DNA of 64,000 bases from Neocallimastix lanati (nom. inval.) (lineage: Eukaryota; Neocallimastigomycota; Neocallimastigomycetes; Neocallimastigales; Neocallimastigaceae), in the NCBI GenBank assembly GCA_016946835.1, contig JACVTC010000032.1, forward strand, positions 832,501 through 896,500, written 5' to 3'. A program made the translations under genes and the position numbers. Position 1 is the stretch's first letter, and each line of letters opens with the position of its first letter. Shown piece after piece: positions 1-64,000 of this stretch. The notes under the pieces were generated by a model that worked only from the letters and a program-made list of their open reading frames with translations, was not told the DNA's origin and ran no database searches.

Positions 1-860
1 AAAAATAGTTTGTAGATGGATAAACATCATCCATTTGTTTATAACTCATAGATATATTTATTATCTTATTATACCTTTCACGGATGTTTGTATTATGACT
101 ATGTTGTATTAGTTATTATCTAAACCCATTTCACGCTAGGAATTACTATTCTATTATATTTCCTTTGAATATTTAGGATATTATATTTTAAATTATTTTG
201 TTTGAGATCTCTGACATATAGTTTCCTCCATTATTGTAATATATATTAATATATATACATTTGATATGTATGAATGTGCATTAAAATAACTACACTTTAA
301 ATAATGTGTTTTGTTGTTTAAAAAAAAAAAAAAAAAACATATATTAGATTTAAGCAATCATCATTATCTAATATATGATTGTTTAAATCTTCGTAATAAA
401 TATTATTAAATTGTGTTTTGTATATTCATGGGTAGGAAATAGTTTATCACATAGTAAATTCCTTCAAGTATAGATATATTACATTAAAAATAGCCACTGG
501 TTTATTTGTTAAAATATCAAATTATAATTTCGATTAAGATTCTCTAGTATGGAGATATATAATTTTCTTTTATATACGTTTATACGTGCTTTTCCCTATT
601 AAATTAATATTTTTATATTTTTGGAGTTTTATTTAACTTTCAATAACTTCCGCGTTTCTTCAATTTTTCAATCTTGATCATTTTGATCAGTTTTGTTAGT
701 CTTACTTCAATTGACATATTGAGCAGCTTTTATAATAATTTTAAATTAAATTTATTATTATTATTTTATTTTATTTTTTTTTTTTTTGATATAATATTAT
801 TTCCGGTCAACGATTCTTTTATATCATAAAATATATTAATAAAATTGACATAATTATAAA
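1..860. other. AT-rich intergenic DNA
   Basis: No supportable gene. The stretch holds homopolymer runs (for example A-runs near 320 and T-runs near 770) and scattered stops in every frame. A 22-base palindrome-like pair around 343-383 (ATATTAGATTTAAGCAATCA and its inverse) could form a hairpin. Nothing else is recognisable. Confidence 0.6.
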
Positions 861-871
861 TCATAAATTTC

Positions 872-935
872 TGACTCTTAACAGGTTGAGAGTCTCATCT
901 AACTCTAAAAAAGATTTTTCGCAAAGAGTTACTCT
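872..935 (+). mobile_element. Copia leader remnant with PBS-like motif
   Basis: The sequence CTTAACA followed by GGTTGAGAGTCTC and then an AACTCT...TTTTTCG leader resembles the LTR end, primer-binding site and leader of the intact copia element at 13791-13835 (AACA, GATTAAGAGTCTC, AACTCT...TTTTTCG). It therefore looks like the 5' stub of an old copia insertion. No gag follows: the short open frame at 886-1071 is low-complexity and is not a credible gene. Confidence 0.4.
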
Positions 936-1234
936 CACTTATTCTAAATTAAATGCTTTTATATTAATTCATTGTGGCTTATGCATTATATATAACAATA
1001 CATTAGAACATTTCACATTATTATTATTATTATTATGTTTATTATTTATTTATTTTATTTTATATTTATAAAAAAAAAACTCATAATTAAAATAATACAT
1101 AAAATTTGTAAATATTTATTATTATTATTATTTTTATGTATTATCTACATAAAAAATTTAAAAAATAATATGAAATGAAATAATGAAATATTTTTTATAG
1201 TTTATTATTTTTAGAAAAAAAAAAAAAGTTAAAA

Positions 1235-3030
1235 ATGCCAATACCAGAAAAGAAGTGGACTCTTGAAGAAATTAAATCAGATGCCGTCACTAAAAAAGAT
1301 GTTATTGAATACATTCAAAGTTTGGCAACATTAGATGTAAATAAATTACATTATTTATTATATTTTATACTGTTAAAGATGTTTTTGAAAATATATTTCA
1401 ATTAAAAATTTATATAATTTAAATCATATAATCAAAATTTTCATCAAAATTAAATAACATTTAAATATACTTAAAAGTATTCTTAAATAAATGAAAACGT
1501 ATTTAAGCAATTATTAATTTATAAATATTAATTTGAATAAAATGATTGATTCATTTAAATCACTGTATATATAATATACTTTGAAATAAATTTGATTTAA
1601 TTATTTTTTAAAGTATAATTTAAAAATAATAATCATAATTTTATAATAATAAATATTGATTTCATTTAAAATGTATTTTACATTATTACAATAATTAATG
1701 TAATATTTACTTTTTTAATTTAGTGAAACATTAATATTCTTTTATCTATTTTACTTTAATTTATATGTCTTTATACTATTTAAATAATTATTTCTATAAA
1801 AAAAGTTTTTAAAAGCCAACAAATTAAATGGTAAGGTTGCTACATTAGCTAAAAATTCTAAAAAGCCAGCACTTGCTAAAGCTTATGAATCATTATTCAG
1901 TTCTGAATCAAACTTTCAAAGTAAGGATGGTCCATCTGCTATAGAAGAATATGAAAAAGAAAAGAAGGCCAAAGAAGAAGCTCAAGCTGCGGAAAAGGCT
2001 AAAGTAGCTTCAGCTTCTATTAAGAAAGAAGTAAATTAAAAAATTAAAAAGTTTTTATTAATATTTATTAATAATTATTAAAAAATTTGTATATAAATTT
2101 TAATCTTTTTTTATATTTTTAATAAATATATATTAGGAAAAGGTTGAAGAACCAAAATTTACTAAACAAATTCTTGCTAAAGGTGATAAGAAGAATTTCC
2201 CAAAGGTAAAAATTATAGTCATTTTGATATAATTAATAAAATAGCAATAATTAATTATAATTATTTAATAATTATAAATAATAATAAAGAGAATATTAAT
2301 AATTAAATAAATTAAAAAAATCATATATATTTATATATATTTACAGAAAGGAGATACAGTTAAGTGTTTCTACACTGGTTCTTTACCTGATGGTAAAGTT
2401 TTCGATACTAATATTGGTAAAACTAATAAAAAGAAGATTCCATTACAATTTAAGGGTAATAAACAAATTTTATAATTAAATGTTTATTAGCATTATTAAT
2501 TTTTATACTTGATATATTTTTATTATTTTAATTATTAATATGTTTATATTATTTAATAAAAAAAAAAAAAAAAAAAGTCGGAACAGGTAGAGTTATTCGT
2601 GGTTGGGATGAAGCTCTTCTTACTATGAGTCGTGGTGAAAAGGCTAAGGTTATCATTGAACGTAAGTATTTTTAAGTAATAAATACTTTATTTTAAATCT
2701 TTCATTTTAAAATGTGTATGATTTAAAAATATATATATAATAATATTAAAAAAATATTATTTAAAACAAATAACACATAAAATAATAATAATAAATAGCT
2801 GAATGGGGTTACGGTTCTAAAGGTCTTCCAGAAGTTGGGTAATTATATATTATTAATATTTATCAATATGTCGATAATTAAATAGAAAAAAAATCATTAA
2901 TATTATGTACCTTAAAATTAATATTATTATTATATTATTATATATATTATTTTTTTAATTTTAAATTTTTATTAGTATTCCTCCAAATTCTCAATTAATT
3001 TTCGAAATTATTCTTGAAGATATTATTTAA
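1235..3030 (+). CDS. FKBP25/FKBP3-like peptidyl-prolyl cis-trans isomerase (7 exons)
   Basis: Seven exons join in phase: 1235-1336, 1806-2030, 2137-2205, 2347-2455, 2578-2661, 2799-2838 and 2976-3030. All introns are GT..AG and extremely AT-rich. The product is 227 aa, close to the 224 aa of animal FKBP3. Residues 1-75 match the FKBP25 N-terminal helical (BTHB) domain (KKWTLEEIKSD; FLKANKLNG...YESLF). A charged Lys/Glu linker follows. The C-terminal half is an FKBP fold with the expected active-site strings VFDTNI, VIRGWDEALLTM, EWGYGSKG and IPPNSQLIFEIILEDI. The start is the first ATG after an A-rich leader and gives the conserved N-terminus. By family knowledge it isomerises prolyl bonds, and FKBP25 is nuclear and binds nucleic acid; these roles are not shown here. 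It was assembled by hand from exons, so cDNA could shift a boundary by a few bases. Confidence 0.93.
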
Positions 3031-3157
3031 AGGCGTAATATAAAATATATGTCTTTTAAAAAAAAAATTTTTTTTTCATAATAAAAAATCAAAATGGCAA
3101 ATAAAAAAAAAAAAAAGTTTATAATTTTTTAATATGAAATAAAAGAGAAATTATTAA

Positions 3158-3158
<1 letters not shown>

Positions 3159-3216
<58 letters not shown>

Positions 3217-3217
3217 G
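3159..3217. repeat. (TAA)n microsatellite
   Basis: About 20 uninterrupted TAA units in the short interval downstream of the FKBP-like gene. Confidence 0.95.
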
Positions 3218-3423
3218 GAATTAATTTTTTATATAATAATTTTTTGATGTAATTAATTTAAAAAATTATGAAATTTAAATTAAAAAATTAATGCCATTGG
3301 TTAAAAATTTGAGAAATTTTTATTAATAAATTTTTTATTTAAAATATTTTGAAATTGTAATTATCAAAACAATTATAAAAAATTAAAATAAAAATTATAT
3401 ATATAAATGTTTAGAAATCCTTT

Positions 3424-3472
<49 letters not shown>

Positions 3473-3594
3473 TTAATTTATTTATTAATAATTATATTTC
3501 TTTTAAATCAAAAGAAAAATTTTTATTATTATAATTTTTATTCAATATTAAATTATATTTGTTTACCTTATAAACGTAAAAATAAAAAAAATTA

Positions 3595-11987
<8,393 letters not shown>

Positions 11988-12389
11988 TATATATATATAT
12001 ATATACATATAGCATACTAAATAAAATTTTAAATTAATATATTATTACAATGAGATAATAAATTTTTAGATATAACATTAGTAGATATAAAAGTATTATC
12101 TGAAAATTTACTTTTAATATAAATTTATAAATTAAACTATTATCAATATTATAAATTTAAAATAAAAACTTTATAAGTATAATAATATTAATAAAAATAA
12201 AAATAATAAACCAACAAATATTCATTTTTCATATTTGAATTACGATTATTAAAAAGAAATATGTATGAATATATATAGTTTTAATATTTTTTATTTTTAA
12301 CCTTTTGAATATATTTTATTCAAAAATTATATATGTATTTATTAATAATTTCTTGCTATAATTTGCCTTTTAAATAGATAATATTTAAA
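11988..12389. other. AT-rich intergenic DNA
   Basis: No gene is visible. An (AT)n run follows the stop of the large gene, and the remainder is stop-dense AT-rich sequence. Confidence 0.6.
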
Positions 12390-12390
12390 T

Positions 12391-12452
12391 CCATTCAATT
12401 TTTCTATTAAGATATTAAAGTAATCTAGAGTTATATATCTAATTATATATTA
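12391..12452 (+). repeat. Direct repeat, left copy, flanking GC-rich island
   Basis: Shares the pattern CATTCAATYTTTCTATTARG followed by ATATTAAAGTA and a TATATCTAA-rich tail with 12919-12978. The two copies bracket the GC-richer island between them. Confidence 0.7.
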
Positions 12453-12489
12453 ATATATAATTAAGTATTAAATAACAAAAATTTTTTTT

Positions 12490-12895
12490 TCGACCTACGG
12501 TGTGTACCTTGCTTATTTTCAGTCTCTCCTTTCAAGGCATGGGGATATTGAAGTAGTCACAACACCTCCGAATGCCTACGCATACAAGAATATTGTCCTT
12601 GATCTTGATAGACGGCCTTACTCTGAGTGCATGAGTGTTCAGCATTGGCTTTCTTATATGTATATGATATGTACTCATATGCTAGTAATTCTCTCATAAA
12701 TATATTGAATGATAGTACTTGTACAACCTTCTCAGCTCCATATTACTTAGGAGATTTAGAATAATATATATGTAAGGAGGAATACTTTCCTGTAACCCTA
12801 ACTACCATATTCGGTAAAAATGATCAAGCCTGGAGCTTTTTTTATGTATGCTAGCCCACGGACTAACAACCAAGAGAGAACCTGGTTCAATAAAA
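12490..12895 (+). other. GC-richer island of unknown nature (possible ncRNA or inserted DNA)
   Basis: This stretch stands out: base composition is near balanced while both sides are mostly A/T. A 65-codon open frame (12502-12699) could be read through it, but I recognise no domain and there is no supporting exon. It includes AACCCTAAC at about 12794, which would template a TTAGGG-type telomere repeat. Later come TGGAGC plus T7 (a Pol III-terminator-like run near 12840) and tRNA-like box motifs TAGCCCACGGA and GGTTCAATAA near 12852-12892. A structured RNA gene, a SINE-like insertion or a captured fragment all remain possible. The bracketing direct repeats argue for an insertion or duplication. 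Confidence 0.45.
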
Positions 12896-12918
12896 ATAAT
12901 GAAAGTGTATATAAATAT

Positions 12919-12978
12919 CATTCAATCTTTCTATTAGGATATTAAAGTATACTATATATATATCTAAATATATAATAT
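12919..12978 (+). repeat. Direct repeat, right copy, flanking GC-rich island
   Basis: Diverged second copy of the repeat at 12391-12452. Confidence 0.7.
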
Positions 12979-12979
12979 T

Positions 12980-13479
12980 ATTTTTTATTATTTATTATGA
13001 TTATTATTTTCTATATTATTTTTTCTTACCTTTTTTTTTTTTTTTTATTAAATATTTTAATATTTCATTCAAATATTTAATGCTAAAAACTCATTATCAA
13101 TGACCTTGTATTTTATTAATATACTTCATATTAATATAAAAATATTAATCAGTATTTATAATAAAAAAGTTTTCTTATTATCATTTTATTAAATTTGTCA
13201 ACTCTCAATATTATTAATTTTGATCAAAAGTCCTAAAAACTAAAATGTTCCCTTTTTATTTAAAAAAATTACTTCAATAATAATTAAAATGCAATATTAT
13301 TAATTTATTTATTTATTTATTATTTATTATTTATTATTTGTTATTTATTATTTGTTATTTATTATTTATTATTTATTATTTATTATTTAGGAAGTGCTGA
13401 AATTATGGAGTTTTAATAAATAAATTATAAATAAATTAATAAATAATTTTAATAATAATATCAAATAATGTTAATTTTT

Positions 13480-13510
<31 letters not shown>

Positions 13511-13547
13511 TTAAATAAATATAAAAAAACTAATATTGAATAAAAAT
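12980..13547. other. AT-rich intergenic DNA with TTAT-type repeats
   Basis: No gene. A tract of TTATTTA/TTATTATT-type repeats runs from about 13300 to 13390. The last five bases (13543-13547, AAAAT) are the left target-site duplication of the copia element. Confidence 0.6.
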
Positions 13548-13794
13548 TGTTAGAAATTACGAAATAATTAAATATATCACATGGTCATAATGAAATAATG
13601 TAAATAAATAATATAGTAGTATCACGGCACGGGGCGCAAGCGCCACATTTATAACACGTGTTTATTAAAAATATCACATTTAATAAACGCCACATTTTTG
13701 TTTTTATTATAAATACTCATAAATTTATGTATTTTAAAACATTGTAATTACCTATTTATAAAATTTATAAATAAACTTTTAATAAAAAATAACA
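13548..13794 (+). repeat. 5' LTR of copia element
   Basis: 247 bp, TG...CA ends. It contains GC-richer patches (GGCACGGGGCGCAAGCGCC near 13625) and a probable promoter region. The matching 3' LTR is interrupted by the MULE. Confidence 0.93.
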
Positions 13795-13807
13795 GATTAA
13801 GAGTCTC
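13795..13807 (+). promoter_or_regulatory. Primer-binding site matching tRNA-Lys(CUU) anticodon loop
   Basis: GATTAAGAGTCTC directly abuts the LTR end. Its complement GAGACTCTTAATC has the form of an anticodon stem-loop with a CTCTTAA loop (anticodon CTT, Lys). This implies priming by a 5' tRNA half, as known for Drosophila copia and yeast Ty5 with initiator tRNA. The same motif recurs at 34911, 35411 and 44224. Confidence 0.7.
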
Positions 13808-13831
13808 AAAATTTAACTCTTATTTTTCGAC

Positions 13832-16800
13832 ATGTCCGATTCAATTCCTCAATTTGATAAACTCCGTGGTACCGAAAATTTCGTTCTTTGGTATACTTCC
13901 ATCACAGGTTACCTTAAAGCAAAGAAGTTACATAATTACATTGTAGCTGATGCTTTAAACTACGCCGAATCCAATACTCCTGAAAATAATAACAAAGGAA
14001 AGGAAGATATTACTGCCCGTGATGCTTTTGCTGGTTCCATTATTTTTAACAACGTAGCTGATTCGATTAAATTTTACATCAAAGATTGTGAATCAGCATT
14101 CTTGAAAATGAAAAAACTCAAAGACCTGTACGAAGTAGATGATACTGCTAATCATGGCAGATATCTGCAAAGAATCTATTCTCTAAAGACAAAAAACATT
14201 TATGACACTATTCCAGTCATTAATGAAATCATGAAACTATTCAGGATTCTTAACAAATCATCAATGAGTCCGTCAAAACTGGAGATGCTCACTATTATGT
14301 TCGAAGCTCTCCCCAAAGAACTCCAAGAAAAGGTAAACTACAGCTCATCATCCACTGTAGATTCCTTTTATAAAAAAATAAAAGACAAACATACTACTAT
14401 TGCATACAGAAAAAGCCGTGGCGATACAAACTATTCAAGATTTAATAACTCGAGTAGGTCAAATAATTCCAACAATAAGCAAAAAAAAGACGATAAAATG
14501 GACATTGATAACTTGGAAAATAATTCCAGTATCAGTTACATTACAAATCAGGGCATGCCTACATATAATAAGGTATGTGTCTACTGTGAAAGACTTGGAC
14601 ACTTAGCGAAGGACTGCTACTATAATCCATGTAGTACAGTAAACAGGAACAATAATACTAAAAATACACGAAAAAGTAACAATAAAAGATACAAGACAAA
14701 AAGAGGATCAAGAGGAAAAAGGTCCAATAGAAAAAACAACTTAAACAATATAGAAAATCTCGACAGTATCGAAGCTATGCCTATTAATGAAACAACCCCA
14801 TGCTATGAAGAAATTATTCTCAAGTACGGTGACACAATGGATAGTATAGAAAATGAAGAAAGCAGTATAAATGAACCACGTGATCAATTTTCAGATAACA
14901 ACATACATCTATACGATTACACCATTAATGATGAACAATTATGTTATGAACACGTGATCAATAAACTTGAAGATCTTACTTTACAAAACGTTTCTCCGAA
15001 TAAAAAAGAAGAACTTTTGAAAAATGTACTTTTATTATTATCACGTGATCACAACTCCGAAATAACAACATTATGGACCTTCGACACAGGAGCTAGTGAA
15101 CACATCACAAACGACAAAAGTCTCCTAGAAAATTTTAAAGAAGAAATAATTCAAATGCAGTGCGCAAATGGATCCACCTGCCATTTCGAAGGGTATGGTA
15201 CCTTCAATGGTACAATTAACGACCATTTAATTACACTTGAAAGAATACTATACTCCAAAGAAGTGAACAAAAACTTAATTGGAGGAATAAAATTAATAAA
15301 ATCAGGAATTCAAGCATCATTAGAATTAAAAAACAACAACATTTCATTAACCTTAAAAAATCAAAATAATGATAAAATAATTGATGTCAATGCAGATTCA
15401 AGAAATATCATCAGAATCCCAATAATGAAACAGTCTAATCCATTATTTTCAACTGAATTAGACGAAAATTCAATAAAAATCTGGCATAACAGACTGGGTC
15501 ATTTTTATAATCCAGATATCCAGAAATATTTGGAACTCCACAAAGTCATCAACCAAGGATGCCAGGATTGTAATATCAGTAAATTAAGAAGGAAGCCACA
15601 CAATAAAGAGGTTCTAAGAGCTTCCAAAATATTAGAAACAATTCACTCAGATATCATAGGTCCAATAAAACCAACATCAAACGACAATCTTAAATACATT
15701 TTAACATTTATTGATGAGTTTAGTCGCAAAGCATGGGTCTACTTGATGAAAGAAAAATCAGAAGCAATTTACAATATACTAAACTTCTTAAAATATATAG
15801 ATAACAATTTCGAAAACAAAATACAAAATTTCAAAAGCGACAACGGAAGGGAGTACAACAATTCAAAAATCAAGAAATATTGTAGAAAAATGGGAATTAA
15901 GAAAATTTTCTCACCACCATACAATCCAGAAAACAATGGAATAGCCGAAAGATACAATCAAACTTTAGTAAACTCAGCAAAAACACTAATATTCTGGGCC
16001 AAAATGAGTTTGGATTTCTGGAGTTACGCAGTAATCTATGCAAATTTTCTCTATAATATTACACCCCATAAGAATATTTCTTACTTAATCCCCAATGAAA
16101 TATTTTATAATAAAAGTGTAGATTTATCAAAAATTAAAGTCTTCGGATGCAAAAGTTACTATAATAATATAAATAACAAAACGTCAAAATTTGAATCCAA
16201 TAGCAAAGAAGGTATTTTCCTAGGATTAAACTTTGAAAACAACAGCTTCATAATTATGGATAAAATAGATCAAAAATTGCACTTATCAAGAGAAGTCGTA
16301 TTTTTAGAAGAACAACCTTCAAATTACACTTTTAGAAATTTATTGGTAATTAATGAACCAACAGACACTAAAAACAATAATCCAAAAAATCCTATCAACA
16401 GCTATACACAAGATATTAATCGCAAAAACTTACATGATCATAAAACAATGATAGAAGAAATAACAGAAAATAAAGAAGATAAAGATAACAATAATTCAGA
16501 GGAACAATTCAACAAAACAAATAATTTAGACAATCACAACAATAACCAAAATAACAAAACTAATATAAACACTAATAATGAAATTAATAACGAAAAGCAT
16601 TATAAAAATGAAATTCAAGATCCTTCATGCAAAAGACCACATGAAAACAACAAAAACAATAATGAATTAAATAAAAGAATTAGGGATACCACTTACAGTA
16701 AGGCACAAATATTAATGAAAAGACCAGGTAGTCCTTTAGAAAGACTTGAAAACAAAAGAACAACTATCAACAAAATACAGAGAACAATAAATAGTATTGA

Positions 16801-17698
16801 AAATGAAATTCCATCAACCTATAAGCAAGCGATAATCGGAACCAACAAAGAACAATGGAAAAAAGCAATAAAGGATGAATTGAAAAATTTATACAATAAC
16901 AAAATAATGATTTTCACCAAAGAAGCCCCAAAAAACAAAACAATAATAACCACAAAATGGGTATTTTCCATCAAAAGGGATGAACACAATAATATATCAA
17001 AATTCAAGGCAAGACTGGTAGCAAGGGGATTCAATCAAATTCATGGAATTGATTACGACTTAACCTATTCCCCAACACTAAATAGCGATAGTATAAAATT
17101 AATAATATCCATAGCTTCTAAATTTAAATGGACAATGTATCAATTAGATATCAAATCAGCATATCTAAACGCTAAATTAGATAAAACAATATATACAACT
17201 ATTCCAGAAGGGGACAGTAATTACAACAAAAGATACTGGAAGCTTAAGAAGGCTTTATATGGATTACGACAATCAGGAAGACAATGGTATGAAACTTTAT
17301 CGAATTTCCTTGTTATACAAAATTTTATTCAACTTAAATCAGACCAGTGCATATTTATCAAAAGAAACAACGAAAACAAAGTAATATGTATTATCGGAAT
17401 CTATGTTGACGATATGCTAATTACAGGAAACAACTCTGAAATTATGGAAATCATCAATAAAATTAAAAATAAATATAAGATCTCAAATTGTCAAAAAGCA
17501 AAATACATTCTCGGAATAACAATTGAAAGAATAAATCAATGCTATTATATTTCACAACAAAACATAATTGAAAATCTTTTAAAACATTTTCATATCACAA
17601 ACATTAAAAAGGCACTCCATGCACAGGAGACAACAAATTATCTAACAACAATGAACCATTCGATCCCACAACATACAAAAGCGCCATTGGTTCATTAA
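13832..17698 (+). CDS. Copia Gag-Pol polyprotein (Gag, protease, integrase, reverse transcriptase)
   Basis: A 1288-codon frame. Gag comes first. A zinc knuckle CVYCERLGHLAKDC (about residues 249-262) is followed by a basic stretch. The aspartic protease has WTFDTGASEH (about residue 417). The integrase has HNRLGHFYN...CQDC (zinc-binding, from about 551), HSDIIGPI, the catalytic SDNGREYN and the Glu in NPENNGIAERYNQ. The RT shows WVFSIKRDE, ARLVARGFNQ, YQLDIKSAYLNA, ALYGLRQSGRQW and the catalytic YVDD near 17402. Domain order PR-IN-RT is diagnostic of Ty1/copia. Codon choice is clearly less AT-rich than the surrounding DNA. The frame ends early: from about 17600 the expected continuation lies in the next frame, so one base has been lost or gained and RNase H is separated. 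Confidence 0.95.
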   Translation: MSDSIPQFDKLRGTENFVLWYTSITGYLKAKKLHNYIVADALNYAESNTPENNNKGKEDITARDAFAGSIIFNNVADSIKFYIKDCESAFLKMKKLKDLYEVDDTANHGRYLQRIYSLKTKNIYDTIPVINEIMKLFRILNKSSMSPSKLEMLTIMFEALPKELQEKVNYSSSSTVDSFYKKIKDKHTTIAYRKSRGDTNYSRFNNSSRSNNSNNKQKKDDKMDIDNLENNSSISYITNQGMPTYNKVCVYCERLGHLAKDCYYNPCSTVNRNNNTKNTRKSNNKRYKTKRGSRGKRSNRKNNLNNIENLDSIEAMPINETTPCYEEIILKYGDTMDSIENEESSINEPRDQFSDNNIHLYDYTINDEQLCYEHVINKLEDLTLQNVSPNKKEELLKNVLLLLSRDHNSEITTLWTFDTGASEHITNDKSLLENFKEEIIQMQCANGSTCHFEGYGTFNGTINDHLITLERILYSKEVNKNLIGGIKLIKSGIQASLELKNNNISLTLKNQNNDKIIDVNADSRNIIRIPIMKQSNPLFSTELDENSIKIWHNRLGHFYNPDIQKYLELHKVINQGCQDCNISKLRRKPHNKEVLRASKILETIHSDIIGPIKPTSNDNLKYILTFIDEFSRKAWVYLMKEKSEAIYNILNFLKYIDNNFENKIQNFKSDNGREYNNSKIKKYCRKMGIKKIFSPPYNPENNGIAERYNQTLVNSAKTLIFWAKMSLDFWSYAVIYANFLYNITPHKNISYLIPNEIFYNKSVDLSKIKVFGCKSYYNNINNKTSKFESNSKEGIFLGLNFENNSFIIMDKIDQKLHLSREVVFLEEQPSNYTFRNLLVINEPTDTKNNNPKNPINSYTQDINRKNLHDHKTMIEEITENKEDKDNNNSEEQFNKTNNLDNHNNNQNNKTNINTNNEINNEKHYKNEIQDPSCKRPHENNKNNNELNKRIRDTTYSKAQILMKRPGSPLERLENKRTTINKIQRTINSIENEIPSTYKQAIIGTNKEQWKKAIKDELKNLYNNKIMIFTKEAPKNKTIITTKWVFSIKRDEHNNISKFKARLVARGFNQIHGIDYDLTYSPTLNSDSIKLIISIASKFKWTMYQLDIKSAYLNAKLDKTIYTTIPEGDSNYNKRYWKLKKALYGLRQSGRQWYETLSNFLVIQNFIQLKSDQCIFIKRNNENKVICIIGIYVDDMLITGNNSEIMEIINKIKNKYKISNCQKAKYILGITIERINQCYYISQQNIIENLLKHFHITNIKKALHAQETTNYLTTMNHSIPQHTKAPLVH

Positions 17699-18330
17699 TA
17701 TATATATCTAAAAACACTCGACCTGATATCGCATTTGCTACCCATAAAGCAGCCAGATATTGTGAAAATCCAACAGTCTCAGATTGGAAAAGAATTCTCA
17801 ATATATTAAAATATTTAAACAGTACCAAAAATTTTAAAATTAAATATGACGGTAACGGAAAAATACATTCATATACAGACGCAGATTTCGCAGGGGACCT
17901 CAACGATAGAAAGTCTACCTCCGGATATATAATACTTATGGGAAATTCACCAATTTGCTGGAACTCAAAGAAACAAAGCACTGTTGCTACATCAACCGCA
18001 GAGGCCGAATATGTTAGTACCTCCGAATGCGTAAAAAAAGTTCTATGGATTAGAAATATTTTAATTGAAATATTTAACTATAACAAACCAATCACAATAT
18101 ACACTGATAACAATGCAAGCAAAGTATGCATTGAAAATGGACAGATTAATACAAAATTAAAACACATGGAAATTAAATATTATTTCAATAAAGACAATAT
18201 AACTAAAAATAAAATCAAACTTGAATATAAAAACACTAAAGAAATGTTAGCCGATTTCTTAACAAAATGCTCAAATGGACCAGCCATAAAGAATTTTACG
18301 GATATTGTATTATTTAAATCAAATAATTAA
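17699..18330 (+). CDS. Copia RNase H portion, out of frame after an indel
   Basis: Continuing Pol in frame 1 (from about 17645, overlapping the end of the previous frame) gives AIGSLIYISKNTRPDIAFAT, then YTDADFAGDLNDRKSTSGY, TSTAEAEYVSTSECVKK, YTDNNASKVCIENG and LADFLTK, the standard copia RNase H block. It has no start of its own worth trusting. It was originally fused to the upstream polyprotein and split by a single-base indel between about 17600 and 17645. The element is therefore probably dead in cis, though it could be mobilised in trans. Confidence 0.9.
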
Positions 18331-18346
18331 ATCAAATAAATAGATT

Positions 18347-18385
<39 letters not shown>

Positions 18386-18455
18386 TTTTAGTATATATTT
18401 CTTAATTTTTAACTTTTAAACTTATATTATTAAATAATCTAAGTTTAGGGGGGAA
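18331..18455 (+). promoter_or_regulatory. Copia 3' untranslated segment with polypurine tract
   Basis: After the RNase H stop there is an A-run (about 18350-18381) and a T-run. The polypurine tract AGGGGGGAA lies directly before the 3' LTR start (TGTTAG at 18456). It primes plus-strand DNA synthesis in LTR elements. Confidence 0.85.
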
Positions 18456-18523
18456 TGTTAGAAATTACGAAATAATTAAATATATCACATGGTCATAATG
18501 AAATAATGTAAATAAATAATATA
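18456..18523 (+). repeat. 3' LTR of copia, left part (before MULE insertion)
   Basis: Matches 13548 onward base for base until AATAATATA, the 9-bp MULE target site, which is repeated at 24278-24286. Confidence 0.93.
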
Positions 18524-18741
18524 TGGGAGGGGGGTGGTGCGTTTCGGAATGTGGCTTTAAATATTTTTACATAAATTTTCATTTCGGAATGTGGCTTATA
18601 TTATTTTTTTTATAAATTTTTATTTATGAATATAATATTTAAATATTAAAATAAAATGGCACATATAATTTCTTTGAAAAAATAATTATTAAAAATATTT
18701 AAAATGTGATATATTTCAAAAAAAATAATGATTTACATTCG
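18524..18741 (+). repeat. MULE left terminal inverted repeat
   Basis: About 218 bp, ending near GATTTACATTCG. It contains two internal copies of TTTCGGAATGTGGCTT about 45 bp apart, which may be transposase-binding repeats. Confidence 0.93.
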
Positions 18742-19039
18742 CCATATTCTGAAAATTTTTATTTATTTATTAATTTATTCATTTAATTATTTAATAATAA
18801 TATTTAATAATATTTCTTTTTATACTATTTTCTAATTATAAAGTTTGTTTATTATATGGAAATATAATAATTTACATTAATTTAAAATACTGTAAAAATT
18901 ATAATAAAATTCATGTTAATATATATGAATATGCTATATCATTTATTTATTATATAATTTATTTGTTGCTAAATTCAGTTTTTATATTAATTTCATATCA
19001 ATATCTTATTTATTTTATTTTATCATATTATATATTATT

Positions 19040-19980
19040 ATTTCACTGCATATTTATTTTATTTTATTTTATTTTATTTTATTTCGATTGATACTTGCAA
19101 TTTATTATAATTCACATATTTATTTTATTTTATTAGTACTTGTATTTTTATTATAATTCAAATATTTATTTTGTTTTATTTTATTTTATTTTTATTAATA
19201 CTTGTATTTTTATTATAATTCAAATAATTTTTTTATTTTATTTTATTTTATTTTATTTTATTTTATTTTTATTAATACTTTATTCCTTTATATTACTTCA
19301 CTATTTTATTTTATTTTATTTTATTTTATTTTATTTTATTTTATTTTATTTTATTTTATTTTATTTTATTTTATTTTATTTTATTTTATTTTATTTTATT
19401 TTATTTTATTTTATTTTATTTTATTTTATTTTATTTTATTTTATTTTATTTTATTTTATTTTATTTTATTTTATTTTATTTTATTTTATTTTTATTTTAT
19501 TTTATTTTATTTTATTTTATTTTTATTAATACTTTATTCTTTAATATTACTTCACTATTTATTTTATTTTATTTCTTTTATTTTATTTTATTTTATTTTA
19601 TTTTTATTAATACTTTATTCTTTAATATTACTTCACTATTTATTTTATTTTATTTTATTTTTATTAATACTTTATTCTTTAATATTACTTCACTATTTAT
19701 TTTATTTTATTTCTTTTATTTTATTTTATTTTATTTTATTTTATTTTATTTTTATTAATACTTTATTCTTTAATATTACTTCACTATTTATTTTATTTTA
19801 TTTCTTTTATTTTATTTTATTTTATTTTATTTTATTTTATTTTATTTCTTTTATTTTATTTTATTTTATTTTATTTTATTTTATTTTATTTTATTTTATT
19901 TTATTTTATTTTATTTTATTTTATTTTATTTTATTTTATTTTATTTTATTTTATTTTATTTTATTTTATTTTATTTTATT
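19040..19980. repeat. (ATTTT)n pentanucleotide microsatellite
   Basis: Long runs of TTTTA units, interspersed with diverged copies of a TATTAATACTTTATTCTTTA-type spacer. Open frames in this region (129 and 371 codons) read ILFYF repeats and are artefacts of the array. Confidence 0.97.
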
Positions 19981-20895
19981 CAATCTGTACTTCATATTTA
20001 TATTTCAACTATTTATTTTATTTTATTTTATTTTATTTTATTCATTCTGTACTTCATATTTATATTTCAACTATTTATTTTATTTTATTCATTCTGTATT
20101 TCATATTTATATTTCAACTATTTATTTTATTTTATTCAATCTGTACTTTATATTTATATTTCAACTATTAATTTTATTTTATTCATCCTGTACTTTATAT
20201 TTATATTTCAACTATTTATTTTATTTTATTCAATCTGTACTTCATATTTTTATTTCAACTATTTATTTTATTTTATTTTATTCAATCTGTACTTTATATT
20301 TATATTTCAACTATTAATTTTATTTTATTCATCCTGTACTTTATATTTATATTTCAACTATTTATTTTATTTTATTCATTCTGTACTTCATATTTATATT
20401 TCAACTATTTATTTTATTTTATTCAATCTGTACTTTATATTTATATTTCAACTATTTATTTTATTTTATTCATTCTGTACTTCATATTTATATTTCAACT
20501 ATTTATTTTATTTTATTCAATCTGTACTTCATATTTATATTTCAACTATTTATTTTATTTTATTCATCCTGTACTTTATATTTATATTTCAACTATTTAT
20601 TTTATTTTATTCATTCTGTACTTCATATTTATATTTCAACTATTTATTTTATTTTATTCAATCTGTACTTCATATTTATATTTCAACTATTTATTTTATT
20701 TTATTCATTCTGTATTTCATATTTATATTTCAACTATTTATTTTATTTTATTCAATCTGTACTTCATATTTATATTTCAACTATTTATTTTATTTTATTC
20801 ATTCTGTATTTCATATTTATATTTCAACTATTTATTTTATTTTATTCAATTTGTACTTTATATTTATATTTCAACTATTTATTTTATTTTATTTT
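19980..20895. repeat. 47-bp minisatellite, about 19 copies
   Basis: The unit reads approximately TTCATTCTGTACTTCATATT followed by TATATTTCAACTATTTATTT and TATTTTA. Copies alternate between CAATCTGTACTT, CATTCTGTACTT, CATTCTGTATTT and CATCCTGTACTT variants, a higher-order pattern. It lies inside the MULE. Confidence 0.95.
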
Positions 20896-21755
20896 ATTTT
20901 ATATACTTATACTTCTATATTATTACATTCTATATTTTTTTCATTTTATTTTTAAATATTCTTTTTAAAATTCTTATTTCCTTTTTAATATTTTTTTATC
21001 TAATATTTTAAATAAATTTTATATAATACGAAAATCTTTTTTACTCAGGAGCATTATATTTAACTTGATAAGGAAAGATTATTTGAAAATTTAATTATAA
21101 ATATTAAATTAAAACTTTTTTTAGTAATAGTAATAATAACAATAACATTTTTAAACATAAATTTCTATTAAATAATAAATAAATTATTTTAGATATTTAT
21201 ATTATACAAATCTAATAAACTAACAAAAAGAGCATTACTATTTTTACAAATAGTAAAGTTTTTTTAGAAAGCCTGATAGAAATAATTTAAAATATTAATT
21301 ATTTTCTTTTATAAGTATTATAATACTTAAATATCATTATATATATTTAAAATGTATATTTGAATATTTATTAAAAATATGAAATATACATTAAATATAT
21401 TTTTAAAAAATATATTAATTTAATAATTGGTTTATTTTATAAAAATTATTTATTTATTTATTAATTTACTACAATATAAAATAAAAATAATGAGAAATGC
21501 AATACATTCATATTTTTAATATTTTATAATACTAATATATAATAATAAAGACATCTTTTAATTTTATTTAATAATATTTAATTAAGTAAAAAATATTTAA
21601 AATAAATTTATAAAAAAAATTTTTTTTTAATATTTTTAAGCTAACCCTATCAATAAATATTAAATAAATTTAAATATTGAATTTCTTATTAAATAAAAAA
21701 ATTTAATTTTCAATTAATTGTAATTATGATTTTGAAAGGATTTTAATAATTATTT
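20896..21755. other. Non-coding MULE interior
   Basis: AT-rich sequence between the minisatellite and the 3' end of the transposase gene. No further gene is visible. Confidence 0.6.
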
Positions 21756-23207
21756 TTATTTTGTTTTATTAAAATTAATGATTTCATTATTCAATCTAAT
21801 TAAACAATTAAACCAATTTTCGATGATATCATTTTTACTACATCCAATATTTTTTAATTCGGCTTCCATATTTTTATAATATTCAACTAAAATATTAATG
21901 TCATCGACCCTTTCTGATATTCTGCTCTTTTTTCTCCAAATTCCTTTAATTCTCATATGGTAATCATAGTAAGATTTGGATTCTTCAAATTGTATTGTAT
22001 ATATTAATTTATAAAATGAAGGCTTTTTTACAAATAAATTTTTTAAATAACTGTTATAAGATTCTGAAGCATTATTTGTTATGTGGTCTATATTATTGTA
22101 ATAATTCCAATATTTTATATTATAGATATTTAGAAATGTTTTCTCAAAATAATCTAAAAAATTCAAAAATTGGGAACAGGTAGATTTATATCTCATGCAT
22201 GTATTTTTAATTTTATTAAAAATATCAGGTATGTATTCAATATTAATAAAACATAAATTAGAAATCGCTTTATAATAAGTATTTAAAATATTATGATCTT
22301 TCACTTCCTTGTAACATAATTTATTTTTTTTTGTCATTAATAATCTTTTATAATGCCAAAAACAATATTTAATATTTATATTGGGAAAAATATTTTCCAC
22401 TGCATTAGATATTCCTTTTTCAAAATCACAATGAAAAATTTTTTCTGAGAAATTAATATTTGCATTATATTTAATTATATTTTTTTTTATTTCATTAAAT
22501 AATATTTCGTAAGTTGTTTGTTCTTTGTTTTTTAATATTGACATGGAAGTAGTGTAAAAACAATTTAATTCTGTAACATAAGTTCTGGTAATGAATACTT
22601 GATAACTATTAGTTGGAGCTATTAAAAATGTACCATCAGCAAATATATGTTTATTCTCCATAAATAATTTTGCTTGGAATGGTGATTGAAAAATTATTAT
22701 ATTAGAATTTTTGAATATCATAAAGTATTCACCTCTTATTGTTTTATAATATTCAGATACATTAGGAACTTCATCAAATGTTTTTACATTAGGAAATAAT
22801 TGTTTGTTTTTATATCTTGTTATTTGGGATTTAATTGTTTTATATTCAGGGCATATATATCCTATTTCTTGAGAAATTTTATCAAATATACGTTTCGATT
22901 TTATATCAGAAGGAATCAAACTTTTTTTTATTTCATTTTTAATTTTATGTTTTATTAATGATTTGAATGCATTAATTTCATTACCAGGATGATTATGTGA
23001 AGAATCATAATTTAAAACCTCTTTATTATCATTTAAAATAATAAAAGACTTACATTTATTTAATGTTTTATATTCTGTACATCTATATATTTTTGTATTA
23101 TCTTTTTTTAATTTTGAAAAATTATATTTAAATTTTCGATCTATAATTATTTGCTCTTTTCCTCGATTTGTTTCACTTATATCAATTTTTAGATTTCCCT
23201 CCATCAA
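21756..23207 (-). CDS. MULE transposase with FLYWCH-like zinc finger
   Basis: A 483-residue intact frame, a normal size for a fungal MULE transposase. The N-terminal finger has Cys43 and Cys52 (YRCTEYKTLNKCKSF) and His71/His73 (SSHNHPG), a FLYWCH/WRKY-GCM1-like DNA-binding module. The DDE core shows Asp191 (IFADGTF), Asp261 (HCDFEKG), then the C..H motif YCFWHYKRLL (282-290) and the probable catalytic Glu382 in TNNASESYNSYLK. The whole gene lies within the inverted repeats and nothing is visibly broken, so the element may still move. A second ATG follows immediately at codon 2. The minus-strand start at 23207 gives the complete finger. Confidence 0.93.
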   Translation of the reverse strand: MMEGNLKIDISETNRGKEQIIIDRKFKYNFSKLKKDNTKIYRCTEYKTLNKCKSFIILNDNKEVLNYDSSHNHPGNEINAFKSLIKHKIKNEIKKSLIPSDIKSKRIFDKISQEIGYICPEYKTIKSQITRYKNKQLFPNVKTFDEVPNVSEYYKTIRGEYFMIFKNSNIIIFQSPFQAKLFMENKHIFADGTFLIAPTNSYQVFITRTYVTELNCFYTTSMSILKNKEQTTYEILFNEIKKNIIKYNANINFSEKIFHCDFEKGISNAVENIFPNINIKYCFWHYKRLLMTKKNKLCYKEVKDHNILNTYYKAISNLCFINIEYIPDIFNKIKNTCMRYKSTCSQFLNFLDYFEKTFLNIYNIKYWNYYNNIDHITNNASESYNSYLKNLFVKKPSFYKLIYTIQFEESKSYYDYHMRIKGIWRKKSRISERVDDINILVEYYKNMEAELKNIGCSKNDIIENWFNCLIRLNNEIINFNKTK

Positions 23208-23269
23208 AATTTTTAATATAAATATTAATAAATATGAAAATATTTATTTTTTATTTTTTATTTAATATG

Positions 23270-23830
23270 TATTTTCAATTTTTTTTAAAAATTACAATTA
23301 TAAATATAAAAATATTTTATTTTATTTCAAGAAAATTATTAAAAAAATATTTATCTTTTTTTTTTTATTTTATTTTTTCATTATAAAATAAAATATTTAT
23401 TTAATTATTATTTATTTATATAATAAAAAATTACAGTTATAAATATAAATAAATATGAAAATATTTTATTTTATTTCAAGAAAATTACTAATAAAATATT
23501 TTATTTCAAGAAAATTACTAAAAAAATATTTATCTTTTCTTTTTTTTATTTTATTTTTTCATTATAAAATAAAATATTTATTTAATTATTATTTATTTAT
23601 ATAATAAAAAATTACAGTTATAAATATAAATAAATATGAAAATATTTTATTTTATTTCAAGAAAATTACTAATAAAATATTTTATTTCAAGAAAATTACT
23701 AAAAAAATATTTATCTTTTCTTTTTTTTATTTTATTTTTTTATTATAAAAAAAAATATTTATTTAATTATTATTTATTTATTTATTTATTTATTTATATA
23801 ATAAAAAATTACAGTTATAAATATAAATAA
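23270..23830. repeat. Tandem repeat of about 180 bp, three copies
   Basis: The block AAATATGAAAATATTTTATT...CAAGAAAATTACTAA...AATTACAGTTATAAATATAAAT recurs from about 23280, 23455 and 23632, upstream of the transposase gene. A T-rich (TTTTTTA)n tract follows to 23995. The 64-codon frame 23636-23830 is a product of the repeat. Confidence 0.85.
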
Positions 23831-24067
23831 AAATGAAAATATTTTATTTTATTTTTTTTTTATTTTATTTTTTTAATCTTTTTTATTTTTTTTATTTTTT
23901 TTTTATTTTTAATTTTTTTTATTTTTTTATTTTTTTTATTTTTTTATTTTTTTATTTTTTTTATTTTTTTATTTTTTTATATTTTTATTTTTTATTATCA
24001 AATATATATTAAATTATGAAATTATTATAAAATAAATAATTTATTTTATAATAAATTTTTATTTATG

Positions 24068-24277
24068 CGAATGTAAATCATCATTTTTTTTGAAATATAT
24101 CACATTTTAAATATTTTTAATAATTATTTTTTCAAAGATATTATATGTGCCATTTTATTTTAATGTTTAAATATTATATTCATAAATAAAAATTTATAAA
24201 AAATAATATAAGCCACATTCCGAAATGAAATTTTATGTAAAAAATTTTAAAGCCACATTCCGAAACGCACCACCCTC
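24068..24277 (-). repeat. MULE right terminal inverted repeat
   Basis: Reverse complement of the left repeat with a few mismatches. It ends CACCACCCTC next to the target duplication. Confidence 0.93.
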
Positions 24278-24464
24278 AATAATATAGTAGTATCACGGCA
24301 CGGGGCGCAAACGCCACATTTATAACACGTGTTTATTAAAAATATCACATTTAATAAACGCCACATTTTTGTTTTTATTATAAATACTCATAAATTTATG
24401 TATTTTAAAACATTGTAATTACTTATTTATAAATTTATAAATAAACTTTTAATAAAAAATAACA
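24278..24464 (+). repeat. 3' LTR of copia, right part (after MULE insertion)
   Basis: Begins with the 9-bp duplication and continues GTAGTATCACGGCACGGGG, ending AATAACA. It matches 13606-13794 with two substitutions and one indel. Confidence 0.93.
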
Positions 24465-24472
24465 AAAATATT

Positions 24473-24475
24473 TAA

Positions 24476-24542
<67 letters not shown>

Positions 24543-24543
24543 T
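24473..24543. repeat. (AAT)n.(ATT)n palindrome
   Basis: AAT units switch to ATT units, giving a near-perfect inverted repeat that could extrude as a hairpin. It lies directly right of the copia target duplication. Confidence 0.9.
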
Positions 24544-24665
24544 TTATTATACGTTTTAATAGAAAATTTTTGTTTTATATTATAAAAGTTATTAATAAAA
24601 TATAAAAATATAAATAATAATAATAAAATAATTACTTAGAAGTATTTTATAATAAAGATGTATTT

Positions 24666-24707
<42 letters not shown>

Positions 24708-24829
24708 AATTAAATTTTAAGAAAATATTAAAAAAACAATAATGAATTTTTAATTAATAATAATTTTAATTATTAATAATGCTATAATCTTTTTCATTTT
24801 ATTATTACTCTGTCATTTATTATTTAAAT

Positions 24830-25720
24830 TAATGCATTTAAACAATAATTGCAATAATATCATTTCTAGATCTTCCATTGTTTTTTACTAATTTTTTTTT
24901 TTTTTTTTAAACTTATGCACTTTTCGTTTGCAATCATTATAAGATAAAGATTCTTCTTGTTTTAATGCATATTTTAATTTTAAAAAATGGTTTTTTTAAA
25001 ATAAATTATTTAAATAATTACTGGTGGATTCCAATGAATTATTTGTTATATAGACTGTATTGTTATAATAATTCCAACTTTTGTAATTTTTTAAATAATT
25101 TTTATCAAAATATTCTAAAAAATTTCAAAAATCGGTTATTATTATTTGTTTTACGTCTAATTTTATTTGGAATATGGATTGGAAGATTATTAAATTAGGA
25201 TTTTTGAATATCATAAAATTTTCATTTCTAACTGTTTTATAATATTTTGATTCATTAAGAATTTCATCAAACTTTGTTACCTCAGGAGGTAGTTGTCTTT
25301 TTATATTTCTTGTTATTTGGAATTTAATTGCATTATATTCAGGACGTTCAAATCCCATTTGTGAAACTTCATTAAATATACGTTTAGGTTTTATACTTGA
25401 AGAAATTAAACTTTTTCTAATTTTTCATCTTTAATTTAATTCTTTGTAAAATGATATAGAAGAATCAAATTCTTTTTCAAGATGATCATGTAAACATTCA
25501 TATTTTAAACTTTCTTTTTTTTCTTTTTTATTGTTTAAAATAATAAAAGATTTGCATTTATTTAAAGTATTATATTCAGTCTATATACTTTAAAATAATT
25601 TTTTTTTTTTTTTTTTTGTTAATGAAAAATTAAATATATATTTTTTGTTAATAATGATTAGCTCTTTTCTACAATTAATTTCACTCATTTCAATATTTAT
25701 ATTTTTTAACCATTTATAAT
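24830..25720 (-). pseudogene. Decayed MULE transposase
   Basis: Minus-strand fragments align to the intact transposase at 21756-23207. 25125-25358 reads ERPEYNAIKFQITRN...KFDEILNESKYYKTVRNE, parallel to residues 120-160 of the intact protein. 25500-25580 keeps the TLNKCKSF region. 24960-25080 keeps the NSYLKN region of the C-terminus. The central DDE part (about residues 185-370) is deleted, and frameshifts and T-runs interrupt the rest. No inverted repeats are evident. Confidence 0.8.
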
Positions 25721-25739
25721 AAAAAAATTTTAATTAAAT

Positions 25740-25955
25740 ATATAAATGAATATATTTAATTATATATAAGATTTAAAATCATTTACATAAATCTTTTATA
25801 ATTTTTTTTTTAAAAAAAAAAAACAAAATATTTTCTCTATTATTTGCTATTATTATTAAGTTATTTTTTATTCATTTAATTATTTATTATGAATAAATTA
25901 GTTTTAATAATTTTTATCTTTTTTTTATTATTTTATAATAAAAAAAATAATTTTA

Positions 25956-25991
<36 letters not shown>

Positions 25992-27077
25992 AATAAATAT
26001 ATAATGGTTTCTTTCATAAAAAAAAAAAAAAACTTTTTTAAAAATTTGAATTGTTTTTTTAATATAGATATATTAAATATAAGTGTAATACCCTTATATT
26101 TTCTCAAAAAAAAACTGTAAAGTTTAAAAATTATATTATATTTATAATATACATTAATATAATATCCTAAAAGTATATTAATTATAATTTTTAATGATAT
26201 ATTTTAATTAAATTTATAAGAATATATTGATTTATAATATTTGATATTAAATAATTATAAATGTAATTTATTTTATATTAAAATAAAACATTTATTATAT
26301 AAAAATTTAATAATTATTCATAATTTATTAAATGTTTCTTCCATGAAACGTTTTATTATATATTTCTATTAAAATATATAATGCATAATAACTTTAAAAA
26401 AAAATTTTTTTATAAACTGGTTAAAATATAATAATTATTAAAATAGCGTGTTATATAAAATTTTTATTCAAATCATATAAATATCATATGTTTTATGATA
26501 AAGTTATTAATTATTAATTTTTATTTAATAATGAATTTTTATAATAAATAATAAATATATAATTAATAATAAATAAATAAATAACAAAAAGAGTATTTAT
26601 TAATAATAAATAATAAGATATTTATTATTATAAAAAAAAAATAATATATATAATATTAAATACTTTATTGTATTTAATAATTATATTGATGAAAAGCATT
26701 AAAATATAAATACATGTATACATACTTATTTTATTTTATATACTTTTAGTCATTATTAATTATTAGAAACTATTCATCAATATTTTCATTAATCTAAATA
26801 CCAAATCTTTGCCCATATTATTAGTTTTAATAATAATTAAAGTTTGTAATTATTTAATAATTTATTTATTTCTTTAAAAAAAAATAAAAATAATTTAAAT
26901 ATATTAATAAAATCATATTAAAATCAATATAAATTTTTATTACAAAAACTTTTAATAACAAAAACTTTATATATGTAATATTTTTAATTTATAATATAAT
27001 AACAAGCTATTATAGAATTCTATTGTTATATTTATTGTATAATTCAATTCTTTATTTTTGTTATTTATTATTTATTA

Positions 27078-27108
<31 letters not shown>

Positions 27109-28597
27109 TTTTTTTTGGGTAATTAAATATAATTATTATTTATTTATTAATTTAATTTTTATATATTTTAAGAAATTAAAGTATAATATAATTGTTATAT
27201 TTTTTTTATACTTTATAAATCATTTCTTTTTTTATTTAATAAAAAAATATTTATCTAATATTATCCAAAAGAATATTTAAATAATTCTATTATCAATAAT
27301 ATTTTTCTTTTATTTTATCTTTCAATCGGCCCATTTAAAATTTTAATATAAACTACTTCTAATAATAAGGAAATTTAAATTTGAAGTATGTCTTAAGTAT
27401 TAATATTAATATTGAATATATATATACTTTTTATTTTTGATAATTAAAATTAAGACCTTTATGCATATATGCAAATTTATATATTTTTAAAAGTAGATAA
27501 TAAAAATAATTATTAATTACATAAAGAAAAATAAAAAAAAGTTAATGTAAAAAAATATTTTAAAATATTTTATATAGTGATATATACATATGTATTTGTA
27601 TAATTTTTAAATAACATAAATAAAATATTATTAATAAATTACTAATTAATACTTATTTTAATATATACTTTATATTTTTAAAAAATATATATATAATTTT
27701 CCTAATATTATACCATATACACTTCACATAAATTTAATAATATTATTTTATTTCAATATATAATAAATAAATAACAGTAAAATTATTATCATTTTATAAC
27801 TCAAATTATCCCTTTCTTAGAAAGCGACAAATGTTAAAATACTATCAGTTTTTTTTAGCAAAAAAAATATATAAACAAGAAAACAAAATTATATAAGAAA
27901 CGTTATTTTTTTTGGAAAAAAAATATTTGACTAAAGTAAGTATATTATGATAATATTCATTTAAAAAGTTTTATTAATTTTAATTCAAAAAAGAGATAAG
28001 AATAAAATATTCATAATTACAAATATAATCAGAGTATATCAATTTAATATTTGTTTTTTTTTATAAAAATATTAACTTTTCCGTTTTTTTTTTTTTTTCT
28101 TATTTATTTCTATTTTTTTTTGGTTTATTGTTTTGAAAAGGTATTATATATAAAATATATAAACTTCAATAGAGATGTTAATTTGAAAAGAAAAAACTGT
28201 AAATAAATTAAAGAAACTCAAGAATTGTTTATATTAATATTTATAAAATATAAATGATATAATTATTAAATGGAAAAGCAATAAATAATATTTAATTGGA
28301 ATGTTGAGTAATAAATAATAAATTTTATATTGAATTCGTTTTTCATACAGTGGTCTTTATATTTAAAAATACATATAAAATATTATATATATAAAATAAA
28401 TACTTTAAATTTCCTATTAAAATAAATTTCAAACAGTGGGTTTTACATTTAAAAATATTTATAAAATATTATATATATATATATATCTTTAAGAATATAT
28501 TAAATTTCCTCATAAAATAAATAAATTTGTATATATAGTATATTAATTTTGTAGAATTAATAAATTTATGATAAACAATTTTGTAGATAGAATTAAT

Positions 28598-28628
<31 letters not shown>

Positions 28629-28929
28629 CTAATTATTTTAATATTTATTTATATATTATATTAAATAGAAAAATATTATATATCACCTTTTATAACTAAA
28701 GAAATTAATTATATAATTTTCAAGAAATAATTCATTTACTCTTTTTTAAAAAGCTATATATATATTATTATAATAATTTAATAATAATAATAATTTAATA
28801 ATCAAAGTTTATCTTTTTTCATAAAGAATAATATTCAAATATAAAAAAACATTTATAATATTTTGTTGTTAAATAAATAACCAGTTTATTTATTTATTTA
28901 TATATTATTATTATTATTATTATTATTTC
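25740..28929. other. Gene-free AT-rich region
   Basis: Three kilobases of stop-dense AT-rich DNA with homopolymers and (ATAA)n or (ATT)n tracts. The only open frame over 60 codons (27023-27280) is Leu/Ile/Phe/Tyr low complexity and is not credible. The last few hundred bases presumably hold the promoter of the flippase gene, but no motif can be assigned. Confidence 0.6.
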
Positions 28930-29063
<134 letters not shown>

Positions 29064-29076
29064 GTATTAATTTAAG

Positions 29077-29248
29077 ATGTCAAATTTTGGAAATAATAAT
29101 CAATATACAACAGATTCATATAATTATTTACAACCAAATACTGTAGAAGATGATAATAATTCCTGTAAGTAATTTTGCTTATATAATGAATTATGATATT
29201 TTTTTTAAATAAATAAAAGGAAATATTGCTTTAAAAAATATATTATCT

Positions 29249-29294
<46 letters not shown>

Positions 29295-29447
29295 CTGTAT
29301 TACTAACTTATTTGTTATTTTTACATAATTAAAGCTGTATATCCCGAATCTGCAATATCTGTAAAACCACTTATTGATAAAAATGCAAATAGTAATAGTA
29401 TAAAATATTTTACTTGGATAAATTAATATTTAATGATTAATTATTAA

Positions 29448-29492
<45 letters not shown>

Positions 29493-31492
29493 TTTTATAT
29501 AAAATAATAATATAAATAAAATATAAAAATAAAATATAAAAAGAAGAAAATTATTATTTTTCAATTAATCAATCGCAACCGGACTATATTGAATTAGATG
29601 AAATACATTCAACCAGAACAAATAATATAAATTCAAATAATCAAGATCCTTCTTCATCAAATGCAAAACCTTCACAAATATCAAAGGATTACAGTAAACA
29701 ATCAATCTCTATGGAATATAAACCAAATAGAGCAAGACCTATGTCTTTAGCGTCTAGAACTTCAAGGCTGAGCCGTGTAAGTACCTTAAGTAGAATATAC
29801 CAAAGTGAACAAGTTGGACGTGCTATATATGTTAATTTATCTGATAGACAATCAAGAAATTTTGATAATAAAAGGAAAAGGTCAAAGAGAAAGGGTGAAT
29901 TCATATCTAATATTGTTAGAACTGCTCGATACACTGTTGCTAATTTTCTTCCAAAGCAAATAGTAGCCCAATTTTCAAAATTAGCAAATGTTTATTTTTT
30001 ATTTGTTTCAGTTCTTCAAGTAATACCAGATCTTTCTCCAACTGGTAGATTTACTACTTTAGCTCCATTATGTCTTTTTGTTGCATTAGCAATGCTTCGA
30101 GAAGCATACGATGATTATTACCGTCATAAACAAGATAATAAGGAAAATAATTGTGATGCTAAAAAATTTATAAAATATTCAAATGGAAAATATGAATGGC
30201 AAACTATTCCATGGAAGGAAATTGGAGTTGGTGATATTATTTGTATTAGTAATAATGATCAAATTCCAGCCGATATTGTTGTATTGGCTTCTAGTAATGA
30301 AAAAGGTATTTGCTTTATAGAAACTGCTTCTTTAGATGGTGAAACTAATTTAAAGCAACGTCAAGCTTTAAAAGAAACCACAGATATAATTTACGATGAA
30401 AACTCTTTAAGTCATTTTAGTTGTAAAATTCAGTCAGAGTCACCACATGAAGATCTTTATAATTTTGATGGTTATATGGAAATATATGATGGTAGTGAGC
30501 AAGAACGTATTCCATTAACCATATCTCAACTTTTATTACGTGGTGCTACATTGAGAAATACAAATTTTATTTTTGCTGTTGTTATATTCACTGGTGAAGA
30601 AACACGTATTCGTTTAAATGCTAGTAAGGGTATTCGTACTAAAAGCCCAGCATTAGATAAATTCACTAATAAAATTGTTGTTTCTCTTTTCATTTCTGTT
30701 CTTTCCATAGGTTTAATAACTTTATTAATGTCTTTATATTGGAATAAAAGTCATAAACCAGGTCCAAATGCTCATTGGTATTTAAAACCGGAATTTAGTA
30801 AACCGGGTGCATTTAGACAATACTTAACTGATACAGTTCTTTTTAATACCCTTATTCCAATTTCATTATATGTAACACTTGAAATTACTAAATTAGTTCA
30901 AGTCTTTTTCATGAATAATGATTTAGCTATGTATGACGAAGAATCAGATACCCCATGTGAAGCAAGAACTTCTTCATTAAATGAAGATTTGGGTCAAGTA
31001 CGTTATGTATTTTCTGATAAAACTGGTACTCTTACTGAAAATCGTATGGTTTTTAAAAATATGAGTATTGGTGGAATCTCTTATCTTCATAATATTAATG
31101 ATACTAGTAAAAAAGATTCTAATTTACTATCATCAAAAGCTAAAAATAGTTCAAATGAATCACTTTCTAAAAAAACATATGATACGTATAATTATCACAA
31201 TAATTCTGAATCACCATTAACACTTTCTTCCTATAATGAAATAGAAAATTATGATACTAGTAAAAAAACTTCAAATATACAAGAATATTCAATAAAGACT
31301 CAAAAACTGATTTATGATTTAATGGAAAATAATGGTAATTGGACAGATAAACAAAATGAAGTTATCGATTTTTTAATTGGTATGGCATTATGTCATTCTG
31401 TAGTCCCTGAAAATCAAAATAGAAAAAAAGAAAATAGAAATAATGAAAGTGAAAAATCTTCACTAGCTAAAATTAACACCTATAACCCAGAA

Positions 31493-31556
<64 letters not shown>

Positions 31557-33715
31557 GTAATTCTGAAGATAATTTCCATATTACATATCAATCTTCATCA
31601 CCTGATGAAATGGCTTTAGTAACTGCGGCACGTCAAATGAAAATAGTTTTAACCGATAAATCTATGACAGATATTTCATTAAATATTTTTGGTCAACGTG
31701 TAGATACTCAATACAAGCTTTTAAATACCATAGAATTTACATCAGCTCGTAAAAGAATGTCTACAATTTATGAATATCCAGATGGAAGAATTATGATTCT
31801 TTGTAAAGGGGCTGATTCTGTTATTCTTGAAAGGTTAAAGAAGCGTGAAGAGATGAATGAAGAAGAAAGACGTATTCTTGATATTACAAATGATCATTTA
31901 ACTCAATATTCTGTTGAAGGTTTACGTACTCTTCTCTATGGAATTAGAGAAATTAGTTTAAAAGAATATGAAGAATGGCTAAATATTTGGAATGAAGCAT
32001 CTACAGCATTGACTGATCGTGGTGAAAGAATAGCAAAAGCTGCTGAAATTATTGAAACTGGATTTTCTTTATTAGGTGCTACCGCTATTGAAGATAAATT
32101 ACAAAAAGATGTTCCAAAAACTATTGAAAAATTAAGAGAAGCTGGTATTCATGTTTGGATGTTAACTGGTGATAAAAAGGAAACAGCTTTTAATATTGGT
32201 ATGACCTGTCGAATTATTAAGAATAATAGTATTATATTCAGAGTAGAAGGTAATAACATTACGGAAATTAGTCAAGTCATTAGTAAAGCTTTAATAGACA
32301 TTGAAAATATAAATATAAATAATAAAAAAAAGAGAAATCCTGATCATACTGTGGTTATTATTGATGGAGATTCTCTTTTAAAGATTGAAAGAGATGCTGA
32401 AACTCAAGCTAAATTAAGTGATATCAATAGTAAGGAATCGAATTCAAGAAAGAAAAAAATTGAAATTCGAAAAAAAATACCAAAAGGAAATTTATTGAAT
32501 TTCCTTGATTTAAGTTGTCGAGCGGATTCAGTTGTGTGTTGTCGTTTCTCGCCATCTCAAAAAGCTTTGATTGTTTCAAGTATTCGTAACATTTTAATGA
32601 AAAATCCTACCTTTGCCTCCGGTGATGAATATTCAAAAAATTCTTCTGCAGTTACATTAGCTATTGGTGATGGTGCTAATGATGTACCAATGATTCAAGC
32701 TGCCCATGTTGGTGTAGGTATTACTGGTCGTGAAGGTTTAGCTGCAGCTAGAGCCTCAGATTATTCTTTTGCACAGTTCCGATTTTTACAACCTTTACTT
32801 TTGGTACATGGACATTATGATTATATTCGTGTATGTCGTTTCCTTTTAGGTACATTCTATAAATGTACAGCATTTTATATTACTCAATTTCTTTTTCAAA
32901 TTTTTTGTGGTTGGAGTGGTACAAGTATGTATGAGCAATGGACTCTTTCATTATATAATGTAATATTCAGTTCAATTCCAGTATTAATTGTTGGTGTATT
33001 TGAAAAAGATGTTGAAAAGGAAACTCTTTTAACCAATCCAAAACTTTACCAATATGGACAACATAATTTAGCATTAACATGGAAAACTTTTTGGCGTTGG
33101 TTAATTCAAGGTCTTTGGCATTCTGTTTGTTGTGTCTTTATTCCTTTCATTACTTATAATGGCTTCAGTCCAAAAGCAACTACCGAATACTATGATGAAG
33201 TTGATGATAATGGAACAGTAACTTATTACAAGAAAGAAGGATTAGCATGGAATTTAAAGAAACTTTTTAATTCGGATGGTGCTATGAATGTACAAGATAA
33301 TTCATTATTCTTTTTAGGTACTATAGTATTCACATCTGCTGTTCTTATTGTCACCATAAAAATTTGTTATATTGAAAATCATAATCATACTATCTTTACA
33401 CATTTAGCAGCTTTCCTTTCAATATTCTTCTGGTTTGGTTGGAATTTTATTTACTATAGATTTGGACATATTATTAACTTCGGTGAAAATGTTCATTACT
33501 TATGGTATAATGTTTTTAGTTCACACGCTATGATAGTACAAGCATCATTAATTGTTGTAATTACAGTAGTTTGTACCATTGTTGTTTGTGATTATGCATT
33601 TGCTGTTTTATGGAGTTGGTTTGATTTAGATAAAAATCGTGGTAATGAAAGTCTAGATATTGAATTATGTCAACGTTGGGAAAAGAATATTAAAAAACAT
33701 CATCGCTATTACTAA
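29077..33715 (+). CDS. P4-type ATPase, phospholipid flippase
   Basis: Three exons, 29077-29164, 29335-29391 and 29544-33715, join in phase and give 1438 aa. The first intron starts GTAAGT. The acceptor of exon 3 could be three bases later. P4-ATPases pump phospholipids from the outer or lumenal to the cytosolic leaflet. Seen here: the actuator motif LDGETNLKQRQAL; the PISLYVTLEI membrane segment (P4-type replacement of the cation-site PEGLP); the phosphorylated Asp in FSDKTGTLTENRM (Asp codon 31016, about residue 540); nucleotide-domain KGADSVILERL; hinge GDGANDVPMIQAAHVGVGI; and a C-terminal multi-pass membrane domain. Overall it resembles the Dnf/Drs2 branch. Unusual: a 22-residue or longer poly-Asn run (31494-31557) in the P/N-domain insert. 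The N-terminus is Ser/Asn-rich and likely cytosolic. Partner (CDC50-like subunit) is not in the window. Confidence 0.95.
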
Positions 33716-34122
33716 TAATAATAATAATAATAATAATAATTTTATATTATTTATATATATATTCATATAATATACATGAAATATATCTATAAAACGTGAA
33801 AAAAAAAAGAATATTATTATTTTTGGGGAAAAAAAATATTTGCTATCATTATTATTATTATTTATATAATCATTATATTATTTTTCATTTATATTTATTT
33901 ATTATCTTTTTTTAAATTAGTTTTCTTTATTTATTTTATGTCTTAATTTTTAATTTTTATTATCATTAATATATATATATATATTGAAAAATAATAAAAA
34001 AATAAAAAAAAAAAAATTAAACATATATATACTAATTTATAGAAAATATAATTATAAAATTAAATAGCCATTTTTTATAAGAAAAAAAAATTAAAACAAA
34101 AAAATAAAATAAATATAATATA
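33716..34122. other. 3' flank of flippase gene
   Basis: A (TAA)n run directly follows the stop. The rest is AT-rich DNA that probably holds the 3' UTR. No gene is seen. Confidence 0.55.
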
Positions 34123-34123
34123 G

Positions 34124-34205
<82 letters not shown>
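34123..34205. repeat. 10-bp tandem repeat (AAATAAAAGA)n
   Basis: About eight perfect decamer units. The minus-strand frame across it is FISFISFIS and is an artefact. Confidence 0.95.
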
Positions 34206-34429
34206 TAAAATAAAATAAAGCAGAAATTTTAATAAAAGATAAAATATATAATATAATAATTGCATAATAAATATTAATATTTTTATAATAAAATCCACAT
34301 TAAAAAAAATCTTATATTAGCGAAATTTTATTCAAAAATAAAAATATTTTAATTAATTAAAAAATAAAATACAAATATTTAAATATTTATAAATGCATCA
34401 TAAGAAATTAAAGACAGGAATATATAAAA

Positions 34430-34845
34430 CTTTTTTTAAAGTAATTTTATTATAGTTAATATATCCTGAATAATTTTCAATTCCTTTAGCTCTTACAAAT
34501 TTTCCATTTGCAAAATATATTTTGTGCTCACACTTTTATACATCTTAGGTGATCCTTATTCTCAGTTATATGGTAGGTAGTTCCAGAATCTAATGTCCAT
34601 GCACTTAGATATTTATTTAGTTTGTTGTTTTGATTATAATTATTATTTTTATAATATTTTAAATTTTGAAATGGAACAATACTTCTAGTTACATTATTAG
34701 ATTCGATATTATAGGCTTCATTATAATCTTCATAGAAGTATTCCATGTGTTTATCTTTTTTTATTTTAATTTCGTTACTGAGACATTTTGTTTTGCCTCC
34801 CTTATCTAATATATCCTTAGTTCTGGTTATTTCTTTATCGAACAT
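34430..34845 (-). pseudogene. Copia Gag/protease remnant
   Basis: The minus-strand frame at 34528-34845 ends in AWTLDSGTTYHITENKDHL, the copia-type aspartic protease active site (D-S-G). The reading continues after a frameshift as FANGKFVRAKGIENYSGY at about 34440-34510. A PBS motif lies 66 bp upstream (34911-34923), so most of gag is missing and this is a truncated or internally deleted element. Confidence 0.75.
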
Positions 34846-34910
34846 TTCTATTTATTTATTTTAGATTATAAAAATTTTTAAATAAATTAATTTTTATTAT
34901 ATTTATTTAT

Positions 34911-34923
34911 GAGACTCTTAATC
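34911..34923 (-). promoter_or_regulatory. tRNA-Lys half PBS of minus-strand copia remnant
   Basis: GAGACTCTTAATC on the plus strand, the exact inverse of the PBS at 13795. It faces the protease remnant to its left, with LTR-like sequence to its right. Confidence 0.65.
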
Positions 34924-34951
34924 TAGTGTGTTGTATTTATGTAATTACAAT

Positions 34952-35410
34952 TTACTGTTGAAGAACATTTCCTATATTATTAAATTATTTTATATTACAT
35001 ACACATAATATTATACATACATTTATTACATAAAACATGCGATATTATATACGCCACTACTATATGTGTACTAGCTCATACATTAATTTTATACTACATA
35101 GGTTCTTATATTAAATACTATTTTAAAATTTTATATTAAAGTTTATTTTATATTTATTAATTTATATAATATTAAATATATTAAACATATTTCTATTCTA
35201 ACAGAAATAAATACAAGAATAAAATAAGTTAATATAAATATAATTAATGTATTAAATAATTATGGTGTATACATTTCATTCGTATTATATCATACGTACA
35301 AATATGAAAATCATATGAATATATAAAACAATTGTTAGAATATGTGAAATATAAGAAAAAAATGCCAATATGTAAAAATAAATATATGAAATAAGTGTAA
35401 TAATCTAACA
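34952..35410 (+). repeat. Putative LTR (TGTTGA...TCTAACA)
   Basis: The right end is firm: CTAACA directly precedes a PBS at 35411. The left end is a guess at TGTTGAAGAAC (34952), chosen because the putative 3' LTR at 36007 also starts TGTTGA. Head-to-head with the minus-strand remnant at 34911. Confidence 0.4.
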
Positions 35411-35422
35411 GATTAAGAGTCT
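35411..35422 (+). promoter_or_regulatory. tRNA-Lys half PBS of plus-strand copia remnant
   Basis: GATTAAGAGTCT follows CTAACA, as in the intact copia element. Confidence 0.65.
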
Positions 35423-35510
35423 TATTAATTCTGGATTATCAATAATTAAATAATAGTGGTTTAAATAAAAAATTTAGTATATTAATATTTATATTAGTGA
35501 AATAAACAAA

Positions 35511-35994
35511 ATGAATAGTAATGAATCAAACGCTCTTATAAATATATTAAATAATATAAACTATAGGGCATGAAAACAAGAACTACACTTGCTCCTAGAA
35601 GATAAGAGATTGGGGTAACATATTCTACAAGAAGTATTAAAAAAGGTACACAAGTCAGAAATTGATAATGAAGAAAATATAGAATCACAAATACTTGTAG
35701 ATGGAACTTCTAATGTGTATTATGCAAAAGGAATGAAAGAAAAGACTATTAAGGATGACGAGACAACTTAGGCATATCCTTAGAAGTATAGGTAAGTAAT
35801 TATCTATGAGTATAGACTTAATAACTTGCACAGAGTATGAAATGTTTAATATGATTACAAGTATTAATTTAAACATAGAGAAAGAAAGAGCTGAAAGTAT
35901 AAAAGAAACCTTAAAGAGAATTATATATGTCCACATATCAATATTCATTTCTAAAATGAATATAAAATTTAGAGAATTAAATGAACTTATGTAA
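35511..35994 (+). pseudogene. Copia Gag remnant, non-autonomous element
   Basis: From ATG 35511 the reading gives SNALINILNNINYRA, stop, KQELHLLLEDKRLG, stop, HILQEVLKK, a copia Gag N-terminus in which the first stop (TGA, 35572) replaces the usual Trp of the NYxxWK motif. The segment 35806-35994 (MSIDLITCTEYEMFNMI... FRELNELM) is the rest of Gag. A purine tract CGAGGAGGGAGG at 35995-36006 and TGTTGAGA follow immediately, so the element seems to consist only of PBS, gag and PPT with no pol. Confidence 0.6.
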
Positions 35995-36006
35995 CGAGGA
36001 GGGAGG
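35995..36006 (+). promoter_or_regulatory. Polypurine tract before putative 3' LTR
   Basis: CGAGGAGGGAGG immediately upstream of TGTTGAGACACAG. Compare the copia PPTs at 18447 and 63522. Confidence 0.5.
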
Positions 36007-36670
36007 TGTTGAGACACAGAAATGAAGAAACTCAATAGGTTTACGCTATTTATATAAATAATTTATTTTATTAGAAAGATTTCTTATTAATTATAAAATT
36101 TAAAATGATTATTAATATTAATCAACTAGTGTAAAATTTCGAATACATATATGTTAATTAAATATTAAATATTAAATTATTTATTTGTTATTAATTTATT
36201 TAATAAAAGCAAGAAGAAAAATATTTTCATTCGTGAAGTTTGAACTATTTATATTTTTAACGGAAAAACAGTTTTAAAATGTAAAATTAATTTTAAAGAC
36301 ATATTTAGAAATATGTTTGTAATAATTAATAATTAGAATATAGATTTTAATTGATGAAAATGAATCTTATTGAAAAAGAATAAAATAATTTATATAATAA
36401 GAATATCTAAATTCGTTTCAGTTAAATTACAAACCGAAAGAGTCTTTAACTTTCTATAATTTTATACAGAAAGAATATTAAAGAAGTTATTATTAATAAT
36501 TAATAAAATAATTATTTTTCAAAATGGGTTGAGGTGTGAGTCGAACCTATGAATCAATGGTCATGGTCAACTAATTATTGGACCATAATTCTAACTTTAC
36601 TAACTGAATATTTCGTTAAATGGTCCGCCTCCAGGATTCAGATGCCAAACGAATCTAACAGTTAGGCATA
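36007..36670. other. Putative LTR and unassigned AT-rich DNA
   Basis: A possible 3' LTR begins at 36007 but its end cannot be placed. Around 36530-36600 the minus strand carries tRNA-like boxes (TGGTCCAATAATT and AGGTTCGACTC), but no cloverleaf can be folded with confidence. Confidence 0.35.
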
Positions 36671-36679
36671 ACTTATATT

Positions 36680-36722
36680 AAAACTAAACTAAACTAAACT
36701 AAACTAAACTAAACTAAACTAA
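36680..36722. repeat. (AAACT)n pentanucleotide repeat
   Basis: Eight or nine AAACT units. Confidence 0.95.
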
Positions 36723-36759
36723 AATAAAAAATAATAATAACTAACTACTTTATAGTACG

Positions 36760-36797
<38 letters not shown>

Positions 36798-36989
36798 TAA
36801 AATTTCATGATATTAATAAAGTTACATGAATATAATATATAATAAGAATACATGAATATTAATTATATTTAATAATATAAAATAATATTTTGTAATATTG
36901 ATATTAATAAATTAATATAAGTTGGATATTAATAAAGTAAAGATTCATTTTCATGTTTTAATTTTAGTTATTTTTGTTAAATTCTTAAG
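36723..36989. other. AT-rich spacer
   Basis: T-run at about 36766-36791, then short ATATTAATAAA-type repeats. No gene. Confidence 0.5.
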
Positions 36990-37565
36990 AGTTTAGGGAA
37001 ATTTAAATTTAAGGATAACCTTTCCATTTAATAAAATATTGAGTTTTGCCAAAATGCTTTCATTTATCAAGAATTTTTTCAACTTCATATTCTTCTTCAT
37101 TATCAACGATTACCGGTGGCGGTTCTTTCTTTTTTCCAAAGTAATTTTTATAAAATGGTTCAAGTTCAGAAGCATGTATTACAGGATGGATTCTGATATT
37201 TTTTGGTAAATCTAACTTATATGAAACCGGAGAAATTTTCTTAATGATTATATAAGGATCATGTTTTTTGGATTAAATTTTTTGTTTCCATTATGAATTA
37301 TGAATTATAAGTGAACTATTGATCCATCCTTTATCACCAAGTTTAAAATTTGGACCTTCATTACGATATTTATTTTCTTGCTTGTTGTAAATTTTCATTA
37401 AGTGTTTTAAATAATTCTGAAAGATCTTTTGTAAATTCATCAGCTCGAGGAACGTAATGCTTGGAATTGATAGTGAATATCTTGGATTATATCCATAATT
37501 TGCATAAAAAGGTGAGTAGATCTTCTAAATCATTGATATCTTCTTCTTCAATTTCAATACATTGG
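36990..37565 (-). pseudogene. Ty3/gypsy integrase C-terminus with chromodomain (chromovirus fragment)
   Basis: The minus strand reads NKQENKYRNEGPNFKLGDKG, then YKIIKKISPVSYKLDLPKNI, RIHPVIHASELEPFYKNYFG, VIVDNEEEYEVEKILDK, stop, KHFGKTQYFIKWKGYP. The first parts are a gypsy integrase tail (GPFxIxKxIxxxxYxLxLP and HPVFHxSxL motifs). The end is a classic chromodomain (YEVEKIL...YFIKWKGYP), which targets chromoviruses to heterochromatin. Frameshifts and a stop at the position of a usual Arg make it a dead fragment. It belongs to a different lineage from the two gypsy copies described below, which show no chromodomain. Confidence 0.8.
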
Positions 37566-37699
37566 GGATAAAATTATAATATTAATAAGTAATTTTTCTA
37601 TAAAATAAATATTTTTTTTAAAAAACAATTTTTATATTTTTAACTAATTATTATTAATTGTTAAAAATATTAATTATTATTAAATTAGACTAATATTCA

Positions 37700-37866
37700 T
37701 GCATAGATTTCCGGGTTAAGTTTAACCTACATAGTAATTGGGCTAGTAGGCTCTGGACTGCTATTTTTTATATTGAAAATAGTAACCGTGACACACGCGT
37801 GGCATGACACCTTTCAAGAGGTAAGTTGCACGTCAGACAGTGTGTACTATCAGATTGCACGATTAT
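37700..37866 (+). promoter_or_regulatory. Conserved structured leader of gypsy copy 1
   Basis: A GC-richer block of about 165 bases upstream of gag, nearly matching the inverse of 58795-58950. Shared strings include ACATAGTAATTGGGCTAGT, CACACGCGTGGCATGACACC and CACGTCAGACAGTGTGTAC. Conservation in a non-coding leader suggests an RNA structure (packaging, dimerisation or translation), an inference. Confidence 0.7.
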
Positions 37867-38017
37867 TATAATTTAATAAGTGATTAATAATAATAAATAA
37901 TTAATAATTTTATTAGTTAAAAGAATTATTAGTTTTTTTTTAATTTTTTTATTTTTTTTTATAACAATTTATACGTTACGAGGTGTAGCATTCTAGAGAT
38001 ACAATAAATTTTATTTT

Positions 38018-38935
38018 ATGGGAACATCTAGTACTTCCAGTACTCCAATAGAGAGTACTCCACAAAGTAAGCTTAGCTATCGAAAATTAAAGAAAGAATT
38101 AAAAGATTTTGATAAGCTTACTAAACAAAACCTTGTCATCAATTCCTGGGTAAATGAGTTTAAGGCATGGATAAAATATCAACATATCAAGGATCCTGAA
38201 ACTATTTTTACTGCTTGTATATTAACGTCTTCTGGAAAACCTAGAGAGATTATCCAAGAATTAGAAGATGTAAATGACCTTACTGAAGATGGAGATTCTG
38301 ATTTCGAATGTGATAGTGAAGGAGAAGATGATGAAGAAAGTGAATCGACTAACACCTACTCAAGCCTTGATGAAATAATAAATCATCTGAAGACTTTATA
38401 TGGACTTAAAAAAGATCAAACCAGTTTGTTACGAAAATTGCGTTCCATGAGAATAAAGAAGAACGAGAAAGTTAAAGATTTTAATGTCCGTTATAGATCT
38501 TTATACCATAAATAGGATAAAAAGAGAAGAAGAAATATTAGTGTTTTAGATTATGCAGATTCCTTAACCAATAATCCTGACTCATGAAGAAAGGTTATGC
38601 TTAAAGACCATATTTCTATTACCAAAGCATTTGCTATAGCTGAAAAAGTTGATCGTTTATCTATTAAAAATAGTACTGAATATTATGATAAGACTCGTTA
38701 CAATCTTCTTAACTCTAAAAGTAATTTTAAGAAGAACATTTCAAATGATTTTAACAAACCAAAAACCTACAAAAAAGTATCTATAGAAAATCTCACTAAC
38801 AAGATGAAAGAAATGAATATTAGTACTTGCTGGTTTTGTAGCAATGAAGGGCATACTAAACGAAACTATCCTAAATTAAATTCTATATTGGAAAATAACC
38901 GCAAGAAGTTTTATGAAAATCATTTAAACCACTAA
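38018..38935 (+). pseudogene. Gypsy Gag, copy 1 (two stops)
   Basis: One frame from ATG 38018 to TAA 38935 with internal stops at 38514 (TAG) and 38584 (TGA). It aligns with the Gag of copy 2: LSYRKLKKELKDF, acidic SDFECDSEGEDDEES, YGLKKDQTSLLRKLRSMRIK, KVKDFNVRYRSLY, and a zinc knuckle CWFCSNEGHTKRNYP in which the last Cys has become Tyr (CX2CX4HX4Y). The TGA stop and the Cys-to-Tyr change are both G-to-A transitions relative to copy 2 (Trp and Cys). The C-terminus overlaps the slippery heptamer at 38923. Confidence 0.88.
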
Positions 38936-38975
38936 AAGGGAGTAGAAGCACTCCCATCGTCAAAAAAATTGCTTC
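38923..38975 (+). promoter_or_regulatory. -1 ribosomal frameshift signal: TTTAAAC plus H-type pseudoknot (copy 1)
   Basis: The gag frame reads CAT TTA AAC CAC TAA, so T TTA AAC (38923-38929) has the X XXY YYZ phase needed for -1 slipping. After an 8-nt spacer, GGGAGT (38938-38943) pairs with ACTCCC (38950-38955). The loop GAAGC (38945-38949) can pair with GCTTC (38971-38975), giving S1 of 6 bp, S2 of 5 bp and a 15-nt third loop. The -1 frame continues PLKGSRSTPIVKKIAS into pol. The same arrangement is kept in copy 2. Confidence 0.82.
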
Positions 38976-41900
38976 AGTCTGCCATCGTCCTATAACAGTT
39001 GACTTAAAAGAAGATGATGATTATGAAGAAACTGCTAATTTCCAAGAAGGTACTATTATGGATTATTATGAAGATTTTGATAATGAGTCGGATGGTTCCA
39101 AAGAATTGGATTACTTAGTAAACGTTATAAAGAGATAGGCAAATCGTAAAGATGAAGAGACTAGTGACCAAAGAGGAAAAAGGGTTCACAGTAGTCTAAG
39201 AGATGATCCTAAGCCAATAGTTACTCCAGGTTTACGAAAACAAAAAGAAATTCAATTAAGGGGAACATCGCGACCAGTCAAAAAGCCAACAACTCAATTA
39301 CATCCTTCAATTATAACTCAATCCAGAATAGAGAAAGAAAAGAGAATTGAGAAAGAGTTAAGAGATAAGGAAAGAGCTAGTACTAGTACTTCTGTGGAAA
39401 ATAATAAATATAGTAATGTTATTATTATTAATGAAGAAACTTCTCAGGAAGGGAATAATTCTAAACAAACTTTAAATAAATTAATTCAAGAAAAATCATC
39501 AGAAAAGTCAACTGAAATTAAGACAACTAGAATTCCAAGAAGAATACAAATGCAAACTGATTGTGATAGTTATGACGTGATAAAAGATTTAAACTCCAGT
39601 AATTGCAATATTACATTTGGACAATTATTGGACGTTGTTCCAAAGATATGGTGTCAAGTATCTCAAGGACTTAAATTAGAAAAGAATAATACTAAAATTT
39701 CAGGTGCAGTTGATAATATGTGTGCTACTACAATAATTACGAACAATATAGATCATACATATAAAAGTAAACATCATGAACCACAAGAAGATGATATTGC
39801 TATGGTTGATGTAATAGTAGATGGAGTTCGTGGTAAGGCTTTGATAGATTCATGTAGCAACTTAAGTATTATCACAAAACAATTTTAAGACAAATTACCT
39901 TATCAGTATGAGCCTATAGGAGTTAGTTGCAGGACTAATACGTTTAGCAAGGATGAATGATGATTACTCAGAAGATTTGTTAATCAAAGTTCCTATAAAA
40001 ATTAATGAATTATAACTACTTGTTACGTGTAGAATTATAGATAAGGAGGATCCATTATATGATATATTAATCAATCTCAAAACTCAAATTGATAACCAGT
40101 TATTTATACATCCAATTAGATATAATCTTTGTCGATTTAATGATCAAGGTTTAATTGATGAAATTACACCAATAAATAATGAATATGATGACGAAGAAAA
40201 ATTATTGTGTGTAATCAAGGCATTGAATCATCAAGAAGCTAAGCAACAATTGAAAACGATTGAAGGATTACCACCTATAAAATATATATATGATGCATTT
40301 TTTCAAAGTACAATTAATTCAAACTATAGAGAAGCTATTACTAAATTATTGAAGAACATATTGATATAATCGCAACTTTTCCTGAAGAATTAACTCCTTC
40401 AGATTTATCACCACACAATATTATTCTTAAGGAAGGAGTTAAACCTATTAAGTAAAAATTTTATCGACTTAGTAAATTAAAAACAGATATCTTATAAGAG
40501 GAATCAACTAAACTCTTATATAAACGATTAATTGAACCTTCATGGTCAGAATAGTCATCACCAGTAATGCTTGTGCCTAAAAAGAATGGTAAATGACGCC
40601 TTTGTGTTGGCAGTAGGAAAGTTAATGAAGCAACTAAGAAGGATTCTTACTCTTTACCAAACATTGAGGAAATTTTTGATAGTTTAGATGGAGCAAAAAT
40701 CTTCTCAACATTAGATCTTTATTCCGGCTATCATCAAATATTAATGGATTATGATAGTGTTGAAATCACTACCTTTGCAACTAAGTTCGGAAACTACCAA
40801 TTTAAGGTAATGCCTTTCGGTTTAACAGGTGCTCCAGCTACGTTTCAAAGAGAAATGAAACGTATATATACTATTCCCCTTAATAGGAATATGCGTCTAT
40901 AACTTTATCGATGATATTTTAATCTACTCAAGAACTGAAGAAGAACATCTGGAACATCTTAAAAAGTCTTATAAATATTCAAGGCACATAAGTTAAAAAT
41001 CAATATCGAAAAATGTTCTTTCATGCAAACTGAAGTAGAAGTACTGGGACATAAAGTATCCTTAGAAGGTTTAAGTCCATTGGAAAACAAAGTTAAAGCT
41101 ATTAAAGAATGGAAGGCTCCCTCTAACATTCATGAACTTCGATCATTTTTAGGAGCCATTGGATATTATAGAAATTTCATTAAGGACTTCGCAAAAGTTA
41201 CTGCTCCCCTCTGTTCTTTATTAAGAAAAGGTGTTAAGTTTGAATGGAAAAAGGAACAAGAAGAAAGTTTTAAAATTCTTAAAGAAAGATTAATCAATGC
41301 CCCAATATTAAGATTTCATAGATTCGATAGAGAATTTATTATAAGAACAGATGCTTCTTATGATGGTATAGGTGGTGTACTTCTACAAAAGGATGATGAA
41401 ACTGAAAAGTAACATCCGGTTCATTATATTAGTAGAACTTTATCTAAATCGGAAAAAAATTATGGAATTACGGATCTAGAAGGTGCTGCTCTAATTAAAT
41501 TAAAACCTTATATTATGGGAAATCCTAAGCAAACCATAGTATATGCAAACCATAAACCCTTAATCGGATTACTTAAAAATAAAGAAGCACAAAACTCTCG
41601 CCATACAAGATGGTGTTTGACTGTCAGTATGTTAGGAATTGATTTACGATATGAAGCTGGAAAGAATAATGATGTCGCAGACGCGTTATCAAGAATGAAA
41701 AATGAAAAAGAAAAAGTTGTCTTAGCAACACAAATTATCAAAAAACAAGATGAAAACCTACTTTCAAGAACCATTAAGGAATTTATTGAAGAAAAATTTA
41801 CGACAACTGATGGTGTGGACTACTTTGTTGATAGCAATAATTATAGAAAATTAGTTACAGATATAAAAGAAAAATTTCAATTAATTTTTCAAGCACACAA

Positions 41901-42855
41901 TAATAAGACACAAAGGCTATTACAAGACATACCAACGTTTGAAAAAGAGCTACTATTGGAACAATATGGTTAATGATATTAAGCGAATTATAGGTAAATG
42001 TGAAAAATGTCAATTAAATAAATCTCAACCATATCCTGAACCAACGGAAGATAAACCAACTGAAGTAGAAGGACCATTTACACACTTCGGATTGGATATT
42101 ATAGGACCTCTAAGTAAAACCAGAAATAATAATCAATATATAATCGTTGTGGTTGATTATTTTACTAAATGGGTTGAGGCAGAGCCCAAAATATAATTTC
42201 TCAGGATGTGATAAAATTTTTTAATTAATGTATTAACTCGATACGGTGTACCTCAAATTATCACTACTGATAATGGGGCACAATTTACATCAGATATGAC
42301 TTAAATCTTCCTTGATCTATATGATGTATATGTTAAATTTATCACTCTATATCATCCTGAAAACAATGGTTTAGTTGAGAATCGTAATAAAGAAATTGGA
42401 AAATTATTACGATTACTAGGACAACAGCACAAAGAATGGGATGAAATTTTACCATCTGCACTTTGGGCTTTAAGAACTACTAAAAACTCAATCACCAACC
42501 ATTCAAGCTTTGAATTAGTTTATGGAAGGGAGGACCAACAACCTTTTGACATTGCCGCCAGACCAACTAAGGGTATAAATATGTCTTCTGATGAAATTCT
42601 ACTGGAAAAATTTGTATCACACTATCAATGGGTAATGGAGGCCGCATCTAATATAAAAATACTTCAAAGTATTGAGCTACTTGGAGAGAAGAAAAGACCA
42701 GTATAAATAAAGCTAAAAGGATAAAACCAGGTGATTTAGTTCTAGTAAGAAACTTTAATAGAACTAAATTAGAGCCTTACTTTGTTGGACCTATGAAAGT
42801 AGTGAAGAAACAATTAAATACAGTCACTTTAGCCAAACCTGCTACTTATAACTAA
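38936..42855 (+). pseudogene. Gypsy Pol, copy 1 (protease, RT, RNase H, integrase; many stops)
   Basis: Pol begins in the -1 frame relative to gag. A long charged linker leads to the protease ALIDSCSNLSII (about 39838-39873). RT follows: SSPVMLVPKKNGK, stop, RLCV; FSTLDLYSGYHQILMD; FGLTGAPATFQREM; and FIDDILIYS near 40905. RNase H has FIIRTDASYDGIGGVLLQK and a VADALSRM end. Integrase has the zinc-binding CEKCQLNKSQPYPEP, HFGLDIIGPL, TTDNGAQFTSDM and ENRNKEIGKLL, and ends near VTLAKPATYN. Internal stops include TAG at 40549 and TGA at 40594, both at Trp codons kept in copy 2, and TAA at 40453, 40495, 41410 and 42305. Frameshifts occur near 40870, 40980 and 41900. The element cannot encode a working Pol. 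Confidence 0.88.
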
Positions 42856-43290
42856 ATATTATAATAAATATAATAACACTCAAAAACAAAATTTTTTTTT
42901 TTTATTATTTTTTATTTTAAATATTTTATTATTTATATTTATTATAATACTAAAAACCGCAAGGGTTGATATAGTATTATTATTAAAAAAGTTTTATTAA
43001 AAATTAAGTTTTATTAACTAAAAAATTAAAATAAAAAACACAAAGAAAAGAATATTGTTTAATAAGAATTTTACTCATATTTATTTTTTTCAAAAGTTAA
43101 AGTTATTAAAAAATAAAAATAAAAACTTCTAAAAGTTCTTAAAAATCGAAAAATTTAGAAAAAATAGAAAAAAATAGAATTAAGAATATACTAGATAAAT
43201 TTTTATTAATTAAACACAAGAATTATCAAGAAATTCTAGTAATTTCTTGAACTATAAAGAAACTTCTAGATCTTTTATAATTAAATTATA
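42856..43290. other. AT-rich DNA after gypsy copy 1
   Basis: No gene. It may include remains of the 3' end of gypsy copy 1. A stretch around 42955 (ACCGCAAGGGTTGATATAGT) is GC-richer but unassigned. Confidence 0.45.
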
Positions 43291-43293
43291 AAA

Positions 43294-43347
43294 TAATATT
43301 AAGTATGAATCGAACCCCAAGTAGTTTGATTCATACTTAATAATATT
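43294..43347. repeat. Long hairpin (inverted repeat)
   Basis: AATATTAAGTATGAATCGAA faces TTTGATTCATACTTAATAATATT across about ten bases (CCCCAAGTAG). Roughly 18-20 bp of nearly perfect stem, well above the background of this AT-rich DNA because the stem contains GTATGAATC. Confidence 0.8.
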
Positions 43348-43597
43348 AATTAATGCGATGATCGATATGGATAGAATATCGATCGAAAACTTATCTAGGT
43401 TTTTCTATCTAATATTTATTTAAAATGTCATTTATGTATCTACCTTGATGTAAAATGTAACCATTTAAAGTTTTGGTAAATTTATTCCAATTACAAATTC
43501 AACATCCCCAATATCCTTTATATTGAACTTCCTTTGTATAGATTGTTTTACTTTATTTATAAACACATGTTTATTCATTTTTTATATGTATCATGTA

Positions 43598-43760
43598 TCT
43601 AGTTTCAGCTTTATATATAGTTGACTTTAGTGTTTTATATTTTCAGCTTTAACATTAGTTGACTTTAGTATTTTATATTTTCATCTTTAACATTAGCTGA
43701 CATCAATATTTTATAACTTCAGCTTTATTTTTAAATGATATCAGTATTTGTATTTTCAGT
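43598..43760. repeat. 38-bp tandem repeat, about four diverged copies
   Basis: Units of the form TTTCAGCTTTAACATTAGTT plus GACTTTAGTATTTTATA, decaying rightward. Confidence 0.75.
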
Positions 43761-44223
43761 ATTTGTTTATGATACGTTTTTAATAATATTCATGCTTTGA
43801 TTTTTATAGATTATTACTTATTACAATAAATATAGGGAAAATCTATATTTACTACTAATAATATTTTATAAAAATTGTGTGTATGTGTAAAAGAGATAAT
43901 AATAATATATATGTGAATAGTTTAATATTTATCTCAAATAGAAAATATGTATATTATTTAATATTAATTAGATAAATTAATAAATTAGTATATTGAAACA
44001 TTATTATATTTAATAAATTTAGTAGTTATTAAATGATAAATAAAATACTTAACTTTGTATTATTAGTATAGTTATATATATATTTATTAAATATGTGATA
44101 GATATTTTTCTTGTTATTGAGTATGATTAGCATAAATATGTCAAATGTTTTGTTTAGTTAGAATAAAATTATATTATTAAGTAATTAATATTTATAATGG
44201 TTTACTTAACTTCTTGAGTCGAT
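43761..44223. other. AT-rich intergenic DNA
   Basis: No gene or repeat recognised. Confidence 0.5.
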
Positions 44224-44236
44224 GAGACTCTTAATC
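44224..44236 (-). promoter_or_regulatory. tRNA-Lys half PBS (minus strand)
   Basis: GAGACTCTTAATC directly left of an LTR start TGTTAAAATAC. Inverse of the PBS at 13795. No gag follows on its internal side, so only LTR plus PBS remain. Confidence 0.7.
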
Positions 44237-44693
44237 TGTTAAAATACTTAATACTATTTATTAAAAAATAATAAAGAAGGATTTTTTATAAAACCCTTTT
44301 TTTAGGTAATATTATTATTATAATACATAAGTACATAATATTTATAATACATAAAACTTTAATGTACAATGTAATTTAAACTTAATCTTATACTTTGACA
44401 AAAATATTAGTTAATTATTAATATATATATATAAAAAAAATTTAATCATATTAGTAATAATTTTTTTATTTCTTCTAAAAATTTTATTATATTTATTCAG
44501 AATAAATTATTAATAAATATATTATATATTTTAATTATTACTATCAATTGAAAAAAAAATTGTATTAGTAATTTTTTTTTCATTATTCCACTAATAAGAT
44601 TTAAATTTATTAGTAATGACTTTCTAATATTTTCAAAAAGATCTTATCATATTTATTCAAATTATACTAATCACATCTTTACAATATGCGATT
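44237..44693 (-). repeat. Copia LTR, minus orientation, nearly solo
   Basis: 457 bp with TG...CA ends (TGTTAAAATACTT ... ATCACATCTTTACA) and PBS at its left. Its right end shares ATCACATCTTTACA with the solo LTR at 61873-62578. Confidence 0.65.
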
Positions 44694-45286
44694 ATCCCAA
44701 TCACATTTTAAATTAAAAATTTTTCTTGTGTAATTCAAAATGTAAATTATTCTTTAATTTATAAATTAATAAATAAAATAAATAAATCATATGAACTAAA
44801 TTTTTGAATTATATTCTTTAAGCCACAAGACAAATTTTTAATGTAACAATTTGGGTGTGTCATTTCGAAAATTTTTATTACATAAATTTGTATTTTGTTG
44901 TGGTGCATTTCGGAAAACATGGCGTATTATAATGTAGTAAATAAATAAATGAATAAATAAATTATAAATGAACAAATAAATTTTTATATGATAATAAAAA
45001 TAATTAAGACAAACGTTTATTATGACTAAAAATTTTTTTTTTTAGAAAATTAAATAAAAAAAAATATATATATATATATAATTACTACATATATAAAATA
45101 ATTATTATATTTTTTTTATTTGATTTTAAATATTATTAATTATTATTAATACCTTGTTTATATTATCAACAGAATTACATACGTAATTACATAATTGAAT
45201 AATTAAAAAAAAATTAAAAATATAAATAGATTTATAATTAGTATTTTTTATAATATTATATTAAAGTATTAATTTTATAAATTAAA

Positions 45287-45736
45287 GTGTTTAAAAAATT
45301 ATTAACAGCTTTATTAATTGCTACTGCATGCATTACTTATGTTTGTGGTATAAAATTGGTTGGACCAGCTATATATTAAGATATATCTCATCTATATTTC
45401 CTTAATTCTAGAGATTGCAAAAATACATATATATGTAAAGGTTATAGTATTATAAAAAATAGTAATCGTGGATTTTATGACTGTTTCCTCCGTAATTCAG
45501 TAGTTAATTATAGAGAAATCCCTGTTGGAGCATATCTTAGAGATACACAATATAAAAATCGAGATAAATGTAAATGGATTACTAGACATATAAGTACCAA
45601 AAATGAATGTTATTACACACCAAATAACACAAGAGGTGGATTTTCATGGAGAAGTTATGTTAATCGTGATGCTCGTGTTTATGATATAGTTGGTAAATAC
45701 TGTCTTACTGAATATGGTTGGTGTTGGCGTGGTTAA
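45287..45736 (+). pseudogene. Captured gene for a secreted Cys-rich protein
   Basis: A 150-codon reading with a single in-frame stop (TAA 45377-45379) and GTG where an ATG is expected. The first residues FKKLLTALLIATACITYVCG form a good signal peptide. The mature part has about eight Cys (SRDCKN, TYICKGY, YDCFLRN, DKCKW, NECYY, GKYCL, GWCW) and ends YGWCWRG. I do not recognise the family; a small secreted Cys-rich protein is as far as the sequence goes. It lies wholly inside the MULE ends, so it was carried there from elsewhere. Two point changes would explain its loss. Base composition is clearly less AT-rich than its surroundings. Confidence 0.75.
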
Positions 45737-46339
45737 ATAAATAAAAAATAGTTTTTTTATAGATTAATTTTAAATTTATTATTAAAAAAATATTATTTTT
45801 TTAAAAATTAAGATAATATATAAGCCATATAAATATATATAAGTTTAACATATATAAAAATATTAAATAATAAAGTATATAGGTGAAATAAATATAAAAT
45901 AAAATAAAATAAAATAAAAATATAATAATTATTTTATATATATAGGAATCTTATATATTTTAATTTTTTTTCATTTATTTTTCTAAAAAAAATTTTTTAG
46001 TTATAATAACGTTTGTCTTTTAATTATTATATTTTATTAAAGTAAATAAAAAAATTTAAATGAAAAGTAAATAATTTTAATTATTTATTCATATTTTCAT
46101 AAACCATATATATATATATATTAATTTAAATAATATAAGAATTAAAAATTAAAACAATAAGAGTTGAATAATTGATCCTATTAAAATAATTAATTATTTG
46201 CATAGTAATATTTATAATGTTTGATCAATATGAATCAATTATTATTAAAATATAATAATAACAATTAGAATTTTAATAAAATAATAAAAATCTTTTATTG
46301 AATTTAATATTTTTAATAACATAATTAATTTTGAGAAGT

Positions 46340-46556
46340 ATATGGATATTAATAAAATTTATAATTATATAATATTGATATTGATATTAATAAAATTTAT
46401 AATTATATAATATTGATATTGATATTAATAAAATTTATAATTATATAATATTGATATTGATATTAATAAAATTTTTAATTATATAATATTGATATTGATA
46501 TTAATAAAATTTATAATATAATTATATAATATTGATATTGATATTAATAAAATTTT
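46340..46556. repeat. Tandem repeat of about 43 bp, five copies
   Basis: The unit ATATTAATAAAATTTATAAT plus TATATAATATTGATATTG repeats inside the Pack-MULE. Confidence 0.85.
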
Positions 46557-46689
46557 AACTAGTATCAAATAAATCGGTTTTAGTTATAAATTACTTATTA
46601 AAAATAACTAAAGATAATTTCTATTAAGATTATTAAATAAACACAATAGGTAAATAAATTTGTATTTTTCTAGCATTTTTTTAAATTAA

Positions 46690-46960
46690 TGTATTACTCT
46701 TAAATTTATTTGCATTTTTTTTTATTTCTTTAAATAATGTTTCATATGTAGATTGTTTTTTTATTTTTTAATATAGAAATGGAAGTAGTGTAAAACATAT
46801 TAAATTCCCCAACATAAGTTCTTGTTATAAATAACCGATAACTAAATTTCGGTGCTGCATAAAATGTACCGTCCGCAAATATATTTTTATGATAATTCGA
46901 AAATATATATGCTTGGAATGGTGATTGAAAGATTATTAGATCAGTATTTTTAAATATCAT
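46690..46960 (-). pseudogene. MULE transposase fragment
   Basis: The minus strand reads MIFKNTDLIIFQSPFQAYIF, NIFADGTFYAAPKFSYRLFITRTYV and YTTSISILKNKK, parallel to residues 163-229 of the intact transposase, including the first catalytic Asp. Only this scrap remains, so the element depends on an autonomous relative. Confidence 0.88.
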
Positions 46961-48019
46961 TATTTCTTATTTTTTTTTATTTTTTAAGCATTAAAAAATA
47001 AAATATTTATTTATTTTTATTTTATTTTTCAATGTTTAAAAAAAAAGTTTTCTTATTTCTTATTTTTATTTTATTTTTTAATGTTAAATAGAAATATCTA
47101 ACCTAATTATTATTTATTGAAGTGTTGTATTTCGCCAGAAGTTGAATTTTGTCCAGTTGAATTTCGCCAAATACTTAGTGGCTTATAAATTTATGTCATA
47201 AAATATCACCACAATTATTATTCACGCCATACTGTGAATATATGGCTTTTTTAAAATCGTAGAAAAAAGCCACAAATTTATGATACAATTAGATATACAC
47301 CCACATAAGATTACGTGTTTGAAAATTTTTGGAAATTGTAATTTTATTTATTTAATTAATTAATTATTATTCATTAAAATTTTAAAAAAATTAAGTGGCT
47401 TAAAACTCAAAATATTTAAGCCATACAACAAAATACAAATTTTTGTAATAAAAATTTTCGAAATGCACACTCCCCTAACAATTTTCGTAGAAAATTAATT
47501 CTGAAAAAATTATTGTTTTACAATGATTTAAATGAATTGATTAAAGTTTAAAACAAAATAAATTAATAATTAATTTTGTGAAAATTAAGTTTCAAAATTT
47601 AATCATGACTCTTTTAAAATTGTTTTTAAATTGAAAATAAATAAAGATTTTACCTATAATATTAAAATAATAAATAGATAATAAATGTACTTAATTTTAA
47701 TTACTTAGTATTTAGTTTAATTAATAATTATATTTTTCTAAATTTAGCTATAGTTTATAAATTTATTATTTTATAAAATTCATTAGGATAGTTTTATATT
47801 TAAATATATGTAATTTAAATAAAATAATATATTATCAATGTATTTAGGAAAAGTATAAATAGAAGATACTTTTCACATTTTTTTTCGATGTAATTGTTAA
47901 TTGTTATTAACTATTAATAAATATATAATATTAAGAAAAAATATTTTAAATAAAATATTTTTAATAAAATATATTCTTATTGTGTTGTTATTGTAATCTA
48001 TTTTGGTGTTTCTTTACAC

Positions 48020-49918
48020 ATGATTAACAATAGTCTTGATAATGTTGAATTTTTAAATAACTTAAATAAATATACTAATAACCTTAATAATTATAAAAAT
48101 GATAAAAATAAATTAAATAAAAATTTTAATAATAACAATAATCTTAATAATTATGAAAATAAAAATAATAATTTACATAAAGAACTTAATAATGATATAA
48201 ATTACACTGATAATATTAATTATATTAATAATTATGATAACAATAACAATTGTAGTACTAAAGACAACAACGAATCAACTTGGATCCATGATTCTGGTGC
48301 AATTGTACATATTACTAATGACAGAAGTTTATTAACTAACTTTAAAAAATATAAAATTAATTTAACATGAGCCAACAATTCTGAAATGGAATTCGATGGA
48401 TTTGGTACATATAAAGGCTTAATTAACGGTTATGACATTACTTTAAGTAAAGTATTTTATTCTAGGCACACAAACAAAAATTTGCTTACACTGAATTAAT
48501 ATCAATAACTAAACTTATTAACAATGTGCCACACCTTATTATTACAGACAATGAAAATAATATTATTAACACTTATAGGTCAATTGACGGAAGAAACACT
48601 TTTATAATTAAAATAAATAATAAATATAATAATTTAATTATGAACACTGATAATGATAATCTTTGGCATAAAAGACTTGGTTATTTCTATCACAAAAAAT
48701 TTATCAAAATTCATAAAGGAACATACTACAAGTCATAATAGTAACGACAATAATTGTATTACCTGTGGAATAGCTAAAGTGAAAAGGTTACCTCATAACA
48801 GAGTAACTCCTAAAGCTACCAAGTTATTAGATATTATCCACTCCGACATTGTTGGTCCTTTCCCAGATTCATTTTTTGGTTTTAAATTCATCATTACTTT
48901 CATTGATGAATTCTCTAGGAAAGCTTGGATCTTCACAATGAAAAGAAAATCAGATGCCATTGATATTATTAATTTTTTCAGATATTTAAATAATCTTTTT
49001 TAAAAATATAAAATTACTAATTTCAAATCGGACCAAGGTAAAGAGTATTGTAGTAGAAGAGTCAACAAATTCTGTAAAAAGAATGATATTAGAAAACTCT
49101 ATTCTCCTCCAAGAAATCCTCAAAATAACGGTATTGCTGAAGGTTTTAATCAAACCATTCTTTATTCCTTAAAATATTTACTAAGTTGGAGTAAACTCAA
49201 CATTAGATTTTGGGATTTTGCTATCCGTTATTCAAAATATCTTTATAATCTTACTCCTCATTCTGGAATAAATAATCAAGTTCCCAATGAAGTATTTTAT
49301 GTTACTCTCATTCATGTTAATCATATTAAAGTTTTTGGATGCATCGCTTATTATAAGGATTTCTCTCCCAAGAAAGGAAAATTAGATCCTAATGCTAAAA
49401 AAAGTTTTTTCTTAGGATTCAGTAATGATTCAAACTCTTATTTAATCATGGACTATAATAATTTTTCTCTACATCAGGAAAGAGAAGTGTTATTTCAAGA
49501 AGACACCCCTGCCTGTATAACTAAAGATATTACAAAAAGAATTTCGCCTTATGTTAAAGACAATAATAATAAATTAAATTTATGTTTAGATTTATCTTTT
49601 ATCAATAAATTAAGCAATTATACAAATAGTAATATACATAATAATAATATCAACAACAATTATGACAATAATGACGATAATTATTTTATTCCTGACAATA
49701 ATAATATCATTAATATTCTTGATAATCCGCCTAATAATATTAATATTCCTAATAATAATATTCTTAATAATAATATTCTTAATAATAATTATAATATTAA
49801 TTATAATAATAATTCTCCTGATGATTATAATGTTAATAATAATAACCTTAACAATAATTTAAATATTGATAATTATAATATTTCAGATCAAAATAATAAT
49901 AATAATTTTTCAAATTAA
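48020..49918 (+). pseudogene. Copia Gag end, protease and integrase (5' half of a broken Pol)
   Basis: Begins with an Asn-rich Gag end, then the protease ESTWIHDSGAIVHITNDRSLL. After stops and frameshifts it continues with a zinc-binding HKRLGYFYH...NCITCGIAKVKRL, the integrase HSDIVGPFPDS, FIDEFSRKAWIF, KSDQGKEYCS and NPQNNGIAEGFNQT, and VFGCIAYYKD...FFLGFSNDS. It ends in a poly-Asn linker and stops at 49918. Stops occur at 48368 and 49001. The gag N-terminus is missing: an LTR directly precedes ATG 48020. The corresponding RT half may be the one at 61200-63511, beyond the gypsy and SINE insertions; that pairing is an inference. Confidence 0.85.
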
Positions 49919-49947
49919 AATAATGAAAATTTTTTAATTAATAATAA

Positions 49948-50239
49948 TGTTAAGGTTTTAGAGAATTAAATAAAAATAAAGAAACACAAAATTTATTTAT
50001 TTATTTATTATTTTATTTATTTATTTTATTAAATTTATTTGATGATTTTTAAAAATTGGTAGCAAAATTTACAACTATTTATATTTTTTTCAAGGCATAA
50101 AAGTTGTTCTTGCCACTAAATTACATTTTATTTATTTTTTTTTAAAAAAAACTATTAAATTTAAATTGAATTTTATAATCAATTATATAAAATTTAATTA
50201 TAACAATATAAATAAAATACATTTATAATATTAATAAAA

Positions 50240-50279
<40 letters not shown>

Positions 50280-50761
50280 CTAAAATATTATTAATAAGAA
50301 TTTATTTAATTGGCTATAATTTTTATTACAATCTGTTAAAATATTCAAATAAAAATGAAAATACTATTCTAATATAAAGGTTTTTAATAAAATAAAATAT
50401 TTTTCAATATAAAATAAAACATTTCGATATAAAATTTTATAATAAAAGTTAAAATATAATATATAAATTTTTAATCATCAATATATAAAAATATTATTAA
50501 TACAAATTTTCATTATTAATATAAAAATAAAAAAATAAGATTTATTATTAATATTGCTAGTATAAGTTTTAAATATATAAAAATATTACTATTAATATAA
50601 GATTTAATATAAAAATATAAAGTTTAATATAATTTTTGATTTAATTTTTGATCTTTGGATTTAAAAATTTATTAAAGTACAAAAATAATAATGTACACAT
50701 AATGTATTAGAAATAAATCGTAGATTTAATTAAGAATGCATTATTTAGTACATTCTTATCA
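49948..50761. repeat. Gypsy-type LTR, copy 1 of 3
   Basis: 814 bp, plus-strand ends TGTTAAGGTTTTAGAG ... AGTACATTCTTATCA. Very similar to 52535-53332 and 59290-60109. It contains a T-run near 50240. Confidence 0.92.
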
Positions 50762-52534
50762 AAAATGGTTTGGTTCGGGGTTTTTATAAAAATTATTCAA
50801 AAATTATAAATAAAATTAAAACAATAATAAAAATAAAAATAAAAGAAAATTTTTGTGTTATTAAAAATCTTTATTAAAATTTATTTATTATTATTTATTA
50901 AATGATTATTATTATTATTTCTTTTTTTTTTTTTTTTTTTTTTTTCTAAACTATCTCTTTTTATACTTTTACAATTATTTAGAAATGGGAAAGCCATTTC
51001 TTATTTTTAATTTCTTTTAATAATAATTCAAATTTTTAAATTATATCTAATAAATTTATTTTAAGTATTTCTATTATATATAAAAATTTATCCTAATTAA
51101 TTATTAATGTATTATTAATATATTTTAAACATAATTTTATCAATTTTGCAGAATTTACTAATGTGGTTTAGTAATTATAACTTACTAAATCCTTCATTTA
51201 TGTGTAAAATAATATTAATTTTAATTATTCAATATAATTGTTATAATTAATTCTTAAAAATATAACATTATGGATTATAATAAACATATATTAATAATAT
51301 ATAATTTTATTTTTTTTTGTATTATTATGTATTAGTAATATTATTTAGAAATTAATTTTTATTATTAATACAATGAATAACTATTGGTTAAAGAAAAACT
51401 ATCTAGATTTTTGACAATAATAAATTGATAAAATAAAAATATTAATAAAAAAAATATATTGATAATTTGTTAACATTTCAATAATAATATAATAATTTTA
51501 AATAAGAAATATATAAATAAAAATTATTTAATAAGTAATATATTTTTTTATTAAGAAATAATTCAATTTTAATTTATAGTAGAATATAGGAAAGTTCCAT
51601 ACAATAAGGAAGGCAAATAGTTTAATTTTGCGGTTAAGTTATTTGTTAGATTTGAGACTAAATTAACAATATTTGCTTCTTCTTTAACAAAAATGTTATG
51701 GTTCGGGTTTTATTAGAATTTTTATTTAATTATTTATTTTTAATATTTTTCTGTCTACATTTTAATTATTGAAAAACTTCACTTATTTATACTTTTTGAA
51801 AAAAAATAAATATGTAAAGCCTTTCTACATTTTATTATCATATTTAAAAAAAATAATTTACTATTACTAATTACTTAAAATTTTATATTAATTTAAATTA
51901 ACTAATTCATAAGTATTTTTATTTTAATAAATTTTGTTTATATAATTTTATATTATTTTTCATATACTAAAACTAAATTATTTAATATATACGAAAAGTA
52001 ACAAACAAAATTTAAAAAGATTTTACAGAAAAATAAAGTTATTTTAATCAAGAATGTTAATATAATATTCTTATATTTTATATAAAATAAATTTAAAAAC
52101 TATAATATATTTAATATTTATTATTAATCAATTAAGATTTGATTTTATTTGTGGGAAATAAAAATATTAAATAATCAATTTAAAAATAAAATAAAATACT
52201 AAAAAAAATACAAGTTTAATATTGATACAATATAATAATAATATAATAATATATTTGAAAATAAAAATAAAATATTAATATTGATAATAAACACTTTAAT
52301 AAAATAATAAAATTTAAGGTTAAATTATAGATATTGATATTAATAATAAAAATATAGAATTATTGATAATATTTTAGAAACTTTTAATAAAAATATATAA
52401 AAAAAAATATATTTAGAAAATATTTTAGTATAGAAAATATAGTAAAGTAATATTTAGTAAAGAATAATATAATGGATTCTAAGGTAAGTTGAAATTCTAA
52501 TTAATAATCCATTATATGTTCGTTCTTTACCAAA
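50762..52534. other. Non-coding segment between two LTR copies
   Basis: No open frame. It starts AAAATGGTTTGGTTCGGGG after the LTR end; a similar AAAATGTTATGGTTCGGG occurs at 51690 after an LTR-like end (CTTTAACA), hinting at a second, diverged LTR around 51000-51689. A stem-loop near 52460-52528 pairs TATAATGGATT with AATCCATTATA. It could be the remains of a non-autonomous element. Confidence 0.4.
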
Positions 52535-52833
52535 TGTTAAGGTTTTAGAGAATTAAATAAAAATAAAGTAAAGAAACACAAATTTTATTTATTTATTTAT
52601 TTTATTTATTTATTTTATTAAATTTATTTTTTTTTGATGATATTTAAAAATTAGTAGCAAAATTTATAACTATTTATACTTTTTTCAAGGCATAAAAGTT
52701 GTTCTTGCCACTAAATTACATTTTATTTATTTTTTTTTATAAAAACTATTAAATTTAAATTGAGTTTTATAATCAATTATATAAAATTTAATTATAACAA
52801 TATAAATAAAATACATTTATAATATTAATAAAA

Positions 52834-52866
<33 letters not shown>

Positions 52867-53332
52867 TATCTAAAATATTACTAATAAGAATTTATTTAAT
52901 TGGCTATAATTTTTATTACAATCTGTTAAAATATTCAAATAGAAATAAAAATACTATTCTAATATAAATATTTTTCAATATAAAATAAAACATTTCGATA
53001 TAAAATTTTATAATAAAAGTTAAAATATAATATATAAATTTTTAATCATCAATATATAAAAATATTATTAATACAAATTTTCATTATTAATATAAAAATA
53101 AAAAAATAAGATTTATTATTAATATTGCTAGTATAAGTTTTAAATATATAAAAATATTACTATTAATATAAGATTTAATATAAAAATATAAAGTTTAATA
53201 TAATTTTTGATTTAATTTTTGTTCTTTGGATTTAAAAATTTATTAAAGTACAAAAATAATAATGTACACATAATGTATTAGAAATAAATCGTAGATTTAA
53301 TTAAGAATGCATTATTTAGTACATTCTTATCA
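52535..53332 (-). repeat. 3' LTR of gypsy copy 2
   Basis: 798 bp with TG...CA ends, near-identical to the 5' LTR. Directly abuts the integrase end. Confidence 0.92.
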
Positions 53333-53350
53333 AGATGCCCCGACGAAGAC

Positions 53351-54307
53351 TCAAGCTTCTCTGTAAGCAGAGTTAAACTTTACTAAATTTTTAAAGTGAA
53401 CATTCCTATCGAGTTGCTTTCCAGTCTTCTGATCGATTAGGGTTGCCGTGTTGAATTGAATTTTTAAAATTTTAAATGGTCCATTGTAATATGGTTCTAG
53501 CTTAGTGCGGCTAAAGTTTCTAACAAGAACAAGATCACCAGCCTTTAATTCTTTTCCTTTTTTCATACTTATTTGTTCTTCTCGTCTTGTTGCCCAATAC
53601 TTGTTATCATTCTTCACATTTTCGCATGCTTCTCTAGTCCATTGATAATGACGAACAAATTTTTCCATTAAAATTTCATCATATGATTTACCTGCATTTT
53701 CAATTGTTCTTATAGCTATATCATAAGGCTGTTGGTCTTCTCTTCCATATACTAATTCAAAACTAGAATGTCCAGTAGCTGTATTTTTGGTAGTTCGAAG
53801 TGCCCATAAAGCAGAAGGTAAAACTTCATCCCAATTTTGATTTTTCCTTCCTAATAAACGAAGTAATTTTCCAATTTCTTTGTTTCGATTTTCAGTAAGA
53901 AAATTTGATTCAGGGTGGTAAGTAGCTACAAATTTAACATATACATCATAAAGATCAAGAAAGATTTTAGTCATATCAGAAGTGAATTGGACTCCATTAT
54001 CAGTAGTAATAACTTGAGATATACCATGTCTTGCAAAAACGTTTATTAAAAATTTAATTATATCAGAGGAAGTTATGTTTTCAGTGGGTTCGGCTTCAAC
54101 CCATTTGGTAAAGTAATCAACAGTTACTATAATATATTGATTATTATTTCTTGTTTTTGGTAACGGTCCTATAATATCTAATCCTAAATGCACAAAGGGA
54201 CCTTCTACTTTAGTTGGATGGTTTTCGGTTGGTTCTGGATATGGTTGAGGACGATTTAACTGGCATTTTTCACAATTACTAACAATTCTTTTGATATCTT
54301 TAATCAT
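53351..54307 (-). CDS. Gypsy integrase (copy 2)
   Basis: 318 codons. The zinc-binding Cys pair NCEKCQLNRPQ starts it; the His pair (HNIGHEGYYKTYQRL) lies in the upstream frame, so the finger is split by the stop at about 54311. The catalytic triad is GLDIIGPL, TTDNGVQFTSDM and the Glu of NFLTENRNKEIGKLLR (the usual YHPQTxGxxE has become YHPESNFLTE). The C-terminal GPFKILKIQFNTATLIDQ is the GPY/F module. No chromodomain follows; the frame ends with YREA 18 bp from the LTR. The stop before this frame replaces the Trp codon kept in copy 1 (YYWNNMV) by TGA, so the original Pol ran straight through. Confidence 0.92.
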   Translation of the reverse strand: MIKDIKRIVSNCEKCQLNRPQPYPEPTENHPTKVEGPFVHLGLDIIGPLPKTRNNNQYIIVTVDYFTKWVEAEPTENITSSDIIKFLINVFARHGISQVITTDNGVQFTSDMTKIFLDLYDVYVKFVATYHPESNFLTENRNKEIGKLLRLLGRKNQNWDEVLPSALWALRTTKNTATGHSSFELVYGREDQQPYDIAIRTIENAGKSYDEILMEKFVRHYQWTREACENVKNDNKYWATRREEQISMKKGKELKAGDLVLVRNFSRTKLEPYYNGPFKILKIQFNTATLIDQKTGKQLDRNVHFKNLVKFNSAYREA

Positions 54308-54313
54308 ATGATT

Positions 54314-55174
54314 TCAATAAAAGTTTTTCTTAAGTCTTTGATATGTTTTGTAATATCCTTCGTGGCCAATATTATGAGCTTCTAAAATTAATTTAAATTT
54401 TTCATTTTCATCCGTTATTAATTTTCTATAATTTCCATTGTCGATAAAGTAATCTTCACCATCAATAACAGTAAACTTTTCATTAATAAATTCCTTTATA
54501 ACTTTAGATAATAATTCTTCATTATTTCCATTAGTAATTTTTGTTAATAATATCTTTCTCTCTTCCTTACTTTTCATTCTTGAAAGAGCATCAGCTAACA
54601 CATTCTTTTTGCCTGATTCATATTTTATATTAATTCCAAGCATACTAGCGGTTAGACACCATCTTGTTTGCCTTGCATTCAAAGGTTCTTTATTCTTAAA
54701 TAAACCAACTAATGGTTTATGATCTGTGTAAATAGTTGTAGGTAATGGATTTCCTTCAATATAAGATTTAAATTTAGTCATACAGTAAAACAAAGAGGTT
54801 CCTTCCAAATCGGTAATACCATAATTCTTTTCAGCTTTCTTTAAACTTCTACTTATAAAGTGTATTCGATGCTCCTTACCGATTTCTTCTTCTTTTTGTA
54901 AAAGAACTCCACCAATTCCATTATATGAAGCATCAGTTCTAATGATAAAAGGTTTGTCAAATAACGGAAATTTTAGAATAGGTGCATTGATTAATTTTTC
55001 TTTTAGGAGTTCAAAGCTTTCTTGTTGTTCTTTATTCCATTCATATTTAGTATTCTTTTTCAATAATTTACATAAAGGTGAGGTAATTTGAGCATATTTA
55101 GGAATAAAGTCACGATAATATCCTATTGCTCCTAGAAATGATCTTAATTCATGAATTGATGAAGGGGCTTCCAC
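54314..55174 (-). CDS. Gypsy RT end and RNase H (copy 2)
   Basis: 286 codons. It begins inside the RT connection (APSSIHELRSFLGAIGYYRDF), continues with the RNase H domain (FIIRTDASYNGIGGVLLQKE, KNYGITDLEG, YTDHKPLVGLF, ADALSRM) and ends in the integrase zinc finger at KKNFY, stop. The upstream RT frame is joined to it by a one-base deletion at about 55167 (GTGGAAGCCCC against expected GTGGAAGGCCCC-like text in copy 1). It is not a separate gene. Confidence 0.92.
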   Translation of the reverse strand: MEAPSSIHELRSFLGAIGYYRDFIPKYAQITSPLCKLLKKNTKYEWNKEQQESFELLKEKLINAPILKFPLFDKPFIIRTDASYNGIGGVLLQKEEEIGKEHRIHFISRSLKKAEKNYGITDLEGTSLFYCMTKFKSYIEGNPLPTTIYTDHKPLVGLFKNKEPLNARQTRWCLTASMLGINIKYESGKKNVLADALSRMKSKEERKILLTKITNGNNEELLSKVIKEFINEKFTVIDGEDYFIDNGNYRKLITDENEKFKLILEAHNIGHEGYYKTYQRLKKNFY

Positions 55175-56472
55175 TTCTTAATAGCTGTTATTTTACTTTC
55201 CATGGGACTTAATCCTTTAGTAGTAAGTTTGTGACCTAATACATCAACTTCAGTTTGAAGAAAATGGCACTTTTCAATATTAATTTTTAACATGTTTTCT
55301 TTAAATACTTCTAATACTTGTTTAATATGAATTAAATGTTCTTCGATACTTTTTGAATAGATCAAAACATCATCAATAAATACATAAACAAATTCACCAA
55401 TAAAAGGGAATAAAATTTTATTCATTTCTCTTTGGAAGGTTGAGGGAGCTCCAGTAAGTCCTAAAGGCATAACCTTAAATTGATAATTTCCAAACTTAGT
55501 AGTGAAAGTGATTACTTCAACGCTTTCTTCATCCATTAAGATTTGGTGAAAACCAGAAAATAAATCAAGAGTTGTAAATATTTTAGCTCCTCCGAGACTA
55601 TCAAAAATTTCATCTATATATGGAACTGAATAAGAATCTTTTTCTGTCATATCATTGACTTTTCGGTAGTCAATGCACAAGCGCCATTTTCCATTGTGTT
55701 TTAGAATAAGTACTACTGGAGATGACCATTCTGAACAGGATGGTTCTATCAATCCTTTCTTAATAAGCTTTGTAAGTTCTTCTTTTAAGATATCTGATTT
55801 TAATTTAGTTAACCTATAACTTCTTAATTTTACTGGCTTTGCATTAGCTTTTAAACGGATCTTATGTGGTGAAAGTTTAGAAGGAGTTAGTTCTTCTGTT
55901 GAAGTGGCAACTATGTCAATCATTTCTTTGAGAATTTTAATAATTTGTTCTTTATAATCTTTATTTAAGGTACTTAAAAATTCATCACTTTCAATAAATT
56001 CCATTGGAGTTAATTCCTTTATAATTTCCTTTTCATTATTCGTTTCTTTAACTTTTCTAATAGTGCAAATTATACTTTCTTCATCATAATATTGATTATT
56101 TATTTTAGCTATTTCTTCGTATTCACTTTCTGACAAAAGTTTACATAAACTGTTTAAAGTCGGATGAATAAATAAACAATGATCGATTTGAGTTTTAAAG
56201 TTTAATAACATATCATAAAAAGAGTCTTCTTTCTCAATAATTCTAAAGTCCGCATTAAATTCATAATTATTAATTTTTACTGGTAATCGAACAATAATTC
56301 CTTCCGAGTATTCTTCATCTCGTGTTGCTAGTTGGATTCTTCCACGACTTTTTCCAACTGTTTCATATTCACCAGGTAATTTATCAAAATACTGCTTAGT
56401 AACGATGCTTAGGTTACTACAAGAATCAATTAAAAGTTTTCCTAGTACTCCGTCAACACTTGCATCAACCAT
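55144..56472 (-). CDS. Gypsy protease and reverse transcriptase (copy 2)
   Basis: 442 codons. The protease active site reads LLIDSCSNLSIV: Asp is present but the usual D-[ST]-G is D-S-C, also in copy 1. RT motifs are SSPVVLILKHNGKWRLCIDYRKVN, FTTLDLFSGFHQILMD, VMPLGLTGAPSTFQREM and the catalytic FIDD in YVFIDDVLIYS (about 55366-55380). The start shown is only the first ATG after a stop; the true reading continues from the upstream linker through a single TAA at about 56494-56496. The end is a frameshift (see RNase H entry). Confidence 0.92.
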   Translation of the reverse strand: MVDASVDGVLGKLLIDSCSNLSIVTKQYFDKLPGEYETVGKSRGRIQLATRDEEYSEGIIVRLPVKINNYEFNADFRIIEKEDSFYDMLLNFKTQIDHCLFIHPTLNSLCKLLSESEYEEIAKINNQYYDEESIICTIRKVKETNNEKEIIKELTPMEFIESDEFLSTLNKDYKEQIIKILKEMIDIVATSTEELTPSKLSPHKIRLKANAKPVKLRSYRLTKLKSDILKEELTKLIKKGLIEPSCSEWSSPVVLILKHNGKWRLCIDYRKVNDMTEKDSYSVPYIDEIFDSLGGAKIFTTLDLFSGFHQILMDEESVEVITFTTKFGNYQFKVMPLGLTGAPSTFQREMNKILFPFIGEFVYVFIDDVLIYSKSIEEHLIHIKQVLEVFKENMLKINIEKCHFLQTEVDVLGHKLTTKGLSPMESKITAIKKWKPLHQFMN

Positions 56473-56493
56473 TGCTAAGTCTTCTTCGGCTAC

Positions 56494-57350
56494 TTAATTA
56501 CTTTTACTTATGTAGCTATGATCATAGTTATTTACTAATAAAGTTCGTGCTATTACATTGTCTACAGTTCCAATTATTTTAGATTTTTCTAACTTTAAAC
56601 CTTGAGTTAATTGTGAACGAATTTTCGGACATGCATTCAAGAGTTGACCTATCGTAATACTGGATTTAAGATTATTTAAATCATCCATTATATTGTAAGG
56701 TTCTTTATTATTCATCATTTTGATATTCCTCTTTACTAACTGAGTATTTCCATTATTAGTTTCTTTAGTTTTTGTTGAAATTAATTTTTCCAAAGTATTA
56801 GTTTTATTTTGTTGATTATCTTTATTCATTTCTAGATCTTCTATTTCATTATCGATTACAAGTATATCTTCAGATTCAACTTTTTCCTTTCCTTTTGATG
56901 AATAATTGTTGTTTTCTTCTTTACTTTCTCTTACTCTTGTTATATTTCTTAATTCTTTTTCTTTTTGTTTTTCTTTGTTAATATTTGGTTTAGTTAAAAT
57001 TGAAGGAAATATTTGATTTTTATAAACTTTATTTGGTTTATTATGTAGCTCATTTTCTTTCTTCTTTCTTAAAGCAGGAGTTGCGAAAGGACGTGGATTA
57101 TCTTTTAAACTTTTATGTACTTTCTTGGAATTATTTTCTTCTTTTTCGCTGTTATTATCATTCATTTTTCTTTTTATAGCATTTATATTGATATCATCCT
57201 CACTTTCAGTTGTGTCACTAAAATCAGATTCTTCAGATTCTTAATTAAAGGAATTATTATCAATTGGAGTATTCTTGGTAAAAGTATTATTTTGTAAATT
57301 ATTTAATGAAGCTATTTTTTTGTCATTGGGAGTGCTTCTGCTCCCATTTA
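56494..57350 (-). CDS. Gypsy Pol N-terminal linker (copy 2), entered by -1 frameshift
   Basis: From the slippery site the -1 frame reads LLNGSRSTPNDKKIASLNN, is interrupted by a TAA at 57241-57243, then continues from about 57165 as a 223-codon Lys/Glu/Asn-rich stretch (PRFATPALRKKKENELHNK; ITIGQLLNACPKIRSQLTQG; GTVDNVIARTLLVNNYDHSY) and stops at 56494. It matches the linker of copy 1 (PKPIVTPGLRKQKEI; FGQLLDVVPKIWCQVSQGLK), so it is a conserved Pol segment before the protease. No catalytic motif. The stops are probably decay. Confidence 0.8.
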
Positions 57351-57360
57351 GAAGTTTAAA
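57308..57360 (-). promoter_or_regulatory. -1 ribosomal frameshift signal: TTTAAAC plus H-type pseudoknot (copy 2)
   Basis: On the minus strand gag reads TCT TTA AAC TTC TAA, placing T TTA AAC (57360-57354) in slipping phase. After an 8-nt spacer, GGGAGC (57345-57340) pairs with ACTCCC (57333-57328, last pair C-A), and the loop GAAGC (57338-57334) can pair with GCTTC (57312-57308). Slipping gives LLNGSRSTPNDKKIAS, the pol frame. The spacer and the coding flanks differ from copy 1, while the heptamer and stems are kept. Confidence 0.82.
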
Positions 57361-58253
57361 GACTTTTTGGAATATATTTCTTTTTTATTTTTTTCCATAA
57401 TCTTATTTAATTGAGGGCAATAGTATGAGTAATGACCTTCTTCCTTACAGAAGAAGCAAGTTTTAACAGATAAATTTCTCATTTTCTGGGTTGATTCTTC
57501 TATAATATCTTGAGGTTTCGGTTTATTATTTGTTTGACTTGTTTGGAAATTTTCGTTTCTTCTTTTAGGATAAAGTCTTGAAGTAGTACTGTTTTGATTA
57601 TTTTGATTATGTTGGGAATTATTAATATTATAGGTATTATTGTTCCTTACAGAAAGTCTATCTACTTTCTCGGCAATTTTGAAAGCTTTATCCATACTTA
57701 TATCATCTTTAAGGGATAATTTCTTCCAGGCTTCATAATTATTTTGAATAGAATCAATATAATCTAGTACACCAATGCGCTTTCTTCTCTTTTTATCAAG
57801 TTTAGTGTACAAAGTTCTATATCTTACATTAAAGTCTTTAATCTTTTCGTTTCTTTTAATTCGCATTGCATGAAGTTCTTTAAGAAGTAAATTTTGGTCT
57901 TCTTTAATACCGTAAAAATTTTCAAGACTTGAAATAATTTTTCCAAGAGAAGGAAATTTAATATCATCATCAACATTTTCTTCTTCATCATCTTCTTCTT
58001 CTTCATCTGATGAATCATCACTTTCATCATCACTATCTTCTCCCAAATCTTCAATAACACGTTGTACTTCACCAGAGCTGCTAAGTAAACAAGCATTAAA
58101 TATTGTTTCTGGATCTGTAATACCTTGTATCTTGATCCAAAGTTTTAATTCAGTAGCCCAGGACTTAATATCTAAATTGTCCTTGCTAAGTTTCACAATA
58201 TCTCTTAATTCTTTTTTCAATTCTTTAAAGCTCAAAGTTGTTTCCTTGGACAT
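57348..58253 (-). CDS. Gypsy Gag (copy 2)
   Basis: Intact. I start at ATG 58253 (MSKETTLSFKELKKELRDI) because copy 1 begins at the equivalent place; an in-frame ATG 22 codons upstream would add a hydrophobic leader unlike Gag. About 301 aa: an N-terminal capsid-like part (WATELKLWIKIQGITDPETI), an acidic stretch SDDESDDSSDEEEEDDEEEN, then KIKDFNVRYRTLYTKLDKKR, and a CCHC zinc knuckle CFFCKEEGHYSYYCPQ near the C-terminus for RNA packaging. It ends KSLNF, stop, directly over the frameshift heptamer. Confidence 0.93.
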   Translation of the reverse strand: MSKETTLSFKELKKELRDIVKLSKDNLDIKSWATELKLWIKIQGITDPETIFNACLLSSSGEVQRVIEDLGEDSDDESDDSSDEEEEDDEEENVDDDIKFPSLGKIISSLENFYGIKEDQNLLLKELHAMRIKRNEKIKDFNVRYRTLYTKLDKKRRKRIGVLDYIDSIQNNYEAWKKLSLKDDISMDKAFKIAEKVDRLSVRNNNTYNINNSQHNQNNQNSTTSRLYPKRRNENFQTSQTNNKPKPQDIIEESTQKMRNLSVKTCFFCKEEGHYSYYCPQLNKIMEKNKKEIYSKKSLNF

Positions 58254-58429
58254 TTTGTTTAAATATTTCTTGTTGTATATTAATGAGGTGATTAAATAAG
58301 AATAAATTTGGAAATACAACTTTAAAAATATAATTTAATAGGTAATTTAATATCGAATCAATTTTTAAAACAATATATTTTAGTAACTTTTGAAAATAAT
58401 AATTTTATTTGCTTTCTTTAGTAGATATA

Positions 58430-58625
58430 AGCTCGAAATCCTTATCGACAACTTAGTAGAAATTATAAAGCACGAGGTTCTTTTCGACTACTTTATTAAG
58501 AATAATTTTTAAGTTCGAAATCTTTATCGACAACTTAATAGAATAATTTTAAAGTTCGAAATCTTTATCGACAACTTAATAGAATATTTTTCAAGCTCGA
58601 AATCTTTATCGACCACTTGAATTTT
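58430..58625 (-). repeat. Tandem repeat in gypsy leader, about 55-bp unit
   Basis: Four to five copies of a unit with AAGTTCGAAATCTTTATCGA and CAACTTAATAGAATA. The motif TCGAAATCTTTATCGA includes a short inverted pair. Lies between the conserved leader and gag. Confidence 0.85.
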
Positions 58626-58794
58626 GTAATTTAGTATATTTGTAGTAATAAATTTAGAAGCAAAGTTTTATTTATTATTTTCACCTTTCAAAAAGTTTTC
58701 TTTTTAAACGATAAATATTGTACTGTTATAGCTAATAAAATTATTAATTAATTATAATTATTAAATACAAAAAAATAATCTTTATTGTCGTACA

Positions 58795-58950
58795 ATCTGA
58801 TAGTACACACTGTCTGACGTGCAGCTTACCTAATGGTGTCATGCCACGCGTGTGCCACGATTACTATATTCAATATAAAATATAGCAGTTCAGAGCCCAC
58901 TAGCCCAATTACTATGTAGGATAAACTTAATCCGATAATCTATGTACGGA
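58795..58950 (-). promoter_or_regulatory. Conserved structured leader of gypsy copy 2
   Basis: Inverse of 37700-37866 with few changes; see that entry. Includes CACACGCGTGGCATGACACC and an adjacent TATATTGAATATA-type hairpin. Confidence 0.7.
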
Positions 58951-59265
58951 ATAAAAAATAAATTTTAAAAGTATTCAATAATATTTTTATTAACTAATAA
59001 AAATTAGCTAAAAACACAATATTTTCAAAGTAAATTAAGATTCTTTTACAGGAATTATATAACAAATAAAGTATCAGTAATAAAAAAAAATAAAAAAAAT
59101 TTATTTACTTATTTAATTTTTTTTTTTTTTTTTTTATATATATATATATATATCAAACAAGAGCCATAGGTTAATCAAAGGATTAACGACTTACTTGTTT
59201 ATCAATATAAAATAAAAAAAAAAATTAAAAAAAATCTATGTTATTTACTATTATTTCTATTTAAT

Positions 59266-59283
59266 TCCCCGATATCTCCACCA
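59266..59283 (-). promoter_or_regulatory. Gypsy primer-binding site (tRNA 3' end)
   Basis: The minus strand reads TGGTGGAGATATCGGGGA six bases after the 5' LTR end. TGG pairs with CCA of a tRNA, and the rest would pair with an acceptor 3' strand TATCTCC plus discriminator A and part of the T-stem (CCCGA). This is conventional 3'-end priming, unlike the copia elements here. The tRNA species is not identified. Confidence 0.7.
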
Positions 59284-59289
59284 TATAAA

Positions 59290-60109
59290 TGTTAAGGTTT
59301 TAGAGAATTAAATAAAAATAAAGAAACACAAATTTTATTTATTTATTTATTTTATTAATTTATTTTATTAAATTTATTTTTTTTTGATGATATTTAAAAA
59401 TTAGTAGCAAAATTTACAACTATTTATACTTTTTTCAAGACATAAAAGTTGTTCTTGCCACTAAATTACATTTTATTTATTATTTTTTTTTTTTTTTTAT
59501 AAAAACTATTAAATTTAAATTGAGTTTTATAATCAATTATATAAAATTTAATTATAACAATATAAATAAAATACATTTATAATATTAATAAAACATTTTT
59601 TTTTTTTTTTTTTTTTTTTAAAAATATCTAAAATATTACTAATAAGAATTTATTTAATTGGCTATAATTTTTATTACAATCTGTTAAAATATTCAAATAA
59701 AAATAAAAATACTATTCTAATATAAAGGTTTTTAATAAAATAAAATATTTTTCAATATAAAATAAAACATTTCGATATAAAATTTTATAATAAAAGTTAA
59801 AATATAATATATAAATTTTTAATCATCAATATATAAAAATATTATTAATACAAATTTTCATTATTAATATAAAAATAAAAAAATAAGATTTATTATTAAT
59901 ATTGCTAGTATAAGTTTTAAATATATAAAAATATTACTATTAATATAAGATTTAATATAAAAATATAAAGTTTAATATAATTTTTGATTTAATTTTTGAT
60001 CTTTGGATTTAAAAATTTATTAAAGTACAAAAATAATAATGTACACATAATGTATTAGAAATAAATCGTAGATTTAATTAAGAATGCATTATTTAGTACA
60101 TTCTTATCA
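59290..60109 (-). repeat. 5' LTR of gypsy copy 2
   Basis: 820 bp, same ends as the other two LTR copies; directly followed on the plus strand by the SINE target duplication. Confidence 0.92.
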
Positions 60110-60110
60110 C

Positions 60111-60640
60111 AAAAATTTGTCAAACTCCGTGAGATCGGGTCAATGGTTAACGCGTATACCCTGAGATCAATAGTCTGGAGTTCAATTCCACCTTACCACC
60201 CATTATAATCCATTTGACAGCCTAACCCTAAATCGAACAAGTCATCGTCTACACTATGACCGTGCTTCTCAGTTGTACGTATACATTGCCTGAAGCGGGG
60301 TGATTCCTGCGTATTGTAAATCCTCATTAGTTAATGTATCTGCGTGTTAATCACGTGTTAGGATAGATTTCCTAATTTGGAGAAAGGTAATATAGTAAAT
60401 AGATAATAATGTTATAGTGTATGTGGTTGTGGCTTACCGTATCCATCATCTCCAAATCTTGTGGTTCTGTAATCCGTGACTGAGAGCGTCGACGCCGAAA
60501 TGGTATAGCATGGGAGCACTTTGTTGTATCCTGATACACCCGCTATAAAGTTTGTCTGATATTAGTTGTCTGTTGTGGCTGGGATAATATGATCAAGACT
60601 TACAAGGGATAGTCTAAAAAAAAAATAAAAATTTGTCAAA
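60111..60640 (+). mobile_element. tRNA-derived SINE with 14-bp target duplications
   Basis: The body 60125-60626 is flanked by exact copies of AAAAATTTGTCAAA (60111-60124 and 60627-60640). The head carries a Pol III A-box-like TGGTTAACGCG (60144-60154) and B-box AGTTCAATTCC (60179-60189), spaced as in tRNA genes. The body is much GC-richer than the surroundings. It ends GGGATAGTCT followed by an A-rich tail. Duplication length, A tail and internal promoter are SINE hallmarks; mobilisation needs a LINE partner not present here. The anticodon arm does not fold into a normal tRNA. It also contains CTAACCCTAAA at about 60226. Confidence 0.82.
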
Positions 60641-61200
60641 AAATGAACAAAATTTAAATAATAATAATTTCAATAATAATTTTAATAATAATAATTTTTT
60701 ATACGATAAAAATTTTTCAAATAATTTTATTAATTCTAATAACATTAATTTTATTGGCCCAAAAATTCAATACAATGGTAAAAATTTTTCTGATACAATT
60801 CAGAATTTAATCAAATTTTAGAAAATTTTAATCAAAATACAAATACCAATACAATAACCAATAAAAATTTTCCAAACAACAAAAACTTTTCTAATCCAAA
60901 TTATGTACAAAATATTAATAATAAAAAATTTTTATTAATAAAATTTTGATCATTTTTTGAATTAAAATTTTCATTAATTAAAAATTTTTTTTCAGATGAA
61001 GATAAAAATAATAATAATAATAATATTAATAATAATATTAATAATAATATTAATAATAATATTAATAATAATATTAATAATAATATTAATAATGATTCAA
61101 ATAATAATAATATAAATATTTATAGAAATAATAAATAAAAATCCAATTTTACCAATAATAATATCATTAAATACTTCAAACCTAATATTAATAATAATAA
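60641..61200 (+). pseudogene. Asn-rich copia Pol linker
   Basis: Poly-Asn coding text (NNNFNNNFNNNNF; NINNNINNN) broken by stops and frameshifts. It precedes RT motifs and resembles the Asn-rich end of the frame at 49918, so it is likely the inter-domain linker of the copia polyprotein. Confidence 0.5.
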
Positions 61201-61202
61201 TA

Positions 61203-61872
61203 TTGATATTTACAATAATAATAATAATAATCATAATAATATTATTTCTTATATTAATAATTTTAATTACAACAATGATAATTTTAATACTATTGAAACT
61301 GAAAATGAAGAAGTTCCGAAAACCTTTCAAAAAGCTCTCATTTGTGATCATGCCGATTAATGGGATATTGCTATCAAAGAAGAACTCAAAAATTTATATG
61401 ATAATAATACAATGTCTTTTGTTAAAAAACTACCAAGAGAAAAACAACCTATTTCTACAAGTTGGGTTTTTGTAAATAATAAAATTATTAAAAGAAAGGC
61501 CAGACTTGTTGCAAGAGGTTTTGCTCAAAGATACGGCATCGATTATGAACTAACATATAGTTCGATATTAAACGTTGATTGTATAAAATTACTTCTCGCT
61601 TTTGCTGCTCAATTTCAATGGACTGTTTATCAATTAGATTTTAAATCTGCCTATCTAAATGCCGCCTTAGACAAAGAAATTTACACCGAAATTCCTTTAG
61701 GCGATGAAAACTACGGTAAAGGCTATTGGATTCTAAATAAGGCATTGTACGGCCTTAAACAATCAGGCCGCCAGTGGAATAAAACCATTACAAAATTTTT
61801 AACTGAAACCAAATTTCATCAATCCATCTCTGATCCATTTGTTTTCTTCAAAAAGCAAAAGGATGAACTAAC
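61203..61872 (+). pseudogene. Copia reverse transcriptase, first half
   Basis: Reads EVPKTFQKALICDHAD, stop, WDIAIKEELKNLYDNN, then from 61412 STSWVFVNNKIIKRKARLVA, RGFAQRYGIDYELTYSSILN, YQLDFKSAYLNAALDKEIYTE and NKALYGLKQSGRQW. It breaks at KKQKDEL, where the solo LTR begins at 61873. It resumes at 62579 beyond it. Close to, but distinct from, the RT at 16900-17700. Confidence 0.88.
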
Positions 61873-62578
61873 TGTAAAAGGAGACACTAAAATAGATTAC
61901 AATAACAAGAACACAATAAATTTTATTTTATTAAAAAAATTTTTTTATTAAAAATATATTTTATTAATATTTAATATTTATTAATAATTATTTGTTCAAT
62001 AACAATTACATCGAAAAAAAAATGTGAAAAGTATCTTCTATTTATACTTTTCCTAAATACATTGATAATATATTATTTTATTTAAATTATATATATTTTA
62101 ATATAAAACTATCCTAATGAATTTTATTAAATAATAAATTTATAAACTATAGCTAAATTTAGAAAAATATAACTATTAATTAAAATAATTAGAATTAAGT
62201 ATATTTATTATCTATTTATTTTTTTAATATTATAAGTAAAGCCTTTATTTATTTTAGATTTAAAAAAAATGTTAAAAGAGTCATGATTAAATTTTGAAAC
62301 TTAATTTTCACAAAATGAATTATTAATTTATTTTGTTTTAAACTTTAATTAATTCATTTAAATTATTTTAAAACAATAATTTTCTCAGAATTAAATTTTA
62401 TAAAAATTATTACATTAAAAATTTGTCTTGTGGATTAAAGAATATAATTCAAAAATTTAGTTCATATGATTTATTTACTTTGTTTATTATTTTATAAATC
62501 AAAGAATAATTTACATTTTTGAATTACACAAGAAAAATTTTTAATTTAAAATGTGATTGGGATAATCACATCTTTACA
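61873..62578 (-). mobile_element. Solo LTR inserted in the copia RT
   Basis: 706 bp, ends TGTAAAAGG...ATCTTTACA, flanked by an exact 5-bp duplication CTAAC (61868-61872 and 62579-62583). It is the uninterrupted relative, in inverse orientation, of the LTR at 44697-48018. A full element presumably inserted and recombined out. Confidence 0.92.
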
Positions 62579-63511
62579 CTAACTTATTATAGAACTTTAT
62601 GTTGATGACATGCTAATTATAGGTGAAAATTTCGAAATTGTTAGAATTGTTTCAAGAATTAAAGATAATTTTAAGGTATCAAAATGTGGATTTGCTGACA
62701 TCATATTAAGAATCAAAATAGAAAGAGAAAATAATGATATTTTTATCTCACAAGAAGCATTCATTGATAATCTGTTAAATAAATATAATATAAAAAATAA
62801 AAAGAAAATAAAATCACCATGTTCAGTAAACGAAAATAATGAAGATAATGAACCTGTTGACAAAATAAAATTCAAAAGTATTATCGGATCCTTAATTTAT
62901 CTTGCAAGATGTACTAGTCCAGACATTGCATTTGCTGTTAATTTTTCCGCTAGAAAATCAGAAAATCCAACTCAAGCCGATTGGAAAAAAGCTATTAAAA
63001 TATTAAAATACTTATATGGAACAAAACATTATAAAATGACGGTAAAAGTAAAATAAATGCACATACAGATTCAGATTTTGCCGGTGATCTAAATTATAGA
63101 AAATCTACTTCAGGACACATTATCATAATGGGTACAAATCCTATTTCATGGTATTCTAAAAAACAAACAACTGTCGCAACGTCTACTGCCAAAGCTGAAT
63201 ATTTAAGTACTACAGAATGTATTAAGAAAGTATTACAAATTAAAAATCTACTTTATGAATTATTTGGAAAAACTGAAACTATAGACATATACACGGATAA
63301 TGAAGCAAGCAAAAGTAGCATTGAAGCAGGTCATTTAAATCCAAAGCTTAGACATATTGTTGTTAGCTACCATTTCAACAATGAAAATATATTAAATAAA
63401 AATGTTCAACTAAAATATATTAATACAAATGATATGCTGGCCGATCCATTAACCAAAAACCTTAATGGAAACAAAACAGCTAATTTTACAAATAAAATTT
63501 TTATAAAATAA
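62579..63511 (+). pseudogene. Copia RT end and RNase H
   Basis: After the solo LTR the reading continues ELYVDDMLIIGENFEIV (catalytic YVDD), then GSLIYLARCTSPDIAFAVN up to VKVK, a frameshift at about 63050, and the RNase H frame: AHTDSDFAGDLNYRKSTSGH, TVATSTAKAEYLSTTECIKK, YTDNEASKSSIEAG and NDMLADPLTK. Ends with TAA 63511. Removing the 706-bp LTR and one CTAAC copy restores continuity of RT here. Confidence 0.9.
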
Positions 63512-63521
63512 AAAATTTAAT

Positions 63522-64000
63522 TTGAGGAGGAGTGTTAACTTTATTAATATAATGTTATATTCTAACTTAAGTTTAATAAAATATTAAATTATATTAAATA
63601 CATTGTAATTATAAATTAATTATAAATTAACATGTATCTAGAACAAGCCACAATTAAATATAAATATATGTAATTTTCTCTGTACTTTAAATCTTTGTTA
63701 ATATAAATAATAAATTTATATTAATTAATAAAACAATCTTTAATAATAAATAAAAAATATTAAATAAAAAAAAAATAAATATGTTAAAAATGTTTTATTA
63801 TTACTCTTAATTTCTATCAGTTTTTAGTTTTATTTTATTATATAGTTTTTTTATTTTATTAAAATTTTAATAATATTGATATTGATATTAATAATAAAAA
63901 TAACTATAAAAAATTGATATTGACATTTGATAAAGTACGCCTTGGTTCAGTCTCTTACTGGGAGAAGCTATATAATTTATTTATGAAATTTATTAATATA
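63522..64000 (+). repeat. Polypurine tract and start of a copia 3' LTR
   Basis: TTGAGGAGGAG (63522-63532) followed by TGTTAACTTTATTAATA. The LTR end cannot be placed and may lie in or beyond the window. Near 63937 a GC-richer string (TACGCCTTGGTTCAGTCTCTTACTGGGAG) belongs to something not identified. Confidence 0.55.

Follow-up and report, generated by a model that had tools for sequence, protein, structure and literature searches.

Background

Signals for -1 ribosomal frameshifting in retroviruses and coronaviruses combine a slippery heptamer of the form X_XXY_YYZ (UUUAAAC in coronaviruses) with an H-type pseudoknot, compact examples of which are those of MMTV and SRV-1, and the spacer in -1 frameshift signals measures about 5-9 nt. 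The gag-pol junction analysed here resembles the retroviral and coronaviral signals in its heptamer class, in its 8-nt spacer and in a predicted compact two-stem knot with a short loop 1 and an A-rich loop 3. It differs from them in host and element, and also in that stem 1 is nearly constant whereas stem 2 is exchanged between families and one clade is without stem 2.

The mammalian genes PEG10 and PNMA3 (Ma3), which derive from Ty3/gypsy elements, are described in the accessible part of the source as shifting by -1 at a classical heptamer, with a pseudoknot as stimulator in PEG10 (PMC5009743). As far as that text goes, the fungal junction shares with them the Ty3/gypsy ancestry, a putative -1 shift at a classical heptamer and a predicted pseudoknot stimulator, but PEG10 and PNMA3 are domesticated single genes, whereas the junction recurs in a multi-copy fungal retroelement lineage with open gag and pol. 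A 2003 survey of LTR retrotransposons, as presented in the same accessible text, recorded a -1 gag-pol offset in 28 of 51 animal elements and a mixture of +1 and -1 in fungi (PMC5009743). The surveyed elements are similar in having pol in -1 and, in many cases, classical heptamers; they differ in that the accessible part of the source reports no covarying stem 2 for them (PMC5009743), and the lineage here is from the Neocallimastigomycota. Yeast Ty3 is described there as shifting +1 at GCG_AGU_U without a knot (PMC5009743), so that its likeness lies in the Ty3/gypsy pol (a weak match to PDB Ty3 7q5b, E 2.9e-5) and its difference in the +1 shift and the missing knot. In Candida Tca2, according to the portion of the paper available, a UGA stop in the same frame is followed by a potential 3' pseudoknot, and readthrough was not shown (PMC2194720); Tca2 thus resembles the present case as a gag-pol junction of a fungus at which a 3' pseudoknot could form, and differs from it in having no heptamer frameshift.

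As documented in the accessible part of PMC5009743, this type of mechanism and its use in Ty3/gypsy-type elements are already known. A reading of the junction from sequence alone (the sequence-only reading) had stated that no description was known; this stands for anaerobic fungi, for which our literature search, outside which lay most subscription papers, including that of Navaratna et al. 2024 on their LTR retrotransposons, found no frameshift description, but it does not stand for the mechanism, which is known from animal and partly from fungal Ty3/gypsy-type elements and from the PEG10 knot (PMC5009743, accessible part).

Results and Discussion

The gag-pol junction in the window copy

The window is the whole 64,000-nucleotide stretch of Neocallimastix lanati DNA that was analysed, with a GC content of 12-27% in 4-kb blocks. 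The features of the junction and of the element that surrounds it are as follows.

38018..38935, + strand: gag remnant of a decayed element, ATG at 38018, terminal TAA at 38933-38935
38828..38869, + strand: zinc knuckle CWFCSNEGHTKRNY, by which the gag frame is set; its final Cys is replaced by Tyr
38914..38916, + strand: pol-frame (-1) TGA that bounds the shift interval on its upstream side
38917..39135, + strand: pol start in the -1 frame, open to TAG 39136-39138, open again 39139-39888
38923..38929, + strand: slippery heptamer T_TTA_AAC
38930..38937, + strand: 8-nt spacer CACTAAAA containing the gag stop TAA 38933-38935
38938..38943, + strand: stem 1, 5' arm GGGAGT (core GGGAG 38938-38942)
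38944..38944, + strand: loop 1, A
38945..38949, + strand: stem 2, 5' arm GAAGC (lengthened to GAAGCA, ending at 38950, should the last pair of stem 1 open)
38950..38955, + strand: stem 1, 3' arm ACTCCC (core CTCCC 38951-38955)
38956..38970, + strand: loop 3, 15 nt, A-rich
38971..38975, + strand: stem 2, 3' arm GCTTC
40975..41973, + strand: pol remnant, end of reverse transcriptase plus RNase H (Pfam RT_RNaseH on 41413-41973; in-frame stop 41410-41412)

The gag frame, set by the zinc knuckle from its TGC at 38828, reads CAT TTA AAC CAC TAA at the heptamer; the last cysteine codon of the knuckle, mutated in this copy, is TGT in other copies. The sequence-only reading had placed T TTA AAC in gag phase, the gag stop within the spacer, pol in -1 relative to gag, and a GGGAGT/ACTCCC stem whose loop GAAGC is complementary to GCTTC, and each of these elements proved correct, the stems base for base. 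Stem 2 of this copy is extendable to GAAGCA/TGCTTC (38945-38950/38970-38975). Because TGA 38914-38916 closes the pol frame, a useful -1 shift is limited to about 38917-38935, and the heptamer falls inside this interval.

The window copy itself is a pseudogene, a dead relic of a Ty3/gypsy element: its gag is interrupted by in-frame stops at 38513-38515 and 38585-38587, and its pol frame is broken at 39136-39138 and after 39888. No LTR-type repeat pair of 60 nt or more was found at 33000-48000 around it.

Frames and proteins in close copies

The genome searched comprised 199 Mb in 762 contigs. With a DNA query of 321 bases around the junction, the best 40 of 691 first-look candidates were scored, and the 39 scored matches besides the window itself were 96% identical. 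Thirty loci, the window copy included, were taken from these matches. In all 30 the heptamer is TTTAAAC, the gag stop lies 10 nt downstream of the first heptamer base, pol is in -1, and a stop closes the pol frame just upstream of the heptamer. A 303-codon gag is open in 24, pol is open to the end of the locus in 21, and both are open in 19. Since all 30 close copies share the -1 offset, it is the native state of the element.

In an open copy on contig C753 the pol frame is continuous from the heptamer through reverse transcriptase (RT), RNase H and integrase. The domains of L101, RVT_1 7-167, RNase H 230-360, H2C2 439-493 and rve 517-605, lie in the same frame by their coordinates. The element order of RT, RNase H and integrase is the Ty3/gypsy order. 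Pfam gave no aspartic protease match in two class A copies (classes are defined below by their stem 2), a match above the cut-off in class E copy L157 and matches below it in L158 and L159.

Some copies are regularly spaced, about 7,017-7,018 bases apart on C16 (616921/623938) and C30 (536832/543850), and about 7,097-7,098 bases apart on C223 (261630/268728) and C391 (3025/10122/17220), all in the genome searched (G000). This spacing suggests head-to-tail element arrays, perhaps with shared LTRs.

The heptamer across families

Through gag protein matches, 70 further junction loci were collected (L031-L060 plus L061-L100). TTTAAAY is kept in 67 of them, and in 65 it lies in the gag frame downstream of the zinc knuckle; in the other two (L069 and L082) the frame upstream is shifted, which in L082 (G000:C610) puts gag and pol into one frame. 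The heptamer was lost by substitution in L047, an insertion in the heptamer of L067 (G000:C584) fuses gag and pol into one frame, and in L081 the junction is lost. Together with the 30 loci found by DNA similarity, 97 of 100 junctions keep the heptamer.

For comparison between families 44 representatives were chosen, 35 found with a heptamer-containing pattern and nine through gag; in these chosen sequences eight different amino acids are specified by the codon preceding TTA, which nevertheless always ends in T. A pattern in which the heptamer was open except for C or G exclusions gave 2,207 rows, about two per locus owing to the palindromic stem, and one row in the control; the 100 matches listed correspond to 52 distinct loci, with TTTAAAY in 49, TTTAAAA in two and an unrelated sequence in one. 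Elsewhere in the gag frame, TTTAAAY does not occur in phase at any of 915 codon positions in three family copies (L004, L031, L040), and the other in-frame heptamers in these frames are two TTTAAAA and one TTTAAAG, all in L040.

Stem 1

A pattern search that fixed stem 2 and put no constraint on stem 1 gave 819 genome matches and none in the reversed control. Among the 100 matches listed, 97 have GGGA(G/T) with CTCCC, and the three exceptions (C24:1104474, C35:243932, C38:1205) look like decay. The core of stem 1 across families is 5 bp, to which the window family and a few others add a sixth, T-A pair. The core lies at the same offset as in the window, after 8 nt, in the 44 representatives, with mismatches in L085. 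In this family (16 loci, the end of gag being intact) pair 5 is a T.C mismatch, which leaves 4 bp, and the single copies L057 and L063 also have stem 1 mismatches.

When a 5' G and a 3' C were barred at pair 3, 168 matches were obtained, with one in the control. The 100 matches listed comprised 75 of this lineage, 24 of another repeat (L154 type) and one unrelated sequence (L153). In all 75 lineage matches listed, pair 3 is A opposite T (GGAAG/CTTCC, with one CTTTC), and the copies belong to class B' (peptide KGSSQSS) and class E (GRR.TS). At the codon level, the change from GGG to GGA keeps glycine, and the accompanying change from CCC to TCC turns proline into serine. The 44 representatives divide into 30 with GGG/CCC and 14 with GGA/TCC, with none mixed, a split that is partly built in because the patterns left out the mixed GGG/TCC and GGA/CCC states. 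Sequence comparison indicates that stem 1 is a conserved pairing with compensatory change, from G-C to A-T at pair 3.

The hairpin alone is mildly special in energy (-9.7 kcal/mol, z -2.0, with 11 of 200 shuffles as good). At the junction no Rfam family scored above its gathering score; four weak matches were all far below.

The separate repeat met in the pair 3 search (L154 and 23 further matches) has the form TTTAAATAAAA(A/T)T(G/A)AGAAAGACACGGATCTTCC, often occurs twice per contig, 26-60 kb apart, and is unrelated to the junction.

Stem 2 and its covariation

A pattern with stem 2 left free gave 1,259 genome matches and one in the control; of the 100 matches listed, seven lie outside the lineage as judged by eye. 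The searches that found the families put no constraint on the downstream strand. The following stem 2 sequences, 5' and 3' arms, were distinguished.

Class A: GAAGC/GCTTC, often 6 bp as GAAGCA/TGCTTC or GAAGCT/AGCTTC
Class B: GCAAT/ATTGC, 6-7 bp in L109, L122 and L124
Class B': TCAAT/ATTGA
Class C: TGTACT/AGTACA
Class C2: AGTG/CACT
Class D: GAACGTT/AACGTTC

In most classes the 5' arm of stem 2 abuts stem 1, as is expected of stacked stems. Shuffling of the downstream strand gave p values of 0.0055 (L001), 0.009 (L104), 0.08 (L137), 0.009 (L114), 0.10 (L105) and 0.0035 (L116), so that two of the six classes (L137 and L105), taken singly, fail to beat the shuffles at 0.05. When strands were exchanged among six chosen class representatives, the true pairing reached a summed helix length of 33 against a mean of 21.7, and it was the only one of 720 permutations to reach the observed sum. 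The covariation across family copies that the sequence-only reading had proposed to look for is therefore present in this genome, stem 2 occurring in six sequences, each of which fits its own downstream strand best. Single-copy variants (L111, L125, L045 and L079) are still able to pair through G-U. The comparison of classes A to D thus indicates that the loop pairs with the downstream strand, with compensatory change.

The window contains a second complete module of class A, in an element of the L072 type.

57308..57360, - strand: second complete module, TTTAAAC 57360-57354, GGGAG 57345-57341, GAAGC 57338-57334, CTCCC 57332-57328, GCTTC 57312-57308
57348..58253, - strand: gag frame of the second copy, open throughout and closing with KSLNF*; pol pieces from 57240 to 53351

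In this element a stop at 57243, 117 nt beyond the heptamer, closes the pol frame.

A clade without detectable stem 2

Class E (15 representatives: L102, L107, L110, L112, L113, L118, L142-L149 and L151) keeps the heptamer and stem 1. In the near window none of the 15 has a stem 2 beyond chance, and up to 110 nt downstream none was detected in 14 of the 15 (p 0.11 to 1.00). The class was placed outside the H-type pseudoknot heading, as the loop pairing test came out negative. The sequence-only reading had expected copies with intact gag and pol to carry the heptamer and both stems; for class E this holds for the heptamer and stem 1 but not for stem 2. In 14 of the 15 representatives AGG is used as the second arginine codon, which gives the loop GG; the codon is thus retained against codon usage, AGG making up 10 of 141 arginine codons in class A copies. 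In most class E sequences CC is seen about 10 nt after stem 1.

A class E element (L396) was also found on SVBD01000026.1, a contig of a MAG labelled Erysipelotrichaceae. It has an open gag of 422 codons and a pol of 1,376 codons in -1, and in RT it shares 57% identity with L157. The contig is probably fungal DNA in a bacterial bin, that is, from a contaminated GTDB genome.

Open class E copies without stem 2, among them this one from an independent assembly, are what would be expected if the stem 1 hairpin alone stimulated the -1 frameshift and the complementarity of the loop were incidental or minor. For the lineage as a whole this explanation is unlikely, because six stem 2 sequences each match their own partner (one permutation in 720) and single copies carry variants that remain compatible with pairing through G-U.

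It seems rather likely that the junction is one module with a constant core of slippery site and stem 1 and with an exchangeable stem 2, replaced whole at least five times with both strands, and that one clade has either no stem 2 or another contact, possibly through the loop GG. If true, the families would form a natural series that shows how much stem 2 contributes to frameshifting.

Constraint on the protein or the DNA

The same stretch encodes a conserved peptide (KGSRSTP, KGSSQSS or GRR.T(P/S)), and it might be kept as protein or DNA, for example as a Gag-Pol cleavage site, with pol expressed by re-initiation or from a separate mRNA. We consider this very improbable. Glycine is encoded by GGG at the junction and by none of the 92 glycine codons outside it in three family copies (proline CCC is used in 15 of 133 codons outside it). 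Random synonymous coding almost never yields the stems: with the pol peptide of L004, any such 5-bp stem arose in 0.40% of 20,000 draws, and stem 1 plus stem 2 together in 0.01%. Stem 2 moreover changes together with its partner, and in the close copies there is no room for a separate pol start upstream of the heptamer in the pol frame.

Proposed mechanism

From the observed sequence, frames, conservation and covariation we infer ribosomal slipping, its rate and the fold in the cell. A -1 frameshift at the gag-pol junction is nearly certain. For the window's family, within the Ty3/gypsy-type lineage, a programmed -1 frameshift with an H-type pseudoknot as stimulator is highly probable, and the reading proposed from sequence alone is upheld: the window has the heptamer, the spacer, pol in -1 and the two stems, and many families of the genome repeat this combination.

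A ribosome reading gag would stall on the pseudoknot, formed by stem 1 (GGGAG/CTCCC) and by stem 2 between the stem 1 loop and a strand 9-15 nt further on, with its P- and A-site tRNAs on U_UUA_AAY. By tandem slippage both tRNAs would then move back by one base from UUA AAY and pair with UUU AAA, the gag stop would be bypassed, and pol would be translated as a Gag-Pol fusion. In most of the copies seen, Gag made without a slip would terminate in Leu-Asn, followed by no more than one further residue. Stimulation would come from the knot in classes A to D and from the hairpin or another contact in class E.

Two other explanations have next to no standing. The frame offset in the window copy could be a decay indel, with gag and pol in one frame in the living element, as the several stops and frame breaks of this copy and the two natural copies with gag and pol in one frame (L067, L082) would allow; this was rejected because the same -1 offset is found with open frames in all 30 close copies and in other families. 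Stop-codon readthrough or a +1 shift past the gag stop, which have fungal precedents in the +1 shift of Ty elements (PMC5009743, accessible part) and in the stop plus pseudoknot of Candida Tca2 (PMC2194720, accessible part), was rejected on the frames, as readthrough stays in the gag frame yet pol is in -1.

Depth of the lineage and other collections

RT identity to the window family is 63% over 403 aa for class C, 56% over 487 aa for class E and 47% over 545 aa for class B'. For class B, a single copy (L159) gave protease-type and weak RNase H matches only; the stretch retrieved for class D held no pol worth testing.

A protein search identified Gag relatives from Orpinomyces, Piromyces and Anaeromyces, which by themselves make an anaerobic gut fungus (Neocallimastigomycota) the most likely host. 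If gag ends at TTA AAY, a Gag C-terminus of LN or LNx is expected, and 43 of 45 public knuckle-bearing Gags end in this way, 29 of 31 in the first search and 14 of 14 in the class E search, the latter set including the query itself and the whole perhaps including Gags from the window species. Examples are the Gags of Anaeromyces robustus (P0059, LNQ) and Orpinomyces (P0050, LN); the two exceptions are among the 31 class-A-like knuckle proteins.

The phage collection gave no match. Among viral contigs, the full class A pattern had no matches, and of 18 stretches that matched a pattern in the search by protein none was confirmed. A tblastn search of plasmids returned five distant, irrelevant records. 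The pattern without stem 2 gave at least 120 matches in viral contigs and at least 118 in genome contigs; of these 238 listed loci, a knuckle lies in the gag frame of one (L396), and a further twelve, recognised by nothing more than a loose RT motif, appear to be chance matches.

Other features of the window

By eye, the open frames at 13817-17698, 17608-18330 and 61361-63511 (+ strand) are like Ty1/copia-type polyproteins, and a 1,391-codon frame at 29540-33715 (+ strand) resembles a P-type ATPase of the phospholipid-flippase kind, with a DKTGT motif. At 19009-20952 lies a long array of TTTTA type, in which higher-order repeats measure about 47, 94 and 141 bases.

Conclusion

If confirmed, these junctions would provide a large comparative set for -1 frameshift pseudoknots, with more than 1,000 pattern matches in one genome, spanning several clades whose RT identity to the window family is about 47-63% and offering natural compensatory changes in both stems as well as a hairpin-only sister clade. 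Confirmation would also suggest that Ty3/gypsy elements of an early-branching fungal phylum use the retrovirus-like -1 route and not the +1 route of yeast Ty3, and the junction would mark Gag-Pol expression in anaerobic fungi at the level of translation.
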